Assembly (NCBI RefSeq): GCF_004340525.1
Contig: NZ_SLWX01000001.1
Location: forward strand, 310,001 to 374,000
Source: Chromatocurvus halotolerans
GTDB taxonomy: Bacteria > Pseudomonadota > Gammaproteobacteria > Pseudomonadales > Halieaceae
Length of the DNA stretch: 64,000 bases
Direction of reading: 5' to 3'
The notes under the pieces were generated by a model, which was not told the DNA's origin, did not search any database, and saw only the letters and a program-made list of their open reading frames with translations. The stretch's first letter is position 1. Every line of letters begins with the position of its first letter. Of this stretch, positions 1 through 64,000 are shown in pieces. Position numbers and translations under genes: made by a program.

Positions 1-1
1 C

Positions 2-1015
2 AAGCGCCCTGCCACGATTGCCGCTTTCCGCGAGAGCCTTCTGCCAAAGCGGCGCAGCGGGGCGCTTCTCGCATTCGGAGCCGCTGCCGTTGTCACCCTG
101 GCTGCCGGTGGCTGGTATGCCTACGACCAGCATCGAGAGGAAACCAGGGCGCAAGAAGCGATCGCCGATCGCCTGCAGACTGCCAAGGACTGCTATATCA
201 GCCGGGATTACGCCTGCGCGGCCGAGAACGCGCTGGTCGTGCGCAATCTTGCGCCAGGTAGCAGCGAAGCCGAGACTTTGCTGGCAGCCGCACGCAGCGC
301 GGAGGCAAAAGCCGAGCAGGAGGCAATGATCGATAACCGTCTCAAGGCGGCGAAAGATTGTATCCAGTCCAACGACTATGCCTGCGCGCAACGCCGGCTG
401 ACGTCCCTGCTGGATGTCGTGCCAGACCAGTTGGAAGCTCAACAGATGCTGCGGGAGACAAGGGACGCACAGCAAAGCGCACAGATTGCAGCGCTGCTGC
501 AGACAGCGGAGGCCTGTGTGTCCGGCGGCGACATTGACTGCGCCCGCACCGCGCTCGGTGAGGCACAGGCGACCGGCGCAAGCGCCTCGGAATTGATTCC
601 CGTACAGCGCGGCCTGGACGGACTCGTGGAGGCGCGACTGGCGGCGGCAAGAAATCGCCAGGAGCGCGAGCAATTCATTGCCGATGAAGCGCAGGCCTGT
701 CTTGAACGCGAGGATTTTGCCTGCGCCGACGACCGCGTGGGTCTGCTGCGCGATCTCAATCCAGATAATCCTGTAGCCAGTGAACTGGAGCGGGCGATAG
801 CCGCAGGCAGGGAGCAGCGGCAGTTCCGGCTGCAGACGGTGGCCGGATTCCTCAGTGAGGCAGAAACCTGCTTCGCCCGCAAGGACTACAGCTGTGCCAT
901 CGCAAAATCCGAATCCGCCCTCTCGATAATCCCGGCATACGCGGCTGCGAAAAAAATGAGAGAACGGGCGAACGAGGCCCAGAAAAAGGCTAAACTCAGT
1001 ATATCGATAGAATAA
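2..1015 (+). CDS. C-terminal part of membrane protein with five Cys-pair repeats (probable Ser/Thr kinase)
   Basis: The frame is open from the window edge, so the 5' end is missing and 337 residues are visible. The first residues, RPATIAAF and following, resemble the end of a Hanks-type kinase C-lobe. A basic stretch and one hydrophobic segment (about residues 20-41) come next, then an extracytoplasmic region. That region holds five degenerate repeats of about 35-60 residues, each with a core C-x7-C as in AKDCYISRDYACA, KDCIQSNDYACA, EACVSGGDIDCA, QACLEREDFACA and ETCFARKDYSCA. The helical TPR-like spacing suggests one disulfide per repeat, which is inference. The kinase assignment rests only on the RPAT-like tail, because no catalytic motif is in the window. 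The next gene starts 9 bases downstream and could be a partner. Confidence 0.6.
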   Translation, partial: KRPATIAAFRESLLPKRRSGALLAFGAAAVVTLAAGGWYAYDQHREETRAQEAIADRLQTAKDCYISRDYACAAENALVVRNLAPGSSEAETLLAAARSAEAKAEQEAMIDNRLKAAKDCIQSNDYACAQRRLTSLLDVVPDQLEAQQMLRETRDAQQSAQIAALLQTAEACVSGGDIDCARTALGEAQATGASASELIPVQRGLDGLVEARLAAARNRQEREQFIADEAQACLEREDFACADDRVGLLRDLNPDNPVASELERAIAAGREQRQFRLQTVAGFLSEAETCFARKDYSCAIAKSESALSIIPAYAAAKKMRERANEAQKKAKLSISIE

Positions 1016-1024
1016 ACGAGGGAC

Positions 1025-1690
1025 ATGGGCATGCGACAGCTGGTATCGATTCTGACACTAACGGCGCTGGCCACCGGTCACACCCAGGCGGGCTTTCTCG
1101 ACGATCTGTTGAAGACCGCGAAGGATGCCGCCAAGGAAACAGCGGAGGACACCGCGAAAGATCTGGTTGCCGAAACAACGGAGCAGTTGATACGCGGCAT
1201 GTTTGTTGGCTATACCTCCAGGCAGACCCGGTCGGACACCGAGGTGGCCCGGGAATTCGAGAAGGATCACGGCGATCTGCCGGTCAATGCCCAGGTGTCT
1301 TCCTACCGCACGGAAATACAGCCCGGCGCTTCCGTGCGCCCTGGGACGGAGGTCAGGGTGCGGTCCTGGATCGAGGTAACGCCGGGGCGCAGCGGTGACC
1401 GGCCCGTCATCGAGGAGCGTCTGACGATCTGGGACAATGAGGACAACTCGATCGCGCTAAAGGGAATGACCAAGGCCGCCGCTGAGCGCGCAGGCGCCTT
1501 CCGGGGTGAGTTCACTTTCACCCTGCCCGAGGGCTTGCCACAGGGAGTGTACCCGGTGAGCACCAGTCTCATGCTCAACGGCGAGCCCGTGGGTGACCAG
1601 AAGCACGGACTTCAGCTGGTGCTGCGGGTGGCACCAGCTGGCAACCTGACGCTCGTTGCTCTGAACGCCGGGACAAGCCCGATACCCTGA
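1025..1690 (+). CDS. Exported protein of unknown function
   Basis: This 221-residue protein begins with a signal peptide (MGMRQLVSILTLTALATGHTQA), cleaved probably after TQA. A short amphipathic, Lys/Asp/Ala-rich stretch follows (about residues 24-50). The rest looks beta-rich, with phrases such as TEIQPGASVRPGTEVRVRSW and FTFTLPEGLPQGVYPVS that resemble an immunoglobulin-like or filamin-like sandwich. ATG 1025 and ATG 1031 are both possible starts, and the purine run GAGGGA just upstream favours one of these two. I do not recognise the family. It follows the Cys-repeat membrane protein closely and is probably co-transcribed with it. Confidence 0.6.
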   Translation: MGMRQLVSILTLTALATGHTQAGFLDDLLKTAKDAAKETAEDTAKDLVAETTEQLIRGMFVGYTSRQTRSDTEVAREFEKDHGDLPVNAQVSSYRTEIQPGASVRPGTEVRVRSWIEVTPGRSGDRPVIEERLTIWDNEDNSIALKGMTKAAAERAGAFRGEFTFTLPEGLPQGVYPVSTSLMLNGEPVGDQKHGLQLVLRVAPAGNLTLVALNAGTSPIP

Positions 1691-1847
1691 GCCTGGCCAG
1701 CCATCCAGGGCGGCACCGCATGGCGTGCTGCAAACGCTTTGCCTTTTCCGGCAAGGCTTCGAACCGATCCGCTGCTCATATCGTACATTCAATTCTTTGC
1801 CCGGCGTTTTGTCCGGCTACTCACAAACTGAAACTGGCAGTGCTTCT

Positions 1848-2915
1848 GTGAAACGTCAATTCCCCGCCCTGCTACGCCCGCTGGCCATTCTTGCCGGCGC
1901 CGGCGCCATTGCCGTGTTCATGCTCAGCAGCCGCGAGACGCCGGTTGCCCGCAGCATTGACCAGCCGCTGCCGCTGGTGCAGGCCCAGACCATCCGCAAA
2001 ACCGATCTCCCGGTCACCCTTGTCGCCCACGGCAATGTCAGGGCCTGGCGCGAACTCGAGCTTACCGCCGAGGTTACGGGCCGGGTATTGTGGGCATCGG
2101 AGCGTTTTGAGCCCGGCATGGAAGTCGCCGAGGGAGAGCTCCTGCTGCGGATCGACGCCACCGACTACGAGCTGGCACTGGCAGAGGCACAGCAGTCGCT
2201 GGCCAGCGCCGAGCTGACGCTGGCGGATGCCAGGGCCCTTTCACAGAAAGCCCGCGTCAACGAGGCACAGGCGACCGTTGTCGCAGCCAGAGCGCGTATT
2301 GCAAGAGCCCGCCGCGACCTCGACAACACCGAGATACTCGCACCCTACAACGCCGTGATCGACACGGCGCTGGTCGAGGTCGGGCAGTTTATCAGTGCGG
2401 GAACCGAGGTCGGCCGCATTCTCGGCAGCGACAAGGCGGAAGTGCGCCTGCCATTGCTGCAGCGGGATGTGCTGCTAATCGACGGCGCGGGCGAGGTCGC
2501 AGTCACGCTCAGCAGCGGCAGCGGCACGCGACAGCTGCGCTGGACCGGCCGCGTGGCGCGGATTGAATCGCGAATTGACAGCGAGACCCGGGTGATTCCC
2601 GTCGTGGTGGAGGTCCCGGAGCCACTCAACACCGAACGTCACGCCACTCCACTTCCCTTCGGCCTGTTCGTGCGCGCTGAGATTGCCGGCAAATCGCTGG
2701 CAGATGCGGTGCGCATTCCACAGTCGGCGCTCCACGGCGACAGCGATGTCTTTGTGTTCGAGGACGGCAGACTGCAGCGGCGGACGGTCGACGTGGAGCG
2801 ACTGCGCGACGGGCTGGCGCTGATCACGTCAGGTCTGGACGACGGCGACCGCGTTGTCACCACCCGCCTGGATCTCATGTTCGAGGGCATGGCGGTAGAC
2901 CTCGCCGATGAGTGA
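1848..2915 (+). CDS. RND efflux periplasmic adaptor (HlyD/MFP family)
   Basis: This is the membrane fusion subunit linking an inner-membrane RND pump to an outer-membrane channel. A GTG start at 1848 gives 355 residues and an N-terminal hydrophobic anchor (LLRPLAILAGAGAIAVFML). Typical adaptor elements follow in order: a split biotinyl-lipoyl domain (VTGRVLWASERFEPGMEV, then ILAPYNAVIDTALVEVGQFI), a short Ala-rich coiled coil between them, a beta-barrel and a C-terminal membrane-proximal domain (DGLALITSGLDDGDRVV). The frame is open upstream to 1725, but the sequence before 1848 does not look like an export signal. The stop overlaps the pump start by 8 bases, so the two are translationally coupled. 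No TolC-like channel is in the window. Confidence 0.88.
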   Translation: MKRQFPALLRPLAILAGAGAIAVFMLSSRETPVARSIDQPLPLVQAQTIRKTDLPVTLVAHGNVRAWRELELTAEVTGRVLWASERFEPGMEVAEGELLLRIDATDYELALAEAQQSLASAELTLADARALSQKARVNEAQATVVAARARIARARRDLDNTEILAPYNAVIDTALVEVGQFISAGTEVGRILGSDKAEVRLPLLQRDVLLIDGAGEVAVTLSSGSGTRQLRWTGRVARIESRIDSETRVIPVVVEVPEPLNTERHATPLPFGLFVRAEIAGKSLADAVRIPQSALHGDSDVFVFEDGRLQRRTVDVERLRDGLALITSGLDDGDRVVTTRLDLMFEGMAVDLADE

Positions 2916-5900
2916 CCTGCGTGCAGCCCACGAGCGCGGGGCCGTTGCGTGGATGGCACGCAACCCGGTGGCGGCCAACCTGCTTCTGGTTATCGTGGTA
3001 GTGGCGGGCCTGTTCGCCATCGGCGAGCTGGACAAGGAAATCTTCCCGTCGTTTCCCACGGAGACCTTTACCGTCACCGTTCCCTATCCCGGCAGCTCTC
3101 CCGAGGAAGTCGAGCGCGGCATCGTGCTGCGGGTCGAGGAAGCCATACGCGACATCGTCGGCATCAAGGAAATCCGCAGTGAAGCCCGGGAAGGGGTCGG
3201 CATCGTGACCGTGCAGATGGTGCCCGGCAGCGACATGGCCCGCGCCGTCAATCTCGCCAAGGTGCGTATTGACGGCATCGCCTCCTTTCCCGCGGATGCC
3301 GAGGAACCTATTGTCGAAGAGATCGAGTTCTCGACCCGCGCAATACGTGTGAGCCTTTTCGGTGACATCGAGGCACGCAAGCTGAAGGAGCTGACCGAGC
3401 GAGTCCGGGAGGAAGTCCTCGCCCTCGGCGGCATCAGCGAACTGTCGGTCACCGGTGAACGTGACTATGAGATTTCCATCGAACTGTCCGACGAAAAGTT
3501 GCGCGCCTACGACCTGACCTTTGACGGCGTTGTCACGGCCATACGCAACAGCTCCCGCGATCTGCCCGGCGGCATCATGCGCACGGATTCCGGGACTGTC
3601 ACGCTGCGCTCAATATCCCAGGCCTATGACGGTCGAGACTTCGCGCAGCTGACGCTGCTGTCGCGCAACGATGGCACGCAGATACGCCTGGGGGATATCG
3701 CCACGGTGCGTGACAGATTTGCCGAGCAGCCCGTGCTGAGCCTGGTGAACGGCCAGCCGGCGCTGACGCTGGATATCGAGCGCGTCGGCAGCCAGGACGT
3801 TCTGGAAATCACGGAAAAGGTCCGCAATTACGTCGCCATGAAACAGCAGCAGCTGCCCCCGGGGGTCAGTATCGAGGCCTGGAGCGACGCCAGCATCGTG
3901 CTCAAGAGTCGCATTGACCTGATGCTGCGCAATGCCGCCTCGGGTGGACTGCTGGTCATCATCGCCCTGGCCCTGTTTCTCGACCTGTCGCTGGCCTTCT
4001 GGGTGGTTGTCGGCCTGCCCTTTGCGGTCTTCGGCTGTCTGGCGACGCTGCACATTTTCGATCTGCCGGTATCGATCAATCTGTTATCGGTATTTGGCTT
4101 CATTCTGGTGCTGGGACTGCTGGTGGACGACGCCATTGTCACGGCGGAGAGTGCCTATGCGAGGCTCGAGCAGGAAAGAAAGGGCCTGCAGAGCATTATC
4201 GGCGGCGTGCAGCGTGTCTCCACTGCCACCATTTTCGGCGCACTGACCACGGTGGTTGCCTTTGGCCCCAGCCTGTTCGTGAATGAAGGATTTGCCCGCG
4301 TGCTGACCCATCTGGGGCCAGTGGTGATGCTGTGCGTCATTTTTTCCCTGATAGAGACCAAGCTGATTCTGCCGGCGCACCTCGCGCACCTGCGTCCGCC
4401 GGACCCGGAGGCCATCGCCCGCGGCAATCGCTTCAAGCGGGTCCAGCATGCCTTTGCCAGCGGCCTGCAGAGCTTCGCTCGCGGCCCGTACCAGCGCATG
4501 CTGGCGCGCGCGGTCCACTATCGCTACACCACGCTGGCGATTTTTGTCAGCGGCCTGATTATCTGCCTGACACTCATTCCCGCCGGCATTCTGCGGGTTG
4601 TCTTCTTCCCCACCATACCGTCGGACGTTATCCGCGTGAGCGTGGACATGCCCCAGGGCACGCCCTGGCAGAAAACGCATGAGTACGCGCATCGCATTGA
4701 AGCCGCCGCAAACGCCATGAACCAGCGCCACCGCGAACAGGACCCTGAGGGTCGCGATGCCGTCGTGACCATGCTGCTCACCTCCGAGAGTGACACCAGC
4801 GCGGCGCTGCAACTCGAGCTGCTGAAAAGTGAAGATCGCAACATCAGCTCGGACGTGCTCGGACAGTGGCTGCGCGAGGAACTGGGGCCACTGCACGGCG
4901 TTCGTTCCTTCCGGGTGGACAGCAGCGCGGGACCAGGCGGGACGCCCATCGACGTTCAACTCAAGGGCCGTGATCTGGATGAGCTGCGCCGGGCCGCAGC
5001 CGAGCTCAAGCTTGAGCTGGCGAAAGTAGACGGCACCCGGGACATCCGCGACAGCTTCAACTCCGGCGGACGAGAACTGAACATCAAGGTCACGCCGCAG
5101 GGCGAGGCCCTGGGGCTCGGCGACGTCACCCTCGCCAGCCAGGTACGGCAGGCGTTTTTTGGCGCGGAAGTGCAGCGGGTACAGCGCGGTCGCGATGAGG
5201 TCCGGGTCTACGTAAGACTGCCGGAGCAGGAGCGCACCCGCCTGGATGCGCTGCAGGAGCTGTGGATCAATCTCCCCGACGGCAGGCGCGTCCCCTTCCC
5301 CATGGTGGGCACCGCCAGTGAACAGACGGGGCTCAGCGTGATACAGCGGGTTGACCTGTCCCGCGTGGTCAACGTGCAGGCCGACGTCAACAAGAGCGTC
5401 ACGTCATCGAGCGAGGTGATTGCGCTGATCGAGCGCAGCGTACTGCCGGACATCCTCGCGCGCCACCCCAGCGTACGCTACGACGTGGCCGGGGAAGTCG
5501 AGGAGCAGCGCGACACCTCGTCGGGCCTTCTGTATGGCATGATCATCGTGCTTATCCTGATCTATGCGGCGCTCGCCATTCCCCTGAAAAGCTACCTGGA
5601 GCCACTGCTCATCATGTCGGTGATCCCCTTTGGCGTGACGGGCGCGTTCCTGGGACACCTCATTCTCGGGATGGATGTCAGTGTGCTGTCCGCCATCGGC
5701 ATTATCGGGCTTATTGGTGTGGTGGTGAATGACAGCCTGGTGCTGGTGGACCACATCAATCACTACGTGGATGAGGGGCACGACTGGCGCACGGCGGTGC
5801 TGGAAGCCGGGCCCTCGCGATTCCGCGCCATTCTGCTGACCTCACTGACCACCTTCCTCGGCCTGCTGCCCATCCAGCTGGAAACCTCGCTGCAGGCGCA

Positions 5901-6075
5901 GTTCGTCAAACCCATGGCGACCTCCGTCGCCTTCGGGATTTTCTTCTCCACGGCGGTCACGCTGTTCCTGGTGCCGACGCTGTATTACATCTCCCAGGAC
6001 CTGCGGCAGATCTTCACCCCCGGCAGGGTGCGCAATCGTGCGCGGGGAACGACCGCGATGGATTCCACGCCCTGA
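2908..6075 (+). CDS. RND family efflux transporter permease
   Basis: This 1055-residue inner-membrane proton-driven pump has the two-fold AcrB-like arrangement. There is a transmembrane helix after the N-terminus (NLLLVIVVVAGLFAIGEL), a large periplasmic porter loop, a helix cluster around residues 345-490, a second helix at about 545-565, a second porter loop and a final cluster at about 870-1030. Acidic residues in the fourth helix (VLGLLVDDAIVTAESAYARL) match the RND proton-relay motif. The second cluster has VVNDSLVLVDHIN, as in the heavy-metal or hydrophobic-amphiphilic subgroups. The substrate cannot be read from sequence. It forms an operon with the adaptor before it, and a GC-rich hairpin lies just after the stop. 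Confidence 0.93.
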   Translation: MSDLRAAHERGAVAWMARNPVAANLLLVIVVVAGLFAIGELDKEIFPSFPTETFTVTVPYPGSSPEEVERGIVLRVEEAIRDIVGIKEIRSEAREGVGIVTVQMVPGSDMARAVNLAKVRIDGIASFPADAEEPIVEEIEFSTRAIRVSLFGDIEARKLKELTERVREEVLALGGISELSVTGERDYEISIELSDEKLRAYDLTFDGVVTAIRNSSRDLPGGIMRTDSGTVTLRSISQAYDGRDFAQLTLLSRNDGTQIRLGDIATVRDRFAEQPVLSLVNGQPALTLDIERVGSQDVLEITEKVRNYVAMKQQQLPPGVSIEAWSDASIVLKSRIDLMLRNAASGGLLVIIALALFLDLSLAFWVVVGLPFAVFGCLATLHIFDLPVSINLLSVFGFILVLGLLVDDAIVTAESAYARLEQERKGLQSIIGGVQRVSTATIFGALTTVVAFGPSLFVNEGFARVLTHLGPVVMLCVIFSLIETKLILPAHLAHLRPPDPEAIARGNRFKRVQHAFASGLQSFARGPYQRMLARAVHYRYTTLAIFVSGLIICLTLIPAGILRVVFFPTIPSDVIRVSVDMPQGTPWQKTHEYAHRIEAAANAMNQRHREQDPEGRDAVVTMLLTSESDTSAALQLELLKSEDRNISSDVLGQWLREELGPLHGVRSFRVDSSAGPGGTPIDVQLKGRDLDELRRAAAELKLELAKVDGTRDIRDSFNSGGRELNIKVTPQGEALGLGDVTLASQVRQAFFGAEVQRVQRGRDEVRVYVRLPEQERTRLDALQELWINLPDGRRVPFPMVGTASEQTGLSVIQRVDLSRVVNVQADVNKSVTSSSEVIALIERSVLPDILARHPSVRYDVAGEVEEQRDTSSGLLYGMIIVLILIYAALAIPLKSYLEPLLIMSVIPFGVTGAFLGHLILGMDVSVLSAIGIIGLIGVVVNDSLVLVDHINHYVDEGHDWRTAVLEAGPSRFRAILLTSLTTFLGLLPIQLETSLQAQFVKPMATSVAFGIFFSTAVTLFLVPTLYYISQDLRQIFTPGRVRNRARGTTAMDSTP

Positions 6076-6081
6076 GCCGCC

Positions 6082-6103
6082 GCCAGCTGCTGATGCAGCT
6101 GGC
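6082..6103 (+). terminator. Hairpin after RND pump gene
   Basis: A perfect 8-base-pair stem (GCCAGCTG / CAGCTGGC) with a 6-base loop lies 7 bases after the pump stop. It has no following T run, so it may be a weak or factor-assisted terminator, or an mRNA-stabilising end. Confidence 0.4.
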
Positions 6104-6190
6104 CATCAGAAAACGCCCCTCACGCAGCCACGGTCTCGCCAGCGATCAATGGCGTAGCGCCCCTCATTTCGCGCTCTCCTGAAAAAACTC

Positions 6191-6218
6191 TTGAATTACG
6201 AATGAGAACGATTATATT
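6191..6218 (+). promoter_or_regulatory. Promoter with overlapping Fur box for the heme operon
   Basis: TTGAAT (6191-6196) and TATATT (6213-6218) are separated by 16 bases and form a plausible sigma-70 promoter. Between and over the -10 sits AATGAGAACGATTAT (6201-6215), close to the 7-1-7 Fur consensus, so iron-loaded Fur would block RNA polymerase. The receptor start codon is about 40 bases downstream. The arrangement predicts induction of the whole heme block under iron starvation. Confidence 0.75.
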
Positions 6219-6259
6219 TTGTATTGCGTTTCACGTTCAATGGCCTTCAGGAGGTTCCC

Positions 6260-8521
6260 GTGCCTGCCCACCGCACCATTTTCGCAAGCTCATTACTGCC
6301 ACTCTGCTTTCTGCCCTCACTGGTTATCGCGCAATCCACCTCACCGCCACCAGACAACGCCGCTTCTGACGACCGCGACCCCGCTCTGGAAACGGTGACC
6401 GTTGTGGGCACGCGCACCGAGCGCCGCCTGAGTGAAGTGGAAGCGACCATCTCGGTCTACGGACGCGAGGACATCGACCGCTGGCTGGTGCGTGACATTC
6501 AGGACCTGATCCGCTTTGAACCCGGAGTCAGCGTCGCCGGCGGCGGCAGCCGTTTCGGCCTCGAGGGCTTCACCATTCGCGGCATCGGCGGTAACCGCGT
6601 ACTGACCCTGGTCGACGGCATTCGCATGCCAGAGGAGTTTTCTTTCGGCCCCTTCCTCTCGGCCCGGCGCGACTTCGTCGACGTAGACACGATTTCCCGC
6701 GTGGAAATCGCCCGCGGTCCCTCCTCCACGCTTTACGGCAGCGATGCGCTGGGTGGCGTGGTGTCAGTGACCACAAGGGCACCGAACGAGTATGTGTCTG
6801 CCGAAGAGCCACTGTACCTCGACACCAAGGCAGGCTACTCGAGCGAGGACAACAGCGTCATGGGCTCGCTGAACGCCGCGTACGGTACCGAGCGCGTTGC
6901 CGGTCTCATCACCTATACCCAGCGCTCGGCTGAAGAAACACAGACCGCCGGCGACATCGGCGGCTTCGGCAGCGGTCGCAGCAAAGCCGACCCGCAGGCC
7001 ATCGATACCCGCTCTTTCGGCGCCAAACTCGCGGTCAGTCCCTTCGAGGGACACAACCTCATTTTCGCCCTGGATCTACTGGATGCCGACGTTGACACCA
7101 CGCTGCTGTCGGATTTCGGCGAGGTAGCGCGCGGGATTGTCACCGATGCGCGCAATGCACAGGATCAGCGGGAACGCTCCCGCTACAGCCTGAGCTATCG
7201 CTACGATAGCGCCAGCGGCCTGCTGAACAACGCCCAGGTCACGGTGTACCGCCAGACCTCGGAAACGCAGCAGCTGACGCTGGATGAGCGCACCTCACCG
7301 CGGCTCGGCGCCCTCACGCGCGAGCGCCTGTCCACCTTCGAGCAGCAGATCGATGGCCTGTTTGCCCAGGCCAGCCGCTCTGCCCGGGCCTTTGGCGCCG
7401 AGCACACCCTGACCTTCGGCGTCGACTGGTATCGCACGGACAATGCCAACCTGCGCGACGGTGGCACCGTCAGTGCGGTCACGGGCGCCGTGGTGCCCGA
7501 GTTCGCCCCCCTGCCCACGCGGGATTTCCCGCCAACAGAGGTGGAGAACCGCGCACTCTTCCTGCAGGACGAGATGGTGTTTCTCGAGGGGCGCCTGCGC
7601 ATCACGCCCGGACTGCGCTATGACGACTACTCGGCCAGCACCCGTCCGGACGACCTGTATTTCAACGGCAACCCCGGAGTCCCCGCGCCCGAGGATTTTG
7701 ACGATTCCGACCTCACCCTGAAGCTCGGCGCGCTATATCAGTTCACACCGGCAATTGCCGGCTGGGCACGCTACAGCGAGGGCTTTCGCGCGCCGCCTTA
7801 TGACGATGTCAACGTCGGCTTCTCGAACTTTCTCGGCGGCTACAAGACCATAGCGGCACCCGACCTGGCGTCGGAATCCAGTACCGGCTACGAGGTGGGG
7901 CTGCGCTTCAATAATCGCTGGGGCCAGGCACAGCTAGCCGCCTTCACCACTCGCTACGACAACTTCATCGAAGCCAACGTCATCGCGCCCGGGTTCGCGA
8001 CCAGCGGTGGCATTGACCCGGCGGACGGCCTGCTGACCTTCCAGTCGGTGAATCGCGGCGCGGTAGACATTGAGGGGATAGAGTTCCGCGGGCAGCTGGC
8101 CCTTGGCGCCCTCAGCCCCGCCCTCGCCGCATTCTCCCTCGAAGGCGCGGCAGCCTACGCCAGCGGTGAATCCAGCGAAAATATCCCGATCAACACGGTG
8201 GACCCGCTCAGCACCGTGCTCGGACTGCGCTGGGCACCCACACAGTCTGCCTGGAGCAGCGAACTGATCTGGAGCTGGTCGGCGGACAAGGACAGCAGCG
8301 ACATTGACGGTGACCGCTTCGCCACCGACAGCTTTCACCTGTTGGACCTTCTCGTGCATGCCGATCTCTCGGACCGCATCAGCATCGATCTGGGAGTGTT
8401 CAACCTGCTGGATGAACGCTACATCCGCTGGGCCGATACGGCGGGGATCGGCGAGGACAATCCCATGCGCTTTTCGCGGCCCGGTCGCAATGTCAGCATC
8501 AACCTGAGGGCGGTGTGGTGA
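6260..8521 (+). CDS. TonB-dependent heme/hemoglobin-type receptor
   Basis: This outer-membrane receptor imports heme with energy from TonB. The GTG start at 6260 is supported by AGGAGG five bases upstream and gives 753 residues with a signal peptide ending near LVIAQS. The plug carries ETVTVVGTRTERRL (TonB box region), LTLVDGIRMP and VEIARGPSSTLYGSDALGG. The 22-strand barrel ends in an aromatic residue (NLRAVW). The FRAP motif of heme receptors is present (GFRAPPYDDV). The NPNL motif that normally follows is replaced by APDLASESS, and no His lies between the two. The Fur box upstream and four heme-transport genes downstream make heme the most likely substrate. Confidence 0.88.
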   Translation: MPAHRTIFASSLLPLCFLPSLVIAQSTSPPPDNAASDDRDPALETVTVVGTRTERRLSEVEATISVYGREDIDRWLVRDIQDLIRFEPGVSVAGGGSRFGLEGFTIRGIGGNRVLTLVDGIRMPEEFSFGPFLSARRDFVDVDTISRVEIARGPSSTLYGSDALGGVVSVTTRAPNEYVSAEEPLYLDTKAGYSSEDNSVMGSLNAAYGTERVAGLITYTQRSAEETQTAGDIGGFGSGRSKADPQAIDTRSFGAKLAVSPFEGHNLIFALDLLDADVDTTLLSDFGEVARGIVTDARNAQDQRERSRYSLSYRYDSASGLLNNAQVTVYRQTSETQQLTLDERTSPRLGALTRERLSTFEQQIDGLFAQASRSARAFGAEHTLTFGVDWYRTDNANLRDGGTVSAVTGAVVPEFAPLPTRDFPPTEVENRALFLQDEMVFLEGRLRITPGLRYDDYSASTRPDDLYFNGNPGVPAPEDFDDSDLTLKLGALYQFTPAIAGWARYSEGFRAPPYDDVNVGFSNFLGGYKTIAAPDLASESSTGYEVGLRFNNRWGQAQLAAFTTRYDNFIEANVIAPGFATSGGIDPADGLLTFQSVNRGAVDIEGIEFRGQLALGALSPALAAFSLEGAAAYASGESSENIPINTVDPLSTVLGLRWAPTQSAWSSELIWSWSADKDSSDIDGDRFATDSFHLLDLLVHADLSDRISIDLGVFNLLDERYIRWADTAGIGEDNPMRFSRPGRNVSINLRAVW

Positions 8522-9384
8522 ACCGGCGTCGGCAAGGTGGCTGGAAATCTGCGCTGGTCGCCGGCTGTCTTTTCCTGGCGGGCACGACGGCGCAGGCCAT
8601 GAGCTGCGGCGAGGTGGCGGCGGACGCCACACGCATTGCCGTAGCCGGTGGCTCCCTGACAGAGATTCTGTACGAACTGGGCGAGGAGCAGCGCATTGTC
8701 GCAGTCGATCGCACGGCAACCTATCCGGACGCCGCGCAGGCCCTGCCGCAGATCGGCTATGTGCGCGACCTGTCCGCCGAGGGCATTCTGTCACTGGAAC
8801 CCACGCTGGTGCTCGGCGAACACGACATGGGCCCTCCGGAGGTCGTCGCCCAGCTCGAATCCCTCGGCGTGGACATGCTGATTGTGCCAGAGAGCTTTGA
8901 CACCGCCGGTGTTGCCGAAAAAATCCGCTGCGTGGCGGCAGCGGTGGGCAATCCGTCGGCCGGCGAGACATTGGTGGCGAGCACGCTGGCGCCCCTGGAA
9001 AAACAGACCGGGACCGAGGCACGCGGCGTCGTGCTGCTGGGCGTGCGCGGCGGCGCACCCCTCGCGGCGGGCCGCAACACCTCGGGTCACGGCCTGTTGA
9101 CCATGGCTGGCCTGGACAACGCCATGCGCGACATCGACGGCTGGAAAGGCGTCTCGGAGGAGGCAATGCTACTGGCCGCCCCGGATTTCATCGTCATCAC
9201 CCAGCGCGGCCTGGATGACGCCGGCGGCATGCAGGCCCTGCTGGCGCATCCGGCACTGCGCCTGACGCCGGCGGCGCAGAACCGGCGCATCATCGCGATG
9301 GACGGCATGGCGATGCTCGGCTTCGGCCCACGCACCCTGGCCACCGCCGCAGCGCTGCGCGCAGAGCTGGAGGCAATCCGATGA
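8518..9384 (+). CDS. hmuT: Heme ABC transporter substrate-binding protein
   Basis: This periplasmic binding protein of the BtuF/HmuT class (about 288 residues) delivers heme to the HmuUV importer. A signal peptide (LVAGCLFLAGTTAQAMS) is followed by the class signature RIAVAGGSLTEILYELG and by LVLGEHDMGPPEVVAQLESLG. GTG 8518 overlaps the receptor TGA in GTGA. An in-frame GTG at 8515 is an alternative start. Its stop overlaps the permease start in ATGA, so the series is translationally coupled. Confidence 0.88.
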   Translation: MNRRRQGGWKSALVAGCLFLAGTTAQAMSCGEVAADATRIAVAGGSLTEILYELGEEQRIVAVDRTATYPDAAQALPQIGYVRDLSAEGILSLEPTLVLGEHDMGPPEVVAQLESLGVDMLIVPESFDTAGVAEKIRCVAAAVGNPSAGETLVASTLAPLEKQTGTEARGVVLLGVRGGAPLAAGRNTSGHGLLTMAGLDNAMRDIDGWKGVSEEAMLLAAPDFIVITQRGLDDAGGMQALLAHPALRLTPAAQNRRIIAMDGMAMLGFGPRTLATAAALRAELEAIR

Positions 9385-10439
9385 GCATTGAAATGAGCAC
9401 AGGCGCCGTGGTGGAGCGGCGCCTGCGTCCGTGGCGCGAAAGTTTGCCGAATCAGCGGCTGCTTCTGTACACCGGCGCACTGATGGCGATCACCCTGATT
9501 GCTATCAGCACCGGCGCCGTGGACCTCGATATTGTCGGTTTCCTGCTGGGCACCGCCGACCTTTCTGCACTGCAGCGCAACGTGCTGCTGGAACTGCGCC
9601 TGCCGCGGGTTCTGCTGGCCGGTGCGGTCGGTGCGGCACTGGCGATCGCCGGTGCCTGCCTGCAGGGTCTGTTTCGCAACCCACTGGCCGAGCCGCAATT
9701 GATCGGCGTGTCCTCCGGCGCCGCCCTTGGCGCCATTTCGATGATTGTGTTTGGCAACCAGCTCTCCATACCGGATGCCCTGATGCCCTTCAGCCTGCCG
9801 GTTGCGGCGATCATCGGGGCACTGCTGGTAACCTCGGGGCTGTACGCTCTTGCCTGTCGCCACGGTCAGCGCAACGTGGTTGGCCTGCTGCTGCTGGGCA
9901 TTGCCGTGAACGCCATGTCGGGCGTGGGTATCGGTCTGTTTACCTGGGTCGCCAATGACGGTGAGCTACGCTCGCTGACCTTCTGGACCATGGGCAGTTT
10001 CGGCGGCAATCGCTGGAATACCGTCATGCCCGCTGTTGTTCTGATCGCGCTGGCGCTGGCCATTGTACTGCCGACCGCGCGGCAGCTGGATCGGCTGCAG
10101 CTGGGTGAGCTGGAGGCAGAGCGTCTCGGGGTCTGCCTGCGCAGCCTCAAACGCCGCGTGATCTTCGGGGTTGCGGTTGCGGTGGGCGCGGGGGTTGCCG
10201 TCGCCGGAACCATCGGCTTTGTCGGTCTCGTTGTGCCGCACATTGCGCGTTTGCTGACGGGTGTGCGACACCGCTCGCTGCTGCCCGCCTCCGCCCTGCT
10301 GGGCGCCTGTCTCACTATTGCAGCGGACCTGGGTGCACGCACGCTGGTCGTCCCCGCCGAGATGCCCGTGGGACTCATTACCAGCGCCATCGGTGCGCCG
10401 TTTTTCTTCTGGCTGATTCTGCGGGTACGCAACGCATGA
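9381..10439 (+). CDS. hmuU: Heme ABC transporter permease (FecCD family)
   Basis: This 352-residue inner-membrane permease of the FecCD/BtuC class has about ten hydrophobic helices. Class landmarks are LRLPRVLLAGAVGAALAIAG, QGLFRNPLAEPQLIGVSSGA, the ATPase-coupling region near LGELEAERLGV, and VGLVVPHIARLL toward the C-terminus. It presumably works as a homodimer with the ATPase encoded next. Both junctions are four-base ATGA overlaps. Confidence 0.92.
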   Translation: MSIEMSTGAVVERRLRPWRESLPNQRLLLYTGALMAITLIAISTGAVDLDIVGFLLGTADLSALQRNVLLELRLPRVLLAGAVGAALAIAGACLQGLFRNPLAEPQLIGVSSGAALGAISMIVFGNQLSIPDALMPFSLPVAAIIGALLVTSGLYALACRHGQRNVVGLLLLGIAVNAMSGVGIGLFTWVANDGELRSLTFWTMGSFGGNRWNTVMPAVVLIALALAIVLPTARQLDRLQLGELEAERLGVCLRSLKRRVIFGVAVAVGAGVAVAGTIGFVGLVVPHIARLLTGVRHRSLLPASALLGACLTIAADLGARTLVVPAEMPVGLITSAIGAPFFFWLILRVRNA

Positions 10440-11215
10440 GCCTGCTCGCCAGAAATCTTTGTGTGCGACGCAGTGGCCGATGGCTGCTGGCGAATGTCGA
10501 TATCGAGGTGCAGCCCGGCGAGGTACTTGCCGTCGTGGGTCCCAACGGAGCTGGCAAGTCCACCCTGCTCGGCGCCCTGGCCGGCGACCTGTCGATCGAT
10601 AGCGGGTGTGTGGAGATGGCAGGGCGGAATCTGCAGCAGATCAGCCTGCAGCAGCGCGCCGAGCGACGCGCTGTGGTTGGACCGCCACCGCAGATGGCCT
10701 TTGATTACACCGTGGCCGACGTGGTTTCCATGGGCTGGCTGCACGGTGATCGCTTTGGCAGCGCATTCGCCGCCGACGCCCTCAGCCGTGTCCTGCAGCG
10801 CTGCGACCTCGGAGCCCTTCGACAGCGGATATTCATGTCGCTTTCCAGCGGTGAACGGCAGCGTGTGCAGTTTGCCGCCGGCTGGCTGCAGGTCTGGCCA
10901 ACGCCAGACGACCCGGCCGCGCGGTGGCTACTGCTGGATGAGCCGACGGCGAATCTCGACGTCGCGCACGCTCGGCAGATGCTGCAGCTGCTGCGACATC
11001 TCACCGCCGACAATACCGGGGTTCTGGTGGTGCTTCACGATCTGGATCTGGCCACGCGATTTGCCGATCGCGTGCTTCTCCTCGAGAGCGGTCGCGTTGC
11101 CGGGCTCGGGACGCCGGACACCGTTATGACGCCTGAGCGGCTGACCGCCGTCTATGGCGCCCCGGTACACGTTGAATACCTGCCAGCCCTGAATCGGCTG
11201 GTAGTCATTGCCTGA
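10436..11215 (+). CDS. hmuV: Heme ABC transporter ATP-binding protein
   Basis: This 259-residue ATPase drives heme import. It shows Walker A GPNGAGKST at about residues 38-46, the signature LSSGERQRVQFA, Walker B WLLLDEPTANLD and the switch His in VLHDLDLA. Q-loop region residues appear in GPPPQMAFDYTVADVV. Order and overlap with the permease gene, and the hmuS-like gene after it, support heme over ferric siderophore as the substrate. Confidence 0.92.
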   Translation: MSLLARNLCVRRSGRWLLANVDIEVQPGEVLAVVGPNGAGKSTLLGALAGDLSIDSGCVEMAGRNLQQISLQQRAERRAVVGPPPQMAFDYTVADVVSMGWLHGDRFGSAFAADALSRVLQRCDLGALRQRIFMSLSSGERQRVQFAAGWLQVWPTPDDPAARWLLLDEPTANLDVAHARQMLQLLRHLTADNTGVLVVLHDLDLATRFADRVLLLESGRVAGLGTPDTVMTPERLTAVYGAPVHVEYLPALNRLVVIA

Positions 11216-11249
11216 GGTCTTCTGTCAACACAAACAGCGAGGAACTGTC

Positions 11250-12323
11250 ATGACAAACGCCGCAATTTCATCCCCCCCTGACGCCCGGGCCGCAGAGCTC
11301 GCGGAGCACTTTGCCGCCTGGCGCGCGGAGAATCCGCGCGGCTATCTGCGCAACGCCGCCAGTGCGCTCGGCGTCTCGGAGCTGGAGCTCCTGGTAGCGA
11401 CCGGCGGCAGTGATGTGCAAGCACTGCGCACGGATGACATTCCGGGTCTTCTCGGCGACATTGCTGCCTGGGGAGAACTGCGCACCATGACCCGCAATGA
11501 CCATGCGGTTCTGGAGCAGACCGGACACTACGAAAATCTGGCGTTTTTCGGCCCCGCGATGGGCCAGACCGTCGGCTCCATCGACATGCGGATTTTCGCC
11601 CGTCACTGGGTGCATGCCTACGGGGTGGTGACCCCGGGAAAGTCCGCGCCGCGGTGCAGCGTGCAGTTTTTCGACGCCCACGGCGTGAATATCCACAAGG
11701 TGTTCGCCAGCGACCCCACGGCTTATCGCAACCTGTGTGGGCAGTGGGCAGTGCACAACCCGCTTCCCGGTTTGCCCGCCGTCGAGCCAGCCATCCCGGA
11801 ATCCCCGCGCCCGGACAGCGAGGTGGACGTGGCAGAGCTCCACCGCCGCTGGGATGCGCTGGAAGACACCCACGATTTTATCGGCCTGCTCAGGCGCTGC
11901 GCCGTAACACGGACGCAGGCACTGCGGCTTGCCGGCGAGTCCCGCGCAATCCCGGTTACTGCCGAGGCCCTGCAGCTGACACTGCAGCAGACCGCAGACG
12001 CGGCGGAGAACGCGATGATCTTCGTGGGTAATCGCGGCCTGGTGCAGATCTACATCGGCCAGATCCAGCGGGTTGTCGCCACCAGCGGCTGGCTCAATAT
12101 TCTGGATCCGAAGGTAGACCTGCACGTGCGCGACGGCAGCATCAGCGATGCCTGGCTGGTGACCAAGCCCACGCGGCACGGACCGGTGCGCTCGCTGGAG
12201 TGCTACGGCAGCAGCGGAGAGACCGTGCTGCAGGTCTTTGGCAAACGCACCGAGACCGACTCAACGCCGCCGGGCATGAACGCCATTTTTGACTCGGTAC
12301 TGCAGCACTGCAGGACGGGCTGA
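11250..12323 (+). CDS. hmuS: Hemin-degrading/heme-trafficking factor
   Basis: This cytoplasmic heme-handling protein of the HmuS/ChuS/ShuS family is 357 residues from ATG 11250, which has GAGGAA at good spacing. The frame is open 14 codons further upstream. The family's two homologous halves are visible. The N-half carries LLGDIAAWGELRTMTRNDHAVLEQ and GQTVGSIDMRIFARHW, and the C-half carries IFVGNRGLVQIYIG, WLNILDPKVDLHVRD and AWLVTKPTRHGPVRSLECY. Family members bind heme and some break it down to release iron. It ends the heme operon and is convergent with the chemoreceptor gene. Confidence 0.9.
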   Translation: MTNAAISSPPDARAAELAEHFAAWRAENPRGYLRNAASALGVSELELLVATGGSDVQALRTDDIPGLLGDIAAWGELRTMTRNDHAVLEQTGHYENLAFFGPAMGQTVGSIDMRIFARHWVHAYGVVTPGKSAPRCSVQFFDAHGVNIHKVFASDPTAYRNLCGQWAVHNPLPGLPAVEPAIPESPRPDSEVDVAELHRRWDALEDTHDFIGLLRRCAVTRTQALRLAGESRAIPVTAEALQLTLQQTADAAENAMIFVGNRGLVQIYIGQIQRVVATSGWLNILDPKVDLHVRDGSISDAWLVTKPTRHGPVRSLECYGSSGETVLQVFGKRTETDSTPPGMNAIFDSVLQHCRTG

Positions 12324-12350
12324 CGTCCCGGCGTCGCGTCGCGTGACCCG

Positions 12351-12379
12351 CTAGTGGGCCAGGCGACGACGCCCACTAG
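12351..12379. terminator. Symmetrical hairpin between convergent genes
   Basis: CTAGTGGGC and GCCCACTAG form a perfect 9-base-pair stem around an 11-base loop. It sits between hmuS and the chemoreceptor and overlaps the chemoreceptor stop codon. No T run follows on either strand. It may terminate transcription in both directions. Confidence 0.5.
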
Positions 12380-14919
12380 AACTCTTCCCAGTCCTCATCG
12401 GCGGTGGCTGCCGGCGCCGACCCCGAGCGGCGGCCGCTCACCGGTGAGAGCCGGGAATTGATCGAACGTGCCGCTGCACGCTGCGGCGCTTGGCGTGTCG
12501 CCGGCTTCGCCGCTGCCTGCTGAGGAGGGCGCAGGCCAGCTCCGTTAGACGGCACTGTCTCGGTCAACCGGAAACGCGAGACCAGGTCCCTCAGCACCAG
12601 GGTCTGCTCGTCCATCGACTTGCTCGCCGCGGCAGCTTCCTCGACCAGTGCGGCGTTCTGCTGCGTCACTTCATCCAGCTGCATCACCGCCTTGTTGACC
12701 TGCTCAATGCCCGAGGACTGTTCCTCCGAGGCCGCATACAGTTCGGCGATAATGCTGGTCACTTTCTTCACGCTGACCACGATCGCCGACAGTGTTTCAC
12801 CGGATGAGTCGACCAGACGGGAGCCGTCCTCCACTTTGGCCACGCTGGTTTTGATCAGCGTCTTGATCTCCTTCGCCGCAGCGGCGCTGCGCTGGGCCAG
12901 GTTGCGGACTTCAGCCGCGACCACGGCAAAACCGCGTCCCTGCTCGCCGGCGCGGGCGGCCTCGACCGCGGCATTGAGCGCGAGCAGGTTGGTCTGGAAG
13001 GCGATCTCGTCAATGACGCTGATGATTTCGGATATCTCACCCGACGACTCGCTGATCGCCTGCATGGCGCTGATTGCCCTGCCAACCACTTCACCCCCCT
13101 TCTCCGCCTGCTCCCGGGCATCCCCGGCGAGCTGGTTGGCCTCGCGAGCGTTGTCCGCGCTCGAGCGCACCACCGACGTCATCTGCTCCATGCTCGACGC
13201 TGTCTCCTCGAGCGATGACGCCTGCTCTTCGGTGCGCTGCGACAGGTCCAGGTTGCCCTTGGAGATTTCGCCGGCCGAGGCATTGATCGTCGATGCGCTC
13301 TCGCGAATGCTGGCCACGATGTCCGTCAGTCGGTCCATGGTGGTGTTGACGTCCACCTTGAGCTGCTCGAACAGTCCGGGGTGATCGGCATCGATATAGC
13401 CGGTGAGGTCCCCCTCCGCGAGCCCGGAAAGTACCCTGGCGACATCGGTAAAGCCGGCGCTGAGCGCGCCAACCGTATTGTTTACATCCTCCTGCAGCTG
13501 TTTAAAGAGGCCCTCGTAGTCACCGTCAATGCGCCCGCTAAGGTCGCCGGCGGCGAGCTGGTTCATCACGCCAGCAATATCGTTCAACCCGTTCCCGGTC
13601 ACCTCCATGAGATCGTTGAGGAGACCGGAGACAACGCGCAGGAAACCCTCGTAGGCCTCGACGTCCAGCCGCGCGTCGAACCGGCCTCGGGCGGCGCCGG
13701 CGATCAGTGCACGGATCTCGCGCTCTGCCGCCTTTGCCTGGGTGACATCTTCCCACTCGAGCATATTGCCCATGTACTTGCCGTGTTCGCTTTTTATCAG
13801 CGTGGCATTCAGCGTGAAGTCGGCCCCGTTGGCCTTGATAACGACACTGGTCGGCATCTTGCGCGCGTCGGAGAGCATGGCCGGCGAGTGCGAGGCGTCC
13901 TCGAAAAAGCTGTCAATCGTCTGGCCCTCCAGATGCTCCGGGTCGAAGCCGGGGAAGTGCTCGCGCAGCTTGCCGGCGCGACGCTGCATCATTTTCCGGA
14001 CAGCCGGGTTTGCATAGACGATTTCGTGCCGGTCATTCGCCAGCATGATGCAGGACCCAGAACCGTCTACCGCAGACGTGAGACGGTCAATCTCGACCTG
14101 CTGATCGTGCTCCTTGGTGCCATCTACCGAAAGCCCCACCACCTTGAATGGCCTGCCGCGGTCGTCGAGAACCGGAGAGTAATTGGCGACCACCCAGGTC
14201 GGCTTGCCATCCTTGTAGACGCGAGGCACCAGCCCCGAGAAGAACCTGCCGGCACGCAGATCTTCCCACAGCTGAAGGTGCTCCGGATCTTTCGCAAAGT
14301 CTGTCGGTACCATGTCATCGAGCGTAAGCGCCTGGATTTCCTCGAGCGTATAGCCGCTGCGTTTGAGATAGCGCTCGTTGGCGTTCAGGATGCGCCCCTC
14401 CATGTCGAATTCAAGAATGCCCTGAACCCGCCCGAGGGCCTCCATCAGCCGCGAGAGATTTTTCGCGTTCGCTGTCTCCTCCGCTTCTGCGGTGGCGTCA
14501 CTGACGAGTTTCAGAATCTTGCAAACCCGTCCGCTGCTGTCCAGAACCGGGTTGTAGATGCCACGAATCCAGATCGTCTCACCTTGCCGGTCAACGCGGG
14601 GAAACAGTCCTTCATGGTGCTGGCCGCTGGCCAGAATGCGCCAGAATTCCCGGTACTCGTCACTGTGCGCGTAATCCGGATCGCAGAGCCTGCTGTGGTG
14701 CATGCCCTGCACTTCCTCCAGCGTGTAGCCGACGATACTCAGGAAATTTTCGTTGGCCGTGATGATGGTGCCGTCGAGGTCGAACTCAACCAGACCGTGC
14801 CCGCGACTCAGCGCCTGCATACTGGCGGCCAGTTCGTCGAACTGCCTCTGCCTATCGCCCTCGGAGGCACCTTCATAGGCCTCCAGACTACGGCTGATGG
14901 ATCCTTCCCGCTTGTCCAT
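12376..14919 (-). CDS. Soluble methyl-accepting chemotaxis protein with three PAS domains
   Basis: This 847-residue chemoreceptor has no hydrophobic segment and should be cytoplasmic. The order is a short helix, PAS 1 (about 35-145), PAS 2 (155-265), PAS 3 (275-390), two HAMP-like modules with repeated [12 protein letters not shown] and [12 protein letters not shown] (about 400-510), then a full signalling domain. The hairpin tip is [22 protein letters not shown], preceded by methylation-type helices. The protein ends in DWEEF, which fits the xWxxF tether for the methyltransferase CheR. ATG 14919 is preferred because GGAG lies seven bases upstream; GTG 14934 and ATG 14925 are also in frame. 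The PAS domains likely sense a cytoplasmic redox or small-molecule cue. No cofactor-binding residue is diagnostic. Confidence 0.9.
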
Positions 14920-15332
14920 TGACATTCTCCACACTTACAGCGCCACTTACTTGAGATATCGGCGAAACAGGCGTCGACTTTAGCCTCAGCCTCACGTGAT
15001 TCTGCGCCCGTCGCGACGGCCCTTTCGGCCCGGTTCTGCGACGCCGGCGCATCCTGCCACGCTCTCGGACGCATTACGATCACCATCGGCAAAAGCCTTG
15101 ACCAAGGTCAATTCTCCTTGACCAACCGCGGGCGCCCGGGACGGACTCACGAGGACCCGCGGCACCAGACGGGTTGGAAAGAAGCCGATCGGGCAATAGC
15201 ACCAATGGCGGACAGGCCTTTACGGGCAGGCCACTTTGCGGCATGTTGGCTGACGTTCGTAGACTGGCTGGCGCTAATGCGGGCGATACAGAGCGATAAG
15301 AATACATAAAGAGATAAATGAGAGCTGGAACC
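14920..15332. other. Divergent intergenic region
   Basis: This stretch of about 410 bases separates the chemoreceptor from the PQQ dehydrogenase, which point away from each other. I see no credible reading frame or RNA gene. It holds a TTGACC/GGTCAA dyad and a second TTGACCAA copy, described separately. The last 40 bases before the dehydrogenase start are A-rich. Confidence 0.5.
15098..15125. promoter_or_regulatory. FNR/CRP-like dyad with a repeated half site
   Basis: TTGACCAAGGTCAA (15098-15111) is a 6-2-6 dyad that also reads as TTGAC-N4-GTCAA, resembling FNR/Anr/Dnr boxes (TTGAT-N4-ATCAA). A second TTGACCAA follows at 15118-15125. It lies in the divergent region between a chemoreceptor and a respiratory-type quinoprotein, both plausible oxygen-controlled targets. 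No matching promoter was located, so this is tentative. Confidence 0.3.
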
Positions 15333-17423
15333 ATGAAAGATGCGACGCGCACCTGCCTGCTGTGCTGCCTGATATCGTTGGCGGCCTGCGAGCCGCCGGG
15401 GAACGACGCGCTGCCCCCCTCGACCTCGCAAACGTCCAAGGTTACGGCCGATGTCGCGTGGCGCGTCCACGGCCTGAACAATGCAGAGACCCGCTTCAGC
15501 ACACTGACAGATATCGACACGGGTAACGTCGATCAACTGGAGCTCGACTGGTACTTCGATTACCCCACCCAGCGCGGCCTGGAGGCCACGCCGCTGGTGA
15601 TCGATGGCGTGATCTACACCACCGGGTCCTGGAGCATGGTTTTCGCCCACGACGCGCGCAGCGGCGAACTGCTCTGGTTCCACGATCCGCAGGTGCCGCG
15701 TGACTGGGCAGTGCACCTGTGCTGTGATGTGGTCAATCGCGGCGTCGCTTATCAGGATGGCACCGTTTACTCGGGAACGCTGGACGGGCGACTGATCGCG
15801 CTCGATGCAGGTTCCGGCGAGCTTGCCTGGCAGGTGCAGACCACCGATCCCGACAAGCCCTACTCCATTACAGGCGCTCCCCGCATCGTCAAGGACCGCA
15901 TTATCATCGGCAATGGTGGCAGTGAAATGGGGGTGCGTGGCTATGTGTCAGCCTATGCCGTCGCCGATGGTGAGCTCCTGTGGCGCTTCCATACCGTGCC
16001 GGGCAACCCCGCCGACGGTTTTGAGTCCGAGTCGATGCGCCAGGCAGCAGAGACCTGGGGAGGCGGCGCGTGGTGGGACATCGGCGGTGGCGGCACCGTC
16101 TGGGACTCCATGGCATACGACCCGGAGCTCGATATGCTCTACATCGGGGTCGGCAACGGCGCCCCCTGGAACCGGCAGATACGCTCGCCGGCGGGCGGTG
16201 ACAATCTGTTTCTCTCCTCCATCGTGGCGCTCGATCCCGACGACGGCCGCTATCTCTGGCATTATCAGACCACGCCGGGGGAAACCTGGGACTACACCGC
16301 CACCCAGCACATGATTCTCGCCAACCTGAACATCGATGGCGCCGAGCGCAAGGTGATTATGCAGGCGCCCAAGAACGGCTTTTTCTACGTGCTGGACCGG
16401 GTTTCCGGCGAGCTCATTTCCGCCGAGCCTTACGCCACCGTCACCTGGGCCTCCCACATTGACACGCAAACCGGCCGGCCGGTGGAAACGGCGCAGGCGC
16501 GCTACACCGAGGGCGATTCCGGACTGCAGCTGCCCGGGCCCATCGGCGGCCACAACTGGCACCCCATGAGCTACAGCCCGCAGACGGGACTGGTCTACAT
16601 CCCCATGCAGGACACGCCCTGGGTATACGCGGCGGATGAGAATTTCGAGTTCCGCCAGGGCTACTGGAACACCGGCACCGACAATCTGGTGGCGAGCCTG
16701 CCGGACGATCCCGCCATCCGCGACGCGGTGCTGGCCAGCGTCAAGGGCGCCATCGTCGCCTGGGACCCGGTCAAGGCCGAGCCCCGCTGGCGCGTGGATC
16801 ATGCGGGCCCGTGGAACGGCGGCATGCTGTCGACTGCCGGCAATCTGCTGTTCCAGGGCAACGCCGAGGGCAATGTTGTCGCTTATGCCGCCGACAGCGG
16901 CAAAGTGCTGTGGTCCTTTGATGCCCAGACCGGCGTTGTTGCACCACCCGTCACCTACCGGCTCGACGGCAGACAGTATGTGGCCGTGGTCGCCGGCTGG
17001 GGCGGTGCCCTGGCGCTGGTGGGCGGCGATGCACTGACGGCCGGGCCGATCCCCAACCGCAGCCGACTGCTGGTGTTCAGCCTCGACGGAGACGCGTCAC
17101 TGCCACCGGCGCAGGAGACGCCCGTCGTGTTCAATCCACCGCCACTGGACGCAGAACCCGAGCAGGTGGCGCGGGGCAAGGCCCTGTATCTGCAGTACTG
17201 CGTGTACTGCCACGGCGATGGCGTGGTTGCCGGGGGTGCGGTGCCCGACCTGCGCGCCCTCACCGCAGAGGGCCATGAGGACTGGGAAAGCATCGTTATA
17301 GGCGGCAGGCACTGGAAACAGGGAATGGTCGGATTCTCGGACGCTCTCACCAAGCAGGATTCCATCGACATACAGAGCTACGTGATCGAACGTGCGCATC
17401 ACGCTCTGCGCGCCGATCGATGA
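15333..17423 (+). CDS. PQQ-dependent alcohol dehydrogenase with C-terminal cytochrome c, lipoprotein form
   Basis: This type II quinohemoprotein dehydrogenase (696 residues) oxidises alcohols in the periplasm and passes electrons through PQQ to its own heme c. ATG 15333 starts a lipoprotein signal with lipobox LAAC, so the enzyme is probably membrane-tethered. An in-frame ATG also exists at 15318. An eight-bladed propeller carries the adjacent cysteines HLCCDVV that stack on PQQ, SPAGGDNLFLSSIVALDP with the catalytic Asp, and WDYTATQ. The C-terminal domain has heme motif CVYCH and a Met ligand in WKQGMVGF. No PQQ synthesis genes are in the window. Its stop overlaps the next gene by four bases. 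Confidence 0.9.
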   Translation: MKDATRTCLLCCLISLAACEPPGNDALPPSTSQTSKVTADVAWRVHGLNNAETRFSTLTDIDTGNVDQLELDWYFDYPTQRGLEATPLVIDGVIYTTGSWSMVFAHDARSGELLWFHDPQVPRDWAVHLCCDVVNRGVAYQDGTVYSGTLDGRLIALDAGSGELAWQVQTTDPDKPYSITGAPRIVKDRIIIGNGGSEMGVRGYVSAYAVADGELLWRFHTVPGNPADGFESESMRQAAETWGGGAWWDIGGGGTVWDSMAYDPELDMLYIGVGNGAPWNRQIRSPAGGDNLFLSSIVALDPDDGRYLWHYQTTPGETWDYTATQHMILANLNIDGAERKVIMQAPKNGFFYVLDRVSGELISAEPYATVTWASHIDTQTGRPVETAQARYTEGDSGLQLPGPIGGHNWHPMSYSPQTGLVYIPMQDTPWVYAADENFEFRQGYWNTGTDNLVASLPDDPAIRDAVLASVKGAIVAWDPVKAEPRWRVDHAGPWNGGMLSTAGNLLFQGNAEGNVVAYAADSGKVLWSFDAQTGVVAPPVTYRLDGRQYVAVVAGWGGALALVGGDALTAGPIPNRSRLLVFSLDGDASLPPAQETPVVFNPPPLDAEPEQVARGKALYLQYCVYCHGDGVVAGGAVPDLRALTAEGHEDWESIVIGGRHWKQGMVGFSDALTKQDSIDIQSYVIERAHHALRADR

Positions 17424-18772
17424 AAACTGCGTCGATACCACTGCACACACGAATTCTGCTTGCGCTCTTCCTGGGCGCGCTTGCCGGCCTGGCTGTCCAC
17501 AGCCTGGCGGGCGAAGCCCAGTGGACGATCTGGCTGACGGATAATATCGCGGCACCGGTGGGGGAGATCTTCCTGCGCCTGCTGTTGATGACCGTGGTTC
17601 CCCTGGTGTTTGCCTCCATCGTCCTTGGCGTGACGGGCCTCGGCGACGTGCGCAACCTGGGCCGCGTCGGCGGCAAGACCCTGGTGTATTTCGTGGCAAG
17701 CTCGGCGATCGCCGCCGCGCTGGGCATCATCCTTGTGAATCTCATGGACCCCGGCAGCAGCCTCGACCCCCTTGTGCGTGCCGCGTTGCTGGAGGATTTC
17801 AGGGACCAGGCCTCGAGCATGCAGGCGGGCTCACCCGGCTTCGGCGTCGACATGCTGGTGAATATCGTGCCGCGCAACCCGGTCGAGGCGGCGGCGAACA
17901 TGGACATGCTCGCGGTGATCTTCTTCGCGCTGGTGTTCGGCGTGGCGCTTGCCCTGATACCGCGGGAGCGCGCCGCACCGCTGATCGCCGTTATCGAGTC
18001 ACTGGGCGATGTCGTCATCAAGATCATCGAGATGGTGATGCGTCTGGCGCCCTATGGCGTGTTTGCGCTGATCTTTGTCGTCACCTCGCGCTTTGGCTGG
18101 AGCCTGCTGGCGCAGCTGGGTGTCTACGTGGTGCTGGTTCTCCTGGGCCTGACGCTGCACACCGTGGTTACGCTGTCCCTGCTGGTGAAGTTTTTCGGCG
18201 GCATGAAGCCACTGGACTTCTGGCGGCGCAGTCGGGCCGTCATCGTCACGGCCTTTGCCACCAGCTCCAGCAGCGCAACGCTTCCCACCAGCATTGCCGT
18301 AGCCGAGCGTGAGCTGAAAGTGCCGCCCACCCTCGCCGGCTTCGTGCTGCCCCTGGGCGCCACCATGAACATGAACGGTACCGCCGTATACGTGGGCATT
18401 ACCGTGCTGTTTCTGGCGCAGGTTTTCGGCGTGGATCTCACGCTCGGGCAGCAGGTGGTGGTGGCCATGCTCGGCGTGATTACCGCCATCGGCGCAGCGG
18501 GGGTGCCGGGCGGCTCCCTGCCCTTGATCATGGTGATTCTCGCCTCGGTGGGGGTGCCGCCCGAGGGCATCGCGATTATTCTCGGCGTCGATCGCATTCT
18601 CGACATGGCGCGCACGGTGACGAACGTGACCGGGGATCTGACGGCGGCGGTGTTTCTGGCGCACAGCGAGACGTCACGCGCCGGCCCGACTTTCGAGAAC
18701 CCGGCTGTCGAAAACCCGGCTTCCGAGAGCCCGGCTCCGGCTGCCGATAATCCGGTTTCCCGTCAGGGATAA
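17420..18772 (+). CDS. Dicarboxylate/amino acid:cation symporter (SDF/DAACS family)
   Basis: This 450-residue inner-membrane secondary transporter uses a sodium or proton gradient to import C4-dicarboxylates, glutamate or aspartate. Family landmarks are the serine-rich re-entrant loop (ATSSSSATLPTSIAVAE), LPLGATMNMNGTAVY, the second re-entrant loop (GAAGVPGGSLPLIMVIL) and the final DRILDMARTVTNVTGD motif that contacts substrate. The last 30 residues form a low-complexity tail of repeated (E/D)NPx and ESPAP units not typical of the family. The ATGA overlap with the dehydrogenase gene implies co-expression, perhaps to take up an oxidation product. That link is inference. Confidence 0.92.
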   Translation: MKTASIPLHTRILLALFLGALAGLAVHSLAGEAQWTIWLTDNIAAPVGEIFLRLLLMTVVPLVFASIVLGVTGLGDVRNLGRVGGKTLVYFVASSAIAAALGIILVNLMDPGSSLDPLVRAALLEDFRDQASSMQAGSPGFGVDMLVNIVPRNPVEAAANMDMLAVIFFALVFGVALALIPRERAAPLIAVIESLGDVVIKIIEMVMRLAPYGVFALIFVVTSRFGWSLLAQLGVYVVLVLLGLTLHTVVTLSLLVKFFGGMKPLDFWRRSRAVIVTAFATSSSSATLPTSIAVAERELKVPPTLAGFVLPLGATMNMNGTAVYVGITVLFLAQVFGVDLTLGQQVVVAMLGVITAIGAAGVPGGSLPLIMVILASVGVPPEGIAIILGVDRILDMARTVTNVTGDLTAAVFLAHSETSRAGPTFENPAVENPASESPAPAADNPVSRQG

Positions 18773-18911
18773 GCGGCCCCAAAGTGATGACAAAGCCATT
18801 ACACTATTGCCCTGAAAACCCCGCTCCGGCTGAACGGCGGCCATGGAACAGCCGGCCATCGGAGTCCCGGGAGAAAACGGGCAGCGCCAAAATACAAAGA
18901 GGCAGAGTGAC

Positions 18912-19085
18912 ATGAATACACCGATAGCATTGCTCCTTGTGGTTGTTTTTTTACTGGGCGTCGGCCTGTTTGCCAAAGCCTACATACAGGGCATGCGCTT
19001 CGGCGAGCGGATGGAAGAGAAAAAGAATCGCAGGAAAGAGGAACAGAAGCAGATGTCGCAGCCGCACCCGACCGACGAGCCCTAG
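18912..19085 (+). CDS. Small single-pass membrane protein of unknown function
   Basis: This 57-residue protein begins with one hydrophobic helix (IALLLVVVFLLGVGLFAKAY), followed by a strongly charged cytoplasmic tail rich in Glu, Lys and Arg. ATG 18912 is preferred over an upstream ATG at 18843, because the intervening residues are polar and unlike a real N-terminus. A purine-rich GAGGCAGAG stretch lies upstream. It resembles other small bitopic inner-membrane proteins, and no function can be assigned. Confidence 0.5.
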   Translation: MNTPIALLLVVVFLLGVGLFAKAYIQGMRFGERMEEKKNRRKEEQKQMSQPHPTDEP

Positions 19086-19326
19086 CGAGCGAGGTCGGCC
19101 CCGTAGGCGTAATCGGTGCCGAAGCGTCCGGCGTCAGCCACGCCGTCAGCCACGCCGGCAAGCTGCTCCAGCGTCGGCTGGTCGTGAACCCTGGCGGGTT
19201 GTCCTGCATGAGAGCTGCCAGGCGGGATTGCGTGGCGAACTCGAGTGCCTGGCGCCAAGAACCATTTATGCTCTCTCTCCACTCATCTATTTCGAAAAAA
19301 ACTCCGCGGAGACGTTTTTCGGTCAC
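19082..19326 (-). pseudogene. Possible decayed coding remnant
   Basis: On the minus strand, one frame reads ALEFATQSRLAALMQDNP. A different frame then continues as ARVHDQPTLEQLAGVADG and ends in GTDYAYGADLAR before a stop. Both pieces look like ordinary protein, and their junction would need a frameshift near 19198. A 12-base tandem duplication (GGCGTGGCTGAC twice) sits in the second piece. The parent family is not recognised, and chance is a real alternative in high-GC DNA. Confidence 0.25.
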
Positions 19327-19758
19327 GAAAAACGCCTCGAGCTATAGAGATCGATTATGAAATATCCCGCAGGCCAGTACTGGGCGCAGGGTAGACACAT
19401 TCTCACCACCGCCACGGTTCCAACTGCGCCGAGACGGCCGCAGCAATGACCGATACGTACAGCCAAGTGTTGATCACCATAATTCGTTTGAGCTTGCGAA
19501 ACTGCATATCGAGTCTGTCACTCGAATCAAAGAGACGACACCGAGATCGGATCGGAGTGTGCCCGGCAAAGCGCTCTCGGAGCGTTGCGCCATGAGCTTC
19601 GCCTGCATGTCGATCCTGCGTTCCGGCACACCCATGCTCCTGAACATGAGGGTCGGCCTGGCCGGTCTTATCCGGGTGCGCAAGACATCGCGTCGCGCCT
19701 GACCTCTACACGCTCACTTTTGTCCTCGCGGGCGGCATTCATGAAGCCGCTCAGCCAG
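19086..19758. other. Intergenic stretch without a supported intact gene
   Basis: About 670 bases lie between the small membrane protein and acylphosphatase. No intact gene or RNA gene is convincing. Short minus-strand stretches look protein-like, as described in the next entry. The base composition is more mixed than in flanking genes. Confidence 0.5.
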
Positions 19759-20031
19759 CTAATCTCTCACCTCAAACCCCGGAAAGGCCTCAAAAGATAC
19801 CGGCCCCGATGTCACCGCCTTGACCCTGGCGTGCTTCGGACCCTGCCACAGCCAGTCTTCCAGCTGCTGTAGTGCCTGTGCGCTGCCAGTCGCCTGCAGT
19901 TCAACGCTGCCGTCCGGGCAGTTGCGAACCCATCCACTCAGCTCCAGTTCCTCTGCCCTGCGCCGCGTGCTGGCCCGGTAGGAAACCCCCTGCACCTTAC
20001 CGGTCACCCGGTATCCCCTGGTCTCAGCCAC
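19759..20031 (-). CDS. acyP: Acylphosphatase
   Basis: This small enzyme (90 residues from GTG 20031) hydrolyses acyl phosphates such as acetyl or carbamoyl phosphate. The family fold is clear: [17 protein letters not shown] contains the phosphate-binding loop and catalytic Arg, and [14 protein letters not shown] contains the catalytic Asn. The GTG start gives the usual family length and falls just past the upstream gene's stop. An ATG at 20070 would add 13 residues and overlap that gene by 35 bases. Confidence 0.88.
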
Positions 20032-20035
20032 AATC

Positions 20036-21478
20036 CTACGCTCCCGGCCCGCTCTCGAGGCACTCGTCATCGCACGCTACGCTTTCGTGCAGTCTGGCAT
20101 TCAGATCCTTCAGTGCCGTACGCACCCCTTCCTCGATCACCGGGTGATAGAACGGCATCCCCAGCATCTCACGCACCGTCATGCGGCCCTGCGCCGCCCA
20201 GGCCAGCAGATGGCCGATGTGTTCCGCTGCAGGGCCCAGCATCTCCGCACCCACAAACACGCCACTGCCGCGCTGCGCATACACTTTCAGCAGTCCGCGA
20301 TTCTTGCCGATGACCTTGCTGCGACCCTGGTCCTCGAAGGAGACTGTTCCAACCGCAAAGCCCTTGCGCTTGGCACCGGACATGCGTCCCACCGGCACCC
20401 CCACCGACGCAATCTGCGGATGGGTGAACACCACGGACAGCGGCACCTGCCGCGAGGCGGCCTGCACCTGCGGATAGCGGCCGGCATTGTCGCCGGCGAT
20501 TCTGCCCTCCTGCGCCGCCTCGTGAAGCACGGCTGCCTGGCCGTTGGCATCGCCCACGAGAAATACCGGGCTGTCACCGCACTGCAGTGTGGCGGTATCG
20601 GTCACAGGTATGCCGGCGTCATCCAGGGTCAGGCCGCTGTGGTGCAGGTCGAGGGCCGTCAGGTTGGGCGGCCGACCCGTCGCCACCAGGATGCGCTCAA
20701 AGGTCTCGGCAAGCTCGCCCCGCTCCTGATGCGTGAAGGTGATGGCAACGCCGTTATCCGCCGGGGACAGGTCTGCCACTTCGGACCGGGTATCCAGGTA
20801 GAAGGCCTCGCTGAAACAGCGTTCGGCATAGTCGCGTATTTCTTCATCGACGATACCGCCGAGGGCGCCGTCGCGACCGAGCAGACGCACGTGCACCCCC
20901 AGGCGACTCAGCGCCTGGCCGAGTTCCAGCCCCACCACGCCGGTGCCGAAGACTGCGATGGAAGCCGGTAAGGTTTGCAGTTCGAACAGGCTGTCGTTGG
21001 TCAGCAGCCGGTCGCCAAGGCCCTGGAACATGGCGGGAATATGCGGACTGGATCCGGTGGCGATCACGATGCGCTCGGCGCGCACCTCCAGGGCATCACC
21101 GACAGCCAGCCTTCCCGGCGCCAGAAACCGCGCGCGTCCCATCAGTTTGTGTGACTCAGGGATGGCCTCCATGGATTCCAGCACCGAGCTGACAAAGGCA
21201 TCCCGCTCCCGGCGCACGCGCTCAAGCACGGCCTCGCCGTTGATGCGGATGCCCTCCACCGCAACGCCGAACATGGCCGCCCGCGCGGCATCATGGGCAC
21301 TGTCTGCTGCCGCAATCAGGAGCTTGCTGGGCATGCAGCCCATCCGGGCGCAGGTAGTGCCATAAGTATCGCCCTCAATCAGCACCAGATTGTCCGTGTG
21401 TTTGCGGGCGGCGTTGTAGGCCGTGAGCCCCGCCGTGCCGGCACCGATGATGGCAATATCCACCTTGCGCTTATCCAT
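20036..21478 (-). CDS. Dihydrolipoamide-dehydrogenase-like flavoprotein disulfide reductase
   Basis: This 480-residue FAD/NAD enzyme belongs to the pyridine nucleotide-disulfide oxidoreductase class I. The FAD-binding GxGxxG is in [14 protein letters not shown]. The redox disulfide is in [12 protein letters not shown] (C-x4-C). The NAD site is in [15 protein letters not shown], the second FAD motif is VFLVGDANG, and the C-terminal active-site His/Glu pair is [12 protein letters not shown] 21478 is chosen because it begins the FAD strand properly and lies four bases past the upstream stop. The motif [10 protein letters not shown] departs from the usual CLNxGCxPSK. The protein ends in a CDDEC tail. 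Substrate is unproven; no 2-oxoacid dehydrogenase subunits are nearby. Confidence 0.85.
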
Positions 21479-21482
21479 GTCG

Positions 21483-22373
21483 CTACTCCGCACGCGCCGC
21501 AGAGACGCTTTCATCGAGGTTGGTATACCAGGGCAGTCCAGCGCGCTCGCTGCGCTCCAGTTCGGCGATAACCTGCGCCCCCAGCAACAGAATAATCGAT
21601 CCAACCTCCAGACTGATCAGAAGCACAATAATCGTTGCCAGTGAGCCGTAAATGGCATTTACGAAGGAGACATGAACGAAGTAATACATCATGATCAGCC
21701 GCGTCCCCTCCCACAGCACAGCAGCCACGAAGCCGCCAATCACCGCCCGGCGCGGCGAAATGCGCATGATGGGCAGCACCTTGTAGATGGCGCTGAACAT
21801 GAGGAAGACACTGAAAAAGCTGAGCAGGTAGAGAATGACGCCTGGATCCGGGTACAGGGCATCGACCAGGGCAAACAGCAGAGTGAGCATGAGCAGGCCG
21901 ACGCCGAGCACCGTCATGAAGGCATAGGGCATGACGACGGAAAACCAGATGCTCCGCCGGGGATTCTCCGGGCGCATGAAGATGATGGCGATCGCGTCTT
22001 CCAGCATGCGAAAGGCAAAAGAGCTGAAAAACAGCAGTATTGGAATGCCCGCTATGCCAATGATATCCCGCGAGTCGAGAAAGGCCTTTACCGCGTCCAG
22101 CCACAGGTCTGCATGCCCGGGCGCAAAATGCTGCGCCTGGATTGCCATGACGGACAGCAGTTCTTCCTCGTCCACCACCCGGGTGAGCAGGACACCGAGC
22201 AGCGCCAGCAGGGGCACCGCCGACATCAGCACGTTGTAACCGACCCCACCGGCGAGAAGGACCCCGTGATTGCGCACGAAGTTGCGCAGGACCCTGCGAG
22301 AAAACGGCCAGGTTCGCCGCAATAATCGACCCGCGGAATTGTCACTTTTCGTCGCGTCAGTCAAACGCTGCAC
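21483..22373 (-). CDS. YihY/BrkB-family inner-membrane protein
   Basis: This 296-residue membrane protein has about six helices and the conserved YihY features: an N-terminal SRRVLRNFVRNHG, then GVGYNVLMSAVPLLALLGVL, a central charged loop and RAVIGGFVAAVLWEGTRLIM near the fifth helix. The start is GTG at 22373 with only a weak ribosome binding site. The family was named for a supposed RNase or serum-resistance factor, and neither role is well supported. It sits four bases from the flavoprotein gene, so the two are probably co-transcribed with acyP. Confidence 0.88.
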   Translation of the reverse strand: MQRLTDATKSDNSAGRLLRRTWPFSRRVLRNFVRNHGVLLAGGVGYNVLMSAVPLLALLGVLLTRVVDEEELLSVMAIQAQHFAPGHADLWLDAVKAFLDSRDIIGIAGIPILLFFSSFAFRMLEDAIAIIFMRPENPRRSIWFSVVMPYAFMTVLGVGLLMLTLLFALVDALYPDPGVILYLLSFFSVFLMFSAIYKVLPIMRISPRRAVIGGFVAAVLWEGTRLIMMYYFVHVSFVNAIYGSLATIIVLLISLEVGSIILLLGAQVIAELERSERAGLPWYTNLDESVSAARAE

Positions 22374-22578
22374 CGTCTTGCGCTATTGATGAATACAGAC
22401 AAGACCCTAGCACAATCTGCCCGTGCAGCGTTGTGGCCGGGCGTACCGACCCTCGAGTGATTTTCCCGCAGGCTGCAAAGACCCTCGCGTTTGCGACGCG
22501 CGGCGGTCCCGGCTGAGTACCGCCGCACTGGCCCCCGATTACGCGTTTTACAGCGATCGGGGGGAAGGTTTCACAGGG
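22374..22578. other. Intergenic segment
   Basis: About 200 bases between the YihY gene and a small peptide gene on the same strand. No gene or clear hairpin was seen. It must hold the promoter for the YihY-flavoprotein-acyP unit. Confidence 0.4.
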
Positions 22579-22659
22579 CTAGTTTTTCGTCATTGACGAC
22601 AGCATCATGAAAGCCAGTGCGGGAGCGCAGAGTATCCAGATCCAGATGAAGAGTCCCAT
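22579..22659 (-). CDS. 26-residue membrane peptide
   Basis: A short frame on the minus strand encodes MGLFIWIWILCAPALAFMML, then SSMTKN and a stop. It is preceded by AAAGGAGGT with seven-base spacing, one of the strongest ribosome binding sites in the window. The peptide is one hydrophobic helix with a short basic end, like known small inner-membrane proteins. The combination of a near-perfect Shine-Dalgarno and a clean stop supports translation. No family is recognised. Confidence 0.6.
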   Translation of the reverse strand: MGLFIWIWILCAPALAFMMLSSMTKN

Positions 22660-22824
22660 GTTGAACACCTCCTTTGGCAGGGATTCCCTATAACGGATTA
22701 GTACAAACGTCCCACTTCGTCAATGGGTAAATCCATCACAATGCGCCTGTCAGCATGGGTCCGCGGCTCCTGCCTCACGCGCCGCAATGCCACCTCACGA
22801 CAGCCAGACCGGGAGTAGACACCC

Positions 22825-23202
22825 ATGCCTACGGATAACCTCAACGATGCCGCAGTTCGCAGCCAGTTGATGAAGCTGCAGAAACTGTCCGATCTCATGG
22901 ACAGGGCCTTTGTCATACCCGGGACGAACATCCGCTACGGGCTTGATCCCATTCTCGGACTTATTCCGGGGGTCGGGGATACCCTGACCCTGGCAGTCTC
23001 GCTGTATATCTACAGCAGCGCCAAGCGGGCGGGTGTTCCCTGGCGCAAGCGAGTGCAGATGCTGTGGAATGTCTTTGTCGATTGGCTGATCGGCCTGATT
23101 CCCGTGCTTGGGGATCTGTTCGACGTCAGTTTCAAGGCCAACAGCAGGAACATGCGCATCATCATGGACTACGCGAATCGTGGGCCCGATGCGCAGACCT
23201 GA
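22825..23202 (+). CDS. DUF4112 domain protein
   Basis: This 125-residue protein fits the DUF4112 family of small membrane proteins of unknown role. The hallmark is the Pro/Gly/Asp-rich core IRYGLDPILGLIPGVGD, followed by a hydrophobic helix and a second related segment, WLIGLIPVLGDLFDVSFKAN. The start ATG has GGGAG eight bases upstream. Its 3' end overlaps the convergent deaminase gene by about 40 bases. Confidence 0.85.
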   Translation: MPTDNLNDAAVRSQLMKLQKLSDLMDRAFVIPGTNIRYGLDPILGLIPGVGDTLTLAVSLYIYSSAKRAGVPWRKRVQMLWNVFVDWLIGLIPVLGDLFDVSFKANSRNMRIIMDYANRGPDAQT

Positions 23203-23755
23203 TGCCCTGCCAGTCCTCCCGCTCAAGTGCGGGCTGCATGCGCCGGAAGCCGGCGTAGCGCGCGATGCCATCGGCGTCCTCGAGCACCTCGACTTGAACC
23301 CCCTCCTCCCTGAGAAAGGTCTCAGTGCCTGAGGCATTCGTGACATCACCGATCACCACCCGGGAAAACCCGCGCATCGCCAGCAGCGTCGCGCAGATCC
23401 GGCACGGGCTGAGGGACGTGAACAGCGTTGCCGCACTGAAGTCCTGTCGACCCGCATCGCGGATGGCCGAGGTTTCACCGTGATTGTAGGGATGGTTCTC
23501 CTGCACCAGGGTATTGTGTCCCTTGCCGAGAATACGGCGGGATTCATTATGGACAATCACCGCGCCTATCGGGCATCCACCCTCGTTGTCACTTTTCTGC
23601 GCCAGCAGCACTGCGATGCGCATGAAATCGGCATCGCTACATCGACGCAGAAAACCGCCTGAGAGGAGCGTGGAAAGGCTCGCGGTCGGCATGTGCGCAA
23701 TGACGTTCAGCGCGCTGTCGCTGATCTCGGTATGTTCATCCAGTAGAGGCAACAT
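23162..23755 (-). CDS. Cytosine/nucleoside deaminase-like zinc enzyme
   Basis: This 197-residue protein of the cytidine/deoxycytidylate deaminase superfamily carries HGETSAIRDAGR (zinc His and catalytic Glu) and SLSPCRICATLL (two zinc Cys). The motif pair, plus VVIGDVTN after it, is closest in feel to yeast-type cytosine deaminase and guanine deaminase, rather than to tRNA adenosine deaminase with its usual PCxMC. Substrate is therefore uncertain. Residues after about 180 run past the fold and overlap the convergent DUF4112 gene. The first 30 residues are also unlike the core, and Met 22 is an alternative start. Confidence 0.8.
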   Translation of the reverse strand: MLPLLDEHTEISDSALNVIAHMPTASLSTLLSGGFLRRCSDADFMRIAVLLAQKSDNEGGCPIGAVIVHNESRRILGKGHNTLVQENHPYNHGETSAIRDAGRQDFSAATLFTSLSPCRICATLLAMRGFSRVVIGDVTNASGTETFLREEGVQVEVLEDADGIARYAGFRRMQPALEREDWQGIRSAHRAHDSRSP

Positions 23756-23777
23756 GTCGCGCCGATCCTTTTTTTAG

Positions 23778-23812
23778 GCAAAAAAAAGGGTCAGGACCGG
23801 GGCCTGACCCTT
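23778..23812 (-). terminator. Intrinsic terminator of the ATP-grasp gene
   Basis: Read on the minus strand, AAGGGTCAGG and CCTGACCCTT form a perfect 10-base-pair stem with a 7-base loop, followed by an uninterrupted T run. It lies about 40 bases after the ATP-grasp stop codon and separates that gene from the deaminase gene. Confidence 0.87.
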
Positions 23813-23852
23813 CTGAGTACCGTCTCATACAAGGCGGTTTTCGGATAGGCGG

Positions 23853-25160
23853 CTAGACATAGAAGTCCAGCTCTTCCTGCGCCTTGAGCAGATCCCGCAT
23901 CTTGATGGGATCGTCGCCGTAGAAGAACACGAGTCCCCAGTGCGTGCCGAAGGCGGAACGATCAGGCACGGTTTCTTCCGTGGGCGCCACCAGTTCGTGG
24001 GACTCGAAGTACGGATGATCGACAGTCTCCTTCGGCATTTCCAGCTTGCTGACAACGCGGCGACGCGGATAGACGCCGAAGCACCCTGCATAGCCCTTGG
24101 CATCGACCACCTCCTTCGGGAAGAAGGCGTCGACCTCCTCCTTCGTGCTCTTGGGGTCGAACACCAGCATGGAGGCCTGGTAGGCGCTGAAGCCATAGGC
24201 GCGCTCGATCAGCTCGAAGGCCTTGAAACCCGGCGGACGATAGGCCACCTCACCGAAGTACATCTCGCCGTCGGCGGTGACAAAGTATTCCGGGTGAATC
24301 AGGCCGAACTGGATATCGAAGGTCTTGATCAGCTTCTCGATCTGCTTGGTGATCGCGTTGCGCCAGCTTTCCAGTTCGTTGGTGGCGGGCACGAACACCG
24401 AATAGCCCAGCGTCACATACTCGGAGATATTGAGGAACTTGATCTCGCCGTCATGGATCCAGGCCTCGACAGCAAACTCCCAGCCGTCCAGGTGGCTTTC
24501 CATCAACAGCGGATACTCTTCATCCGGTATGTAGTCGATCTCTTCCATCGTGCGGATCATGCGATGCCCGAGACAGCCGGCCTTGTCGAAAGCCTTGACG
24601 TGAATCGGGTCATCCGGGTCGCCGTCGAGCTTGAGCAGCGTCTGGTTGACGCGCTTCATGAAGCGCACCACGTCTTCCTTCTCGTGTGCTTCCTCGAAAA
24701 TACCCACGCGAATACCGCCGAGCTGCGCGCGGCGCTTCATCAGTGCCTTGTCGCGGAACAGGATGGACTGTCCGTACATGCGGGGGTTGCCCATGAGCAC
24801 GGAGTTGATCGCGCCGGACCACTCCACCGTTTCCTCAAACAGCGGAATGGCCACATCGACGCCTTCTGCCTTGAGCGTCTCCGCGATTTCCAGAGAGCGG
24901 TCGTTCAGGCGCACGAAGTCCCAGGGGATATAGGGGATCTTGTTGGCTTCGCAGAAGTCCGCGGCCCAGTCGGGGGCGACCACGACATAGCGGCGATCGA
25001 ATTTCTGCGCCGCCTTGATCGCGTTGACGCTCCAGCCCAGCAGCGCGATGTAGCCTTTGTTGGGATCCTTCGGTGTCTCCGTGCCTTTTACCGAATCCAT
25101 GGTCGGATCGATCCAGCCTGAAACATCATTGGAAACGGGGGTTTCTGATGATTTCGACAT
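23853..25160 (-). CDS. ATP-grasp ligase-like protein
   Basis: This 435-residue protein has the layout of an ATP-grasp carboxylate-amine or carboxylate-thiol ligase. A Rossmann-like N-domain begins GYIALLGWSVNAIKAAQKF. Nucleotide-binding segments VKAFDKAGCLGHRM and YPLLMESHLDGWEFAVEAW follow. The metal-binding end is IHPEYFVTADGEMYFGEVAYRPPG. The start has AAAGGAG nine bases upstream. The substrate is unknown, because the N-domain does not match D-Ala ligase, glutathione synthase or purine enzymes by eye. It lies 86 bases after the large papain-like protein on the same strand and ends at a strong terminator, so the pair is probably one transcription unit. Confidence 0.78.
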   Translation of the reverse strand: MSKSSETPVSNDVSGWIDPTMDSVKGTETPKDPNKGYIALLGWSVNAIKAAQKFDRRYVVVAPDWAADFCEANKIPYIPWDFVRLNDRSLEIAETLKAEGVDVAIPLFEETVEWSGAINSVLMGNPRMYGQSILFRDKALMKRRAQLGGIRVGIFEEAHEKEDVVRFMKRVNQTLLKLDGDPDDPIHVKAFDKAGCLGHRMIRTMEEIDYIPDEEYPLLMESHLDGWEFAVEAWIHDGEIKFLNISEYVTLGYSVFVPATNELESWRNAITKQIEKLIKTFDIQFGLIHPEYFVTADGEMYFGEVAYRPPGFKAFELIERAYGFSAYQASMLVFDPKSTKEEVDAFFPKEVVDAKGYAGCFGVYPRRRVVSKLEMPKETVDHPYFESHELVAPTEETVPDRSAFGTHWGLVFFYGDDPIKMRDLLKAQEELDFYV

Positions 25161-25246
25161 GTGATGCTCTCCTTTTGCCTTGATGAAAAATCGTGACGCG
25201 TGATTGCCTGCGGTGCTGTCAGTCTCAAGTCCCAGGGTTCTTCGGA

Positions 25247-27235
25247 CTATCTTCCCAATGCCCAGCTTTCCTGCGCGAGGCGCATGGCCAGGGTGACTTC
25301 AGTGGAGGGGATATCGGCTGGTTCGCCCTTTTCGAGCGGGTCGTAATGAAACACGTAGAGCCGGGAGGCGAACCGGGCAACTGGCAGTGACGCTTCTCCG
25401 TAGAGTTCACCATTGCCCTGTGTGGAGGTGACGATGTCTTGTCCCCAGTTTTGACCACTGTCATTGTTGGGATTGAAGAAGTATACACGCATTACCCCGG
25501 CAGGGTCGAGGGCGAGCCGCTGGATGGTAATGGCGTGCCATCCGAGAAAGCGCGCTGCACTGTCTGTCACGGCAATCCCCGCCGGCTGTGGGTGGATCAC
25601 CGGGATGTTGCCGTTGTAGAAGGGATGGTAAGCGGCGTAGAAATCGCGGATGAATCCCTCGAAGTCTTTCAGGCCACCGGTAAACACATCGACCGCAATG
25701 CGGAAACCGTGTCCGACGTGATCGCCGTGAAACTCGGCATTGACCCATTTGTGAGGATCCTCGCCGCGACCGACGCTGCGCCGGCCCATCTCGAAATAGA
25801 TGCGATCGAGGTGCGGAACAGTAATCAGCGAAACCGCATCGACATCCACGGGTGGCTCGGCGGCCAGCCCTGCACCCAGCTCGCGGGAGGAAATGCTGTT
25901 GCCCTCGAAGCGCATCACGATCTCGTCGTCCCGCGCCGCCCAGGCCACCATCCTCAGCAACTCCGCCGGCGCACTGAAGGCCCACATGGACAGCGCGCGC
26001 GTCGACTGGCAGGTGGGGTAATTGCCCTGCCCCACGCCTAGCGGACGACCCAGAACATTGAGCACGTCGGCGAGCAGAAAGCACTCCGGCGAGCGACTGC
26101 TGCCGAAAACCGCGGTGATCTTCTGCGCCGCCGCGTCGCACACCGTGAGTCGCAGCTGACGCCACAGCGAGGGCGCCACCGCAGGCGAGTACAGAATGCC
26201 GCGCTCCAGCATCATGGCAAGTCCATAGGCGGCCTGGCTGGTCTCGGCAAACAGGGCGTCATCGATCAACCTGTGAATAAGTGCGGGGTAGCAGTGAAAA
26301 GCGTCCGCACCTGTATAGCTGAGACCGAGCGCCGTGGGGATGAGCTCGTTCCATCGTTCGCGCAGGTAACGGATGAAGCCTGGCATGTAGGGCGAAACCA
26401 GACCGGTGCTGTGCATGGCCCCGGCGAAGGCAATGGCCTCCCGGAGAAGAGCCGCATCGTCCATGCCCGCCAGCCGCTCTGCATACACCTCGAAGCCGGG
26501 ATCCTCGCGGCAGCCCTCGGTCGGGCTGAACACGGCATCAATCAGCTGCGTGGCGTCGTCGCCGATCTCGCCAGCCAGGGCATCCGGGTTGTGCAGGCAG
26601 CCGGCAATCTGGGTCACCATGTGCTTGACGCCGTCCACCTGCACCGGGCGCTGCGCCAGAATGCGCCAGACCTCGGCGACCAGATGCTGCAGCAGATTCC
26701 GGTAGCCCAGGTGCTCAAGCAGGTAGCGATACAGAGACTGAACCGCGTACCCGAGTTGCTCCGGCCGCAGCCGGTCGCTCTCCTGCAGGTCGCCGACCAC
26801 GAGATCCAGGTTCATTGCCATCACCTGGGTCAGGAAATGCTGCGCGTGCTCTGCCGACACCGAGGGGTGCGCGTAGTCGCCGCTGGCGACCGCGAGCAGG
26901 CGAATCTGGCTCAGACTCTCGACCAGGGTCGCAACCACGTCGCCGTGGCGCACGGTGCGCACTGCGAGCGAGGGCACCAGCGTCTGAGGATAATCCCAGT
27001 CGCTGCCACTGAAGAACCTGGCACCCTCCAGCGCCGGCACGCGGGCATACAGAGTTGCCAACCCGCTGTCATCGAACATCAGCGGACGCGCCGCATCGAT
27101 AACCTCGAAGACGGGAGAAAACTCGGCAACGGCATTCGCGGCGGCAAGTCGTGCAATGGCGGAATCAAGCTTTGACACCTGCTCGCCTGCATCGCCGCCA
27201 TCGCTGGGGAAAGGCTCAGGTGCGTCTGGAATCAT
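25247..27235 (-). CDS. Large uncharacterised protein with possible papain-like Cys/His/Asn triad
   Basis: This 662-residue soluble protein has no signal peptide. ATG 27235 is preferred, since the 33 codons upstream look non-coding. The first 380 residues are alpha-helical and unrecognised. The C-terminal third has GQGNYPTCQSTRALSMWAF with Cys 409 at a helix start. It then has FLGWHAITIQRL with His 567 and VYFFNPNNDSGQNWG with Asn 588. The order and flanks resemble a papain-fold hydrolase or transglutaminase, but I could not match a family. The neighbouring ATP-grasp gene suggests joint work on an amide or peptide bond. Both function and triad are inference. Confidence 0.6.
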   Translation of the reverse strand: MIPDAPEPFPSDGGDAGEQVSKLDSAIARLAAANAVAEFSPVFEVIDAARPLMFDDSGLATLYARVPALEGARFFSGSDWDYPQTLVPSLAVRTVRHGDVVATLVESLSQIRLLAVASGDYAHPSVSAEHAQHFLTQVMAMNLDLVVGDLQESDRLRPEQLGYAVQSLYRYLLEHLGYRNLLQHLVAEVWRILAQRPVQVDGVKHMVTQIAGCLHNPDALAGEIGDDATQLIDAVFSPTEGCREDPGFEVYAERLAGMDDAALLREAIAFAGAMHSTGLVSPYMPGFIRYLRERWNELIPTALGLSYTGADAFHCYPALIHRLIDDALFAETSQAAYGLAMMLERGILYSPAVAPSLWRQLRLTVCDAAAQKITAVFGSSRSPECFLLADVLNVLGRPLGVGQGNYPTCQSTRALSMWAFSAPAELLRMVAWAARDDEIVMRFEGNSISSRELGAGLAAEPPVDVDAVSLITVPHLDRIYFEMGRRSVGRGEDPHKWVNAEFHGDHVGHGFRIAVDVFTGGLKDFEGFIRDFYAAYHPFYNGNIPVIHPQPAGIAVTDSAARFLGWHAITIQRLALDPAGVMRVYFFNPNNDSGQNWGQDIVTSTQGNGELYGEASLPVARFASRLYVFHYDPLEKGEPADIPSTEVTLAMRLAQESWALGR

Positions 27236-27310
27236 CCTATTACCATCCCGCCTTGTGTCCGGGATGTCAAATCGGCAGGCAGGCACGATAGGCGTGCAAT
27301 GCTGGCGAAC

Positions 27311-27339
27311 TTGACTCACCCAACGACACGCCATACTTT
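27311..27339 (+). promoter_or_regulatory. Sigma-70-type promoter close to a start codon
   Basis: TTGACT (27311-27316) and TACTTT (27334-27339) are 17 bases apart. The expected transcription start falls on or next to ATG 27346, which would make a leaderless or near-leaderless mRNA. Confidence 0.5.
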
Positions 27340-27345
27340 CGGAGG

Positions 27346-27756
27346 ATGAACCGGAATCAACCCGGAGTGCCTACACCTCGCCCGTTCGAGTGGCCGGTAT
27401 TTCTGGCTCACATGCTGTTTCTGCTCGCGGCCTGGACCGTGTTCATCAAGTACCTTTTCCCGCTGGCTTTTGCCGTGTCAGAAGGGGTCCCCTGGACTCG
27501 CTACATCTACTGGGACCTCTGGCCCCTCGCCCACGCGTGGCTGGGGTGGGCACTGCTGGCCCGGCCGGGCTACACACGCGCACTGGCGATCGGCATGTCG
27601 GTTATCGAGATCATCATCGTCAGCCTGTTCGCTGTGTTCCTGTCGGATCCGGAATGGTCCATCTGGCGCACGAACTGGTTCGTCAACAAGACATTCGTGC
27701 TGAGCGGTTTCGTGCTGGTGCTGGTAGCGGCACTGCGGTACCCGGAACGCTTCTGA
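27346..27756 (+). CDS. Four-helix membrane protein of unknown function
   Basis: This 136-residue inner-membrane protein has four predicted helices (about residues 17-40, 55-70, 76-96 and 108-130) and many Trp residues. GGAGG touches the ATG directly, too close for normal initiation; see the promoter entry. GTG 27367 is another possible start. It is followed 20 bases later by a Tat-exported aldo/keto reductase, and the two may be an enzyme with a membrane partner. No family was recognised. Confidence 0.6.
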   Translation: MNRNQPGVPTPRPFEWPVFLAHMLFLLAAWTVFIKYLFPLAFAVSEGVPWTRYIYWDLWPLAHAWLGWALLARPGYTRALAIGMSVIEIIIVSLFAVFLSDPEWSIWRTNWFVNKTFVLSGFVLVLVAALRYPERF

Positions 27757-27776
27757 GATCGGAGGGCAAGTATCCC

Positions 27777-28703
27777 ATGACCCACATTTCACGCAGACGC
27801 CTCCTGGGGTTGATCGCAGCCGGTGCCGCCGGGGCGACGCTGAATCCGAGCGCCGCCGATGTAGCACCCGGGATGCGGAAAAAGCCCATTCCATCGAGCG
27901 GCGAAGGCATTCCGGTGATCGGCATGGGTACCTGGAAGACCTTCAACGTGGGCGGAGACCGGCAGCTCCGCCTCGACCGCACCCGGGTGCTCGGAGAATT
28001 CTTTCGCCACGGCGGCGGCATGGTGGACTGCTCGCCGATGTACGGCTCGGCCGGTGCCGTGATGGGTTTTGCTCTGGCGCAGCTGGACAACACGGATGGC
28101 CTGTTCGCCGCGGAGAAAGTCTGGACCAACAATGGGTCCGATACCCGACAGCAGATCGCCAGACTGGAGTCGACCTGGGATATCGCGCCCTTCGACCTGA
28201 TGCAGATCCACAACCTGGTCGGCTGGCAGGCGCACCTGGAAACAGTGCAGGCGATGAAACAGGAAGGCAGCGTGCGCTATATCGGCATCACGACCTCCCA
28301 CGGCCGCCGGCACAAGGAATGCGAGCGGATCATGACCCGCGAGGACATCGATTTTTTGCAGCTGACCTACAGCGTTACCCAGCGCGAGGCCGAGCGCCGC
28401 CTGCTGCCGCTGGCGCGGGAGCGCGGCATCGCCGTTATCGCCAACCGGCCCTATGACCACGGACCATTGATCAGGCGACTCAAGTCTCGTGAAAAGGTAC
28501 CTGAATGGGCGGAACAGGCCTTTGACTGCCGAACCTGGGCGGATTTCCTGCTCAGGTTCATCGTCAGTCATCCGGCACTCACCTGCGCCATTCCTGCAAC
28601 GACGCGGGTCGATCACATGAACGAGAACATGCGGGCCGGCGCCGGCCCGATGCCGACGCCTGAGCTACGCCAGCGAATGGCGCGCTTCATCGAGGCGCTG
28701 TGA
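27777..28703 (+). CDS. Tat-exported aldo/keto reductase
   Basis: This 308-residue NADPH-dependent carbonyl reductase family member begins with a twin-arginine signal (ISRRRLLGLIAAGAAG), which is unusual for a family that is mostly cytoplasmic. The barrel shows IPVIGMGTWKTF, MVDCSPMYGSA with the catalytic Asp and Tyr, AEKVWTNNG with the Lys, and LMQIHNLVGWQ with the His. Later elements SVRYIGITTSHG and FLLRFIVSHPALTCAIPAT complete it. ATG 27777 has GGAGGG ten bases upstream. The natural substrate is unknown. Export by Tat fits a protein that folds with bound cofactor. Confidence 0.87.
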   Translation: MTHISRRRLLGLIAAGAAGATLNPSAADVAPGMRKKPIPSSGEGIPVIGMGTWKTFNVGGDRQLRLDRTRVLGEFFRHGGGMVDCSPMYGSAGAVMGFALAQLDNTDGLFAAEKVWTNNGSDTRQQIARLESTWDIAPFDLMQIHNLVGWQAHLETVQAMKQEGSVRYIGITTSHGRRHKECERIMTREDIDFLQLTYSVTQREAERRLLPLARERGIAVIANRPYDHGPLIRRLKSREKVPEWAEQAFDCRTWADFLLRFIVSHPALTCAIPATTRVDHMNENMRAGAGPMPTPELRQRMARFIEAL

Positions 28704-28737
28704 TGCATGATCGCCAGGCATCACTGGCGGACTGCGG

Positions 28738-29418
28738 ATGAATGATCTGAGCAGCTACGCGATCGCGGATTTCGTTCCCTTCACTGCCGAGGTCTATTTC
28801 CGGCTGATCGAGCGTGTTTCCGAAACCTGGTGGCCGCTGCACCTGCTGACCCTGACCGCAGGCCTGGCCGCCGCCGGGCTGGCCTGGTCGGGGCAAACCC
28901 GCAGCGTCGGCGGCCTGATGGCCGCCGCGCTGGCCTGGGTGAGCGTAACCTTCCTGTTAACGGGCTACGCGAGCCTGAACTGGGCAGGGTCCTGGTTCGG
29001 CTGGGCGTTCCTGCTGGCGTCCGCGCTGTTGCTATTATCTGTGCTAACCCAGCCTGCACCCTGCCAAATGCCTGCCCGGACACTGCGCCGTCGCGACCGG
29101 GTTCCCCGCCTCGCCGGCCTGGCACTGACGGCCCTCGGCGTGCCCCTTTACCCACTGATCGCACCGCTGGCGGGCCGTGACTGGTCTCAGGCTGAAGTTT
29201 TCGGCATTCACCCCGACCCCACCGCCGTCGCCACCCTGGGCATTGCGCTACTGACGCTGCACGGCTACCGGCTCTGGCTCACCGCCATCGTACCGCTCCT
29301 GTGGTGCCTGGTTTCCGCCCTGACCCTGCAGGTGCTGCAGGCACCTTCACCGGAACTGCTTTACGCAGCTATCGCTGTGGCCTTGTTAACCTGCGTTAAA
29401 GACACACCACTCGGCTAG
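28738..29418 (+). CDS. DUF6064-type membrane protein
   Basis: This 226-residue integral membrane protein has about six helices. The opening FVPFTAEVYFRLIERVSETWWP and the later GRDWSQAEVFGIHPDPTAVATLG recall the DUF6064 family, whose role is unknown. It begins 34 bases after the aldo/keto reductase on the same strand. The frame has leucine-rich helices throughout and no catalytic motif. Confidence 0.65.
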   Translation: MNDLSSYAIADFVPFTAEVYFRLIERVSETWWPLHLLTLTAGLAAAGLAWSGQTRSVGGLMAAALAWVSVTFLLTGYASLNWAGSWFGWAFLLASALLLLSVLTQPAPCQMPARTLRRRDRVPRLAGLALTALGVPLYPLIAPLAGRDWSQAEVFGIHPDPTAVATLGIALLTLHGYRLWLTAIVPLLWCLVSALTLQVLQAPSPELLYAAIAVALLTCVKDTPLG

Positions 29419-29466
29419 CTTCAACGTAATCACTCGTTCACTAGAAGTACACGGAGGCATCCTCAG

Positions 29467-29667
29467 ATGGAAGAGCATCAGGCAAAAGGCAAACTGAAAC
29501 AGTTCAGTGCAGGCATCAAGCAGGAGTGGGGCAAGCTGACAGACGACGAAGTCACTCAGGCCGAGGGCAATATGGAAGAGCTTATCTCGCGCGTTCAGGA
29601 AAAGTATGGCGAGAGCCGTGAAGCCATTGCTGCCAAACTCAACGAGCTGAAAGACAAGACGTCCTGA
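29467..29667 (+). CDS. CsbD-like stress protein
   Basis: This 66-residue, highly charged helical protein matches the CsbD family seen under general stress control. The N-terminal half has KGKLKQFSAGIKQEWGKLTDD and the C-terminal half EELISRVQEKYGESREA. The ACGGAGG ribosome binding site is well placed. The biochemical role of the family is unknown. It opens a block of five stress-type genes. Confidence 0.85.
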   Translation: MEEHQAKGKLKQFSAGIKQEWGKLTDDEVTQAEGNMEELISRVQEKYGESREAIAAKLNELKDKTS

Positions 29668-29746
29668 ACTCAATTTGCGTCCTCGAAGGCCCTCGCAACA
29701 GTGAGTTCCTCCCCGTGGACGCCAGCCACCGAAAAAGGAGAAATCC

Positions 29747-29938
29747 ATGCCCCTGGAACGCACACCGGACAGCTTTCTCAGCGACCTGCTCAAGATTCTG
29801 CTGGCCGTCATACTGCCGCCGCTCGGCGTATTTTTTGAAGTCGGGCTGGGCAAGCATTTCTGGATAAACATCATTCTGACACTGCTGGGATTCATCCCGG
29901 GAATCATTCACGCCGTCTACATTATCGCGACGCGTTAA
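29747..29938 (+). CDS. YqaE/Pmp3-family small membrane protein
   Basis: This 63-residue protein has two hydrophobic helices with the Pmp3/YqaE pattern: LLAVILPPLGVFFEVGLGKHFWIN, then IILTLLGFIPGIIHAVYII. Family members affect membrane potential and salt stress in other organisms. An AAAAGGAG ribosome binding site precedes ATG 29747. It sits in the stress block between CsbD and CbpA. Confidence 0.87.
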   Translation: MPLERTPDSFLSDLLKILLAVILPPLGVFFEVGLGKHFWINIILTLLGFIPGIIHAVYIIATR

Positions 29939-30098
29939 GCTTGCGAACGCGGGTGTCACGACCATAGCCGTGCCCGCACTGCGATATACGGCGGCCGGCA
30001 GTTTTCACCGAGCCACGCCAGCAAAAGCCCCGCCAGCTCGACGGCGCTCACGCAAACCCCCTCATCATGCCGCACAATTGCCGTAGGGTGCGGACCGG

Positions 30099-30129
30099 AA
30101 TTTGTGGAACGCCGAAGCAACCCCTATAT
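30099..30129 (+). promoter_or_regulatory. Possible heat-shock (sigma-32) promoter for cbpA
   Basis: CCCCTATAT (30121-30129) resembles the sigma-32 -10 element CCCCATNT, and TTTGTGG about 14 bases upstream is a poor -35. The gene it would drive encodes a J-domain co-chaperone, which makes heat-shock control sensible. The -35 match is weak. Confidence 0.35.
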
Positions 30130-30181
30130 TGAAGTGGCAATGGTGTAACGCCCGTTAAACCCTGCAGCGGCGAGGACCCTT

Positions 30182-31153
30182 ATGGAGTTCAAAGACTACT
30201 ACGCTGTACTCGGCGTGAGCGAATCCGCCACGCCCGAGGAGATAAAAAAATCCTACCGGCGGCTGGCGCGCAAGTACCATCCCGACGTCAGCAAGGAAGA
30301 GGACGCAGACGCGAAATTCCGCGAGCTGGGTGAAGCCTACGAGGTATTGAAGGACCCGGAAAAACGCGGGGAATACGATGAGCTGCGCAAGTACGGCGCG
30401 AACGCGGACGGATCCTTTGAGCCGCCACCCGGCTGGCACAGCGCCTCCGGCTTCGCTGGCGGCGGTTACACCGACTCGGACGCCCAGCATTTCAGCGAGT
30501 TCTTCGAGGAGATTTTCGGTGGCGCCCGGGCAGGTGGCTTCAGCGCGGGCGCCGGACCACGCGGTTCCCACCGCCAGAGGTCCATGCGCGGCGAGGACGT
30601 GCACGCCAGGCTCGCCCTGTTCCTCGAGGAGGCCTTTCACGGCTGTGAGAAGCAGGTATCGTTCACCGTGCACGAACCGGATCCCAACGGTCGCCTTGTG
30701 TCGCGGCAGAAAACCCTGAAAGTGAAGATTCCCGCCGGCATGCGCGAGGGCCAGCACATCCGCCTGAAGGGCCAGGGCGGCCCGGGCACGGGTGGCGCAG
30801 AACCGGGCGACCTGTTCATCGAGGTCCAGCTCGCCCCGCACCCGCATTTCACGATTGAAGGCCGGGACATCGTCGTCGCCGTGCCCATCGCCCCCTGGGA
30901 AGCGGCCCTGGGCGCCACGGTGACCGTGCCGACGGTTGGCGCCAAAGTGAACCTGAAGGTGCCGAAGGGCTCCACCAGTGGCCGCCGGCTAAGGCTCAAG
31001 GGCAAGGGCCTACCGGGCAAGCACCCGGGTGACCAGATCGTGATACTGCAGATCGCCATGCCCCACAGGCACAGCACGGACGCGGAAAAGCTCTATGAGC
31101 AGCTGGCGGAGGCAGAGAAGGACTTCAACCCACGCAGCAGGCTCCACGTGTGA
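30182..31153 (+). CDS. cbpA: J-domain co-chaperone CbpA
   Basis: This 323-residue DnaJ-type co-chaperone stimulates DnaK. The J domain (about 1-70) has DYYAVLGVS and the HPD motif in RKYHPDVSKEE. A Gly/Phe-rich linker (about 80-135) follows, then two substrate-binding domains and the C-terminal dimerisation tail. There is no zinc-finger Cys cluster, which separates CbpA from DnaJ. The gene for the CbpM modulator starts 26 bases downstream, as expected for this pair. Confidence 0.93.
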   Translation: MEFKDYYAVLGVSESATPEEIKKSYRRLARKYHPDVSKEEDADAKFRELGEAYEVLKDPEKRGEYDELRKYGANADGSFEPPPGWHSASGFAGGGYTDSDAQHFSEFFEEIFGGARAGGFSAGAGPRGSHRQRSMRGEDVHARLALFLEEAFHGCEKQVSFTVHEPDPNGRLVSRQKTLKVKIPAGMREGQHIRLKGQGGPGTGGAEPGDLFIEVQLAPHPHFTIEGRDIVVAVPIAPWEAALGATVTVPTVGAKVNLKVPKGSTSGRRLRLKGKGLPGKHPGDQIVILQIAMPHRHSTDAEKLYEQLAEAEKDFNPRSRLHV

Positions 31154-31179
31154 GGCGCCCAGGAACGAGGGAGAACGCA

Positions 31180-31527
31180 ATGAGCAATCCGGATCATACC
31201 CTGACGGTGGTGGTGTCAGACGACGACGGCAGCACTTTCACCCTGCGCGAAATCTGCGAACGCGGCGACTGTCACGCCGAGTTTGTGATCAAGCTGGTGG
31301 ATTACGGCATCATCTCGCCGCGGGAGGAAGCGCCGGAGGCGAGGCGGTGGGAGTTTGACGTTGCCGCGCTGGGCCGACTGCAAAAGGCCCTGCGTCTGCA
31401 GCGCGACCTGAAGATGAACCTGCCAGGCCTGGCGATGTCGCTGGAGCTGCTGGATGAAGTGGAGGAGATGCGCCGGGAGCTCGCGCGGCTCAACCAGCAG
31501 ATGCAGCATCTGATGGGGGAGCAATAA
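31180..31527 (+). CDS. cbpM: Chaperone modulator CbpM
   Basis: This 115-residue protein resembles the MerR-like CbpM family, which binds the CbpA J domain and blocks its co-chaperone activity. It has the early motif FTLREICERGDCHAEFVIKL, the central RRWEFDVAALGRLQKALRLQ, and a C-terminal helix with LARLNQQMQ. ATG 31180 has GGGAGAA upstream and is preferred over an in-frame ATG 30 bases earlier. Confidence 0.9.
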   Translation: MSNPDHTLTVVVSDDDGSTFTLREICERGDCHAEFVIKLVDYGIISPREEAPEARRWEFDVAALGRLQKALRLQRDLKMNLPGLAMSLELLDEVEEMRRELARLNQQMQHLMGEQ

Positions 31528-31553
31528 CCGACGTGATCTTTGCGTTGGATCAA

Positions 31554-31582
31554 TTGAAAAACCGCATGAACGGACCTATAAA
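31554..31582 (+). promoter_or_regulatory. Strong promoter for the Hsp20 gene
   Basis: TTGAAA (31554-31559) and TATAAA (31577-31582), 17 bases apart, match the sigma-70 consensus very well. The TTGAAA with GACCTATA also resembles a sigma-32 promoter, so heat-shock control is possible. It lies about 50 bases before the hsp20 start. Confidence 0.6.
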
Positions 31583-31632
31583 AATAACAGGCAAGCCAGA
31601 GATTGCCTCTGGCGGATGAAAGGAGGTGTGTT

Positions 31633-32058
31633 ATGAACCTGATACCACGTAACTCATTGTTTGACCTTGATAGCCTGTTCGATGCCTGGGCGCCGCTGGC
31701 AAACAACGGCACCATGAGCGCAAGCGCCTTTTCGCCGAGGGTGGACATTACTGAGAAAAAGGGCCACTACGAATTGACCGCTGAACTGCCAGGGGTCAAC
31801 AAGAAAGACATCGACGTAACCCTGGAAAACGGCATGTTGACGATCAGCGCCGAGTCCCGCTTTGAAGACCAGGAAGAAAAAGATGGGCGCGTTATCCGCC
31901 AGGAAAGGCGCTACGGCAGATACACCCGCAGCTTCAACCTGGGTAACGGCGTCAACGAAGAGGACATCAAGGCAGAGTTCACCGACGGTGTTCTCAAGCT
32001 GAGCGTACCGAAGGTAGAGCAGAAAACACCTGCAAGTCATCGTATCGACATTCACTGA
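31633..32058 (+). CDS. Hsp20 small heat-shock protein
   Basis: This 141-residue alpha-crystallin-type holdase keeps unfolded proteins soluble. The crystallin domain spans about residues 40-135, with FSPRVDITEKKGHYELTAEL, the ELPGVNKKDIDV strand and GVLKLSVPKVE near the end. ATG 31633 has AGGAGG at ideal spacing; a frame extension of ten codons upstream is not needed. It closes the stress block. Confidence 0.93.
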   Translation: MNLIPRNSLFDLDSLFDAWAPLANNGTMSASAFSPRVDITEKKGHYELTAELPGVNKKDIDVTLENGMLTISAESRFEDQEEKDGRVIRQERRYGRYTRSFNLGNGVNEEDIKAEFTDGVLKLSVPKVEQKTPASHRIDIH

Positions 32059-32085
32059 CAGCCGATCAATGACTCTTGGGGTATA

Positions 32086-32120
32086 CCCCTGGCCCTGCAG
32101 GAATGCTGCAGGGCCAGGGG
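32086..32120 (+). terminator. Long perfect hairpin after the Hsp20 gene
   Basis: CCCCTGGCCCTGCAG and CTGCAGGGCCAGGGG form a perfect 15-base-pair stem with a 5-base loop, 27 bases past the hsp20 stop. No T run follows. It should block a 3' exonuclease and may end or stabilise the mRNA. Confidence 0.6.
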
Positions 32121-32249
32121 ATGCCTGCGTCTCCAGGCAGTGCAGGCCTCGCCCGGCTCCCGCAATCCTTGTAGAGTTCTCCCTCGATTCATCATCGTTG
32201 ATGGCACCAGCCGATCACCCGTCGCAACATCTCCCACGAGGAAAAACGC

Positions 32250-33836
32250 ATGTATGTACTCTCACGCCAGCTGGTCGCCGCCCTGATTTTCAGCCTGTTT
32301 CTTGCATATTCTTCCGCGCAGGCCAGCGCCGCAAACATAGACAGCGCAGCTCCGGACCCCTGGACAGGGGTGGTCGACCTGCACAGGGCCATGCGTGCCG
32401 GCGAACTGACGGCCGCCGTGCTCGTGGAGCGGCAGATCGCACGCATCAACGCGCTCAACCCGGTGCTTGAAGCGGTTATTGCTGTTGACCCCACTGCCCG
32501 GGCCCAGGCGCGGGAGCTCGACGCCAGAGCCGCCGCCGGCGACTGGGCCGGCCCGCTGCACGGTATCCCGGTCCTTCTCAAGGACAATATCGAAAGTCGC
32601 GACCAGCCCACCACCGCCGGTTCGCTGGCGCTGGCAGACAACCGCAGTGGACGCGATGCACCGCTGGTGAGACAACTGCGCGAGGCCGGCGCGGTCATCC
32701 TCGGCAAGGCCAACCTGAGCGAGTGGGCGAATTTCCGTTCGGAGCGATCGTCCAGCGGCTGGAGCGGCGTCGGCGGCCAGACGCGCAATCCCTATGACCC
32801 GTCACGCAGCCCCTGCGGCTCCAGCTCCGGCTCGGGGGCGGCGGTCGCCGCCGGCATGACCGTGCTTGCCGTCGGTACAGAGACCAATGGCTCCGTGGTG
32901 TGTCCGTCCTCGGTCAACGGCATTGTCGGCATCAAGCCTACGGTGGGCCTGGTAAGCCGCACGCACATCGTGCCCATCTCGCACAGCCAGGATACGGCAG
33001 GCCCCATGGCCCGCAGCGTTCATGATGCCGTGCTCCTGCTGTCGGCCATGGCCGGCGCCGACGCGGCAGATCCGGCAACGGCAGAACGCCCGACCTGGGC
33101 TGTCGAGCATCTCATGTCGCATGTCGGCGCCGAGGGACTCAAGGGCAAGCGCGTGGGTGTGCTGCGCTCATCCGCAGGCTTTCACAGCGAGGTCGATGAA
33201 TTGCTCGAGTCCGCATTGATCCACATGCGTGAGGGCGGCGCGGCGATAGTCGACGGTCTCGAGTGGCAGGCACCGGAGGACCATTCCCGCGAGGCCTACG
33301 AAGTACTGCTGTACGAGTTCAAGCAGGGCCTCAACGCCTATCTGTCTGGCCTGCCTGACGACAGGCTTGCCGCCATGACGCTGGCCGATCTGATCGACTT
33401 CAACCGGGACAATGCTGAGGCCGAGATGCCGTGGTTTGCCCAGGAGATTCTGGAGGCCGCCGAAGCCCGGGGCCCCCTCAGCGAGGAGACCTATGTCACG
33501 GCGCTCGCGGCGGTGCAAAAGGCCACTCGCGAAGACGGCATCGACAAACTGCTTGCGCAACACGATCTGGATGCATTGATCGCGCCCTCCGGCGCGCCGG
33601 CGTGGACCATCGACCTGATCAACGGCGATCACTTTATCGGCGGCAGTTCGTCGCTCGCGGCGCGTTCCGGATACCCCAACATCACCGTGCCGATGGGACA
33701 GGTTCACGGCATGCCGGTGGGCCTGTCCATCTTCGGTTCACGTTTCAGTGAACCAGTGCTGGTAGAGATCGCCAGCGGTTTCGAGCACGTCGCCGGCGGC
33801 TTTACACCACCACCAGAGCGGCCGGAACAACGATAA
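32250..33836 (+). CDS. Exported amidase (amidase signature family)
   Basis: This 528-residue hydrolase of amide bonds has a signal peptide cleaved near SSAQASA, so it acts in the periplasm or outside. The amidase signature triad is visible: Lys in VLLKDNIES, Ser in [13 protein letters not shown], and Ser in [26 protein letters not shown] and [15 protein letters not shown] follow as usual. Most amidase-signature enzymes are cytoplasmic GatA-like proteins, so export points to scavenging or peptide catabolism. Substrate is unknown. It stands alone between the stress block and an AT-richer gap. Confidence 0.9.
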
Positions 33837-34351
33837 CCACAGCCTCTGGAGCGCAAAGCCGGTTGCGGCCCTCTCCCTCACATATGGCGCAAGTCTCCCT
33901 CGCCGGCACATAGCGCGGGCAACATCCGCGCTTTGCTTCGCTGAAAAACTAGCGTTTACTTTCAGGGTTGGCGTCCGCAAGCCGATCTCCGTGCAGAAAA
34001 ATCATCAAAAAGGCGAGCGAAGCACAGGTCAAAGGTAGTAATACTTACTGATACCTGAGAGATTTTACATGCGTCATTCCAGCCAGCTGTATCCGTTTCA
34101 TCGTTCCCGTTACTTTTTGCGTCCTCCAATTTCTCAGGTACAGCGACCGTGGCCGCGTCAGCCGGACACTTTGCGCGCGGGCGCCGATTCCGCACCAAAA
34201 GCGTGAGCCTCAGCGCACTTTTTTGGCGCACAAGTTCAATTATCGTTTTTCTGGAGTGCTGCTGTAGCTTGACCGACCTGCTGCGATATTATCGGAGCGG
34301 ATCGTCTGCCGTACCACGGCGTGTTCTTTGCCAAATGAATGAGGAAAAGCC
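33837..34351. other. Intergenic gap with lower GC
   Basis: This gap of about 515 bases between the amidase and the acyl-CoA ligase contains no supported gene. The middle part (about 33950-34260) is richer in A and T than its flanks. It contains a 9-base inverted repeat, TACCTGAGA and TCTCAGGTA, described separately. A start-proximal promoter was not clear. Confidence 0.5.
34052..34140. repeat. Short inverted repeat in intergenic gap
   Basis: TACCTGAGA (34052-34060) and TCTCAGGTA (34132-34140) are exact inverted copies 71 bases apart within the AT-richer gap. They could be paired protein-binding sites or chance. Confidence 0.3.
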
Positions 34352-35935
34352 ATGTTCTCGCTGACATCGCTGGCGCGGCGAGCCGCGCAGATAAACCCGG
34401 ACGCCATCGCGGTGACCGCACCGGGACACAGGGTCCACTGGCGGGAATTCCCGGAGCGCATCGCACGTCTCGCGGGCGGCCTGCGCAATCTCGGTGTCAG
34501 ACCCGATGACAGCGTGGCGATCCTCGCACTGAACAGCGCCCACTACTATGAATTCTACTTCGCCGTGGCCTGGTCGGGTGGCGTATTCGTTCCGGTCAAC
34601 ACACGACTTGCGCCACCTGAGATACTGCACTGGCTGAGCGACAGCGACACACGCGTGGTCTGTGTAGACGCCACATTTCTGCCGGTGCTGCAGGCAATCG
34701 CGCCACAGCTTCCGGACCTTGCACACATTGTGCTGATCGGAGACGCGAGCGGCGCGAGCCGAACGCCGGTGGACGGGGAACTGCCCGACTGGGATAGCCT
34801 TGCGCAGACCCGCCCCGTGCCCGATGCTGACCGTCGCAACGACGATATCGCCGGCATTTTCTACACCGGCGGCACCACAGGGCGTTCGAAGGGCGTCATG
34901 CTGAGCCAGCAGAACCTGGTGGTGAACGCAATGCAAGCCGCACCGATACTGGAACTGCAGCCCGGCGACCGCTGTCTGCACGCCGCGCCCATGTTCCACA
35001 TCGCCGACTGGTGCATGTGCGTCGGAATGGCCCTAATGGGTGGATCGAACAGTTTCCTGCCGGCGTTCGAGCCCGGCGCCGTGATGCAGCGGATACAGGA
35101 CGAAGGCATCGAGAAAATGTTGATGGTGCCGACCATGATCAACATGATCGTCAACCATCCGCACATCGGCGACTTCAATCTGAGCTCGCTGAAAGCCATT
35201 ATGTATGGTGCGTCACCGATGCCAGAAGCGGTAATCCGCCGCGCGCTCGAGGTATTGCCGGGCACCCGCTTTTACCAGGCTTACGGGCAGACCGAGGCCG
35301 CACCGATACTGACCATGCTGCGCCCGGAGTACCACACTACCGTAGGCGACGGCCCCTTCGCAGGCCGCCTGAAGAGTGCCGGGCACGCCTTGCCGGGGGT
35401 CGAGCTCACTGTACTCGACGCCGATGACCAACCGGTCCCGAACGGTGAAGTCGGCGAGGTCTGCGCGCGTGGGCCGAACGTCATGCTCGGCTACCGCAAT
35501 CTGCCCGGGCAGACCGCAGACACCCTGGCCGGAGGCTGGCTGCATACCGGTGACGGCGGCCGGCTCGATGACGATGGCTTTCTGTTCATCGTCGACCGGG
35601 TCAAGGACATGATCGTCACGGGTGGCGAAAACGTCTACTCGGCAGAGGTCGAGAATGCGATTTTCCAGCACGAGGATGTCGAGCAGTGTGCGGTGATCGG
35701 TGTGCCGGACGAGAAATGGGGCGAGCGCGTCCACGCTATTGTCGTGCCAAAGGCCGGTCGCACGCCGGAAGCGGAGGCAATCGTGGCCCACTGCAGGCAG
35801 CTGATTGCAGGCTTCAAGTGCCCGCGCAGCGTCGAGCTGCGCTCCGAGCCCCTGCCCCTGTCTGGTGCAGGCAAAATCCTTAAGACCGAGCTTCGAAAGC
35901 CGTACTGGGACCAGCAGAAGCGCAACGTGAGCTGA
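34352..35935 (+). CDS. Acyl-CoA synthetase (AMP-forming ligase)
   Basis: This 527-residue member of the adenylate-forming family activates a carboxylic acid to its CoA ester. It has the P-loop-like YTGGTTGRSKGVML (about 171-184), the YGQTEAAP motif, GWLHTGDGG and the hinge with VDRVKDMIVTGGENVYSAEVEN. The C-terminal catalytic Lys is in LSGAGKILKTELR. Length and motifs fit fatty acid or aromatic acid CoA ligases; the chain length cannot be told. GAGG lies well placed upstream of the ATG. No beta-oxidation genes adjoin it. Confidence 0.92.
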   Translation: MFSLTSLARRAAQINPDAIAVTAPGHRVHWREFPERIARLAGGLRNLGVRPDDSVAILALNSAHYYEFYFAVAWSGGVFVPVNTRLAPPEILHWLSDSDTRVVCVDATFLPVLQAIAPQLPDLAHIVLIGDASGASRTPVDGELPDWDSLAQTRPVPDADRRNDDIAGIFYTGGTTGRSKGVMLSQQNLVVNAMQAAPILELQPGDRCLHAAPMFHIADWCMCVGMALMGGSNSFLPAFEPGAVMQRIQDEGIEKMLMVPTMINMIVNHPHIGDFNLSSLKAIMYGASPMPEAVIRRALEVLPGTRFYQAYGQTEAAPILTMLRPEYHTTVGDGPFAGRLKSAGHALPGVELTVLDADDQPVPNGEVGEVCARGPNVMLGYRNLPGQTADTLAGGWLHTGDGGRLDDDGFLFIVDRVKDMIVTGGENVYSAEVENAIFQHEDVEQCAVIGVPDEKWGERVHAIVVPKAGRTPEAEAIVAHCRQLIAGFKCPRSVELRSEPLPLSGAGKILKTELRKPYWDQQKRNVS

Positions 35936-36048
35936 CGGGGGTATTCGCCGCTCGCGCGCTGTAGTTTTTGTGGCTTGCGCTTGACGAGCTCTCTGCGCCG
36001 TAGCCGCCTGGCGTATACTGCCACCGGCAATCATTCCGGGACACAGCT

Positions 36049-36669
36049 ATGGGCTTTTACGACAAACACCTACTGCCGCACCTTATCGATGCAGCCTGTG
36101 GCGCTGGCCCGATTCGTCGGCAGCGAGAGAAAATCGTGCCACGGGCGCGCGGCGTCGTTCTCGAAATCGGTATCGGCACCGGGCGGAATCTGCCGTTCTA
36201 TGACCCCGCGGCGGTCGAGCGACTGGTGGGGCTCGACCCGTCGGAAGCCTCCTGGGCACTGGCGGGAAAACGCAGCGAGCATCTGTCCTTCCCCGTCGAC
36301 TTCATCGGCCTGCCAGGCGAGCAGATCCCCCTGGCAGATGCCAGCATCGACTGCATCGTCATGACCTACAGCCTGTGCACCATACCCGATCCGCAAGCGG
36401 CGCTGGCGGGCATGGCGCGGGTGCTCAAGCCGGAGGGTGAGCTTCTCTTCTGCGAGCACGGTCTGGCGCCTGACGCCGCGGTCCGGCGTTGGCAGCAGCG
36501 CCTCAACCCCCTGTGGAAACGCATCGCAGGCGGCTGCCACCTCGATCGGGACATCCCGGCCCTGCTCGAGGCCTCAGGTTTTCGCCTTCGTGAGCAGGCC
36601 TCACTGTATCTGCCCGGAACACCGCGCTTTGCCGGCTTCAACACCTGGGGCTCGGCAGTCTGGGGCTGA
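36049..36669 (+). CDS. SAM-dependent methyltransferase (class I)
   Basis: This 206-residue enzyme has the Rossmann methyltransferase fold: motif I VLEIGIGTGRNLPF, a post-I acidic residue in LVGLDPS, ADASIDCIVMTYSLCTI as motif II and VLKPEGELLFCEHG as motif III. It resembles small UbiE/METTL7-like methyltransferases, whose substrates are lipids, thiols or small molecules. Its start has only a weak ribosome binding site. It lies four bases upstream of the mntA-type gene. Confidence 0.88.
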   Translation: MGFYDKHLLPHLIDAACGAGPIRRQREKIVPRARGVVLEIGIGTGRNLPFYDPAAVERLVGLDPSEASWALAGKRSEHLSFPVDFIGLPGEQIPLADASIDCIVMTYSLCTIPDPQAALAGMARVLKPEGELLFCEHGLAPDAAVRRWQQRLNPLWKRIAGGCHLDRDIPALLEASGFRLREQASLYLPGTPRFAGFNTWGSAVWG

Positions 36670-36673
36670 GGAT

Positions 36674-37180
36674 ATGGCCCGTGAATACACCAGATGTCCG
36701 GTTTGGACAGATCAGCTGCGTATCTTTACACTGAAACCATCCACGCGAGAGCAGATCGCCTTGTCCACGCAGAATGCCAACCTGTCTGACGATCCGGCGC
36801 CGCTCGAAAGACTCAGTGGCTTCCTGCGGGATCAGCCCGATGTGGAATTCGCGGTGCTGGTTGGCAGCCGTGCTGATGGTAGCGCAATTCCATGCAGCGA
36901 CTGGGACATCGCGCTTCAATTACAGCGCAAGGAAAACACCTACATGGGCGAACTCGCCCGTATGGAGACATTACGCCATGAGGCCGCGACTCTGCTGGAT
37001 ACCGACCCTGACAGGGTGGACCTGATCAGTGCACCATCAGCGAAGCTTGCCATGCGCGATCTGATCGCCAATCACGGGATCGTTCTGACAGATTCAACCA
37101 GCCTACCCTGGCTGCATTTCCTTCAGCGTACCTGGCGTGACCTGGAGGATTATTACTGGGATGACCTCTATGGCAGCTGA
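36674..37180 (+). CDS. mntA: MntA-like nucleotidyltransferase antitoxin
   Basis: This 168-residue minimal nucleotidyltransferase carries GSRADGSAIPCSDWD, an exact GS-x10-D-x-D motif (about residues 61-75), followed by the third acidic site in DRVDLIS. In type VII toxin-antitoxin pairs this enzyme adds AMP to a tyrosine of the HepT RNase and silences it. The C-terminal WLHFLQRTWRDLEDYYW is typical of the group. ATG 36674 follows the methyltransferase stop by four bases. The partner toxin gene just downstream is broken. Confidence 0.85.
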   Translation: MAREYTRCPVWTDQLRIFTLKPSTREQIALSTQNANLSDDPAPLERLSGFLRDQPDVEFAVLVGSRADGSAIPCSDWDIALQLQRKENTYMGELARMETLRHEAATLLDTDPDRVDLISAPSAKLAMRDLIANHGIVLTDSTSLPWLHFLQRTWRDLEDYYWDDLYGS

Positions 37181-37356
37181 GCTGTATAAGCGACGACAGC
37201 TTTCCCCAGTGGGCGGCCATTATCGGACTCCGCAACCGCATCGTTCACGAATACATGAACCCGGATATCGACAGGGTGCTGGATCTTGTTGATAAACGGG
37301 AGTATCAGATTGTCGTTGATTTCCTTCTCATGTCACCTCAACTGGATACCCCCTGA
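37161..37356 (+). pseudogene. hepT: Deleted and frameshifted HepT toxin remnant
   Basis: An apparent start (ATG 37161 or 37170) encodes MAAELYKRRQ in one frame. A second frame open from 37165 then encodes SFPQWAAIIGLRNRIVHEYM and ends at 37356. The piece RNRIVHEY (37231-37254) is exactly the R-x4-H-x-Y motif of HEPN RNase toxins, and DRVLDLVDKREYQIVVDFL is their C-terminal helix. A whole HepT is about 130-145 residues, so roughly 75 residues are missing and the halves are out of frame. It overlaps the end of mntA, as in intact pairs. The size of the loss is inferred from family length. Confidence 0.75.
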
Positions 37357-37361
37357 GTCAA

Positions 37362-39041
37362 TCATCGGCTCCCGGACCATCGATGTAGAGCGCTGATCGA
37401 GCCCTGGCGGGCCAGCGATTGCTGCCAGGCCGAGGCGTCAACAACAATCATCAGGGGAGCATCCAACGGCCGACCGGCCAGCGCCTGAGCGAGATCGGCC
37501 GGACTGCCAACGCGCGCTGCCGCACAGCCAAAACCTTGCGCTACCGCCAGGAAGTCCGGCGCCAGGATATCCACACCCAGGCGTTCCACGCCACTGGCAT
37601 CCATGAAGCGACGGATTTCCTCATAGCCCGCGTTGTGCCACAGCAGTATCACGACGGGGAGATGCTCTTCCACCGCCGTTGCCAGTTCCGAGAGCGTGAA
37701 CATAACGCCACCGTCACCCACCAGCGCCACCACCGGCAGATCGGGCCGGGCGAATGTCGCACCGAGCGCAGCCGGCAGCCCGTAGCCCAGCGTGCCGTAG
37801 CCGGTCGAGGCATTGAAATAGCGGCGCGGCGCAGGCTGCGATACCAGATGATTGCCGGCATACACCGGCGCGGTGGAATCGCCCACCAGTATCGCGTCTG
37901 GCAGCGCATCATGCAGCACCTCATACAGTGGCACGAAGGACGCAAAGTCAGGATTGTCCGTCAGCGCAAGCTCGGCGAGCGCCCGTGCCGTACGTTCCGC
38001 GCCGGCTTTCGACAGCGGCCGGGGGAAGTGCTCCAGGAGTTGCGCGAGACCCTGCTGCGCGTCGCCAACCAGACCCAGCGCCAGTGACTGATTGCGCACC
38101 AGCTGCTGGGCGTCCAGATCGATGCGTATCAGTTTGCCGGTAAGCGCAAAGCCGTCATCAAACACCACGTCGTAATCGGTCTCGCCAAGTTCGGTGCCCA
38201 CGGCAAGGATCACGTCGGCTGCCGCCGCCAGTCTGCGCACGGCGGACAAGGCCGCGTTGGCACCGAGGTCCAGGGGGTGATCGCGCCCCAGAATTCCCTT
38301 GGCGTTGATGGTGACCACCACAGGTGCGTCGAGGCGTTCCACCAGCGCGCGCGCCGTATCCTGCGCATCGATGCAGCCACCGCCCAGCAGCACGAGGGGA
38401 CGTTCCGCCTGACGCAACCAGTCGGCGGCCAGGGCGATACCCTCGGGTGCGGGACTGGGGGGATACAGGCGCGCTGGCTCGACGGAAATCGCGGCCGGCG
38501 CCGGTGCGGCAAACAGGTCAATCGGAATCTCGATGTGCACCGGACCCGGACGTTCACCCTGAAACACCGCAAAGGCGCGGGCCAGCAAGGCAGGCAAATT
38601 TGCCGCGTCGAGCAGCGTATGACTGAAGCGCGCGACGCCGGCCATCAGCTGTTGTTGGCTTGCCAGTTCGTGCAGTCGTCCCTGGCCGCAGCCCAGCGTA
38701 TCGCGCCGGTTGACGCTTGAGATCACCAGCATGGGGATGGAGTCGGCCAGTGCCTGGCCCATGGCGGTGGCGATGTTGGTCATCCCGGGCCCGGTAATGA
38801 TCAGGCACACCCCGGGTTTCCCGGACGCCCGCGCATAGCCATCGGCCATGAAGCCCGCGCCCTGCTCGTGGCGTGGCGTCACGTGGCGGATGCCGCTGCC
38901 GGAAAGCCCGCGATAGAGTTCGACGGTGTGCACGCCGGGTATGCCGAACACGAGGTCCACGCCGTAAGTTTCGCGCAGTAGACGAATCAGCAGCCCGGCG
39001 CAGGTCATCCCGGAGGTGTCCGGTTGGTGAGTGGTGCTCAT
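37362..39041 (-). CDS. aruI: Thiamine-diphosphate decarboxylase, AruI-like (5-guanidino-2-oxopentanoate decarboxylase)
   Basis: This 559-residue ThDP enzyme resembles acetolactate synthase but fits AruI of the arginine transaminase pathway. AruI converts 2-ketoarginine to 4-guanidinobutyraldehyde. The opening VDLVFGIPGVHTVELYRGLSG and the catalytic-Glu region RHVTPRHEQGAGFMADGYARA are characteristic. The ThDP/Mg motif is GDGGVMFTLSELATAVEEHLP. AGGAGG precedes the start. The guanidinobutyrase downstream in the pathway is encoded on the same strand about 1.5 kb upstream, which is strong context. Other ketoacid decarboxylases share the fold, so the exact substrate is inferred. Confidence 0.82.
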   Translation of the reverse strand: MSTTHQPDTSGMTCAGLLIRLLRETYGVDLVFGIPGVHTVELYRGLSGSGIRHVTPRHEQGAGFMADGYARASGKPGVCLIITGPGMTNIATAMGQALADSIPMLVISSVNRRDTLGCGQGRLHELASQQQLMAGVARFSHTLLDAANLPALLARAFAVFQGERPGPVHIEIPIDLFAAPAPAAISVEPARLYPPSPAPEGIALAADWLRQAERPLVLLGGGCIDAQDTARALVERLDAPVVVTINAKGILGRDHPLDLGANAALSAVRRLAAAADVILAVGTELGETDYDVVFDDGFALTGKLIRIDLDAQQLVRNQSLALGLVGDAQQGLAQLLEHFPRPLSKAGAERTARALAELALTDNPDFASFVPLYEVLHDALPDAILVGDSTAPVYAGNHLVSQPAPRRYFNASTGYGTLGYGLPAALGATFARPDLPVVALVGDGGVMFTLSELATAVEEHLPVVILLWHNAGYEEIRRFMDASGVERLGVDILAPDFLAVAQGFGCAAARVGSPADLAQALAGRPLDAPLMIVVDASAWQQSLARQGSISALHRWSGSR

Positions 39042-39143
39042 TCTTGCTGTCCTCCTGGAAGACCCTGCGTGCTGCGATCTGCTGACGCGCAGACGCCACG
39101 TTCCCGCCCCATTTTTCTGGACGCTCTGCTCTTGACTGCCGTA

Positions 39144-40499
39144 TCAACCCACCAACCAGTGTGCCATAACCACGATAATGGGCAGGGTAACAACGGTACG
39201 CAGCAGGAAAATTGCCGCCAGTTCCCAGAGCGCGATCGGAATCCTGGACTTCAGAAGCAGCGTGCCGATCTCCGACATGTAGACCAGCTGCGTCAGTGAC
39301 AGCGAGGCGATTACGAAGCGGGTCAGCTCGCTCTCGATGCCGCTGGCCAGCACCGCCGGCAGGAACATGTCGGCAAAGCCAACCAGCGTCGCCGGCGCAG
39401 CGGCGCCAGCCTCGGGCAGCCCCATCCACTCGAGCACCGGCACCATGGGGTAGGAGAGCCAGGTAAACAGCGGCGTGAACTCGGCAAGCATCAGCGCCAC
39501 TGTGCCGATGGCGACGACCAGCGGCAGCAGACCGAAAAAGATGTCGGCGACATTGAACAGCGCCAGGCGTATGAGCGCACGCGGTCCCGGTGCACCTTCA
39601 GCACGCGCAACCGCCATCCCGAGGCTGTAACGGAACAGATGCTGGTCACCGGTGTTTTCTTCCTGGATACGACAACCCACGGGCGCGTAGTAGGTGTCGG
39701 GCTTGCGCGACAGCGGCGGCAGACGGGGCACGACAACCGCAGCAATCAGCCCCGCCACAATGACCGTCAGATAGAACGGAACAAACAGGTGGTTGATGCC
39801 AATGAAGCTCGCCACAAGGAGCGCAAAGGCGATCGACACGATGGAGAAATTGGTGGCGATGGCCGAGGCCTCGCGGCAGGTGTAGAACCCCTGCTCATAC
39901 TGCTGGCTGGTGATAAGCACACCCACGGTGCCGGATCCCATCCAGGAGGCGGTGGCGTCAATCGCGCTGCGCCCGGGCAGACCGAAGATCCAGCGGAACG
40001 GGGTACGCACCAGGCTGCCGATGAATTCCATGAAGCCGAACTCGACCAGAAATGGCAGCAGGATGGCGGCAAAAAAGAAGAAGGTGAGCAGCACGGGCGC
40101 CAGATCATTCAGCATGACGCCGCCGGTGTTCGCCGCGGTTATGAAGCCCGGCCCGACCTGGAACAGAATCATCAGCGCAAACAGCGCGCCGAGGCCGCGC
40201 AGGACCACCCAGCGCGGGGCCACATCAAACAGCTCCCTGAGCATCCCTTGGCGCGCCCATCGCGGCTGAGCCAGTTTGACCGTCATCGTGAGCAGGACGG
40301 ACAGGCACAGGATCACAGTGGCTATCGCCGGCAGGGCACTACCCAGCAGGGCCTGGAGACTCTCGGCCATGATGCCCATGCCGATGTTGATGGTATCGCC
40401 CACCCGGTAAGGCACCAGGAACAGCGACACCCCGATCAGCGAGGGAAAGAGGAAGCGGAACAGGCCGCGACGGCTCAGGGACGCAGCGCCATGAGCCAT
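39144..40499 (-). CDS. YjiH-family (nucleoside recognition/Gate domain) membrane protein
   Basis: This 451-residue polytopic protein has ten or more helices and two Gate-type domains. The first contains GSLVRTPFRWIFGLPGRSAIDATASW and the second GFADMFLPAVLASGI with FVIASLSLTQLVYMSEIG. It resembles YjiH and is likely a permease. Its place between the AruI-like gene and guanidinobutyrase suggests uptake or export of a guanidino compound or agmatine. That role is inference. The start ribosome binding site is weak. Confidence 0.8.
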   Translation of the reverse strand: MAHGAASLSRRGLFRFLFPSLIGVSLFLVPYRVGDTINIGMGIMAESLQALLGSALPAIATVILCLSVLLTMTVKLAQPRWARQGMLRELFDVAPRWVVLRGLGALFALMILFQVGPGFITAANTGGVMLNDLAPVLLTFFFFAAILLPFLVEFGFMEFIGSLVRTPFRWIFGLPGRSAIDATASWMGSGTVGVLITSQQYEQGFYTCREASAIATNFSIVSIAFALLVASFIGINHLFVPFYLTVIVAGLIAAVVVPRLPPLSRKPDTYYAPVGCRIQEENTGDQHLFRYSLGMAVARAEGAPGPRALIRLALFNVADIFFGLLPLVVAIGTVALMLAEFTPLFTWLSYPMVPVLEWMGLPEAGAAAPATLVGFADMFLPAVLASGIESELTRFVIASLSLTQLVYMSEIGTLLLKSRIPIALWELAAIFLLRTVVTLPIIVVMAHWLVG

Positions 40500-40555
40500 G
40501 CGCGAGTCAGGATTCGTGGAGGGCGGTATAAGGGGAATCCGCGGCGCGCGCGACG

Positions 40556-41506
40556 TCAGTCGCGACGCTCCACGCCCCGCAGCACGCAGAGCATTTCATA
40601 GAGCAGCGTCGCACCCATGAGCGCGGTATTGCCGCTGGTATCGTAGGGCGGAGAGACCTCCACCAGGTCGCCGCCGACAATGTTGAGACCGGCGGCGCCG
40701 CGCACCACTTCCAGGCCCTGGGTGGAGGTCAGCCCCCCCATCTCCACGGTGCCGGTGCCCGGGGCAAAGGCAGGGTCCAGTCCATCGATATCAAAGGTGA
40801 TATATACCGGAACATCGCCCATCTGCTCGCGCACCTCGGCCATCAGCGGCTCGAGCGAGCGGTACCAGCATTCCTCCGCCGTCACCACGCGGAAGCCCTG
40901 CTGACGGCACCAGTCAAAATCGTCCGGCGAGTACCCCGTGCCGCGCAGGCCAATCTGCACCACCCTGCCCTTTGCCAGCAGCCCCTCTTCCTGGGCGCGA
41001 CGAAAGGGCGTCCCATGGGCAATAGCCTCACCGAACATGTGCTCGTTGACGTCGGCGTGGGCATCAATGTGAATCAGGCCTACCGGACCGTGCTTCTTCG
41101 CGATGGCACGCAGGATTGGCAAAGTGATCACATGGTCGCCGCCCAGGCTGAGGGGAATGCAGTCGTGGCTCAGCACTTCGTCATAGAACGCGCTGATGAT
41201 GTCCACGGTTTTCGGCAGGTGAAAGGTATTGATCGGTACGTCACCGATGTCCGCCACCTGCAGGCTGTCGAAGGGCGCGGCACGGGTGGCCATGTTATAA
41301 GGACGCAGCATGCGCGATTCATCGCGGATCTGGCGGGGTCCCAGTCGCGCGCCGGGACGGTTGGAGGTGGCAATATCCACCGGAACGCCAATAAATGCGG
41401 CATCGAGACCCTCTGCAGTGGCCTGAGTGGGCAGCCGCATCATCGTAGCGGGGCCGCCAAAGCGCGGCATGTCGTTGCCGCCGAGTGGCTGGTTGAAGTG
41501 GCTCAT
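40556..41506 (-). CDS. gbuA: Guanidinobutyrase/agmatinase (ureohydrolase)
   Basis: This 316-residue binuclear-manganese ureohydrolase cleaves a guanidino group to urea and an amine. The metal motifs are LSLGGDHVITLP, HIDAHADVNEHM and TFDIDGLDPAFAPGTGTVEMGG. The stretch RPYNMATRAAPFDSLQVADI fits guanidinobutyrases, whose product is GABA, but agmatinase cannot be excluded by eye. The start overlaps the DUF2891 gene stop in ATGA. With the AruI-like enzyme it covers two steps of the arginine transaminase pathway. The transaminase and aldehyde dehydrogenase are not in the window. Confidence 0.87.
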   Translation of the reverse strand: MSHFNQPLGGNDMPRFGGPATMMRLPTQATAEGLDAAFIGVPVDIATSNRPGARLGPRQIRDESRMLRPYNMATRAAPFDSLQVADIGDVPINTFHLPKTVDIISAFYDEVLSHDCIPLSLGGDHVITLPILRAIAKKHGPVGLIHIDAHADVNEHMFGEAIAHGTPFRRAQEEGLLAKGRVVQIGLRGTGYSPDDFDWCRQQGFRVVTAEECWYRSLEPLMAEVREQMGDVPVYITFDIDGLDPAFAPGTGTVEMGGLTSTQGLEVVRGAAGLNIVGGDLVEVSPPYDTSGNTALMGATLLYEMLCVLRGVERRD

Positions 41507-42618
41507 GGCATCTCCATCGCGGTTTTCAGCGCGTAAAGGGCAAAGCTCGCCAGCCAGTGTGCGCCGGCATACTCGTCAGCGCTGATCTTGTCATAGCTGA
41601 AGGCCAGGTGCTCATCGGCAAGGCTGATCAGCGCAGGGCTGTCGAGGGCCCGGCTGATCTCGTACAGACACCAGGCCCGGCTGAAGTTGAGACCATCGAG
41701 GTGCGCCAGCTTGCCGTCCGAGCGGTCGGACACCACAGCCGGCTGCAGCCCGGTCAGCGTCCCGGTGAGCAGTTCGGGCAGGAAGCCGTCTGCCCACACA
41801 ACGTAATCGGCAGGCGGCAGGACCTTGGCCATCAGGGCCGCCTCCTGCAGACAGGGCGAGAGGAAATCAAAGCCGCCAGGCTCCCAGGTCAACGGGCATT
41901 GCCTGTCTGCAAGGTAATACTCGCGGGCACGACTGACGATGAGGGCTTCCAGGGTATCGCGCTGGAAGCTGCGAGCGTAGTCCAGCGCGAAAGACAGCGC
42001 AAAGGCGGTATTGGGATGCTCACCCACCCGCACCGGATAGGTGAGCTTGGGGAGGAACTCGATCAGCCGGGTTTCCAGCAGGTCGGTGAGCGGCTGCAGG
42101 TTGCTTTGCAGCTCGTCGGCGAGCGGGTCGTCCCAGTTGTCGAGCGCCTCGGCAAGCTTGAGCAGCCATACCCAGCCGTAGGTTCTCTCGAAGGTCTTGT
42201 TGTGCTCGCGCTCGAAGTACGCCGCCTCCTGCAGGATGTTCTCCCGCGTCAGGCTCCTGGCAAGCTTCTGGCGTACGGCATCACCCTCCGCCAGCTGCGG
42301 ATAAAGGGTAAGGATCTTGACCAGCGTCCAGTGGCCATGCACGGCGCTGTGCCAGTCGAGACAGCCGTAGAAGGCCGGATGCAGCGTCGAGGGCGTGGCC
42401 AGATCCTCCGCGTCGGCCATGGTGTGCCCGGTCTTGTTCGGGTACTCCTGGTCGATGCAGTGAAAGGCAAACTGGTACAGGTACTCCGCCTTGTCGCGGG
42501 ACAGTGCAGCCATGGGGTCGGGGACCTCGTCGAGATCGTCTGCCCGGGCACCGAGGCAGGTGAGCAGCAGGATCAGGGTGAGTGTCGGAATCCCTGACAT
42601 GGTAAACGTCTTTCTCAT
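41503..42618 (-). CDS. DUF2891-family exported protein
   Basis: This 371-residue protein begins with a signal peptide (SGIPTLTLILLLTCLGARA), so it is periplasmic or extracellular. It is all-helical with conserved Trp/His pairs such as AFYGCLDWHSAVHGHWTLVK and ERTYGWVWLLKLAEAL, typical of DUF2891 and reminiscent of alpha/alpha-barrel hydrolases. ATG 42618 has GAGG six bases upstream and gives a proper signal; ATG 42666 and 42630 are in-frame alternatives. It is translationally coupled to gbuA. No function is known. Confidence 0.82.
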   Translation of the reverse strand: MRKTFTMSGIPTLTLILLLTCLGARADDLDEVPDPMAALSRDKAEYLYQFAFHCIDQEYPNKTGHTMADAEDLATPSTLHPAFYGCLDWHSAVHGHWTLVKILTLYPQLAEGDAVRQKLARSLTRENILQEAAYFEREHNKTFERTYGWVWLLKLAEALDNWDDPLADELQSNLQPLTDLLETRLIEFLPKLTYPVRVGEHPNTAFALSFALDYARSFQRDTLEALIVSRAREYYLADRQCPLTWEPGGFDFLSPCLQEAALMAKVLPPADYVVWADGFLPELLTGTLTGLQPAVVSDRSDGKLAHLDGLNFSRAWCLYEISRALDSPALISLADEHLAFSYDKISADEYAGAHWLASFALYALKTAMEMP

Positions 42619-42962
42619 CTTCACCCTCATGCGAGGCACTTCCTGGCGCGCAACTCCTTTTTGCATCGCGCCGATTCCTCTCGTATCCCCATGATGTCTA
42701 TTCTCCGATGATGTCGAGGCTTATTTATAGTCCTGTGATTCTCTATATTGTCGGCTGAACCCGCCGCACGTCGCGCCGCAGCCGGCACTGCACAGCACGT
42801 CGCTTAGTGGCGATCATCGCCTTTCGCAGCGTAACTTACCATCCGCAATGCGCCACCGGGTAACGCTTGTGCGATACCTTCCTGTGCCGCGTCCTGCGTC
42901 AGGGCGTCTTTCCCGCCGCGGTTTGCTAGACTCAACGCCGTCACAAAATCTGAGGAGGCTGT
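42619..42962. other. Divergent intergenic region
   Basis: About 340 bases separate the DUF2891 gene and an exported unknown, which diverge. On the minus strand TATAAA near 42725 could be a -10 for the DUF2891-gbuA unit. No gene or repeat was seen. Confidence 0.4.
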
Positions 42963-43553
42963 ATGTCCGAACCTAGCATGATCCCCGTTTATCCATCGTC
43001 ACCGGCCGGTGCCACATCACGACCAGACGTCACCCATCCCTGCGCCGGCCTCCTACCGCTTTCCCACCCGGGACGGAAACTGGGTCGCCTCACTGCAACG
43101 CTGCTGCTGTGTGTGAGCGGCATCGCGTCTTTCCACGCGCCACAGAGCGCAGCGGAGGACTTTCCCGGGCTGGAGCGATTGATGACTGTCGAGCAGTTTC
43201 GCAGAACCGGGCTACAGAAACTGTCAGACACTGAACTGGGGGCGTTGAACGAGTGGCTGATCGAATATACCGCCGGTAATGCCCAGATAATGCAGGGCAC
43301 CAGCGAGGCGGTGCGCGAGGCAGAAAAGAACCTGGAAATAAAGAGTCGAATCAGTGGGGATTTCAACGGCTGGGATGGCGACACCATCTTCCGCCTGGAA
43401 AACGGACAGATCTGGCAACAGCGTCTCGCGGGTCGCTATCCCTACCGCGGGCCTGAAAACCCCGAGATACGTATCAGCAAGAATTTTCTCGGTTTCTACA
43501 AGATGACCGTGCTCGAGTCTGGCAAGAGCGTTGGCGTGAAACGCCTTCGCTAG
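42963..43553 (+). CDS. Exported protein of unknown function
   Basis: This 196-residue protein has an AGGAGG ribosome binding site seven bases before ATG 42963. The N-terminus is long and polar before a hydrophobic segment (LGRLTATLLLCVSGIASF) and a cleavage-like AQSAAED. The mature part has LMTVEQFRRTGLQKLSDTEL, then GWDGDTIFRLENGQIWQQ. The order helix-pair then small beta domain is shared by a group of uncharacterised periplasmic proteins. It stands upstream of a TonB receptor but is separated from it by regulatory-looking palindromes. Confidence 0.65.
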   Translation: MSEPSMIPVYPSSPAGATSRPDVTHPCAGLLPLSHPGRKLGRLTATLLLCVSGIASFHAPQSAAEDFPGLERLMTVEQFRRTGLQKLSDTELGALNEWLIEYTAGNAQIMQGTSEAVREAEKNLEIKSRISGDFNGWDGDTIFRLENGQIWQQRLAGRYPYRGPENPEIRISKNFLGFYKMTVLESGKSVGVKRLR

Positions 43554-43629
43554 CGGTATACGCGGCGAGGGTATGGAGACATCTTCCGCCGCAGCCATCG
43601 CGCTCAACGTTTTGTAGAAATGACAACAA

Positions 43630-43679
43630 TGTGAATATTTCACAATCAAAAGCTGCGCAACGTGTGCTATACAGCACAC
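43630..43679. promoter_or_regulatory. Two perfect palindromes upstream of TonB receptor gene
   Basis: TGTGAATATTTCACA (43630-43644) is a 6-3-6 palindrome, and GTGTGCTATACAGCACAC (43662-43679) is a 7-4-7 palindrome. Both lie 100-150 bases before the receptor start. The first resembles CRP or GntR-type operators, but its TGTGA-N5-TCACA spacing is one base short of the CRP consensus. They are likely binding sites for a repressor or activator of the receptor gene. Confidence 0.45.
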
Positions 43680-43783
43680 ATGCCGAGGATAGTCCGCTTC
43701 GGGGAAAGCGCGGACACGTCAGCAGCATCACGACAATCGGATAAAAATCCAACACAACGTTCACTTGATAGGGGTACAACTTT

Positions 43784-46663
43784 ATGTTGCACAAGAAACG
43801 TCTGTCCATGGCGGTCAGCGCCGCGATTGGCACTGCCTTCGCGATGGGAATGACTCCGGTCAACGCCCAGGAAGAAGCGATGGTCGAAGAAGTGGTCGTT
43901 ACCGGTTCGCGCATTCAGCGCGCCAACCTGGTGTCGTCCAGCCCGGTCACACAGCTCGACAACGAGCAGCTCCGGTTCACTGGCCTGAATCGCGTCGAGG
44001 ACGCACTGGCAGCAATCCCGGGTATTTCTTTGGACCAGTCCTCCGGACAGGCCATTGAGTCCATCGGTACAGCGACCATGCAGTTGCGCAACCTGGGTAC
44101 GACGCGAACGCTGGTTCTGATGAATGGTCGACGACTGCCGGCAAACTCGCCGCAGAGCCCCTCAGCCGCTGCGGACATCAACCTGATACCGGGCAACCTG
44201 ATTCAACGGGTTGAAGTCCTCACCGGCGGTGCATCGTCCACCTACGGTGCAGACGCGGTTGCGGGCGTTGTGAACTTCGTGATGCAGGACGATTTCCAGG
44301 GCGTTGAGCTGGATTACCAGTACTCCGGCCTGCGCCACAACAACGACGGTAACCTCATCGCCGACGCCGCCGAGCAGGCGGGGCAGCCCTTCGCCACAGG
44401 AACCACCTTTGACGGCGAAACCACGAACGTCAGCCTCATCATTGGTGGCAACTTCGACAATGATCGCGGCAACGTCACGGCCTTCGGTTCCTATCGTGAG
44501 ATTGCCGGCGTCACCCAGATCAATCGCGATTACTCAGCATGCCCGGTGCGCGACTCGCTCACCTGCCTCGGCTCTGCCACGAACGAGTCCGGCAGCATCA
44601 TTGCCACCGATCCGGACTCAGCCGGAGGTAATTTTCGCGTCGAGGGCAATCAACTGCTCCCCGGGTTTGGGCCTGGCTTCAATTTTGCCGCACCATCTTT
44701 TCTGCAACGTCCGGATGAGCGCGTCGTGCTGGGTACCTTTGCCCATTACGACCTGAACGAGCACGTCGAGGCTTACACCGAGCTCATGTTCATGGACACC
44801 AAGTCCACGACCCAGTTTGGCCCGTCAGGCTTCTTTTTCAACCCGACTGAAGTCAACTGTGACAACCCGTTCATGTCAGATCAGCAGCGTGACGTTCTTG
44901 GCTGCCAGGGCCCCGATGACGTGGTAGACTTGGTGATCGGACGCCGTAATGCGGAGGGTGGACCACGTTTTGGCAACTTCCGTCACTCAACCTATCGCGG
45001 AGTTTTTGGTATCCGCGGTGATCTCAGTGATGCCTGGCGTTACGACGTGTCCTACCAGTATGCCGAAGTGGATATGAACAACCGTAATGGCAACTACTTT
45101 GACATTGATCGTTTCCCCCAGGCCATCAAAGTTGTTGAGGGTCCTGACGGAACACCGGTCTGTGCACCCGGCGCTGATGATGGGTGCGTGCCCTACAACC
45201 TGTGGAACACCGGTGGCGTAACAAGGGAGCAGACAGATTTCCTGGAACAGCGCTTCTTCGAGTGGGGCACCACCTCACAGGAAGTGTTCATGGCCTTCGC
45301 ACAGGGCTCCCTTGGCGAATACGGCATTACCTCTCCATTCGCTGAGAGCGGTGTAGAGCTTGTCGTTGGCTACGAGTTTCGCGAAGAGACCCTGAAGTTC
45401 GACGGTTCGGACAACGTCAAGCGTCAGGGAACCATCGTCGAAACTGCCGGACGTTACGACGTCAATGAATTCTACTTCGAGGCCAACATTCCGGTCATAG
45501 AGGACGTCAATTTCATCCAGTCACTGTCTCTCGATGTCGGTTATCGCTACTCGGAGTATTCCTTCGGCCCGACGACAGATACCTACAAGTTCGCCGGCAG
45601 CTGGGCCATTGACGACAACCTCAAGCTTCGCGGCAGCGTTCAGCGCGCCGTGCGCGCGCCCAACGTGGTCGATCTGTTCCGGCCTGAGGTCGGCTCTCTC
45701 TACGCCATGGACCGGGATCCCTGCGAGAAGTCCAACCCCGGTGATGCATTGTCACGATCCGGGTATTCCTTCGAACAGTGTGCACGCTCGGGAGTCACCC
45801 AGGCGATCTGGGATCAGGGCGGTCCGCAATCGAACCCCGCCTCGCAGTACAACAGCGTTGTCGGTGGATCGACTGAGCTGCAGCCGGAAGAAGCCGATAC
45901 ATTGACCGCAGGTTTCATTTTTACGCCATCCTTCGCGCAGGGCCTCACCCTCAGCGTAGACTGGTACGACATTGAGATCGAAAAGGCCATTCAGGGTGTT
46001 CAGCCGGAGACGACGCTTCTGCAGTGTATCGAAACCGGTAACCCACTTTTCTGCGACGCGGTCAATCGAGGCCTCAACGATTCCCTGTGGCTGGGACAAT
46101 CATTGCTGGAGCCGAATTCGGGAGGCAGCGCGGTAGATGAGCGCAGCACGAATATCGGCTTCTTGGCAACGTCTGGTGTCGATGTCGAGATCACCTATAA
46201 CTTCGATATCGGTAACCTGGGTACTATCAACATTGCCAATATCGCGGGCTTTGTCCTTAGCTTTGAGCAGGAAGAGTTCCCGGGCGCGGGGGTTATCGAC
46301 TGCGAGGGCACGTATGGTGGTCCCTGTGGATTCCCCATTCCGGAACTGAAGAACCGTATGCAGGTGACGTGGGCAACGCCCTGGAATGTCACGGGCAGCC
46401 TGATCTGGCGTCATGTATCGGGCAGTGACCAGGAGTTCACCGACGTTCCGAATGATCTGGACGACATGAACTATCTGGATCTGGCAGCCACGTGGGAAGT
46501 CAGGGACTGGGCGTCAGTTCGTGTAGGTGTGAACAACGTGTTCGATGAAGAGCCGCCCTTTGTCTATCAGGGCGTCACCGCCCGCGAGAACGGTAATACC
46601 TTCCCGGGTATTTACGACCCGCTTGGGCAATACCTGTTCGCAGGCTTTACCCTGAGGTACTGA
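43784..46663 (+). CDS. TonB-dependent receptor with paired cysteines
   Basis: This 959-residue outer-membrane receptor has a signal peptide (AIGTAFAMGMTPVNAQE) and a TonB-box region EEVVVTGSRIQRANL. The plug has TTRTLVLMNGRRLP and VEVLTGGASSTYGADAVAGVV. The barrel ends in LFAGFTLRY with the usual C-terminal aromatic. The GSRIxR start is typical of the receptor group used for sugars, peptides or other organics rather than siderophores. At least six closely spaced Cys pairs lie in predicted loops, for example SACPVRDSLTCLG, CAPGADDGC and CEGTYGGPC. Downstream genes encode TPR-linked oxygenases and a TPR/TonB-like protein. The substrate is not deducible. Confidence 0.87.
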   Translation: MLHKKRLSMAVSAAIGTAFAMGMTPVNAQEEAMVEEVVVTGSRIQRANLVSSSPVTQLDNEQLRFTGLNRVEDALAAIPGISLDQSSGQAIESIGTATMQLRNLGTTRTLVLMNGRRLPANSPQSPSAAADINLIPGNLIQRVEVLTGGASSTYGADAVAGVVNFVMQDDFQGVELDYQYSGLRHNNDGNLIADAAEQAGQPFATGTTFDGETTNVSLIIGGNFDNDRGNVTAFGSYREIAGVTQINRDYSACPVRDSLTCLGSATNESGSIIATDPDSAGGNFRVEGNQLLPGFGPGFNFAAPSFLQRPDERVVLGTFAHYDLNEHVEAYTELMFMDTKSTTQFGPSGFFFNPTEVNCDNPFMSDQQRDVLGCQGPDDVVDLVIGRRNAEGGPRFGNFRHSTYRGVFGIRGDLSDAWRYDVSYQYAEVDMNNRNGNYFDIDRFPQAIKVVEGPDGTPVCAPGADDGCVPYNLWNTGGVTREQTDFLEQRFFEWGTTSQEVFMAFAQGSLGEYGITSPFAESGVELVVGYEFREETLKFDGSDNVKRQGTIVETAGRYDVNEFYFEANIPVIEDVNFIQSLSLDVGYRYSEYSFGPTTDTYKFAGSWAIDDNLKLRGSVQRAVRAPNVVDLFRPEVGSLYAMDRDPCEKSNPGDALSRSGYSFEQCARSGVTQAIWDQGGPQSNPASQYNSVVGGSTELQPEEADTLTAGFIFTPSFAQGLTLSVDWYDIEIEKAIQGVQPETTLLQCIETGNPLFCDAVNRGLNDSLWLGQSLLEPNSGGSAVDERSTNIGFLATSGVDVEITYNFDIGNLGTINIANIAGFVLSFEQEEFPGAGVIDCEGTYGGPCGFPIPELKNRMQVTWATPWNVTGSLIWRHVSGSDQEFTDVPNDLDDMNYLDLAATWEVRDWASVRVGVNNVFDEEPPFVYQGVTARENGNTFPGIYDPLGQYLFAGFTLRY

Positions 46664-46693
46664 TTACTGTCCACACGTCAGTAGCAGTGTTGT

Positions 46694-46724
46694 AAAGGGC
46701 CGGCTTTGCCGGCCCTTTTTTTTT
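46694..46724 (+). terminator. Intrinsic terminator after TonB receptor
   Basis: AAAGGGCCGGC and GCCGGCCCTTT form a strong stem with a three-base loop, followed by a run of nine T bases overlapping the stem end. It lies about 30 bases past the receptor stop, so the receptor is a separate transcription unit from the TPR-oxygenase gene. Confidence 0.92.
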
Positions 46725-46853
46725 GCGGGATCCATCGACTCACCCGGCCAATGCACTCCTGATAGTTCCCTCCTCCAAAGCCTTGTTACGCTCTCGGTAA
46801 TCCTGCATTGGCTTGTTACACTAGTCGCTCTATCGACAGGTACTGAGGCTTCT

Positions 46854-48686
46854 GTGAACCCGTCAGCACAACTGCTCTCCCAGGCAGCGACACTGCTGCA
46901 GCAGAAACACTTCGATGACTGCATCCGCCTGTGTCGACAGTGTCTTTCCCGGGCGCCGTCGATGACCGACTTCCAGCATCTACTCGCCCTGGCGCAGCAG
47001 CGCAGCAACCGCAGTTCGGATGCCGAAAAGACCTTTCGCCAGCTGGTTGCGCGCGAGCCCAAGCGGGCGGATTATCTGCTCAGCTATGGCGCCTTCCTGC
47101 GCGGGCAGGGGCACATGGCCCAGGCCGAGAGACGCCTGCGCAAGGCCTGCAAGCTGGCGCCGGAGTTTCATCAGGCCTGGCACGCGCTGGGCCTGCTGCT
47201 GTTTGCGACCGACAGACCGGGTGAGGCTTTCACTTGTGCGCAGCGGGTGACCACACTCGCCGCAGATTTTGCGCCCGGCTGGGAGCTCGCCGCCGCGGCG
47301 GCGCAGAAGCACGGCAGTATCGAGGAAGCCCTTCAGGCCTGCCGGGAGGGGCTGCAGCATCTCCCAGCGGCACCGCGTCTGCACTACTCACTGGCGCAGC
47401 TGCTGCGTGAGCGCTGCGAGTTTGACGCCGCGGCTGCCGCCTATGCCGCGTCCCGCGACTGCGGGCTCGACAGCCCGGACCTGTACCAGAATCACGCCGA
47501 TGCGCTGCTCGATGGCGGACACCCGGAGGATGCGCTGGCGGTCGCAGAAAGCGGCGTGCAGCGCTTTGCGCAGCACGCGCTGCTGCAGCGCACAGCGACA
47601 CGTCTGCATATCGAGGTGGGGGCGCCGGGCGACCCCCTGGCCAGACTGCGCGCAGCAACGCAGGGCAATCCCCAGAACCCGGAGCTCTGGCAGGCGCTGG
47701 TCGAACTGCAGAAGCGCATGGGACACACCGATGAAGCCGCGGCAACCCTGCGCGACGCCGCTGTCCGCGGCTGCCCCGGAACGCCGGGTATCGGAATATT
47801 GATGGCGCAGGATGCGGCGCTGCGCGGTGATTCCGCATCCGCAGAACAGCAGTTTGAACAGCTGCTTGAGCGCTACCCTGAAAGTGCGGCGACGCATATC
47901 AACTTCGCCATGCACCTCCTGGCCCGCGAGCAGCCGGATCGCGCTGCTGCGTTGTGCGATGCCGTCCTGCGTCACGAGCCTTTCAACCAGCTGGCTCTGG
48001 CCTACCTCACGACAGCGCTGCAGCTGCAGGGGGATGCGCGCGAGCACTGGCTCTGCGATTACGAGAAAATGGTCGTGGCCGTGCCCATCCCGGTGCCAGA
48101 GCCGTTTTCAAGCCGCGAGGCCTTTTTTGCCGCGCTGACCGAGGTGCTGGAAGAACAGCACCATGCCCGCTCGCACCCGATCGAACAGAGCGTGCGCGGT
48201 GGCACGCAGACCAACGGCTTCCTGTTTCGCCTGCCGCATCCCCTCTTGCGGGTGCTCGAGCAGCAGATTCGCAAGGCGGTGGCCAGCGCGATGGCAGAAT
48301 TTCGGCGCGATGAGCAACATCCTTTCTGGGGCCGTCCACAACAGACGGCGAGTGCTGCCGACCTGCGCTTTGCCGGCGCCTGGTCGGTGCGACTGCGCGA
48401 TCAGGGCTATCACACCAACCATATCCACCCCGAAGGCTGGATCAGTTCAGCGCTGTATATCAGCCTTCCGGAGGTTGTCACGACGGGGTCGGGGACTGAG
48501 GGCCATATTCAGTTTGGCGCACCGCTCGGGGAACTCGGCCTGAACCTGCCGCCGCGGCGAACGGTCCGGCCCGAGGTGGGGACGCTTGTCCTGTTCCCCT
48601 CCTATATGTGGCACGGCACCGTGCCCTTTCAATCGGAGCAGTCGCGGATAACCGTGGCGTTTGACCTGCTGCCGCCGGGGGCATAA
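46854..48686 (+). CDS. TPR protein with C-terminal 2-oxoglutarate/Fe(II) oxygenase domain
   Basis: This 610-residue soluble protein has about ten TPR-like helical repeats (1-400), then a putative 2OG-Fe(II) oxygenase domain (about 440-605). The double-stranded beta helix carries the iron facial triad in YHTNHIHPEGWISSALYIS and in VLFPSYMWHGTVPF, with the 2OG Arg in QSRITVAFDLL. GTG 46854 has GAGG upstream. TPRs usually bind a protein partner, so a protein or peptide hydroxylation role is plausible. The gene is convergent with the aspartyl hydroxylase gene 80 bases away. Confidence 0.85.
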   Translation: MNPSAQLLSQAATLLQQKHFDDCIRLCRQCLSRAPSMTDFQHLLALAQQRSNRSSDAEKTFRQLVAREPKRADYLLSYGAFLRGQGHMAQAERRLRKACKLAPEFHQAWHALGLLLFATDRPGEAFTCAQRVTTLAADFAPGWELAAAAAQKHGSIEEALQACREGLQHLPAAPRLHYSLAQLLRERCEFDAAAAAYAASRDCGLDSPDLYQNHADALLDGGHPEDALAVAESGVQRFAQHALLQRTATRLHIEVGAPGDPLARLRAATQGNPQNPELWQALVELQKRMGHTDEAAATLRDAAVRGCPGTPGIGILMAQDAALRGDSASAEQQFEQLLERYPESAATHINFAMHLLAREQPDRAAALCDAVLRHEPFNQLALAYLTTALQLQGDAREHWLCDYEKMVVAVPIPVPEPFSSREAFFAALTEVLEEQHHARSHPIEQSVRGGTQTNGFLFRLPHPLLRVLEQQIRKAVASAMAEFRRDEQHPFWGRPQQTASAADLRFAGAWSVRLRDQGYHTNHIHPEGWISSALYISLPEVVTTGSGTEGHIQFGAPLGELGLNLPPRRTVRPEVGTLVLFPSYMWHGTVPFQSEQSRITVAFDLLPPGA

Positions 48687-48768
48687 GTCGGGACTTCACA
48701 GTTTTCCCGCGGCCGCCGCTCTGTCTAGTGGGCCACGCGGCAGCAGGAGTGGCTATAGCAGGCAAGCC

Positions 48769-49935
48769 TCAGCCCTGCAGCCAGTCCCGGTGTGTCACCA
48801 GCAGCGCGGAAATCAGCTCGCGTTCGGCGGCGCTGAGCAGTGGATTCCAGATATCGAAAATCAGGATCACCCGGGTCTCGTCGGCATCGTTCCAGGCTTC
48901 ATGCTCGATGGTGTCGTCAAACACCCAGGCCTCACCGAGACGCCACTCCCGCTGCTGGTTGCCAACGCGGAAGCGCGCGGGACCCGGGAGCACCAGCGGC
49001 AGGTGCACCAGCAGGCGGGCATTGGTCGAGCCCGTGTGCGGCGGGATGTGCGTGTGCGGCGCCAGCGCGGAAAACAGCGCCGTCGGGGCAAAGCCGGGCT
49101 GGTCTGCCAGCGGGAGCTGCTCCAGCAAGGCCGCGGTTTTCGGGCAGCGCGCCATGGACTCGCTCTGTGCTTCACCGTCTTTCCACAGCCACAGGGAACT
49201 CCACTCGCGGGCGTGATTCAGCGCCTTGAACTGGTTCTCCGGCGTGCCGGGCGCGTACTGCACGTAGGGTTCAAAACCCGGAAGACCCGCCTTCAGCAGG
49301 CTGTCGAGTTCACCGCGAATGGTGTCGGTGGCCGCCTCCAGCGTTTCCAGCCAGGGGAAGTGGCTGCGCTCAAAGAAAGGGATCGCCGGCAGCTGCGGCA
49401 CATGCAGCTGCACCGGCTCGGCGTTGTAGACCTTCTTCGTGCCGGCCACAATATCCAGGCATTCCTCAAAGCGGCCCAGCGACTCGCCCTCGTGAGATTC
49501 CATTACCGGGCCCAGGGCATCGCGAAAATGCGCCGCCATCGCCTCCGACTGCTGGGCAATCACCGCCCTCGCCTGCTGCATTGGCGCGGCCAGACCGGCG
49601 GGCAGCTTGGCGTCCGGCGGGGCAATGCGCAGCGCGTTGCGGTAGACCTCGGCGGCCTGGCGCAGGTGGCCTATCTGCTCCAGGATGGATCCCTTGGACA
49701 ACAGCGCCATGAAGGTATAGGGATCGATCGCCAGCACCGCATTGAGGGACTCAATGGCCGCCGGGTAGTTGCCCAGCGCGCGCTGGGCAATGGCGACATT
49801 CATGTGCAGGTCGACGCTCTCGCCGTGCACCGGCATCGCCGCCTGCAGCAACTCCAGCGCGGAACGGGCATCACCGCGACGCACCCGCGACTGCGCCTCC
49901 TGAAGCGTGGTCTTCAGGCTGTTCTGTTCGTTCAT
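48769..49935 (-). CDS. TPR protein with aspartyl/asparaginyl beta-hydroxylase domain
   Basis: This 388-residue protein has TPR-like repeats over the first 110 residues and an AspH-type domain in the second half. The domain shows HIPPHTGSTNARLLVHLPL with the first iron His, and WVFDDTIEHEAWN with the second. The family hydroxylates Asp or Asn side chains in some organisms; bacterial targets are mostly unknown. ATG 49935 is one base past the stop of the TPR/TonB-like gene, so the two are tightly coupled. Confidence 0.87.
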   Translation of the reverse strand: MNEQNSLKTTLQEAQSRVRRGDARSALELLQAAMPVHGESVDLHMNVAIAQRALGNYPAAIESLNAVLAIDPYTFMALLSKGSILEQIGHLRQAAEVYRNALRIAPPDAKLPAGLAAPMQQARAVIAQQSEAMAAHFRDALGPVMESHEGESLGRFEECLDIVAGTKKVYNAEPVQLHVPQLPAIPFFERSHFPWLETLEAATDTIRGELDSLLKAGLPGFEPYVQYAPGTPENQFKALNHAREWSSLWLWKDGEAQSESMARCPKTAALLEQLPLADQPGFAPTALFSALAPHTHIPPHTGSTNARLLVHLPLVLPGPARFRVGNQQREWRLGEAWVFDDTIEHEAWNDADETRVILIFDIWNPLLSAAERELISALLVTHRDWLQG

Positions 49936-49936
49936 C

Positions 49937-51319
49937 CTAGTACCTGACCTGGTAGGTGCGCTGCAAATCCTTCGCAGCGACGACCTTGCCATTTTTCAGG
50001 CTCGGACGAAAGCGCACGTTGCGCAGGTAATGGTAGGCGCGGGTCAGCGTCAACTGAACCTGCTCGTCCGTGGTCTCGGTGAGAATCTGGATATCCCTGG
50101 CCTCACCGTGTCGTGTTACCCGGAAGCCCATCTGCACCTGTGCGTTGTTTTGTGCTTCCAGCGGCACCGCCCCCGGGTTGAAGACCCTGCTGCGCGGCAG
50201 CTCCAGCGGCGCGGCGAATTCACGCTGCAGCCAGTCCGCTCCCCCCTCTTCGCCGGCCATGATGTCCCAGGCCTCCTCGTACAGGCGAATCGCTTTCGCA
50301 TAGCGTCGGTGCCACTGGTACCAGTCCGCCCGGGCGATGCGTGCGTTCGCGAGTTCCTGTGCCGAGCTGTCGGGGTTGGCCTGCAGCACCGCCTCAGCGC
50401 GCTCAAGCGCCTCCCGACCGTAGCGAAAGTTATAGTCGCGCATTCGCCAGAAGCGCAGCTGTGCCTGATTCGCAAGGCTGGCGTCCATGGCCGGTCCGCC
50501 CGTGATGCGCACGCCGGATTGCTGTTCACCGGGATAGACCGAAACCAGGTAGCACAGATCGATATGGCCCTGCAGATAGGGCAGCAGTGCCCGGCTGTAC
50601 TCACCCTCGCTGGCTTCTATATTCTCGATCGCGTTCTCATAGAGGTCGTTGAGACCCACCAGGCGTGGATAGCGCAACCGGTCCATGTCGCCGAGATAGA
50701 CACCGCGCATCCAGTCGGCGTAGTGCAGGGTCGCCTCACGCATCCGGGGGCTGGCAGGATTCTGCTCCTGGTATTGCCTGACGCGATACAGGTAGGCCTG
50801 CTGCTCGTCGGCGGCGGCAAAATCACCCAGTCGCAGATGGGCTGCGATCAGCTGTTCCAGCATCGCTTCCTGCGCCGGGGTATACAGCCCCCGGTTGATG
50901 CGAACGAGATGAACAGCGCGCTGCAGATAATCGACGGCCTCGGTCACGCGGTCCTGCGAAAGGCTTGCATAGCCGAGTTCCGCGACCGGCCGGGACAGCC
51001 GCGCAGCCATGGGCCCAGCGAGAGACTCGAGTGTCTCGACCTCGGATTCGAGGGTTTCGATGGATTGCTCCGAATCCCGCACCAGCGGCGGATCGAACCG
51101 GAACGGACCGAGTGGATCTTCCTCCCGGTACAGGCTGGCGCCGTAGTGGGTTACCGGGGGTAGCTCCGGCGACAGGGATGAACAGCACTGCGCCCTGCCC
51201 GTGTCCGCCGCAGTGACGCTCGCGCACAGTGAGAGCAGCGCTGAAAGGCCCAGCGCCGCCCGAAGGTTGCCGACGTGCGCTACCTCACCTGCCCAGAACA
51301 CGCTTGCCACTCGCCACAC
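49937..51319 (-). CDS. Exported TPR protein with C-terminal TonB-like domain
   Basis: This 460-residue protein has a signal peptide (LRAALGLSALLSLCASVTA), a helical TPR-like middle (about 60-370) and an end that resembles the TonB C-terminal domain: VQMGFRVTRHGEARDIQIL, then YLRNVRFRPSLKNGKVV. AGGAG precedes the ATG with six-base spacing. It lacks the long Pro-rich linker and ExbB-contacting helix of classical TonB, so it is not an obvious energy transducer. Its place between a VPS10-like gene and the AspH gene links it to the receptor nearby, by inference. Confidence 0.7.
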   Translation of the reverse strand: MWRVASVFWAGEVAHVGNLRAALGLSALLSLCASVTAADTGRAQCCSSLSPELPPVTHYGASLYREEDPLGPFRFDPPLVRDSEQSIETLESEVETLESLAGPMAARLSRPVAELGYASLSQDRVTEAVDYLQRAVHLVRINRGLYTPAQEAMLEQLIAAHLRLGDFAAADEQQAYLYRVRQYQEQNPASPRMREATLHYADWMRGVYLGDMDRLRYPRLVGLNDLYENAIENIEASEGEYSRALLPYLQGHIDLCYLVSVYPGEQQSGVRITGGPAMDASLANQAQLRFWRMRDYNFRYGREALERAEAVLQANPDSSAQELANARIARADWYQWHRRYAKAIRLYEEAWDIMAGEEGGADWLQREFAAPLELPRSRVFNPGAVPLEAQNNAQVQMGFRVTRHGEARDIQILTETTDEQVQLTLTRAYHYLRNVRFRPSLKNGKVVAAKDLQRTYQVRY

Positions 51320-51329
51320 ATTGTCGCTC

Positions 51330-54300
51330 CTAGGGCGTCGCGTCGAGCGGTACCGGCGTCTGCGTCAGCAGCCCCAGCCCACTCTCGGCGAATGTCGCCC
51401 GAACCTCTGCGTGCTCACCTGCCAGGTAATCGTTCAAGGCCGAGACTGTCCCGGTGATACGCGCGGCGGCGCGCTCAACAAAGGCTTCCGCCGTCGGGCT
51501 TGGGGCATCGTAGGTGGACGTCAGGAAGGCCCGCGCCCGCTGCAGCATGCTCGATGCCCTGTCGTCCCCATAGGGGCGACCCACTGTGCCCTCGGGCTCA
51601 TGCAGATCGGCCTCAAGCGCGTCCAGCCGTTCACCGGCGGCCTTGGCCTGCTGCTGCAGAGCGTCGTGAGCCGAGGGGTCCTCCGACTGCTCGATCAGGG
51701 TTTTCACGGTGGCCAGATCCTGACGGGCACTCAGCACACGCCGGATGGCCTGGTCGAGGGTCGACTGCATGGACTGCAGCTCCAGCTGCATCGCCTGGTT
51801 CGCGTTCATCGCCGCCATCGAGACGCGGCTGCGGGGGTCAGCAAGCACGCGCGCCTCCACCGACTGCTCTGTGTCATCGAAGGCTATGGTCAGCTGATAA
51901 GTGCCCGGCAGCGCCTCGATGCCCGGCGGGAGATCGTCATCTGGCTTGCTCCCCTTGCCCGGCAGCGGTGGCAGACCGTCCCGCCTGAGATTCCAGACCA
52001 CCCGATTGATGCCTTGCTGGACGTCGGCGGTAAAGGTGCGGATGACGTCACCGCTGGCATCAGCAACCGTTATGGTAGCCCGCGGTGGCTCGCTACCTGC
52101 GGCGGACTCGTCGCCGCTATCGCGACTATCTTCCTCATCCTTCATTGTCGCCCGCAGTGCCGCCTTGCGCGCCTTTTCGCGCTTGGCATCGGGATGCGGC
52201 AGATCGTCACCGGATGCCATGAAGGTCAGCACAACGCCGTAGGGTTCGTTGGGGGCGTTGAACTCGCCATTGCCCCAGAAGCGGCCGGCGATGACCGGGT
52301 TGCTGTCGTATTGCTGGCCGTCGGTGGCGCCCAGGAGTGCGAATCGACGCTCGAAGTCGCCCGCCGAGAGGCCGCGCAGCGGGCTGACATCATCGAGCAC
52401 AAAGACGGCACGGCCATGGGTGCCTATCACCAGATCGCTCTCCCGCTCCTGGAACGCCAGGTCCATGACCGAGGACGTGGGCACACCGGCGGTAAAGCGG
52501 GTCCAGTCCTCGCCGGCGTTCAGGCTAAGGAACAGGCCGAACTCCGTGCCGGCCCAGAGCAGGTTCCCATCATCAGGATCCTGCAGCACCGACAGTGCGT
52601 AGCCAGTGATAGAGTCATCGGCCAGGCTCTCCCAGTGCCGCCCATAGTCCTCAGTGCGGTAGATGTAGGGCGTGAAGTCACCGCGCCGGTGATTGTCGAA
52701 CACCACAAAGGCGGTGCCCGCATCGTGGGGACTCGGATAGATCATGGGCACCCAGGTATTGTCCGGCACGCCGCCAACGTTCCCCTCGACGCTGGTCCAG
52801 GTCTCACCGCCGTCGCGGGTGACATGAAGCCGACCGTCATCGGTACCCACCCAGATCACGCCCTGCTCAACCCTCGAAGGCGCCACGGCGATGATGGTGG
52901 TGAAGTTCTCAGCGGCGGTCACATCAAAGGTGATACCCCCGGACGTGCGGAAAGTCTGCCAGTCGGGATTGTCCGTGGTGAGGTCATCGCTGATCACGTC
53001 CCAGCTCAGGCCTCGATCGGTCGACTTGTGCAGAAACTGGCTGCCGTAATATATGGTGGATGGCTCGAAGGGATCGATGGCAAACCCCGCAGACCAGTTG
53101 AAGCGCAGATCCGTGTCGGGGGTGGGTGGATTGGGCCGGATTGATCGCTGCTCGCCCGTGTTCAGGTTCCAGCGGCTCAGGTTGCCGCCCTGGCTCATCG
53201 CGTAGCCGGTATTCGCCATAACCGGGTCGGGCACCGTATCGAAGCCGTCGCCGAAGGCCACCTCCTGCCAGTGCAGGTTGCGGATGCCGCCGACGTCAAA
53301 GGTTTCGGCGGGCCCGCGCCAGGAGCCGTTGTCCTGCAGGCCGCCGTAGACGTTGTAAGGGTGCGCGTCATCCACGGCGACATGATAGAACTGGGCCAGG
53401 GGCAGGTTCTCGACAAAGCGCCAGGTATCTCCGCCATCCCGGGTGATGGCTATGCCGCCATCGTTGCCGGCAATCATGTGCTCCGGATCGGAGGGGTTGA
53501 TCCACCAGGCATGGGTGTCAATGTGGATCGAGTGGCCCGGCGCGCAGCAGTCGATAGCGGCGATGTACTCGAAGGTCCTGCCGCCATCAATAGAGCGGCG
53601 CACGCGGCTCTCCACGTTGTAGACCGTATCGGGGTCCTGCGGGTCGACGTCCAGCAACGTGTAATAGAAGGGCCGAACCGAGACATTGGCCTCGTCGTTG
53701 ACGGTCTTCCAGCGGTTGCCGCCGTCGTCGGAACGTATCAGGGCAGAGGTTTCGGCTTCAACCAGGGCATAGACCCGGTTCGGATCGCTGGGCGCGATGG
53801 CAAAGACCGAGCGGCCCAGGTCGCCCTCGGGGAGGCCATCCTCGACCGTCAGCGGGGTCCAGCTGTCGCCGCCGTCAATGGAGCGGAACAGTCCGGAGCC
53901 AGGCCCTCCACTCTCGAAACGGTAGGGCCAGCGACGGAACTCCCAGAGTGCCGCGAACAGCTTCTTCGGGTTGCGCGGGTCCATCTTGATGTCGGTGGCA
54001 CCGGTGCGCTCATTGGGCCCGGAGAGAATTTGGGCCCAGGTCTTGCCGCCGTCAGTGGTTCTGAAGACACCGCGGTCGCCGCCGTCGCTCCAAAGGGGCC
54101 CCAGCGCGGAGACATAGGCAATATCCGGATCGCTGGGGTGCAGCGCAATCCGGTTGATTCTTTCGGCGCCCTCCAGGCCCACCTTGACCCAGCTGCGCCC
54201 GCCGTCGGTGGAGCGATACATGCCGTCGCCGATGGACGCCGAGTTGCGGGTGGCTCCTTCACCGGTACCCACCCAGATAATGTCGGGGTGGTTCTGGTTG

Positions 54301-54587
54301 ATCGCGACCGCGCCGATGGAGTGGACCGGCTGATCATCGAACAACGGCGTCCACGTCAGGCCCCCGTTGTCTGAGCGCCACACGCCGCCGCTGGCAGCGC
54401 CGACGACAATGATTTTCGGATCAGTGGCCACCGAGGCCACCGAGGCGATGCGCCCGGACATGCCCGCCGGGCCAATGTTGCGGGCCTTCATGCCCGCAAA
54501 GTGATCCGGCGTGACGGCAGCCACCCCGATGGAAACGTGCAACAGCGACGCGCCCAGCAGCGCAGCCAGTGTATGTCTCATGGTCAT
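51330..54587 (-). CDS. Exported VPS10/sortilin-like beta-propeller protein (paralogue 1)
   Basis: This 1085-residue secreted protein has a signal peptide (AALLGASLLHVSIGVAA). A propeller follows with about eleven Asp-box repeats (S/T-x-D-x-G-x-x-W), for example RSDNGGLTWTPLF, RSTDGGRSWVKVG, RTTDGGKTWAQIL and VTRDGGETWTSVE. A beta-sandwich region (about 770-930) and a helical tail complete it. Such proteins resemble the ten-bladed VPS10 domain of sortilins; their bacterial role is unclear, with peptide or protein binding suspected. The start overlaps the amidohydrolase stop by three bases (ATGA). Its own stop is ten bases from the TPR/TonB-like start. Confidence 0.85.
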   Translation of the reverse strand: MTMRHTLAALLGASLLHVSIGVAAVTPDHFAGMKARNIGPAGMSGRIASVASVATDPKIIVVGAASGGVWRSDNGGLTWTPLFDDQPVHSIGAVAINQNHPDIIWVGTGEGATRNSASIGDGMYRSTDGGRSWVKVGLEGAERINRIALHPSDPDIAYVSALGPLWSDGGDRGVFRTTDGGKTWAQILSGPNERTGATDIKMDPRNPKKLFAALWEFRRWPYRFESGGPGSGLFRSIDGGDSWTPLTVEDGLPEGDLGRSVFAIAPSDPNRVYALVEAETSALIRSDDGGNRWKTVNDEANVSVRPFYYTLLDVDPQDPDTVYNVESRVRRSIDGGRTFEYIAAIDCCAPGHSIHIDTHAWWINPSDPEHMIAGNDGGIAITRDGGDTWRFVENLPLAQFYHVAVDDAHPYNVYGGLQDNGSWRGPAETFDVGGIRNLHWQEVAFGDGFDTVPDPVMANTGYAMSQGGNLSRWNLNTGEQRSIRPNPPTPDTDLRFNWSAGFAIDPFEPSTIYYGSQFLHKSTDRGLSWDVISDDLTTDNPDWQTFRTSGGITFDVTAAENFTTIIAVAPSRVEQGVIWVGTDDGRLHVTRDGGETWTSVEGNVGGVPDNTWVPMIYPSPHDAGTAFVVFDNHRRGDFTPYIYRTEDYGRHWESLADDSITGYALSVLQDPDDGNLLWAGTEFGLFLSLNAGEDWTRFTAGVPTSSVMDLAFQERESDLVIGTHGRAVFVLDDVSPLRGLSAGDFERRFALLGATDGQQYDSNPVIAGRFWGNGEFNAPNEPYGVVLTFMASGDDLPHPDAKREKARKAALRATMKDEEDSRDSGDESAAGSEPPRATITVADASGDVIRTFTADVQQGINRVVWNLRRDGLPPLPGKGSKPDDDLPPGIEALPGTYQLTIAFDDTEQSVEARVLADPRSRVSMAAMNANQAMQLELQSMQSTLDQAIRRVLSARQDLATVKTLIEQSEDPSAHDALQQQAKAAGERLDALEADLHEPEGTVGRPYGDDRASSMLQRARAFLTSTYDAPSPTAEAFVERAAARITGTVSALNDYLAGEHAEVRATFAESGLGLLTQTPVPLDATP

Positions 54588-55966
54588 AGTGCCGCCTCCA
54601 CCGGCTGTCCATCCTGCTTGTAGATCACGCCGCCCTTCATGACCATATCCACCCGTGACAGCAGGTTGATGTGGCGCAGCACGTCGCCTTTCACCGCAAT
54701 GATATCGGCATATTTGCCCGCCGACACCGTGCCCCACTTGTCCTCGACGCCCATCATCACGGCGCCCCAGTAGGTCGCGGCACGAATGGTCGTCATCGGG
54801 TCCACGTCCATCACGTTCACCCAGACATCCATTTCATTCCAGGTGCTCTGGCAGTGAAACTTCATGGGAATGCCGCTATCGGTGCCGACCAGCATGACCA
54901 CGCCGGAATCCCGCAGCTGCTGGAACTTGCGCTTGAGCGTCGGCTTGCGCAGCGGCGTGAGCTGGGTGTAGCCGAGCTCGCCGGGATTCTGGATGGAGCC
55001 CTTGATATCGGCAATCGTCGAGGCCTCCAGCCCCCGATGCCAGCAGGCGTTGTCGAGCTTTTCCGGGTTATCCACCGTGAACTCGTAGTTCCACAGCCCT
55101 TCCACCGTGGGCGTCCAGAACATTGGGCCCCCGGCAACACGCCCGGTGGCGGTGCGCTCCTTGAGCAGCTCGATCACATCCGCGGGATACTCGGGCGCCG
55201 TTGTCAGGCCCGTATGCTCGAAGTTGTCGACGCCGATCGCCAGGCCGCGGCGGATCTCATCCGGGCGGTGCGAGTGCGCGACGACCTTGAGACCATGCCT
55301 GTGTGCCTCGTCGACCACGGCCTGGGCCTCCTCAAGCGTCATCTTGTCCTGATCGATCAGCTTGATGATATCGACCCCTGCGTCGGCCAGCGTCCTCACC
55401 TTGCGCACGCCGTCTGCGACGCCATCCACGCCCCAGCGGTAGAAGTCCGTACCGGGGTAGGGCTCATGCTGGATAAAGGGACCGGAGATGAACAGTCGGG
55501 GCCCCGGGATCTCGCCAGACTCGATGCGCCGCTTGACCGAGACAGAAGCCTCCAGCGGCGCGCCCAGATCCCGGGTGGTGGTAACACCCGCCAGCAGCAT
55601 CTGCACGGCGCTGGCGGGCATGATCTCGCTGGCAAAGCGATCCACGTAGGTGGGGTGCCAGTGCGCGTAGTCGGCGTGACCATTGAGCATCAGGTGCGCG
55701 TGGTTCTCCCACAGTCCCGGAAGCACGTCCATGCCCTCGGTGGACACCACCTCGTAGCCCTCGGGAACGGGCAAAGTCTCGACGGTGCCCACCTCCTGGA
55801 TGATGCCGTCCTCGACAAGAATCACGCTGTTGGCAATCGGGCGGTGGCCGTAGCCATCGATGAGGCGGCCGCCCACCAGTGCGGTACCTGCCTGAGCAAG
55901 CAGGCTGGAAAGCGCCAGACTGGCACCGAGAATGACAGCGGAAACGCGCGTCAAGGAATGAACCAT
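54584..55966 (-). CDS. Exported amidohydrolase (metal-dependent, imidazolonepropionase-like group)
   Basis: This 460-residue metallohydrolase has a signal peptide (AVILGASLALSSLLAQA), so it works in the envelope. The TIM-barrel metal site is visible: HxH in PGLWENHAHLML, the carboxylated Lys in DIIKLIDQD, His in VVAHSHRP, His in NFEHTGLT, and Asp in VGTDSGIP. Related exported enzymes hydrolyse dipeptides, such as Xaa-Pro or Xaa-Arg, or other cyclic amides. It heads an operon with a VPS10-like protein, a TPR/TonB-like protein and AspH. The divergent M20 peptidase gene is beside it. Confidence 0.88.
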   Translation of the reverse strand: MVHSLTRVSAVILGASLALSSLLAQAGTALVGGRLIDGYGHRPIANSVILVEDGIIQEVGTVETLPVPEGYEVVSTEGMDVLPGLWENHAHLMLNGHADYAHWHPTYVDRFASEIMPASAVQMLLAGVTTTRDLGAPLEASVSVKRRIESGEIPGPRLFISGPFIQHEPYPGTDFYRWGVDGVADGVRKVRTLADAGVDIIKLIDQDKMTLEEAQAVVDEAHRHGLKVVAHSHRPDEIRRGLAIGVDNFEHTGLTTAPEYPADVIELLKERTATGRVAGGPMFWTPTVEGLWNYEFTVDNPEKLDNACWHRGLEASTIADIKGSIQNPGELGYTQLTPLRKPTLKRKFQQLRDSGVVMLVGTDSGIPMKFHCQSTWNEMDVWVNVMDVDPMTTIRAATYWGAVMMGVEDKWGTVSAGKYADIIAVKGDVLRHINLLSRVDMVMKGGVIYKQDGQPVEAAL

Positions 55967-56133
55967 CGTTATTGCCCTCTAATATTTGGTTCGCTGAGTA
56001 TAAACCCGCGTTTCATCGAAACACCACCCGGGTCCGGGAGCGGGTGCTGACACAGGACGCCGGGCTTGTCATGATGTCGCTTCCTGTCCGGCATTGCTGT
56101 GATGCCGGATTCGCGACCACTCAGGGGTAACTT
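55967..56133. promoter_or_regulatory. Divergent promoter region
   Basis: These 167 bases must hold the promoters for the amidohydrolase operon and the M20 peptidase. No clear consensus elements or shared operator was identified. Confidence 0.3.
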
Positions 56134-57540
56134 ATGAATAAGACGCACCAACCCGGTTTCCGCGGCCTCGCTGCCGCAGCTTCCTCAATGCCTGTCCTTC
56201 CCTCTGCGGTAAGGATACGGGCTTCGGTCAGGCCACGGACCTTGCTGCTCGCGGGCGCGCTCGCAGCCGTCCTTGGCGGGCCCCTCGGCACAGCGGCCGT
56301 ATATGCCAGCGATAAGGCTCCAAAGATCAGCCAGGAATACCGCAGCGAGATCGAAGCACTGCAGGCAGACCCGAAAGTTCAGGCCGCCATGGAGCACGTT
56401 TACAGCCTCGAGGCGCAGTCGCTGGAAGACCTCGTCGAACTGACAGAGATTCCGGCGCCACCCTTCAATGAGACGGCGCGGGCCGAGCGCTTCGCGGAAA
56501 TGCTGCGGGAGGCCGGCCTCGAGGATGTGCGAATAGACGAGATCGGCAACGTGATCGGGCGACGCCCCGGCACTGGCAATGACAAGCGCGTCGCCTACGC
56601 CGCGCACCTCGACACCGTATTCCCTGAAGGCACCGACGTCACGGTGAAAGTTGAGGGCGACAAGTACATGGCACCTGGCATCGGTGACAATACCCGGGGT
56701 CTGGTGACCCTGCTGGAAGTGCTGCGCGCCATGGAGCATGCCGAGGTGGAAACCGATGCCGAGATTCTGTTCATCGGCAATGTCGGCGAGGAAGGCCTTG
56801 GTGACCTTCGCGGCGTGAAGCACCTGTTCCGCGACGGCGCTGAAAAGATCGATACCTTCATTGCCGTGGACGGCGGCAACAGTGATCGCATTGTCTACGG
56901 CGGCGTGGGCTCGCACCGTTATCGTGTGACCTTCCACGGACCCGGCGGCCACTCCTGGGGCGCCTTTGGCCTGGCCAACCCGCATCACGCGCTCGGCCGC
57001 GCCATCGCCCTGTTCGACGAGCGGGCGCCTGAGGTCACCTCCGTCGGCGACAAGACCAGCTACAACGTCGGTCGCATTAGCGGCGGCACGTCGGTGAACT
57101 CCATTCCCTTTGAATCCTGGATGGAAATTGACATGCGCTCCGGCAACCAGGACAAGCTGGACGATATCGACGCGGTCATGCAGGCGGCGGTGATGGAGGC
57201 CCTGGAGGAAGAAAACGCGGGCAGACTCGATGGCCCGGCGCTCACGGTCGACATCAAGCGGGTCGGCACGCGGCCAGCGGCCATGGGTGACCCGGACTCA
57301 CCCCTGGTACAGCGCACGATGGCAGCCACCGCCGCGCTCGGCGTGACGCCGTCCCTGCAGATCTCCTCGACGGACTCCAATCTGCCGATCTCCATCGGCG
57401 TTCCCGCGGTCACCATCAGCCGCGGCGGCACCTCGGAAGGCGCGCATTCGCTGGATGAGTGGTGGAGAAACGTGGATGCGCACCTCGGCGCGCAGTTGGG
57501 TCTGCTGACCGTACTGTCAGAAGCGGGTCTGGCTGAGTAG
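56134..57540 (+). CDS. Exported M20-family metallopeptidase
   Basis: This 468-residue zinc peptidase belongs to the M20/M25/M40 group. Metal and catalytic residues sit in YAAHLDTVFPEG, GIGDNTRGLVTLLE, GNVGEEGLGDLRG and, near the end, GTSEGAHSLDEW. The dimerisation domain falls between (about 240-360). A hydrophobic segment at about residues 33-55 (RTLLLAGALAAVLGGPLG) looks like a signal, with an unusually long polar stretch before it; ATG 56188 is a shorter alternative start. Family members cut dipeptides, aminoacyl or acyl-amino substrates. Confidence 0.87.
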   Translation: MNKTHQPGFRGLAAAASSMPVLPSAVRIRASVRPRTLLLAGALAAVLGGPLGTAAVYASDKAPKISQEYRSEIEALQADPKVQAAMEHVYSLEAQSLEDLVELTEIPAPPFNETARAERFAEMLREAGLEDVRIDEIGNVIGRRPGTGNDKRVAYAAHLDTVFPEGTDVTVKVEGDKYMAPGIGDNTRGLVTLLEVLRAMEHAEVETDAEILFIGNVGEEGLGDLRGVKHLFRDGAEKIDTFIAVDGGNSDRIVYGGVGSHRYRVTFHGPGGHSWGAFGLANPHHALGRAIALFDERAPEVTSVGDKTSYNVGRISGGTSVNSIPFESWMEIDMRSGNQDKLDDIDAVMQAAVMEALEEENAGRLDGPALTVDIKRVGTRPAAMGDPDSPLVQRTMAATAALGVTPSLQISSTDSNLPISIGVPAVTISRGGTSEGAHSLDEWWRNVDAHLGAQLGLLTVLSEAGLAE

Positions 57541-57579
57541 GTCCGGCCGGGTAGGTCCGGCCGGGTAGGTCTGGCTAGG
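57538..57579 (+). repeat. Tandem 14-base repeat at the end of the M20 gene
   Basis: TAGGTCCGGCCGGG occurs twice and then once as a degenerate copy (TAGGTCTGGCTAGG), starting with the stop codon itself. It is probably a slippage product and has no known role. Confidence 0.7.
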
Positions 57580-57606
57580 CCCGGCCCCCCAGGGTGCCGG
57601 GCTTTT
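57579..57606 (+). terminator. Intrinsic terminator of the M20 peptidase gene
   Basis: GCCCGGC and GCCGGGC form a 7-base-pair stem with a 10-base loop followed by TTTT. It lies about 40 bases after the peptidase stop, just before the convergent propeller gene. Confidence 0.75.
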
Positions 57607-57631
57607 CCCCATCAGCTGGCAGCAGTCAGCC

Positions 57632-60600
57632 TCAGTCCGACTGTCGGTCGGTTTCCACCGCCGGCGCCTTTACCGCGGGCCCTGCCACCGCATTGAAGGC
57701 GGCAAGGTCTTCTTCCACCAGCGTATCCCAGGCCTCCATGGCTGCCTGCCATTCGGGCCGCAGATCCTGCAGACGTTCACGCTGTCCCCGGGTCAGCCCG
57801 AGCACCGCATTGTCGGCCTGCTGGTAGACATCAATCAGGAAGGTGTCCAGCCGGGGATGGAAGTTGAGCACATCCTGAAAGGTCTCGCGGTCCGGTGTCG
57901 TCACTGAGGTCTGCCACGTTTTCAGGGCTGCAAGCAGACTCTCGGCGGCCTCTTCTACCTCATCATCGCCCGCCTCGGCCGCCAGTGCCTTGCGCAGTTC
58001 CACCTGCTTCTGCACGCTCTGCAGGCTGCCGATACGCCGGTAGATGCCGTCAATCATGTCGAAGACTTCAGCAAGGAAGGTCTGCTGCTCGGCAATGGCC
58101 TCCGCCTCGTAGCGGTTGATCGGATCCCAGATCAGCTCGACGCTTTCCTCCAGGGTCTCCTCACCCAGGCTCAGTCGCAGCGTATAGCTGCCCGGCGCCA
58201 GCCGATAACCGGCAATGGTCTTGTCCTTGCCCGCGCCGTAGGCGACGTCGTAGTCAAGTTTGGTTGCGGGGGCCCCGCGCAGATCCCACACAAAGCGGTT
58301 GATGCCCTCCTGCGCGGGCAGCGCCATCGCGGTGCCACTGCCGCCGCCCTTGTGTCCCTTCTCGGCATCCGTGGCGAATTCGCGGACGACCTGCCCCTCA
58401 GCGTCCAGCACCTCGAGCGTGAGCGACTGCTCGTCCAGGTCGATCTGGGCGGGCAGCGCGTAGTAGATCACCGCACCGTTGGGGGCACTCGGCGCCACAC
58501 TTTCTCCACCGGTTGCCCGGCCCTCGGTCGGCGTCAGGCGGTAGGCCGGTGAGGGTGTGTAGAGATGGAAGGGCGCGGTTTTCTGCGCCGGTGCAAACTG
58601 CCGCAGGGGCGCGATGTCGTCGAGCACCCAGAAGGCGCGGCCCTGGGTCGCCAGCACCAGGTCGTTGCGACGCACCATGAGATCCGTGACCGGCACCACC
58701 GGCAGATTCGTCTGCAGGGACTGCCAGTCGGCGCCGCCGTTGAAGGACAGGTACAGCCCCCGCTCCATGCCCGCAAACAGCAGGCCCTCGCGCTCGGGGT
58801 CCTCACGCACCACCCGGGCAAAGTGCGCCTCCGGCAGACCGTCGCTGATCGACGTCCAGCTGTTTCCGTAGTCCGCCGTGCGATACACATAGGGCCGATT
58901 ATCGCCTTCCTTGTACTTCATTACCGTCACGTAGGCTACCGCCGGGTTATGGGGAGACACCTCGATGGCATTCACCAGCCCGCGACCCACGCCCCGGGGC
59001 GTCACGTTCTTCCAGGTCTCGCCGGCGTCACGGGTGACATGGACCAGGCCGTCATCGCTGCCAACCCACAGGGTCGCGGCGTCGTGAGGGCTCTCGGCGA
59101 GGGCGAAGATCGTGTTGTACTGCTCGATGTTCTCGTTGGTGTAGGGGCCTGCGCCCCTGCCCTGCTTGTCGTCCTCGTTGCGCGTCAGGTCCGGACTCGC
59201 TTCCGTCCAGTTGAAGCCGCGATCGCTGGATTTCAGCAGCACGTTGGCAGCGTGGTAGATCACCTCCGGGTCGTGCAGCGACACGTGGATAGGCGCGTTC
59301 CAGTTGAAGCGATACTTCGCGTCCCGGGACAGCTGTCCCAGCCCGAGCTCCGCATAGGCCTTGATGGAGCGCGTGGTGCCGGTCTCGGTGTCGAACTCGT
59401 CGATCAGTCCGAGGTAACAACCGGCGTAGGTGTAGCGGGGATTGTCCGGATCCATCGCCACATAGGCGCTTTCGCAGCCGCCGTGCACGTCCCAGTCATC
59501 CCGGCCAATCTCGCCATCGCGGGAGCGACTGCGAATCGCCACCGTGGAATTGTCCTGCTGACCGCCATAGATCCGGTACTCGAAATCGTTGTCCGTGTTG
59601 ACCCGGTAGAACTGCGCCGTCGGCTGATTGTCCTGACGGGACCAGCTCTCGCCGCCATCGAAGGAGACGTTCGCCCCGCCATCGTTGGCGTTGACCATCC
59701 ACCGGGAGTTATCCGGATTCACCCAGAGGTAGTGATTGTCGCCGTGGGGAACCTCGACCGGGGAGAAGGTCTTGCCGCCATCGATGGACTTCATGAACGG
59801 CGCGTTCAGGACATACACCGTATTTTCGTCATTCGGGTCTGCAAAAATGTGCATGTAATACCAGGAGCGGGCGCGCAGGATGCGTTCCTTGTTCAGCTGG
59901 CTCCAGCTGTCACCGCCGTCGTCCGAGCGGTACAGGCCGCCCTCGTCACCCTCGGCCTCGATAATGGCCCAGACGCGCCCCGGCTTTGCCGGCGAGGCCG
60001 CAACGCCGATCTTGCCCATACCCTCGGGCAGGTCGTCGCTGAGTCTATCCCAGGACTCGCCGCCGTCCGTCGAGCGCCAGATGCCGCTGCCCTCACCGCC
60101 GGAGCGCAGCGACCAGGGCTCGCGCTGGTTATCCCACAGGGCGGCGAACAGAATTCGCGGATTGCTCATGTCGAGGGCGAGATCCACCGCGCCGGTGGTG
60201 TCATTCGGGGCCTCGAGCACCCGGCGCCAGGTCGCCCCACCGTCTGCCGACTTGTAGATACCGCCGCTGTCATCGGGCGCATAGGTGTTGCCCTGGGCCG
60301 CGACCCAGACGACATCGGGGTTCTGCGGATGGATGCGGATCTCACCGATCTGCCGGACATTCTCCAGACCCACGCGGGTCCAGCTCTTGCCGGCATTGGT
60401 CGATTTGTAGACGCCATCGCCCTGTGAGGAAGCAATGTTGCGGAACGGCGACTCCCCCATGCCCACGAACAGCACGTTTGGATCGGACTCGGCAACGGCA
60501 ATCGCGCCCACGGCAGACGAACCGAAGTCCTTGTCAGAGATCGGCGCCCAGCTCGCACCGGCGTTCTCGGTTTTCCACACACCCCCGGTTGTGCCCATGT

Positions 60601-60808
60601 AATAGACATGGGGGTTGTCCTTCACGCCCACGGAGACGGTCGCCCGGCCGCCGCGGAAGGGCCCGACGTTGCGGGCTTCAATGCCATCAAAGAACGCGCG
60701 CTCTTTTTCGGCACTGAAGGCCAGCGATGACGTCATTGCGGAAAGCAGGGAGAGAGCGAGGGTGCAGCGGGAAAGAAAACGGACAGGTTTGACGCAGGAT
60801 GACTTCAT
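57632..60808 (-). CDS. Exported VPS10/sortilin-like beta-propeller protein (paralogue 2)
   Basis: This 1058-residue secreted protein has ATG 60808 preceded by GAGGA at six-base spacing. A signal peptide (CTLALSLLSAMTSSLAFSA) precedes IEARNVGPFRGGRATVSVG. About eleven Asp-box repeats follow, for example KSTNAGKSWTRVG, KSADGGATWRRV, RSTDGGESWDRLS and VTRDAGETWKNVT. The beta-sandwich region begins near GAVIYYALPAQIDLD and the last 150 residues form a helical tail. Repeat order matches paralogues 1 and 3. It faces the M20 peptidase convergently. Confidence 0.87.
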   Translation of the reverse strand: MKSSCVKPVRFLSRCTLALSLLSAMTSSLAFSAEKERAFFDGIEARNVGPFRGGRATVSVGVKDNPHVYYMGTTGGVWKTENAGASWAPISDKDFGSSAVGAIAVAESDPNVLFVGMGESPFRNIASSQGDGVYKSTNAGKSWTRVGLENVRQIGEIRIHPQNPDVVWVAAQGNTYAPDDSGGIYKSADGGATWRRVLEAPNDTTGAVDLALDMSNPRILFAALWDNQREPWSLRSGGEGSGIWRSTDGGESWDRLSDDLPEGMGKIGVAASPAKPGRVWAIIEAEGDEGGLYRSDDGGDSWSQLNKERILRARSWYYMHIFADPNDENTVYVLNAPFMKSIDGGKTFSPVEVPHGDNHYLWVNPDNSRWMVNANDGGANVSFDGGESWSRQDNQPTAQFYRVNTDNDFEYRIYGGQQDNSTVAIRSRSRDGEIGRDDWDVHGGCESAYVAMDPDNPRYTYAGCYLGLIDEFDTETGTTRSIKAYAELGLGQLSRDAKYRFNWNAPIHVSLHDPEVIYHAANVLLKSSDRGFNWTEASPDLTRNEDDKQGRGAGPYTNENIEQYNTIFALAESPHDAATLWVGSDDGLVHVTRDAGETWKNVTPRGVGRGLVNAIEVSPHNPAVAYVTVMKYKEGDNRPYVYRTADYGNSWTSISDGLPEAHFARVVREDPEREGLLFAGMERGLYLSFNGGADWQSLQTNLPVVPVTDLMVRRNDLVLATQGRAFWVLDDIAPLRQFAPAQKTAPFHLYTPSPAYRLTPTEGRATGGESVAPSAPNGAVIYYALPAQIDLDEQSLTLEVLDAEGQVVREFATDAEKGHKGGGSGTAMALPAQEGINRFVWDLRGAPATKLDYDVAYGAGKDKTIAGYRLAPGSYTLRLSLGEETLEESVELIWDPINRYEAEAIAEQQTFLAEVFDMIDGIYRRIGSLQSVQKQVELRKALAAEAGDDEVEEAAESLLAALKTWQTSVTTPDRETFQDVLNFHPRLDTFLIDVYQQADNAVLGLTRGQRERLQDLRPEWQAAMEAWDTLVEEDLAAFNAVAGPAVKAPAVETDRQSD

Positions 60809-60891
60809 GGAATGTCCTCGGCAAAGCATGAAAGGGTTTGGCGTAACCGTTCAGCCCGGACGGGAATGCATGAGGGTGAACGACTGTCGTG

Positions 60892-60922
60892 AAAAAGACA
60901 GGGCGGCCGCAGCCGCCCTGTC
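60892..60922 (-). terminator. Intrinsic terminator of the third propeller gene
   Basis: On the minus strand, GACAGGGCGGC and GCCGCCCTGTC form an 11-base-pair stem with a 4-base loop, followed by TTTTT. It lies just past the stop of the gene at the right edge, so the two propeller genes are separate units. Confidence 0.88.
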
Positions 60923-60929
60923 GATAGGA

Positions 60930-63900
60930 TCAATCAGCGCTCATGCTGATCATGTCAATGTCCGCCGACTTGATGCGCGCATTCAGGCTCGGGATCTGCT
61001 CTTCCCAGACGGTATCCAGAATCGCCAGCTGCGCTTCAATCGCGCTGCTCAATTCCGCCTTGACCGCCTGTGCCTGCGTTGTCGGCCCCTGGTCACCGAG
61101 GGACACCATGCGCATCAGACTGGCCAGCTTGTCGTTCAGCCGGATCGGGAAGTTCAGCGGGTCCTGTCGACTCTGGTTCTTGGTCTGGTAGAGGGTCTCC
61201 TCCACATCGGTGATGGTCTCACCGATGGAAAGAATCTCTGCCAGCAGAGGCGATGGCTGTTCCACGCTGTCACCGGCGTCTAGGAGCCGCGTCTTCAACG
61301 AGTCGAGCTTTGATCGCAGCGTCCTGATCTTGCCGATTTCCGTGTGCGTGCGCGACAGCAGGTCGCGGGTTTCGCTGACAAAGGCAAATTGCGCCGCCAT
61401 GTCTTCCGCCGATGCGCTGGAGCGCGGGTCCTGCACGACGCTGAAGCTGACTTCCTGTACCTCATCGCCGACGCGAAGTTCCGCACGGTAGTCGCCCGGA
61501 ACCGCGCGCGGTCCGTCTTTCATGTCAGACCACAGTATGAGCCCGTCAAAGCGCTCCATGCCCGGATAGTGCAGGTCCCAGACATGGCGATTGAGGCCGG
61601 GCTCGGCGGCGAGCACGCGGGTATCCGCAGCGCCGCTGTCTGCATTTTCCGGGGTGCTCTCCTCGCCGTCAGCCGGCTTCCTGCTCCAGGTCCAGATGGC
61701 ATCCTCATCATCGGCTGCATAGACCGAGAGCTCCACCGGCGTGTCGTCGCCGAGGCTGTCGGGCAGGCTGTAGTAGATCATGGCACCCTCGGGCGGGTTG
61801 GTCCCTGCGGGATCCGTATTCCTGTCCCGGCCCCGGGAGAGAAGCCGATGCGCCGATCCGGGCGTGTACAGGTGCACCGAATTGCTATGCGCCTCATCCA
61901 GCTGTCGCAGGGGGCTCAGGTCATCCATGATCCAGTAGCCCCTGCCCTGTGTGGCAGCGACCAGGTCACCTTCCTTGATGAGCATGTCGGTGATCGGCAC
62001 GATGGGAAGATTGAGCTGGATGGGGCTCCAGCTGCTGCCGTTATCCAGCGAGTAGTAGGCACCGCGCTCGGTGCCGGCAAACAGCAGCCCCTCACGCTCG
62101 GGATCAGCGCGCAGTACCCGGGTGAAATGCGTGTCCGGAATGCCGGAGTCGATGCGCTTCCAGCTCTTGCCCCAGTTGTTCGTGTAGAACAGGTAGGGCT
62201 TGAAGTCGTCAAGCTTGTAGCGGGTTGCCGCGAGATATGCGCCGCCCTCGTTGAAGGGATCCGCATCGATGCTGTTGACCATGGCCCACTCGGGCAGCGC
62301 CGAGGGCGTGACATCGTCCCAGGACTCACCGCCATTGCGCGTGAGGTGAACCTTGCCGTCGTCACTGCCGGCCCACATGACGCCAGCTTCGTGCGGGGAT
62401 TCCGTCAGTGCGAAGACCGTACCGTAGTACTCGACACTGGTGTCGTCCTTGGTGATCGGTCCGCCGGATTTTCCCATCCTGCTCTTGTCATCGACCGTCA
62501 GGTCAGGGCTGATCTGTGTCCAGCTCTCGCCGAGATCGTCGCTACGGAACACCGCATTGGCGGCCACGAAAAGCACGTCGGGATCGTGCAGGGAGAAGCT
62601 GATCGGGTAGTTCCACTGGAAGCGATACTTGAGTTCCGCGGCGCCCCAGCCCATGGGGTTGTCGGGCCAGACATCGATAGCGCGACGCTCGCCGGTGCGA
62701 TGGTTGACCAGGCGCAGCAAGCCGCCGTAGGAGCCACCGACAACCACATCGGGATCATCGGGTTTGGCCGCGATATGCCCGCTCTCGCCTCCGGCCGTCG
62801 GCTCCCAGTCGCGAACGCTGATGGACGAACCCATGGCAGACTGCGAGCGGATGCGGACGGCGGAATTGTCCTGCTGACCGCCGAGCAGACGATAGGGGAA
62901 ATCGTTGTCCGCGGAGACACGGTAGAACTGCACCGTCGGCTGGTTGGCCTGGGTAGACCAGGTCTCGCCGCGATCATAGGACACGTTGGCACCGCCATCG
63001 TTGGACTGGATCATGCGCAGGGGGTCCGCCGGATCAATCCACAGGTCGTGGTTGTCGCCGTGGGGCACCTCGATCTGGCTGAAGGTCTTGCCGCCGTCCT
63101 TGGAAAAGTGGAACTGCACGTTCAGCACGTACACGGACTCTTCATCGACCGGGTCGGCGTAAATGCGCGAGTAGTACCAGGCGCGCTGGCGAAGATTGCG
63201 ATTGTCGCTGGTCTGTTTCCAGGTCTGGCCGCCGTCCCGCGAGCGGAACACACCGCCCTCTTCCGCCTCGATAATAGCGTAGACATTCTGGTTGTTGGTC
63301 GGCGACACGGTCACGCCGCTGATGCCGATAGTGCCCTTGGGAAGGCCCTCGTTGCCGGTGAGCTCTTCCCAGCTGTCGCCACCGTCAACGCTTTTGTAGA
63401 TGCCGGAGCCCGGGCCACCGCTCTCGAGGGAGTAGGGTGTGCGCTTCACGCGCCAGAAGCTGGCGTAGAGGATGCGCGGGTTGGTGGGATCCATCTCGAG
63501 ATCCACGGCACCGACCTCATCGTTGACGTAGAGCACCTTCTCCCAGCTCTCACCGCCGTCCCGGGTGCGGAAGACGCCCCGCTGCTCATTCGGACCGAAC
63601 AGGTGTCCCATGACCGCCGCGTAGGCGATATCCGGATTGGTCGGATGCGTGCGAATGCGGGAGATATGCTGCGAATCCTCAAGACCGGCCCGGAACCAGG
63701 TGTCGCCGGCGTCCAGGGACTTCCACATGCCATCGCCCGGAGAGACATTCCCCCGCACGGTCTTTTCGCCGGTACCCACATAGATGACGTTCGGGTCCCA
63801 GGTGGAGACTTCCACGGCACCGATGGATCCGCCGAAATAGCCATCGGAGATATTGTCCCAGCTTGCGCCGCCGTCGTCCGTTCTCCAGACACCACCGCCA

Positions 63901-64000
63901 GTCGCGCCGAAGTAGTAGCGATCGCGATCACCCGGAATGCCGGTCACCGCCGCAGAACGACCGCCACGAAATGGACCTACCTCGCGCCATTCAATAGCGC
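60930..64000 (-). CDS. VPS10/sortilin-like beta-propeller protein (paralogue 3), 5' end outside window
   Basis: The frame stays open to the right edge, so the start and any signal peptide are missing; about 1022 residues are visible. The edge reads WREVGPFRGGRSAAVTGIPG, equivalent to the N-terminal region of paralogue 2. About eleven Asp-box repeats are present, including RTDDGGASWDNIS, KSLDAGDTWFRAG, RTRDGGESWEKVL and LTRNGGESWDDVT. The sandwich region has GAMIYYSLPDSLGDD, and a helical tail ends the protein. It has its own terminator and lies 121 bases upstream of paralogue 2. Confidence 0.87.
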   Translation of the reverse strand, partial: AIEWREVGPFRGGRSAAVTGIPGDRDRYYFGATGGGVWRTDDGGASWDNISDGYFGGSIGAVEVSTWDPNVIYVGTGEKTVRGNVSPGDGMWKSLDAGDTWFRAGLEDSQHISRIRTHPTNPDIAYAAVMGHLFGPNEQRGVFRTRDGGESWEKVLYVNDEVGAVDLEMDPTNPRILYASFWRVKRTPYSLESGGPGSGIYKSVDGGDSWEELTGNEGLPKGTIGISGVTVSPTNNQNVYAIIEAEEGGVFRSRDGGQTWKQTSDNRNLRQRAWYYSRIYADPVDEESVYVLNVQFHFSKDGGKTFSQIEVPHGDNHDLWIDPADPLRMIQSNDGGANVSYDRGETWSTQANQPTVQFYRVSADNDFPYRLLGGQQDNSAVRIRSQSAMGSSISVRDWEPTAGGESGHIAAKPDDPDVVVGGSYGGLLRLVNHRTGERRAIDVWPDNPMGWGAAELKYRFQWNYPISFSLHDPDVLFVAANAVFRSDDLGESWTQISPDLTVDDKSRMGKSGGPITKDDTSVEYYGTVFALTESPHEAGVMWAGSDDGKVHLTRNGGESWDDVTPSALPEWAMVNSIDADPFNEGGAYLAATRYKLDDFKPYLFYTNNWGKSWKRIDSGIPDTHFTRVLRADPEREGLLFAGTERGAYYSLDNGSSWSPIQLNLPIVPITDMLIKEGDLVAATQGRGYWIMDDLSPLRQLDEAHSNSVHLYTPGSAHRLLSRGRDRNTDPAGTNPPEGAMIYYSLPDSLGDDTPVELSVYAADDEDAIWTWSRKPADGEESTPENADSGAADTRVLAAEPGLNRHVWDLHYPGMERFDGLILWSDMKDGPRAVPGDYRAELRVGDEVQEVSFSVVQDPRSSASAEDMAAQFAFVSETRDLLSRTHTEIGKIRTLRSKLDSLKTRLLDAGDSVEQPSPLLAEILSIGETITDVEETLYQTKNQSRQDPLNFPIRLNDKLASLMRMVSLGDQGPTTQAQAVKAELSSAIEAQLAILDTVWEEQIPSLNARIKSADIDMISMSAD

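Follow-up and report, generated by a model that had tools for sequence, protein, structure and literature searches.

A conserved neighbourhood of a TonB-dependent receptor and TPR-armed oxygenases, and a possible role in modifying receptor or partner proteins

A TonB-dependent receptor, a small exported protein and enzymes that join a TPR arm to a catalytic domain are grouped beyond chance in Chromatocurvus halotolerans and in other Proteobacteria. Our best explanation is a tentative one, which we hold at somewhat below an even chance: that this is a receptor-centred system for peptide import whose TPR-armed enzymes act on the receptor or its partner. The window, i.e. the whole stretch of DNA analysed, comprises 64,000 nucleotides. 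Open reading frame and domain calls located in it all six genes that a first-pass annotation had named at these positions, and the features are as follows.

about 42963-43553, plus strand: small exported protein (sml), with no Pfam family; start uncertain, alternative 43113
43784-46663, plus strand: TonB-dependent receptor (Pfam plug E 2e-18, barrel E 8e-26)
46694-46718, plus strand: terminator-like hairpin after the receptor (11-pair stem with a T run)
46854-48686, plus strand: TPR arm and 2OG-Fe(II) oxygenase, PF13759, 610 aa (TPR-2OG)
48769-49935, minus strand: TPR arm and AspH-type oxygenase, PF05118, 388 aa (TPR-AspH)
49937-51319, minus strand: exported TPR protein with a possible TonB-like C-terminal domain (TPR/TonB-like); start uncertain, alternative 51301
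51330-54587, minus strand: VPS10/sortilin-type propeller, from domain search
54584-55966, minus strand: exported amidohydrolase, from domain search

The conserved unit also takes in sml, which lies upstream of the receptor and outside 43784-55966. Because a strong terminator-like hairpin (46694-46718) separates the receptor and TPR-2OG genes, their co-transcription is disfavoured and they probably form separate transcripts; as a class, terminator-like sites are not over-represented in the region (7 found, 8.1 expected). By spacing, the four minus-strand genes look like one operon, in the order amidohydrolase, VPS10, TPR/TonB-like, AspH. An M20 peptidase gene stands divergently 0.2 kb beyond this run.

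The 959-aa receptor has the plug and beta-barrel of a TonB-dependent receptor according to Pfam, its AlphaFold2 model (pLDDT 85.6, pTM 0.84) and fold matches, in which the 50 best-listed solved structures were various TonB-dependent receptors, with identities of 10-14%. It had been described as rich in Cys pairs, and the alignment agrees, with eight cysteines in four pairs (460/468, 647/666, 748/757 and 840/848) invariant or nearly so. None of 22 listed curated NCBIfam families for substrate classes (B12, haem, siderophore) was matched at its cut-off, the best being TonB-B12 with 74.7 of 599.7 bits. When alignment columns of the receptor were compared with the presence of AspH, sulfotransferase or 2OG enzymes in independent pairs, no association survived the 3252 tests per enzyme, the strongest among them having an uncorrected p of 0.012. 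A receptor loop motif, CVP[WY]N, was tried as an enzyme marker and rejected: promising in an AspH-selected sample, the signal was gone in a receptor-centred one, where the aromatic residue was found in 6/12 loci with an enzyme vs 12/19 without (8 more loci had no readable motif and 1 no central receptor).

TPR-AspH bears the TPR arm and AspH domain ascribed to it at first pass, matching PF05118 (Asp_Arg_Hydrox) with 148.9 bits (cut-off 22.6), and judging by the sequence it probably starts at 49935, a single base after the preceding gene's stop codon. Since inspection showed no signal peptide or membrane anchor, the protein is probably cytoplasmic. Its AlphaFold2 model (pLDDT 92.5) predicts an AspH-like fold: the ten best PDB matches are human AspH TPR-oxygenase structures, over 384-454 alignment columns, and the order from TPR arm to oxygenase in one chain is the same. 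The overall TM is low (0.40-0.46), which suggests that the two domains of the modelled protein meet at a different angle. In the cited passages on human AspH, H679 and H725 are the Fe ligands and S668, H690 and R735 the 2OG residues (PMC6817910; PMC13168262), R735 being the numbering of PMC6817910 where PMC13168262 prints R736. Human S668, H679, H690, H725 and R735 correspond to S289, H300, H311, H345 and R355 of TPR-AspH, as counted on one alignment, and these five are invariant in two alignments, of 18 and of 42 sequences. The two-His iron site and the 2OG-binding Ser/His/Arg are thus shared, whereas human R688 is Leu in the window protein, which also has no visible signal or membrane anchor. 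The substrates given for human AspH are EGF-like domains in the ER lumen (cited part of PMC6817910).

The oxygenase domain of TPR-AspH also matches the models of OlsC (E 4e-31) and LpxO (E 8e-19), so that it might hydroxylate an envelope lipid as those enzymes do, with the adjacency of the receptor incidental. We regard this as very unlikely, and rejected an LpxO/OlsC assignment, since the scores of 108.2 and 67.9 bits are far under the curated NCBIfam cut-offs of 450 and 500, the nearest solved fold is that of human AspH with its TPR arm, and the linkage with the receptor greatly exceeds the background of the far zone (below).

The companion enzyme, TPR-2OG, likewise has the TPR arm and 2OG-Fe(II) oxygenase domain expected of it (PF13759 at 79.8 bits, the cut-off being 27). 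Its GTG start fits relatives, no signal peptide was visible on inspection, and the candidate active-site His residues are invariant in 15 sequences. We also considered and rejected a PiuC-type identity, which we take to mean a small PKHD-type enzyme without a TPR arm, as both window oxygenases are TPR-armed and match PF13759 and PF05118. The arrangement itself has a parallel in Pseudomonas aeruginosa, where the 2OG oxygenase gene piuC adjoins the TonB-dependent receptor gene piuA, and where piuC mutation is associated with reduced susceptibility to a siderophore drug and with loss of receptor-dependent drug uptake (PMC11878004). PiuC differs from our enzymes in being PKHD-type. The passages of that paper cited here make no mention of a TPR arm or enzyme exchange; they explain the effect by piuA expression and not by modification, on the basis of sequence comparison (PMC11878004).

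Linkage was counted in 117 genomes, own included. In fetched loci of the own and related genomes, TPR-AspH lay within 5 kb of a receptor in 30/37 cases (of 42 matches there, five weak or truncated ones were left out) and TPR-2OG in 18/23 (of 36 matches, 13 short or TPR-only ones were left out); the enzymes are therefore not scattered without the receptor, the pattern that the first-pass annotation had set against its own proposal. A TPR-sulfotransferase was within 5 kb for 21/21 genes and sml for 34/34 distinct genes at a median distance of 92 bp, both counts being biased upwards because these genes came along with receptor/AspH loci and had no search of their own. The TPR/TonB-like gene was within 5 kb for 7/12 distinct genes; here and for sml, one gene of each kind is counted once although L076 and L118, which overlap on a single contig, both contain it. 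It directly adjoins AspH in the loci of 7 relatives, and the protein was matched in 77/117 genomes (own included), genome co-occurrence tests being confounded by lineage. The conserved neighbourhood of receptor, both TPR oxygenases and TPR/TonB-like protein proposed at first pass is thus kept together in relatives. That annotation did not include sml, the TPR-sulfotransferase and methyltransferase found at the same site in relatives, or the apparently interchangeable nature of the set.

Counting from the receptor, AspH was within 5 kb of 25/29 in-family orthologues and AspH or sulfotransferase within 5 kb of 28/29 (window included in both; two contig-end fragments are excluded, G024/L117 with a sulfotransferase and G018/L116 with none), in-family linkage being in part shared ancestry at one site. 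In wider draws, at least one of the enzymes was within 5 kb of 19/40 best receptor places and none at 21/40; this sample consists of 39 non-own places of at least 925 bits and one from another draw, lower-scoring places are left out, and in L248 and L262 the presumed central receptor is low-scoring and may be a neighbour. Outside the family, 48/80 TPR-AspH loci had a receptor within 5 kb of AspH, a count that accepts any AspH copy of a locus (for L136 the second copy instead of the anchor) and includes three receptor matches that are weak. The other 32/80 had none within 5 kb, some on short contigs; 18 of these 32 bear Caulobacterales titles, and 29/32 of the genomes still encode the receptor clade. 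Receptor density near AspH outside the family was 12.8 per 100 kb at <2.5 kb vs 1.1 at 7.5-10 kb (~12-fold), and that of sulfotransferase 7.9 vs 0.4, while the 2OG label showed no clear fall over successive 2.5 kb zones from AspH (3.5, 2.7, 3.4 and 0.8 per 100 kb). No gene fusions among the enzymes were found.

Relatives of sml could be aligned. For the 49937-51319 protein, export stood up, and its TPRs, weak alone (E 0.009), are clearer in relatives; the TonB-like end is suggestive only, with a best PDB TonB chain at a weak E of 0.016 and PF03544 matched in 2/12 members (best E 0.026) and not in the window protein. The VPS10 and amidohydrolase genes are real, but the idea that they are parts of the system fell away and we rejected both as module members: outside the window the cluster to which the VPS10 protein belongs is confined to L065, a further locus of the own genome, and is absent near the receptors of relatives, and no amidohydrolase homologue at E 1e-12 or better was found in the other fetched receptor-holding loci. 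By inspection L059 has an amidohydrolase-like gene, which the profile search missed.

These genes bear on a nutrient-processing explanation, in which an imported peptide or conjugate would be oxidised or sulfated in the cytoplasm for use or detoxification. The AspH gene ends a run with amidohydrolase and VPS10, with the M20 peptidase 0.2 kb beyond, and S9 peptidase homologues (profile from one seed) lie near a receptor in 7 places, six at <3 kb and one at 3-6 kb. We nevertheless consider it unlikely, as the module is conserved without amidohydrolase and VPS10, sulfation is unusual as a catabolic step, and TPR arms point to a macromolecule.

A peptide might instead be the product of the enzymes. 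The first-pass view that the system modifies or takes up a peptide gained indirect support on two sides, from the likeness to human AspH, a protein hydroxylase, and from Opp-type genes in a few relatives: in two Nevskia-type genomes Opp-type importer genes form a single run with those of the receptor and AspH, and all 8 family-5 binding-protein genes found were <3 kb from a receptor (5/8 being profile seeds). Methanobactin, a copper-binding peptide served by sulfotransferase and iron enzymes, offers a comparison, its operons holding a TonB-dependent receptor, iron enzymes, in some a sulfotransferase, and a precursor peptide. By analogy, the enzymes here could tailor a small peptide of ribosomal or other origin, a metallophore or signal, which would be exported and then retaken by the receptor; hydroxylases, sulfotransferase and methyltransferase resemble a tailoring set, and oligopeptide-importer genes adjoin the receptor in a few relatives. 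We think this rather unlikely, though, since a search of the fetched stretches for intergenic ORFs of 18-130 aa, in groups of 9, 19, 20 and 5 loci, yielded no convincing conserved precursor peptide, in contrast to methanobactin loci. Clusters of small ORFs were seen in 3 close loci of group 1, none of group 2, up to 11/20 of group 3 and up to 4/5 of group 4, and we read them as conserved non-coding DNA.

In our preferred explanation, that of peptide import with enzymes acting on receptor or partner, a clade of TonB-dependent receptors and its small exported partner would constitute a widespread module for the uptake of an oligopeptide or a ligand resembling one, a cargo for which the Opp-type genes speak indirectly. 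Enzymes of the cytoplasm, each a TPR arm with a catalytic domain (AspH-type, 2OG-FeII_Oxy_5 or, in relatives, sulfotransferase), would grip a polypeptide by the arm and alter its side chains. The likeliest substrate would be the receptor itself or the small exported partner, modified before export; the modified protein might then bind ligand or fold differently, and enzyme exchange would retune the same receptor. That such an interchangeable toolkit, including a true bacterial AspH, hydroxylates and sulfates TonB-dependent receptors or their small exported partners in the cytoplasm, with swaps retuning the scaffold, we deem possible but doubtful; if true, outer-membrane proteins would have a modification system that has gone unrecognised. 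A recurrent receptor partner narrows the substrates of these enzymes to a small set of testable proteins: were the receptor the substrate, protein hydroxylation and sulfation would enter outer-membrane biology, and were it a peptide, a new class of modified ligand would be implied.

SapC and halogenase genes may lie beside carbohydrate receptors, a link for which we found no confirmation. In the open-licence PubMed Central literature we found no description of a receptor/TPR-sulfotransferase/AspH association and none that assigns a substrate or partner to the bacterial TPR-AspH, TPR-2OG or TPR-sulfotransferase proteins, and the word 'TonB' is absent from the main text of PMC8269204, PMC7336383 and PMC5945002. 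TonB-dependent import with an implicated role in protein uptake is described for RagAB of Porphyromonas gingivalis (cited part of PMC11817032). RagAB resembles our system in its TonB-dependent import and differs in the lid lipoprotein RagB, no such partner being present among the scanned window proteins. We know of no modifying enzymes for RagAB.

Finally, the enzyme set beside the receptor varies between relatives. The receptors of two Halieaceae groups are sisters in the tree, whereas their AspHs are not (AU p 0.0001; the group tested was named after an earlier tree had been seen, and the 58-row tree omits 53 of the 80 named loci as well as nine in-family loci that are divergent or unlinked). 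These trees point to a replacement of AspH next to one and the same receptor lineage. Many in-family copies share a single site, next to tkt-gap-pgk-fba, a serA-like gene or both (names by inspection), as expected if the genes were neighbours through shared ancestry at a conserved site, with no functional link. This explanation, already disfavoured, we hold to be the most improbable: the genes are linked repeatedly across Alpha-, Beta- and Gammaproteobacteria, in many different arrangements, most genomes with an unlinked AspH still hold the receptor, AspH was apparently exchanged beside one receptor lineage, and the set of the window genome is found elsewhere than at the usual fba-serA site, its members still together. 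That site still holds a different receptor, one that has a stop codon.

The gene grouping around the window's receptor is genuine, and far wider than the window. The first-pass annotation had claimed six neighbouring genes, all of which are present in the window (C1:310001-374000, within a 3.9 Mb genome): a TonB-dependent receptor, a TPR protein with a 2OG oxygenase domain (TPR-2OG), a TPR-AspH, an exported TPR/TonB-like protein, a VPS10-type propeller and an amidohydrolase. Using the TPR/TonB-like, AspH, TPR-2OG and receptor proteins as queries, we searched 117 genomes of the family (taken to be Halieaceae), the window's own included, fetched the surroundings of the matches, and called and clustered the genes in these loci. 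This revealed a recurrent unit consisting of a small exported protein, the receptor, TPR-2OG, (a TPR-sulfotransferase), TPR-AspH and the TPR/TonB-like protein. Both oxygenases, the receptor and the TPR/TonB-like protein belong together, as had been proposed, and the VPS10 and amidohydrolase genes fall outside the unit, as no homologue of either was found near the relatives' receptors. Three VPS10/sortilin-type propeller genes stand in near-tandem on the minus strand of the window, between 51330 and 64000:

51330-54587, minus strand, VPS10/sortilin-type gene
57632-60829, minus strand, VPS10/sortilin-type gene
60930-63947, minus strand, VPS10/sortilin-type gene

Across the fetched loci and the window, a receptor was found within 5 kb of 30 of 37 AspH genes, 18 of 23 TPR-2OG genes and 7 of 12 distinct TPR/TonB-like genes. 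The corresponding counts for TPR-sulfotransferases (21/21), methyltransferases (17/19) and distinct small exported proteins (34/34) are biased upwards, since these three had no searches of their own and were collected alongside receptor or AspH loci. Viewed from the receptor side, the sample comprised the window's receptor and its nearest in-family relatives, 29 in all once two contig-end fragments had been set aside; the others are 45-69% identical to the window's by BLASTP. Within 5 kb, 25 of these had an AspH, 14 a TPR-sulfotransferase and 9 a TPR-2OG, and 28 of the 29 had either an AspH or a sulfotransferase.

Many in-family receptors share one site, between tkt-gap-pgk-fba and a serA-like gene (gene names assigned by inspection). 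In the window's genome this site (locus L112, C9:45890-48748) is occupied by a different but related receptor gene that is interrupted in frame by a TAG stop and has a copy of the small exported protein beside it; the window set, its members still grouped, is at another position. All three TPR-2OG matches in this genome are beside receptors of this group (in the window and in loci L065 and L066). L065 (C3) and L066 (C8) are further receptor, TPR-2OG and methyltransferase loci, one also with a VPS10 gene. A second receptor shares the site in L071, L075, L077-L079, L081, L083, L099-L102, L105 and L106, and genes labelled by inspection as FecR-like and ECF-sigma-like often adjoin it there. As many as 11 of 20 in-family loci (L099:5088-5147, L101:7933-7992 and relatives) have apparently conserved non-coding DNA on the upstream side of the receptor, which may be a regulatory element.

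Outside the family, the best 80 named loci listed by an AspH profile search came from Caulobacterales, Sphingomonadales, Lysobacter, Rheinheimera, Steroidobacteraceae, Duganella and others. In 48 of these 80 an AspH copy lies no more than 5 kb from a receptor, which in three cases is a weak match. As an internal control, gene densities per 100 kb were compared between the zone less than 2.5 kb from AspH and the zone 7.5-10 kb away: receptors stood at 12.8 in the near zone against 1.1 in the far one, and TPR-sulfotransferases at 7.9 against 0.4. The 2OG label held level over the first three 2.5 kb zones (3.5, 2.7 and 3.4) and dropped to 0.8 in the last. Where AspH loci had no close receptor, 29 of 32 genomes still held a member of the receptor clade. 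In a 398-genome draw from the phylum, own genome excluded, 23 genomes had both, 3 AspH only, 28 the receptor only and 343 neither (Fisher p 3e-20, confounded by lineage). Starting from the 40 best receptor places in the wider draws, 19 had at least one enzyme within 5 kb and 21 had none, with TPR-2OG at 13 plus one weak match, sulfotransferase at 7 and AspH at 6. A Hyphomonadaceae locus (L133) carries two genes each for AspH and TPR-sulfotransferase plus one for TPR-2OG, with no receptor within the fetched stretch, showing that the enzymes group with each other too.

The enzymes beside the receptor vary. A first in-family receptor group is accompanied by AspH and TPR-2OG (and sulfotransferase), its sister group mostly by AspH plus a methyltransferase, to which a sulfotransferase is added in some cases, and a more distant in-family set by SapC as well; in single in-family loci a sulfotransferase stands on its own or is paired with a PKHD-like oxygenase. 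By their receptors the first two groups are sisters (FastTree support 99), but by their AspHs they are not, the window group's AspH falling among Caulobacterales sequences, and a tree forcing both AspH groups together was rejected (AU p 0.0001; 58 rows, with the group named after the first tree was seen). It appears, then, that a single receptor lineage had its neighbouring AspH exchanged for another, and this is difficult to account for unless the two are functionally linked.

The TPR-AspH model is confident (pLDDT 92.5), and human AspH structures that include both the TPR and the oxygenase domain take the first ten places among its PDB matches (E 3e-18 to 1e-17). Overall TM against these is low, at 0.40-0.46, suggesting that the angle between the modelled domains differs from that in human AspH. 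Human AspH has H679/H725 as iron ligands and S668/H690/R735 as its 2OG residues (PMC6817910 and PMC13168262; the latter prints R736). At the corresponding positions the window AspH has H300, H345, S289, H311 and R355, which do not vary across sets of 18 and of 42 sequences. Scores fell far under both cut-offs for LpxO and OlsC. TPR-2OG matches PF13759 and has invariant candidate active-site His residues, and the TPR-sulfotransferase of a relative has PF13469 and TPR matches. By inspection, TPR-2OG and TPR-AspH lack a signal peptide; the TPR/TonB-like protein has one, as does the small protein encoded upstream.

We favour a reading in which the enzymes act on the receptor, or else on the small exported protein that accompanies it, since AspH genomes mostly keep the receptor clade even when the genes are unlinked, since human AspH contacts its polypeptide substrate with the TPR arm (PMC6817910), and since piuC, another receptor-adjacent 2OG oxygenase gene, has been associated with drug uptake that depends on the receptor, an effect that PMC11878004 ascribes to receptor-gene expression. 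Counting against the receptor as substrate, no receptor residue tracked enzyme presence, and a loop motif that at first appeared to mark it was lost in a fair sample. None of the protein families is new, and there is precedent for an oxygenase next to a receptor; should the receptor prove to be the modified protein, this would be a new kind of system.

The enzymes may instead modify a peptide ligand, but no convincing precursor gene for such a peptide was found among intergenic ORFs in the loci retrieved. The receptor itself has plug and barrel domains and a good structure model (pLDDT 85.6); the solved folds listed as nearest, 10-14% identical, come from several kinds of TonB-dependent receptor, and no match reached any curated substrate class. 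There is modest evidence for a peptide-type cargo. In two Nevskia-type genomes, one gene run comprises the receptor, AspH, a family-5 binding protein, a permease and an oligo_HPY ATPase, and in the fetched loci all eight family-5 binding-protein genes, five of which were search seeds, lie within 3 kb of a receptor.
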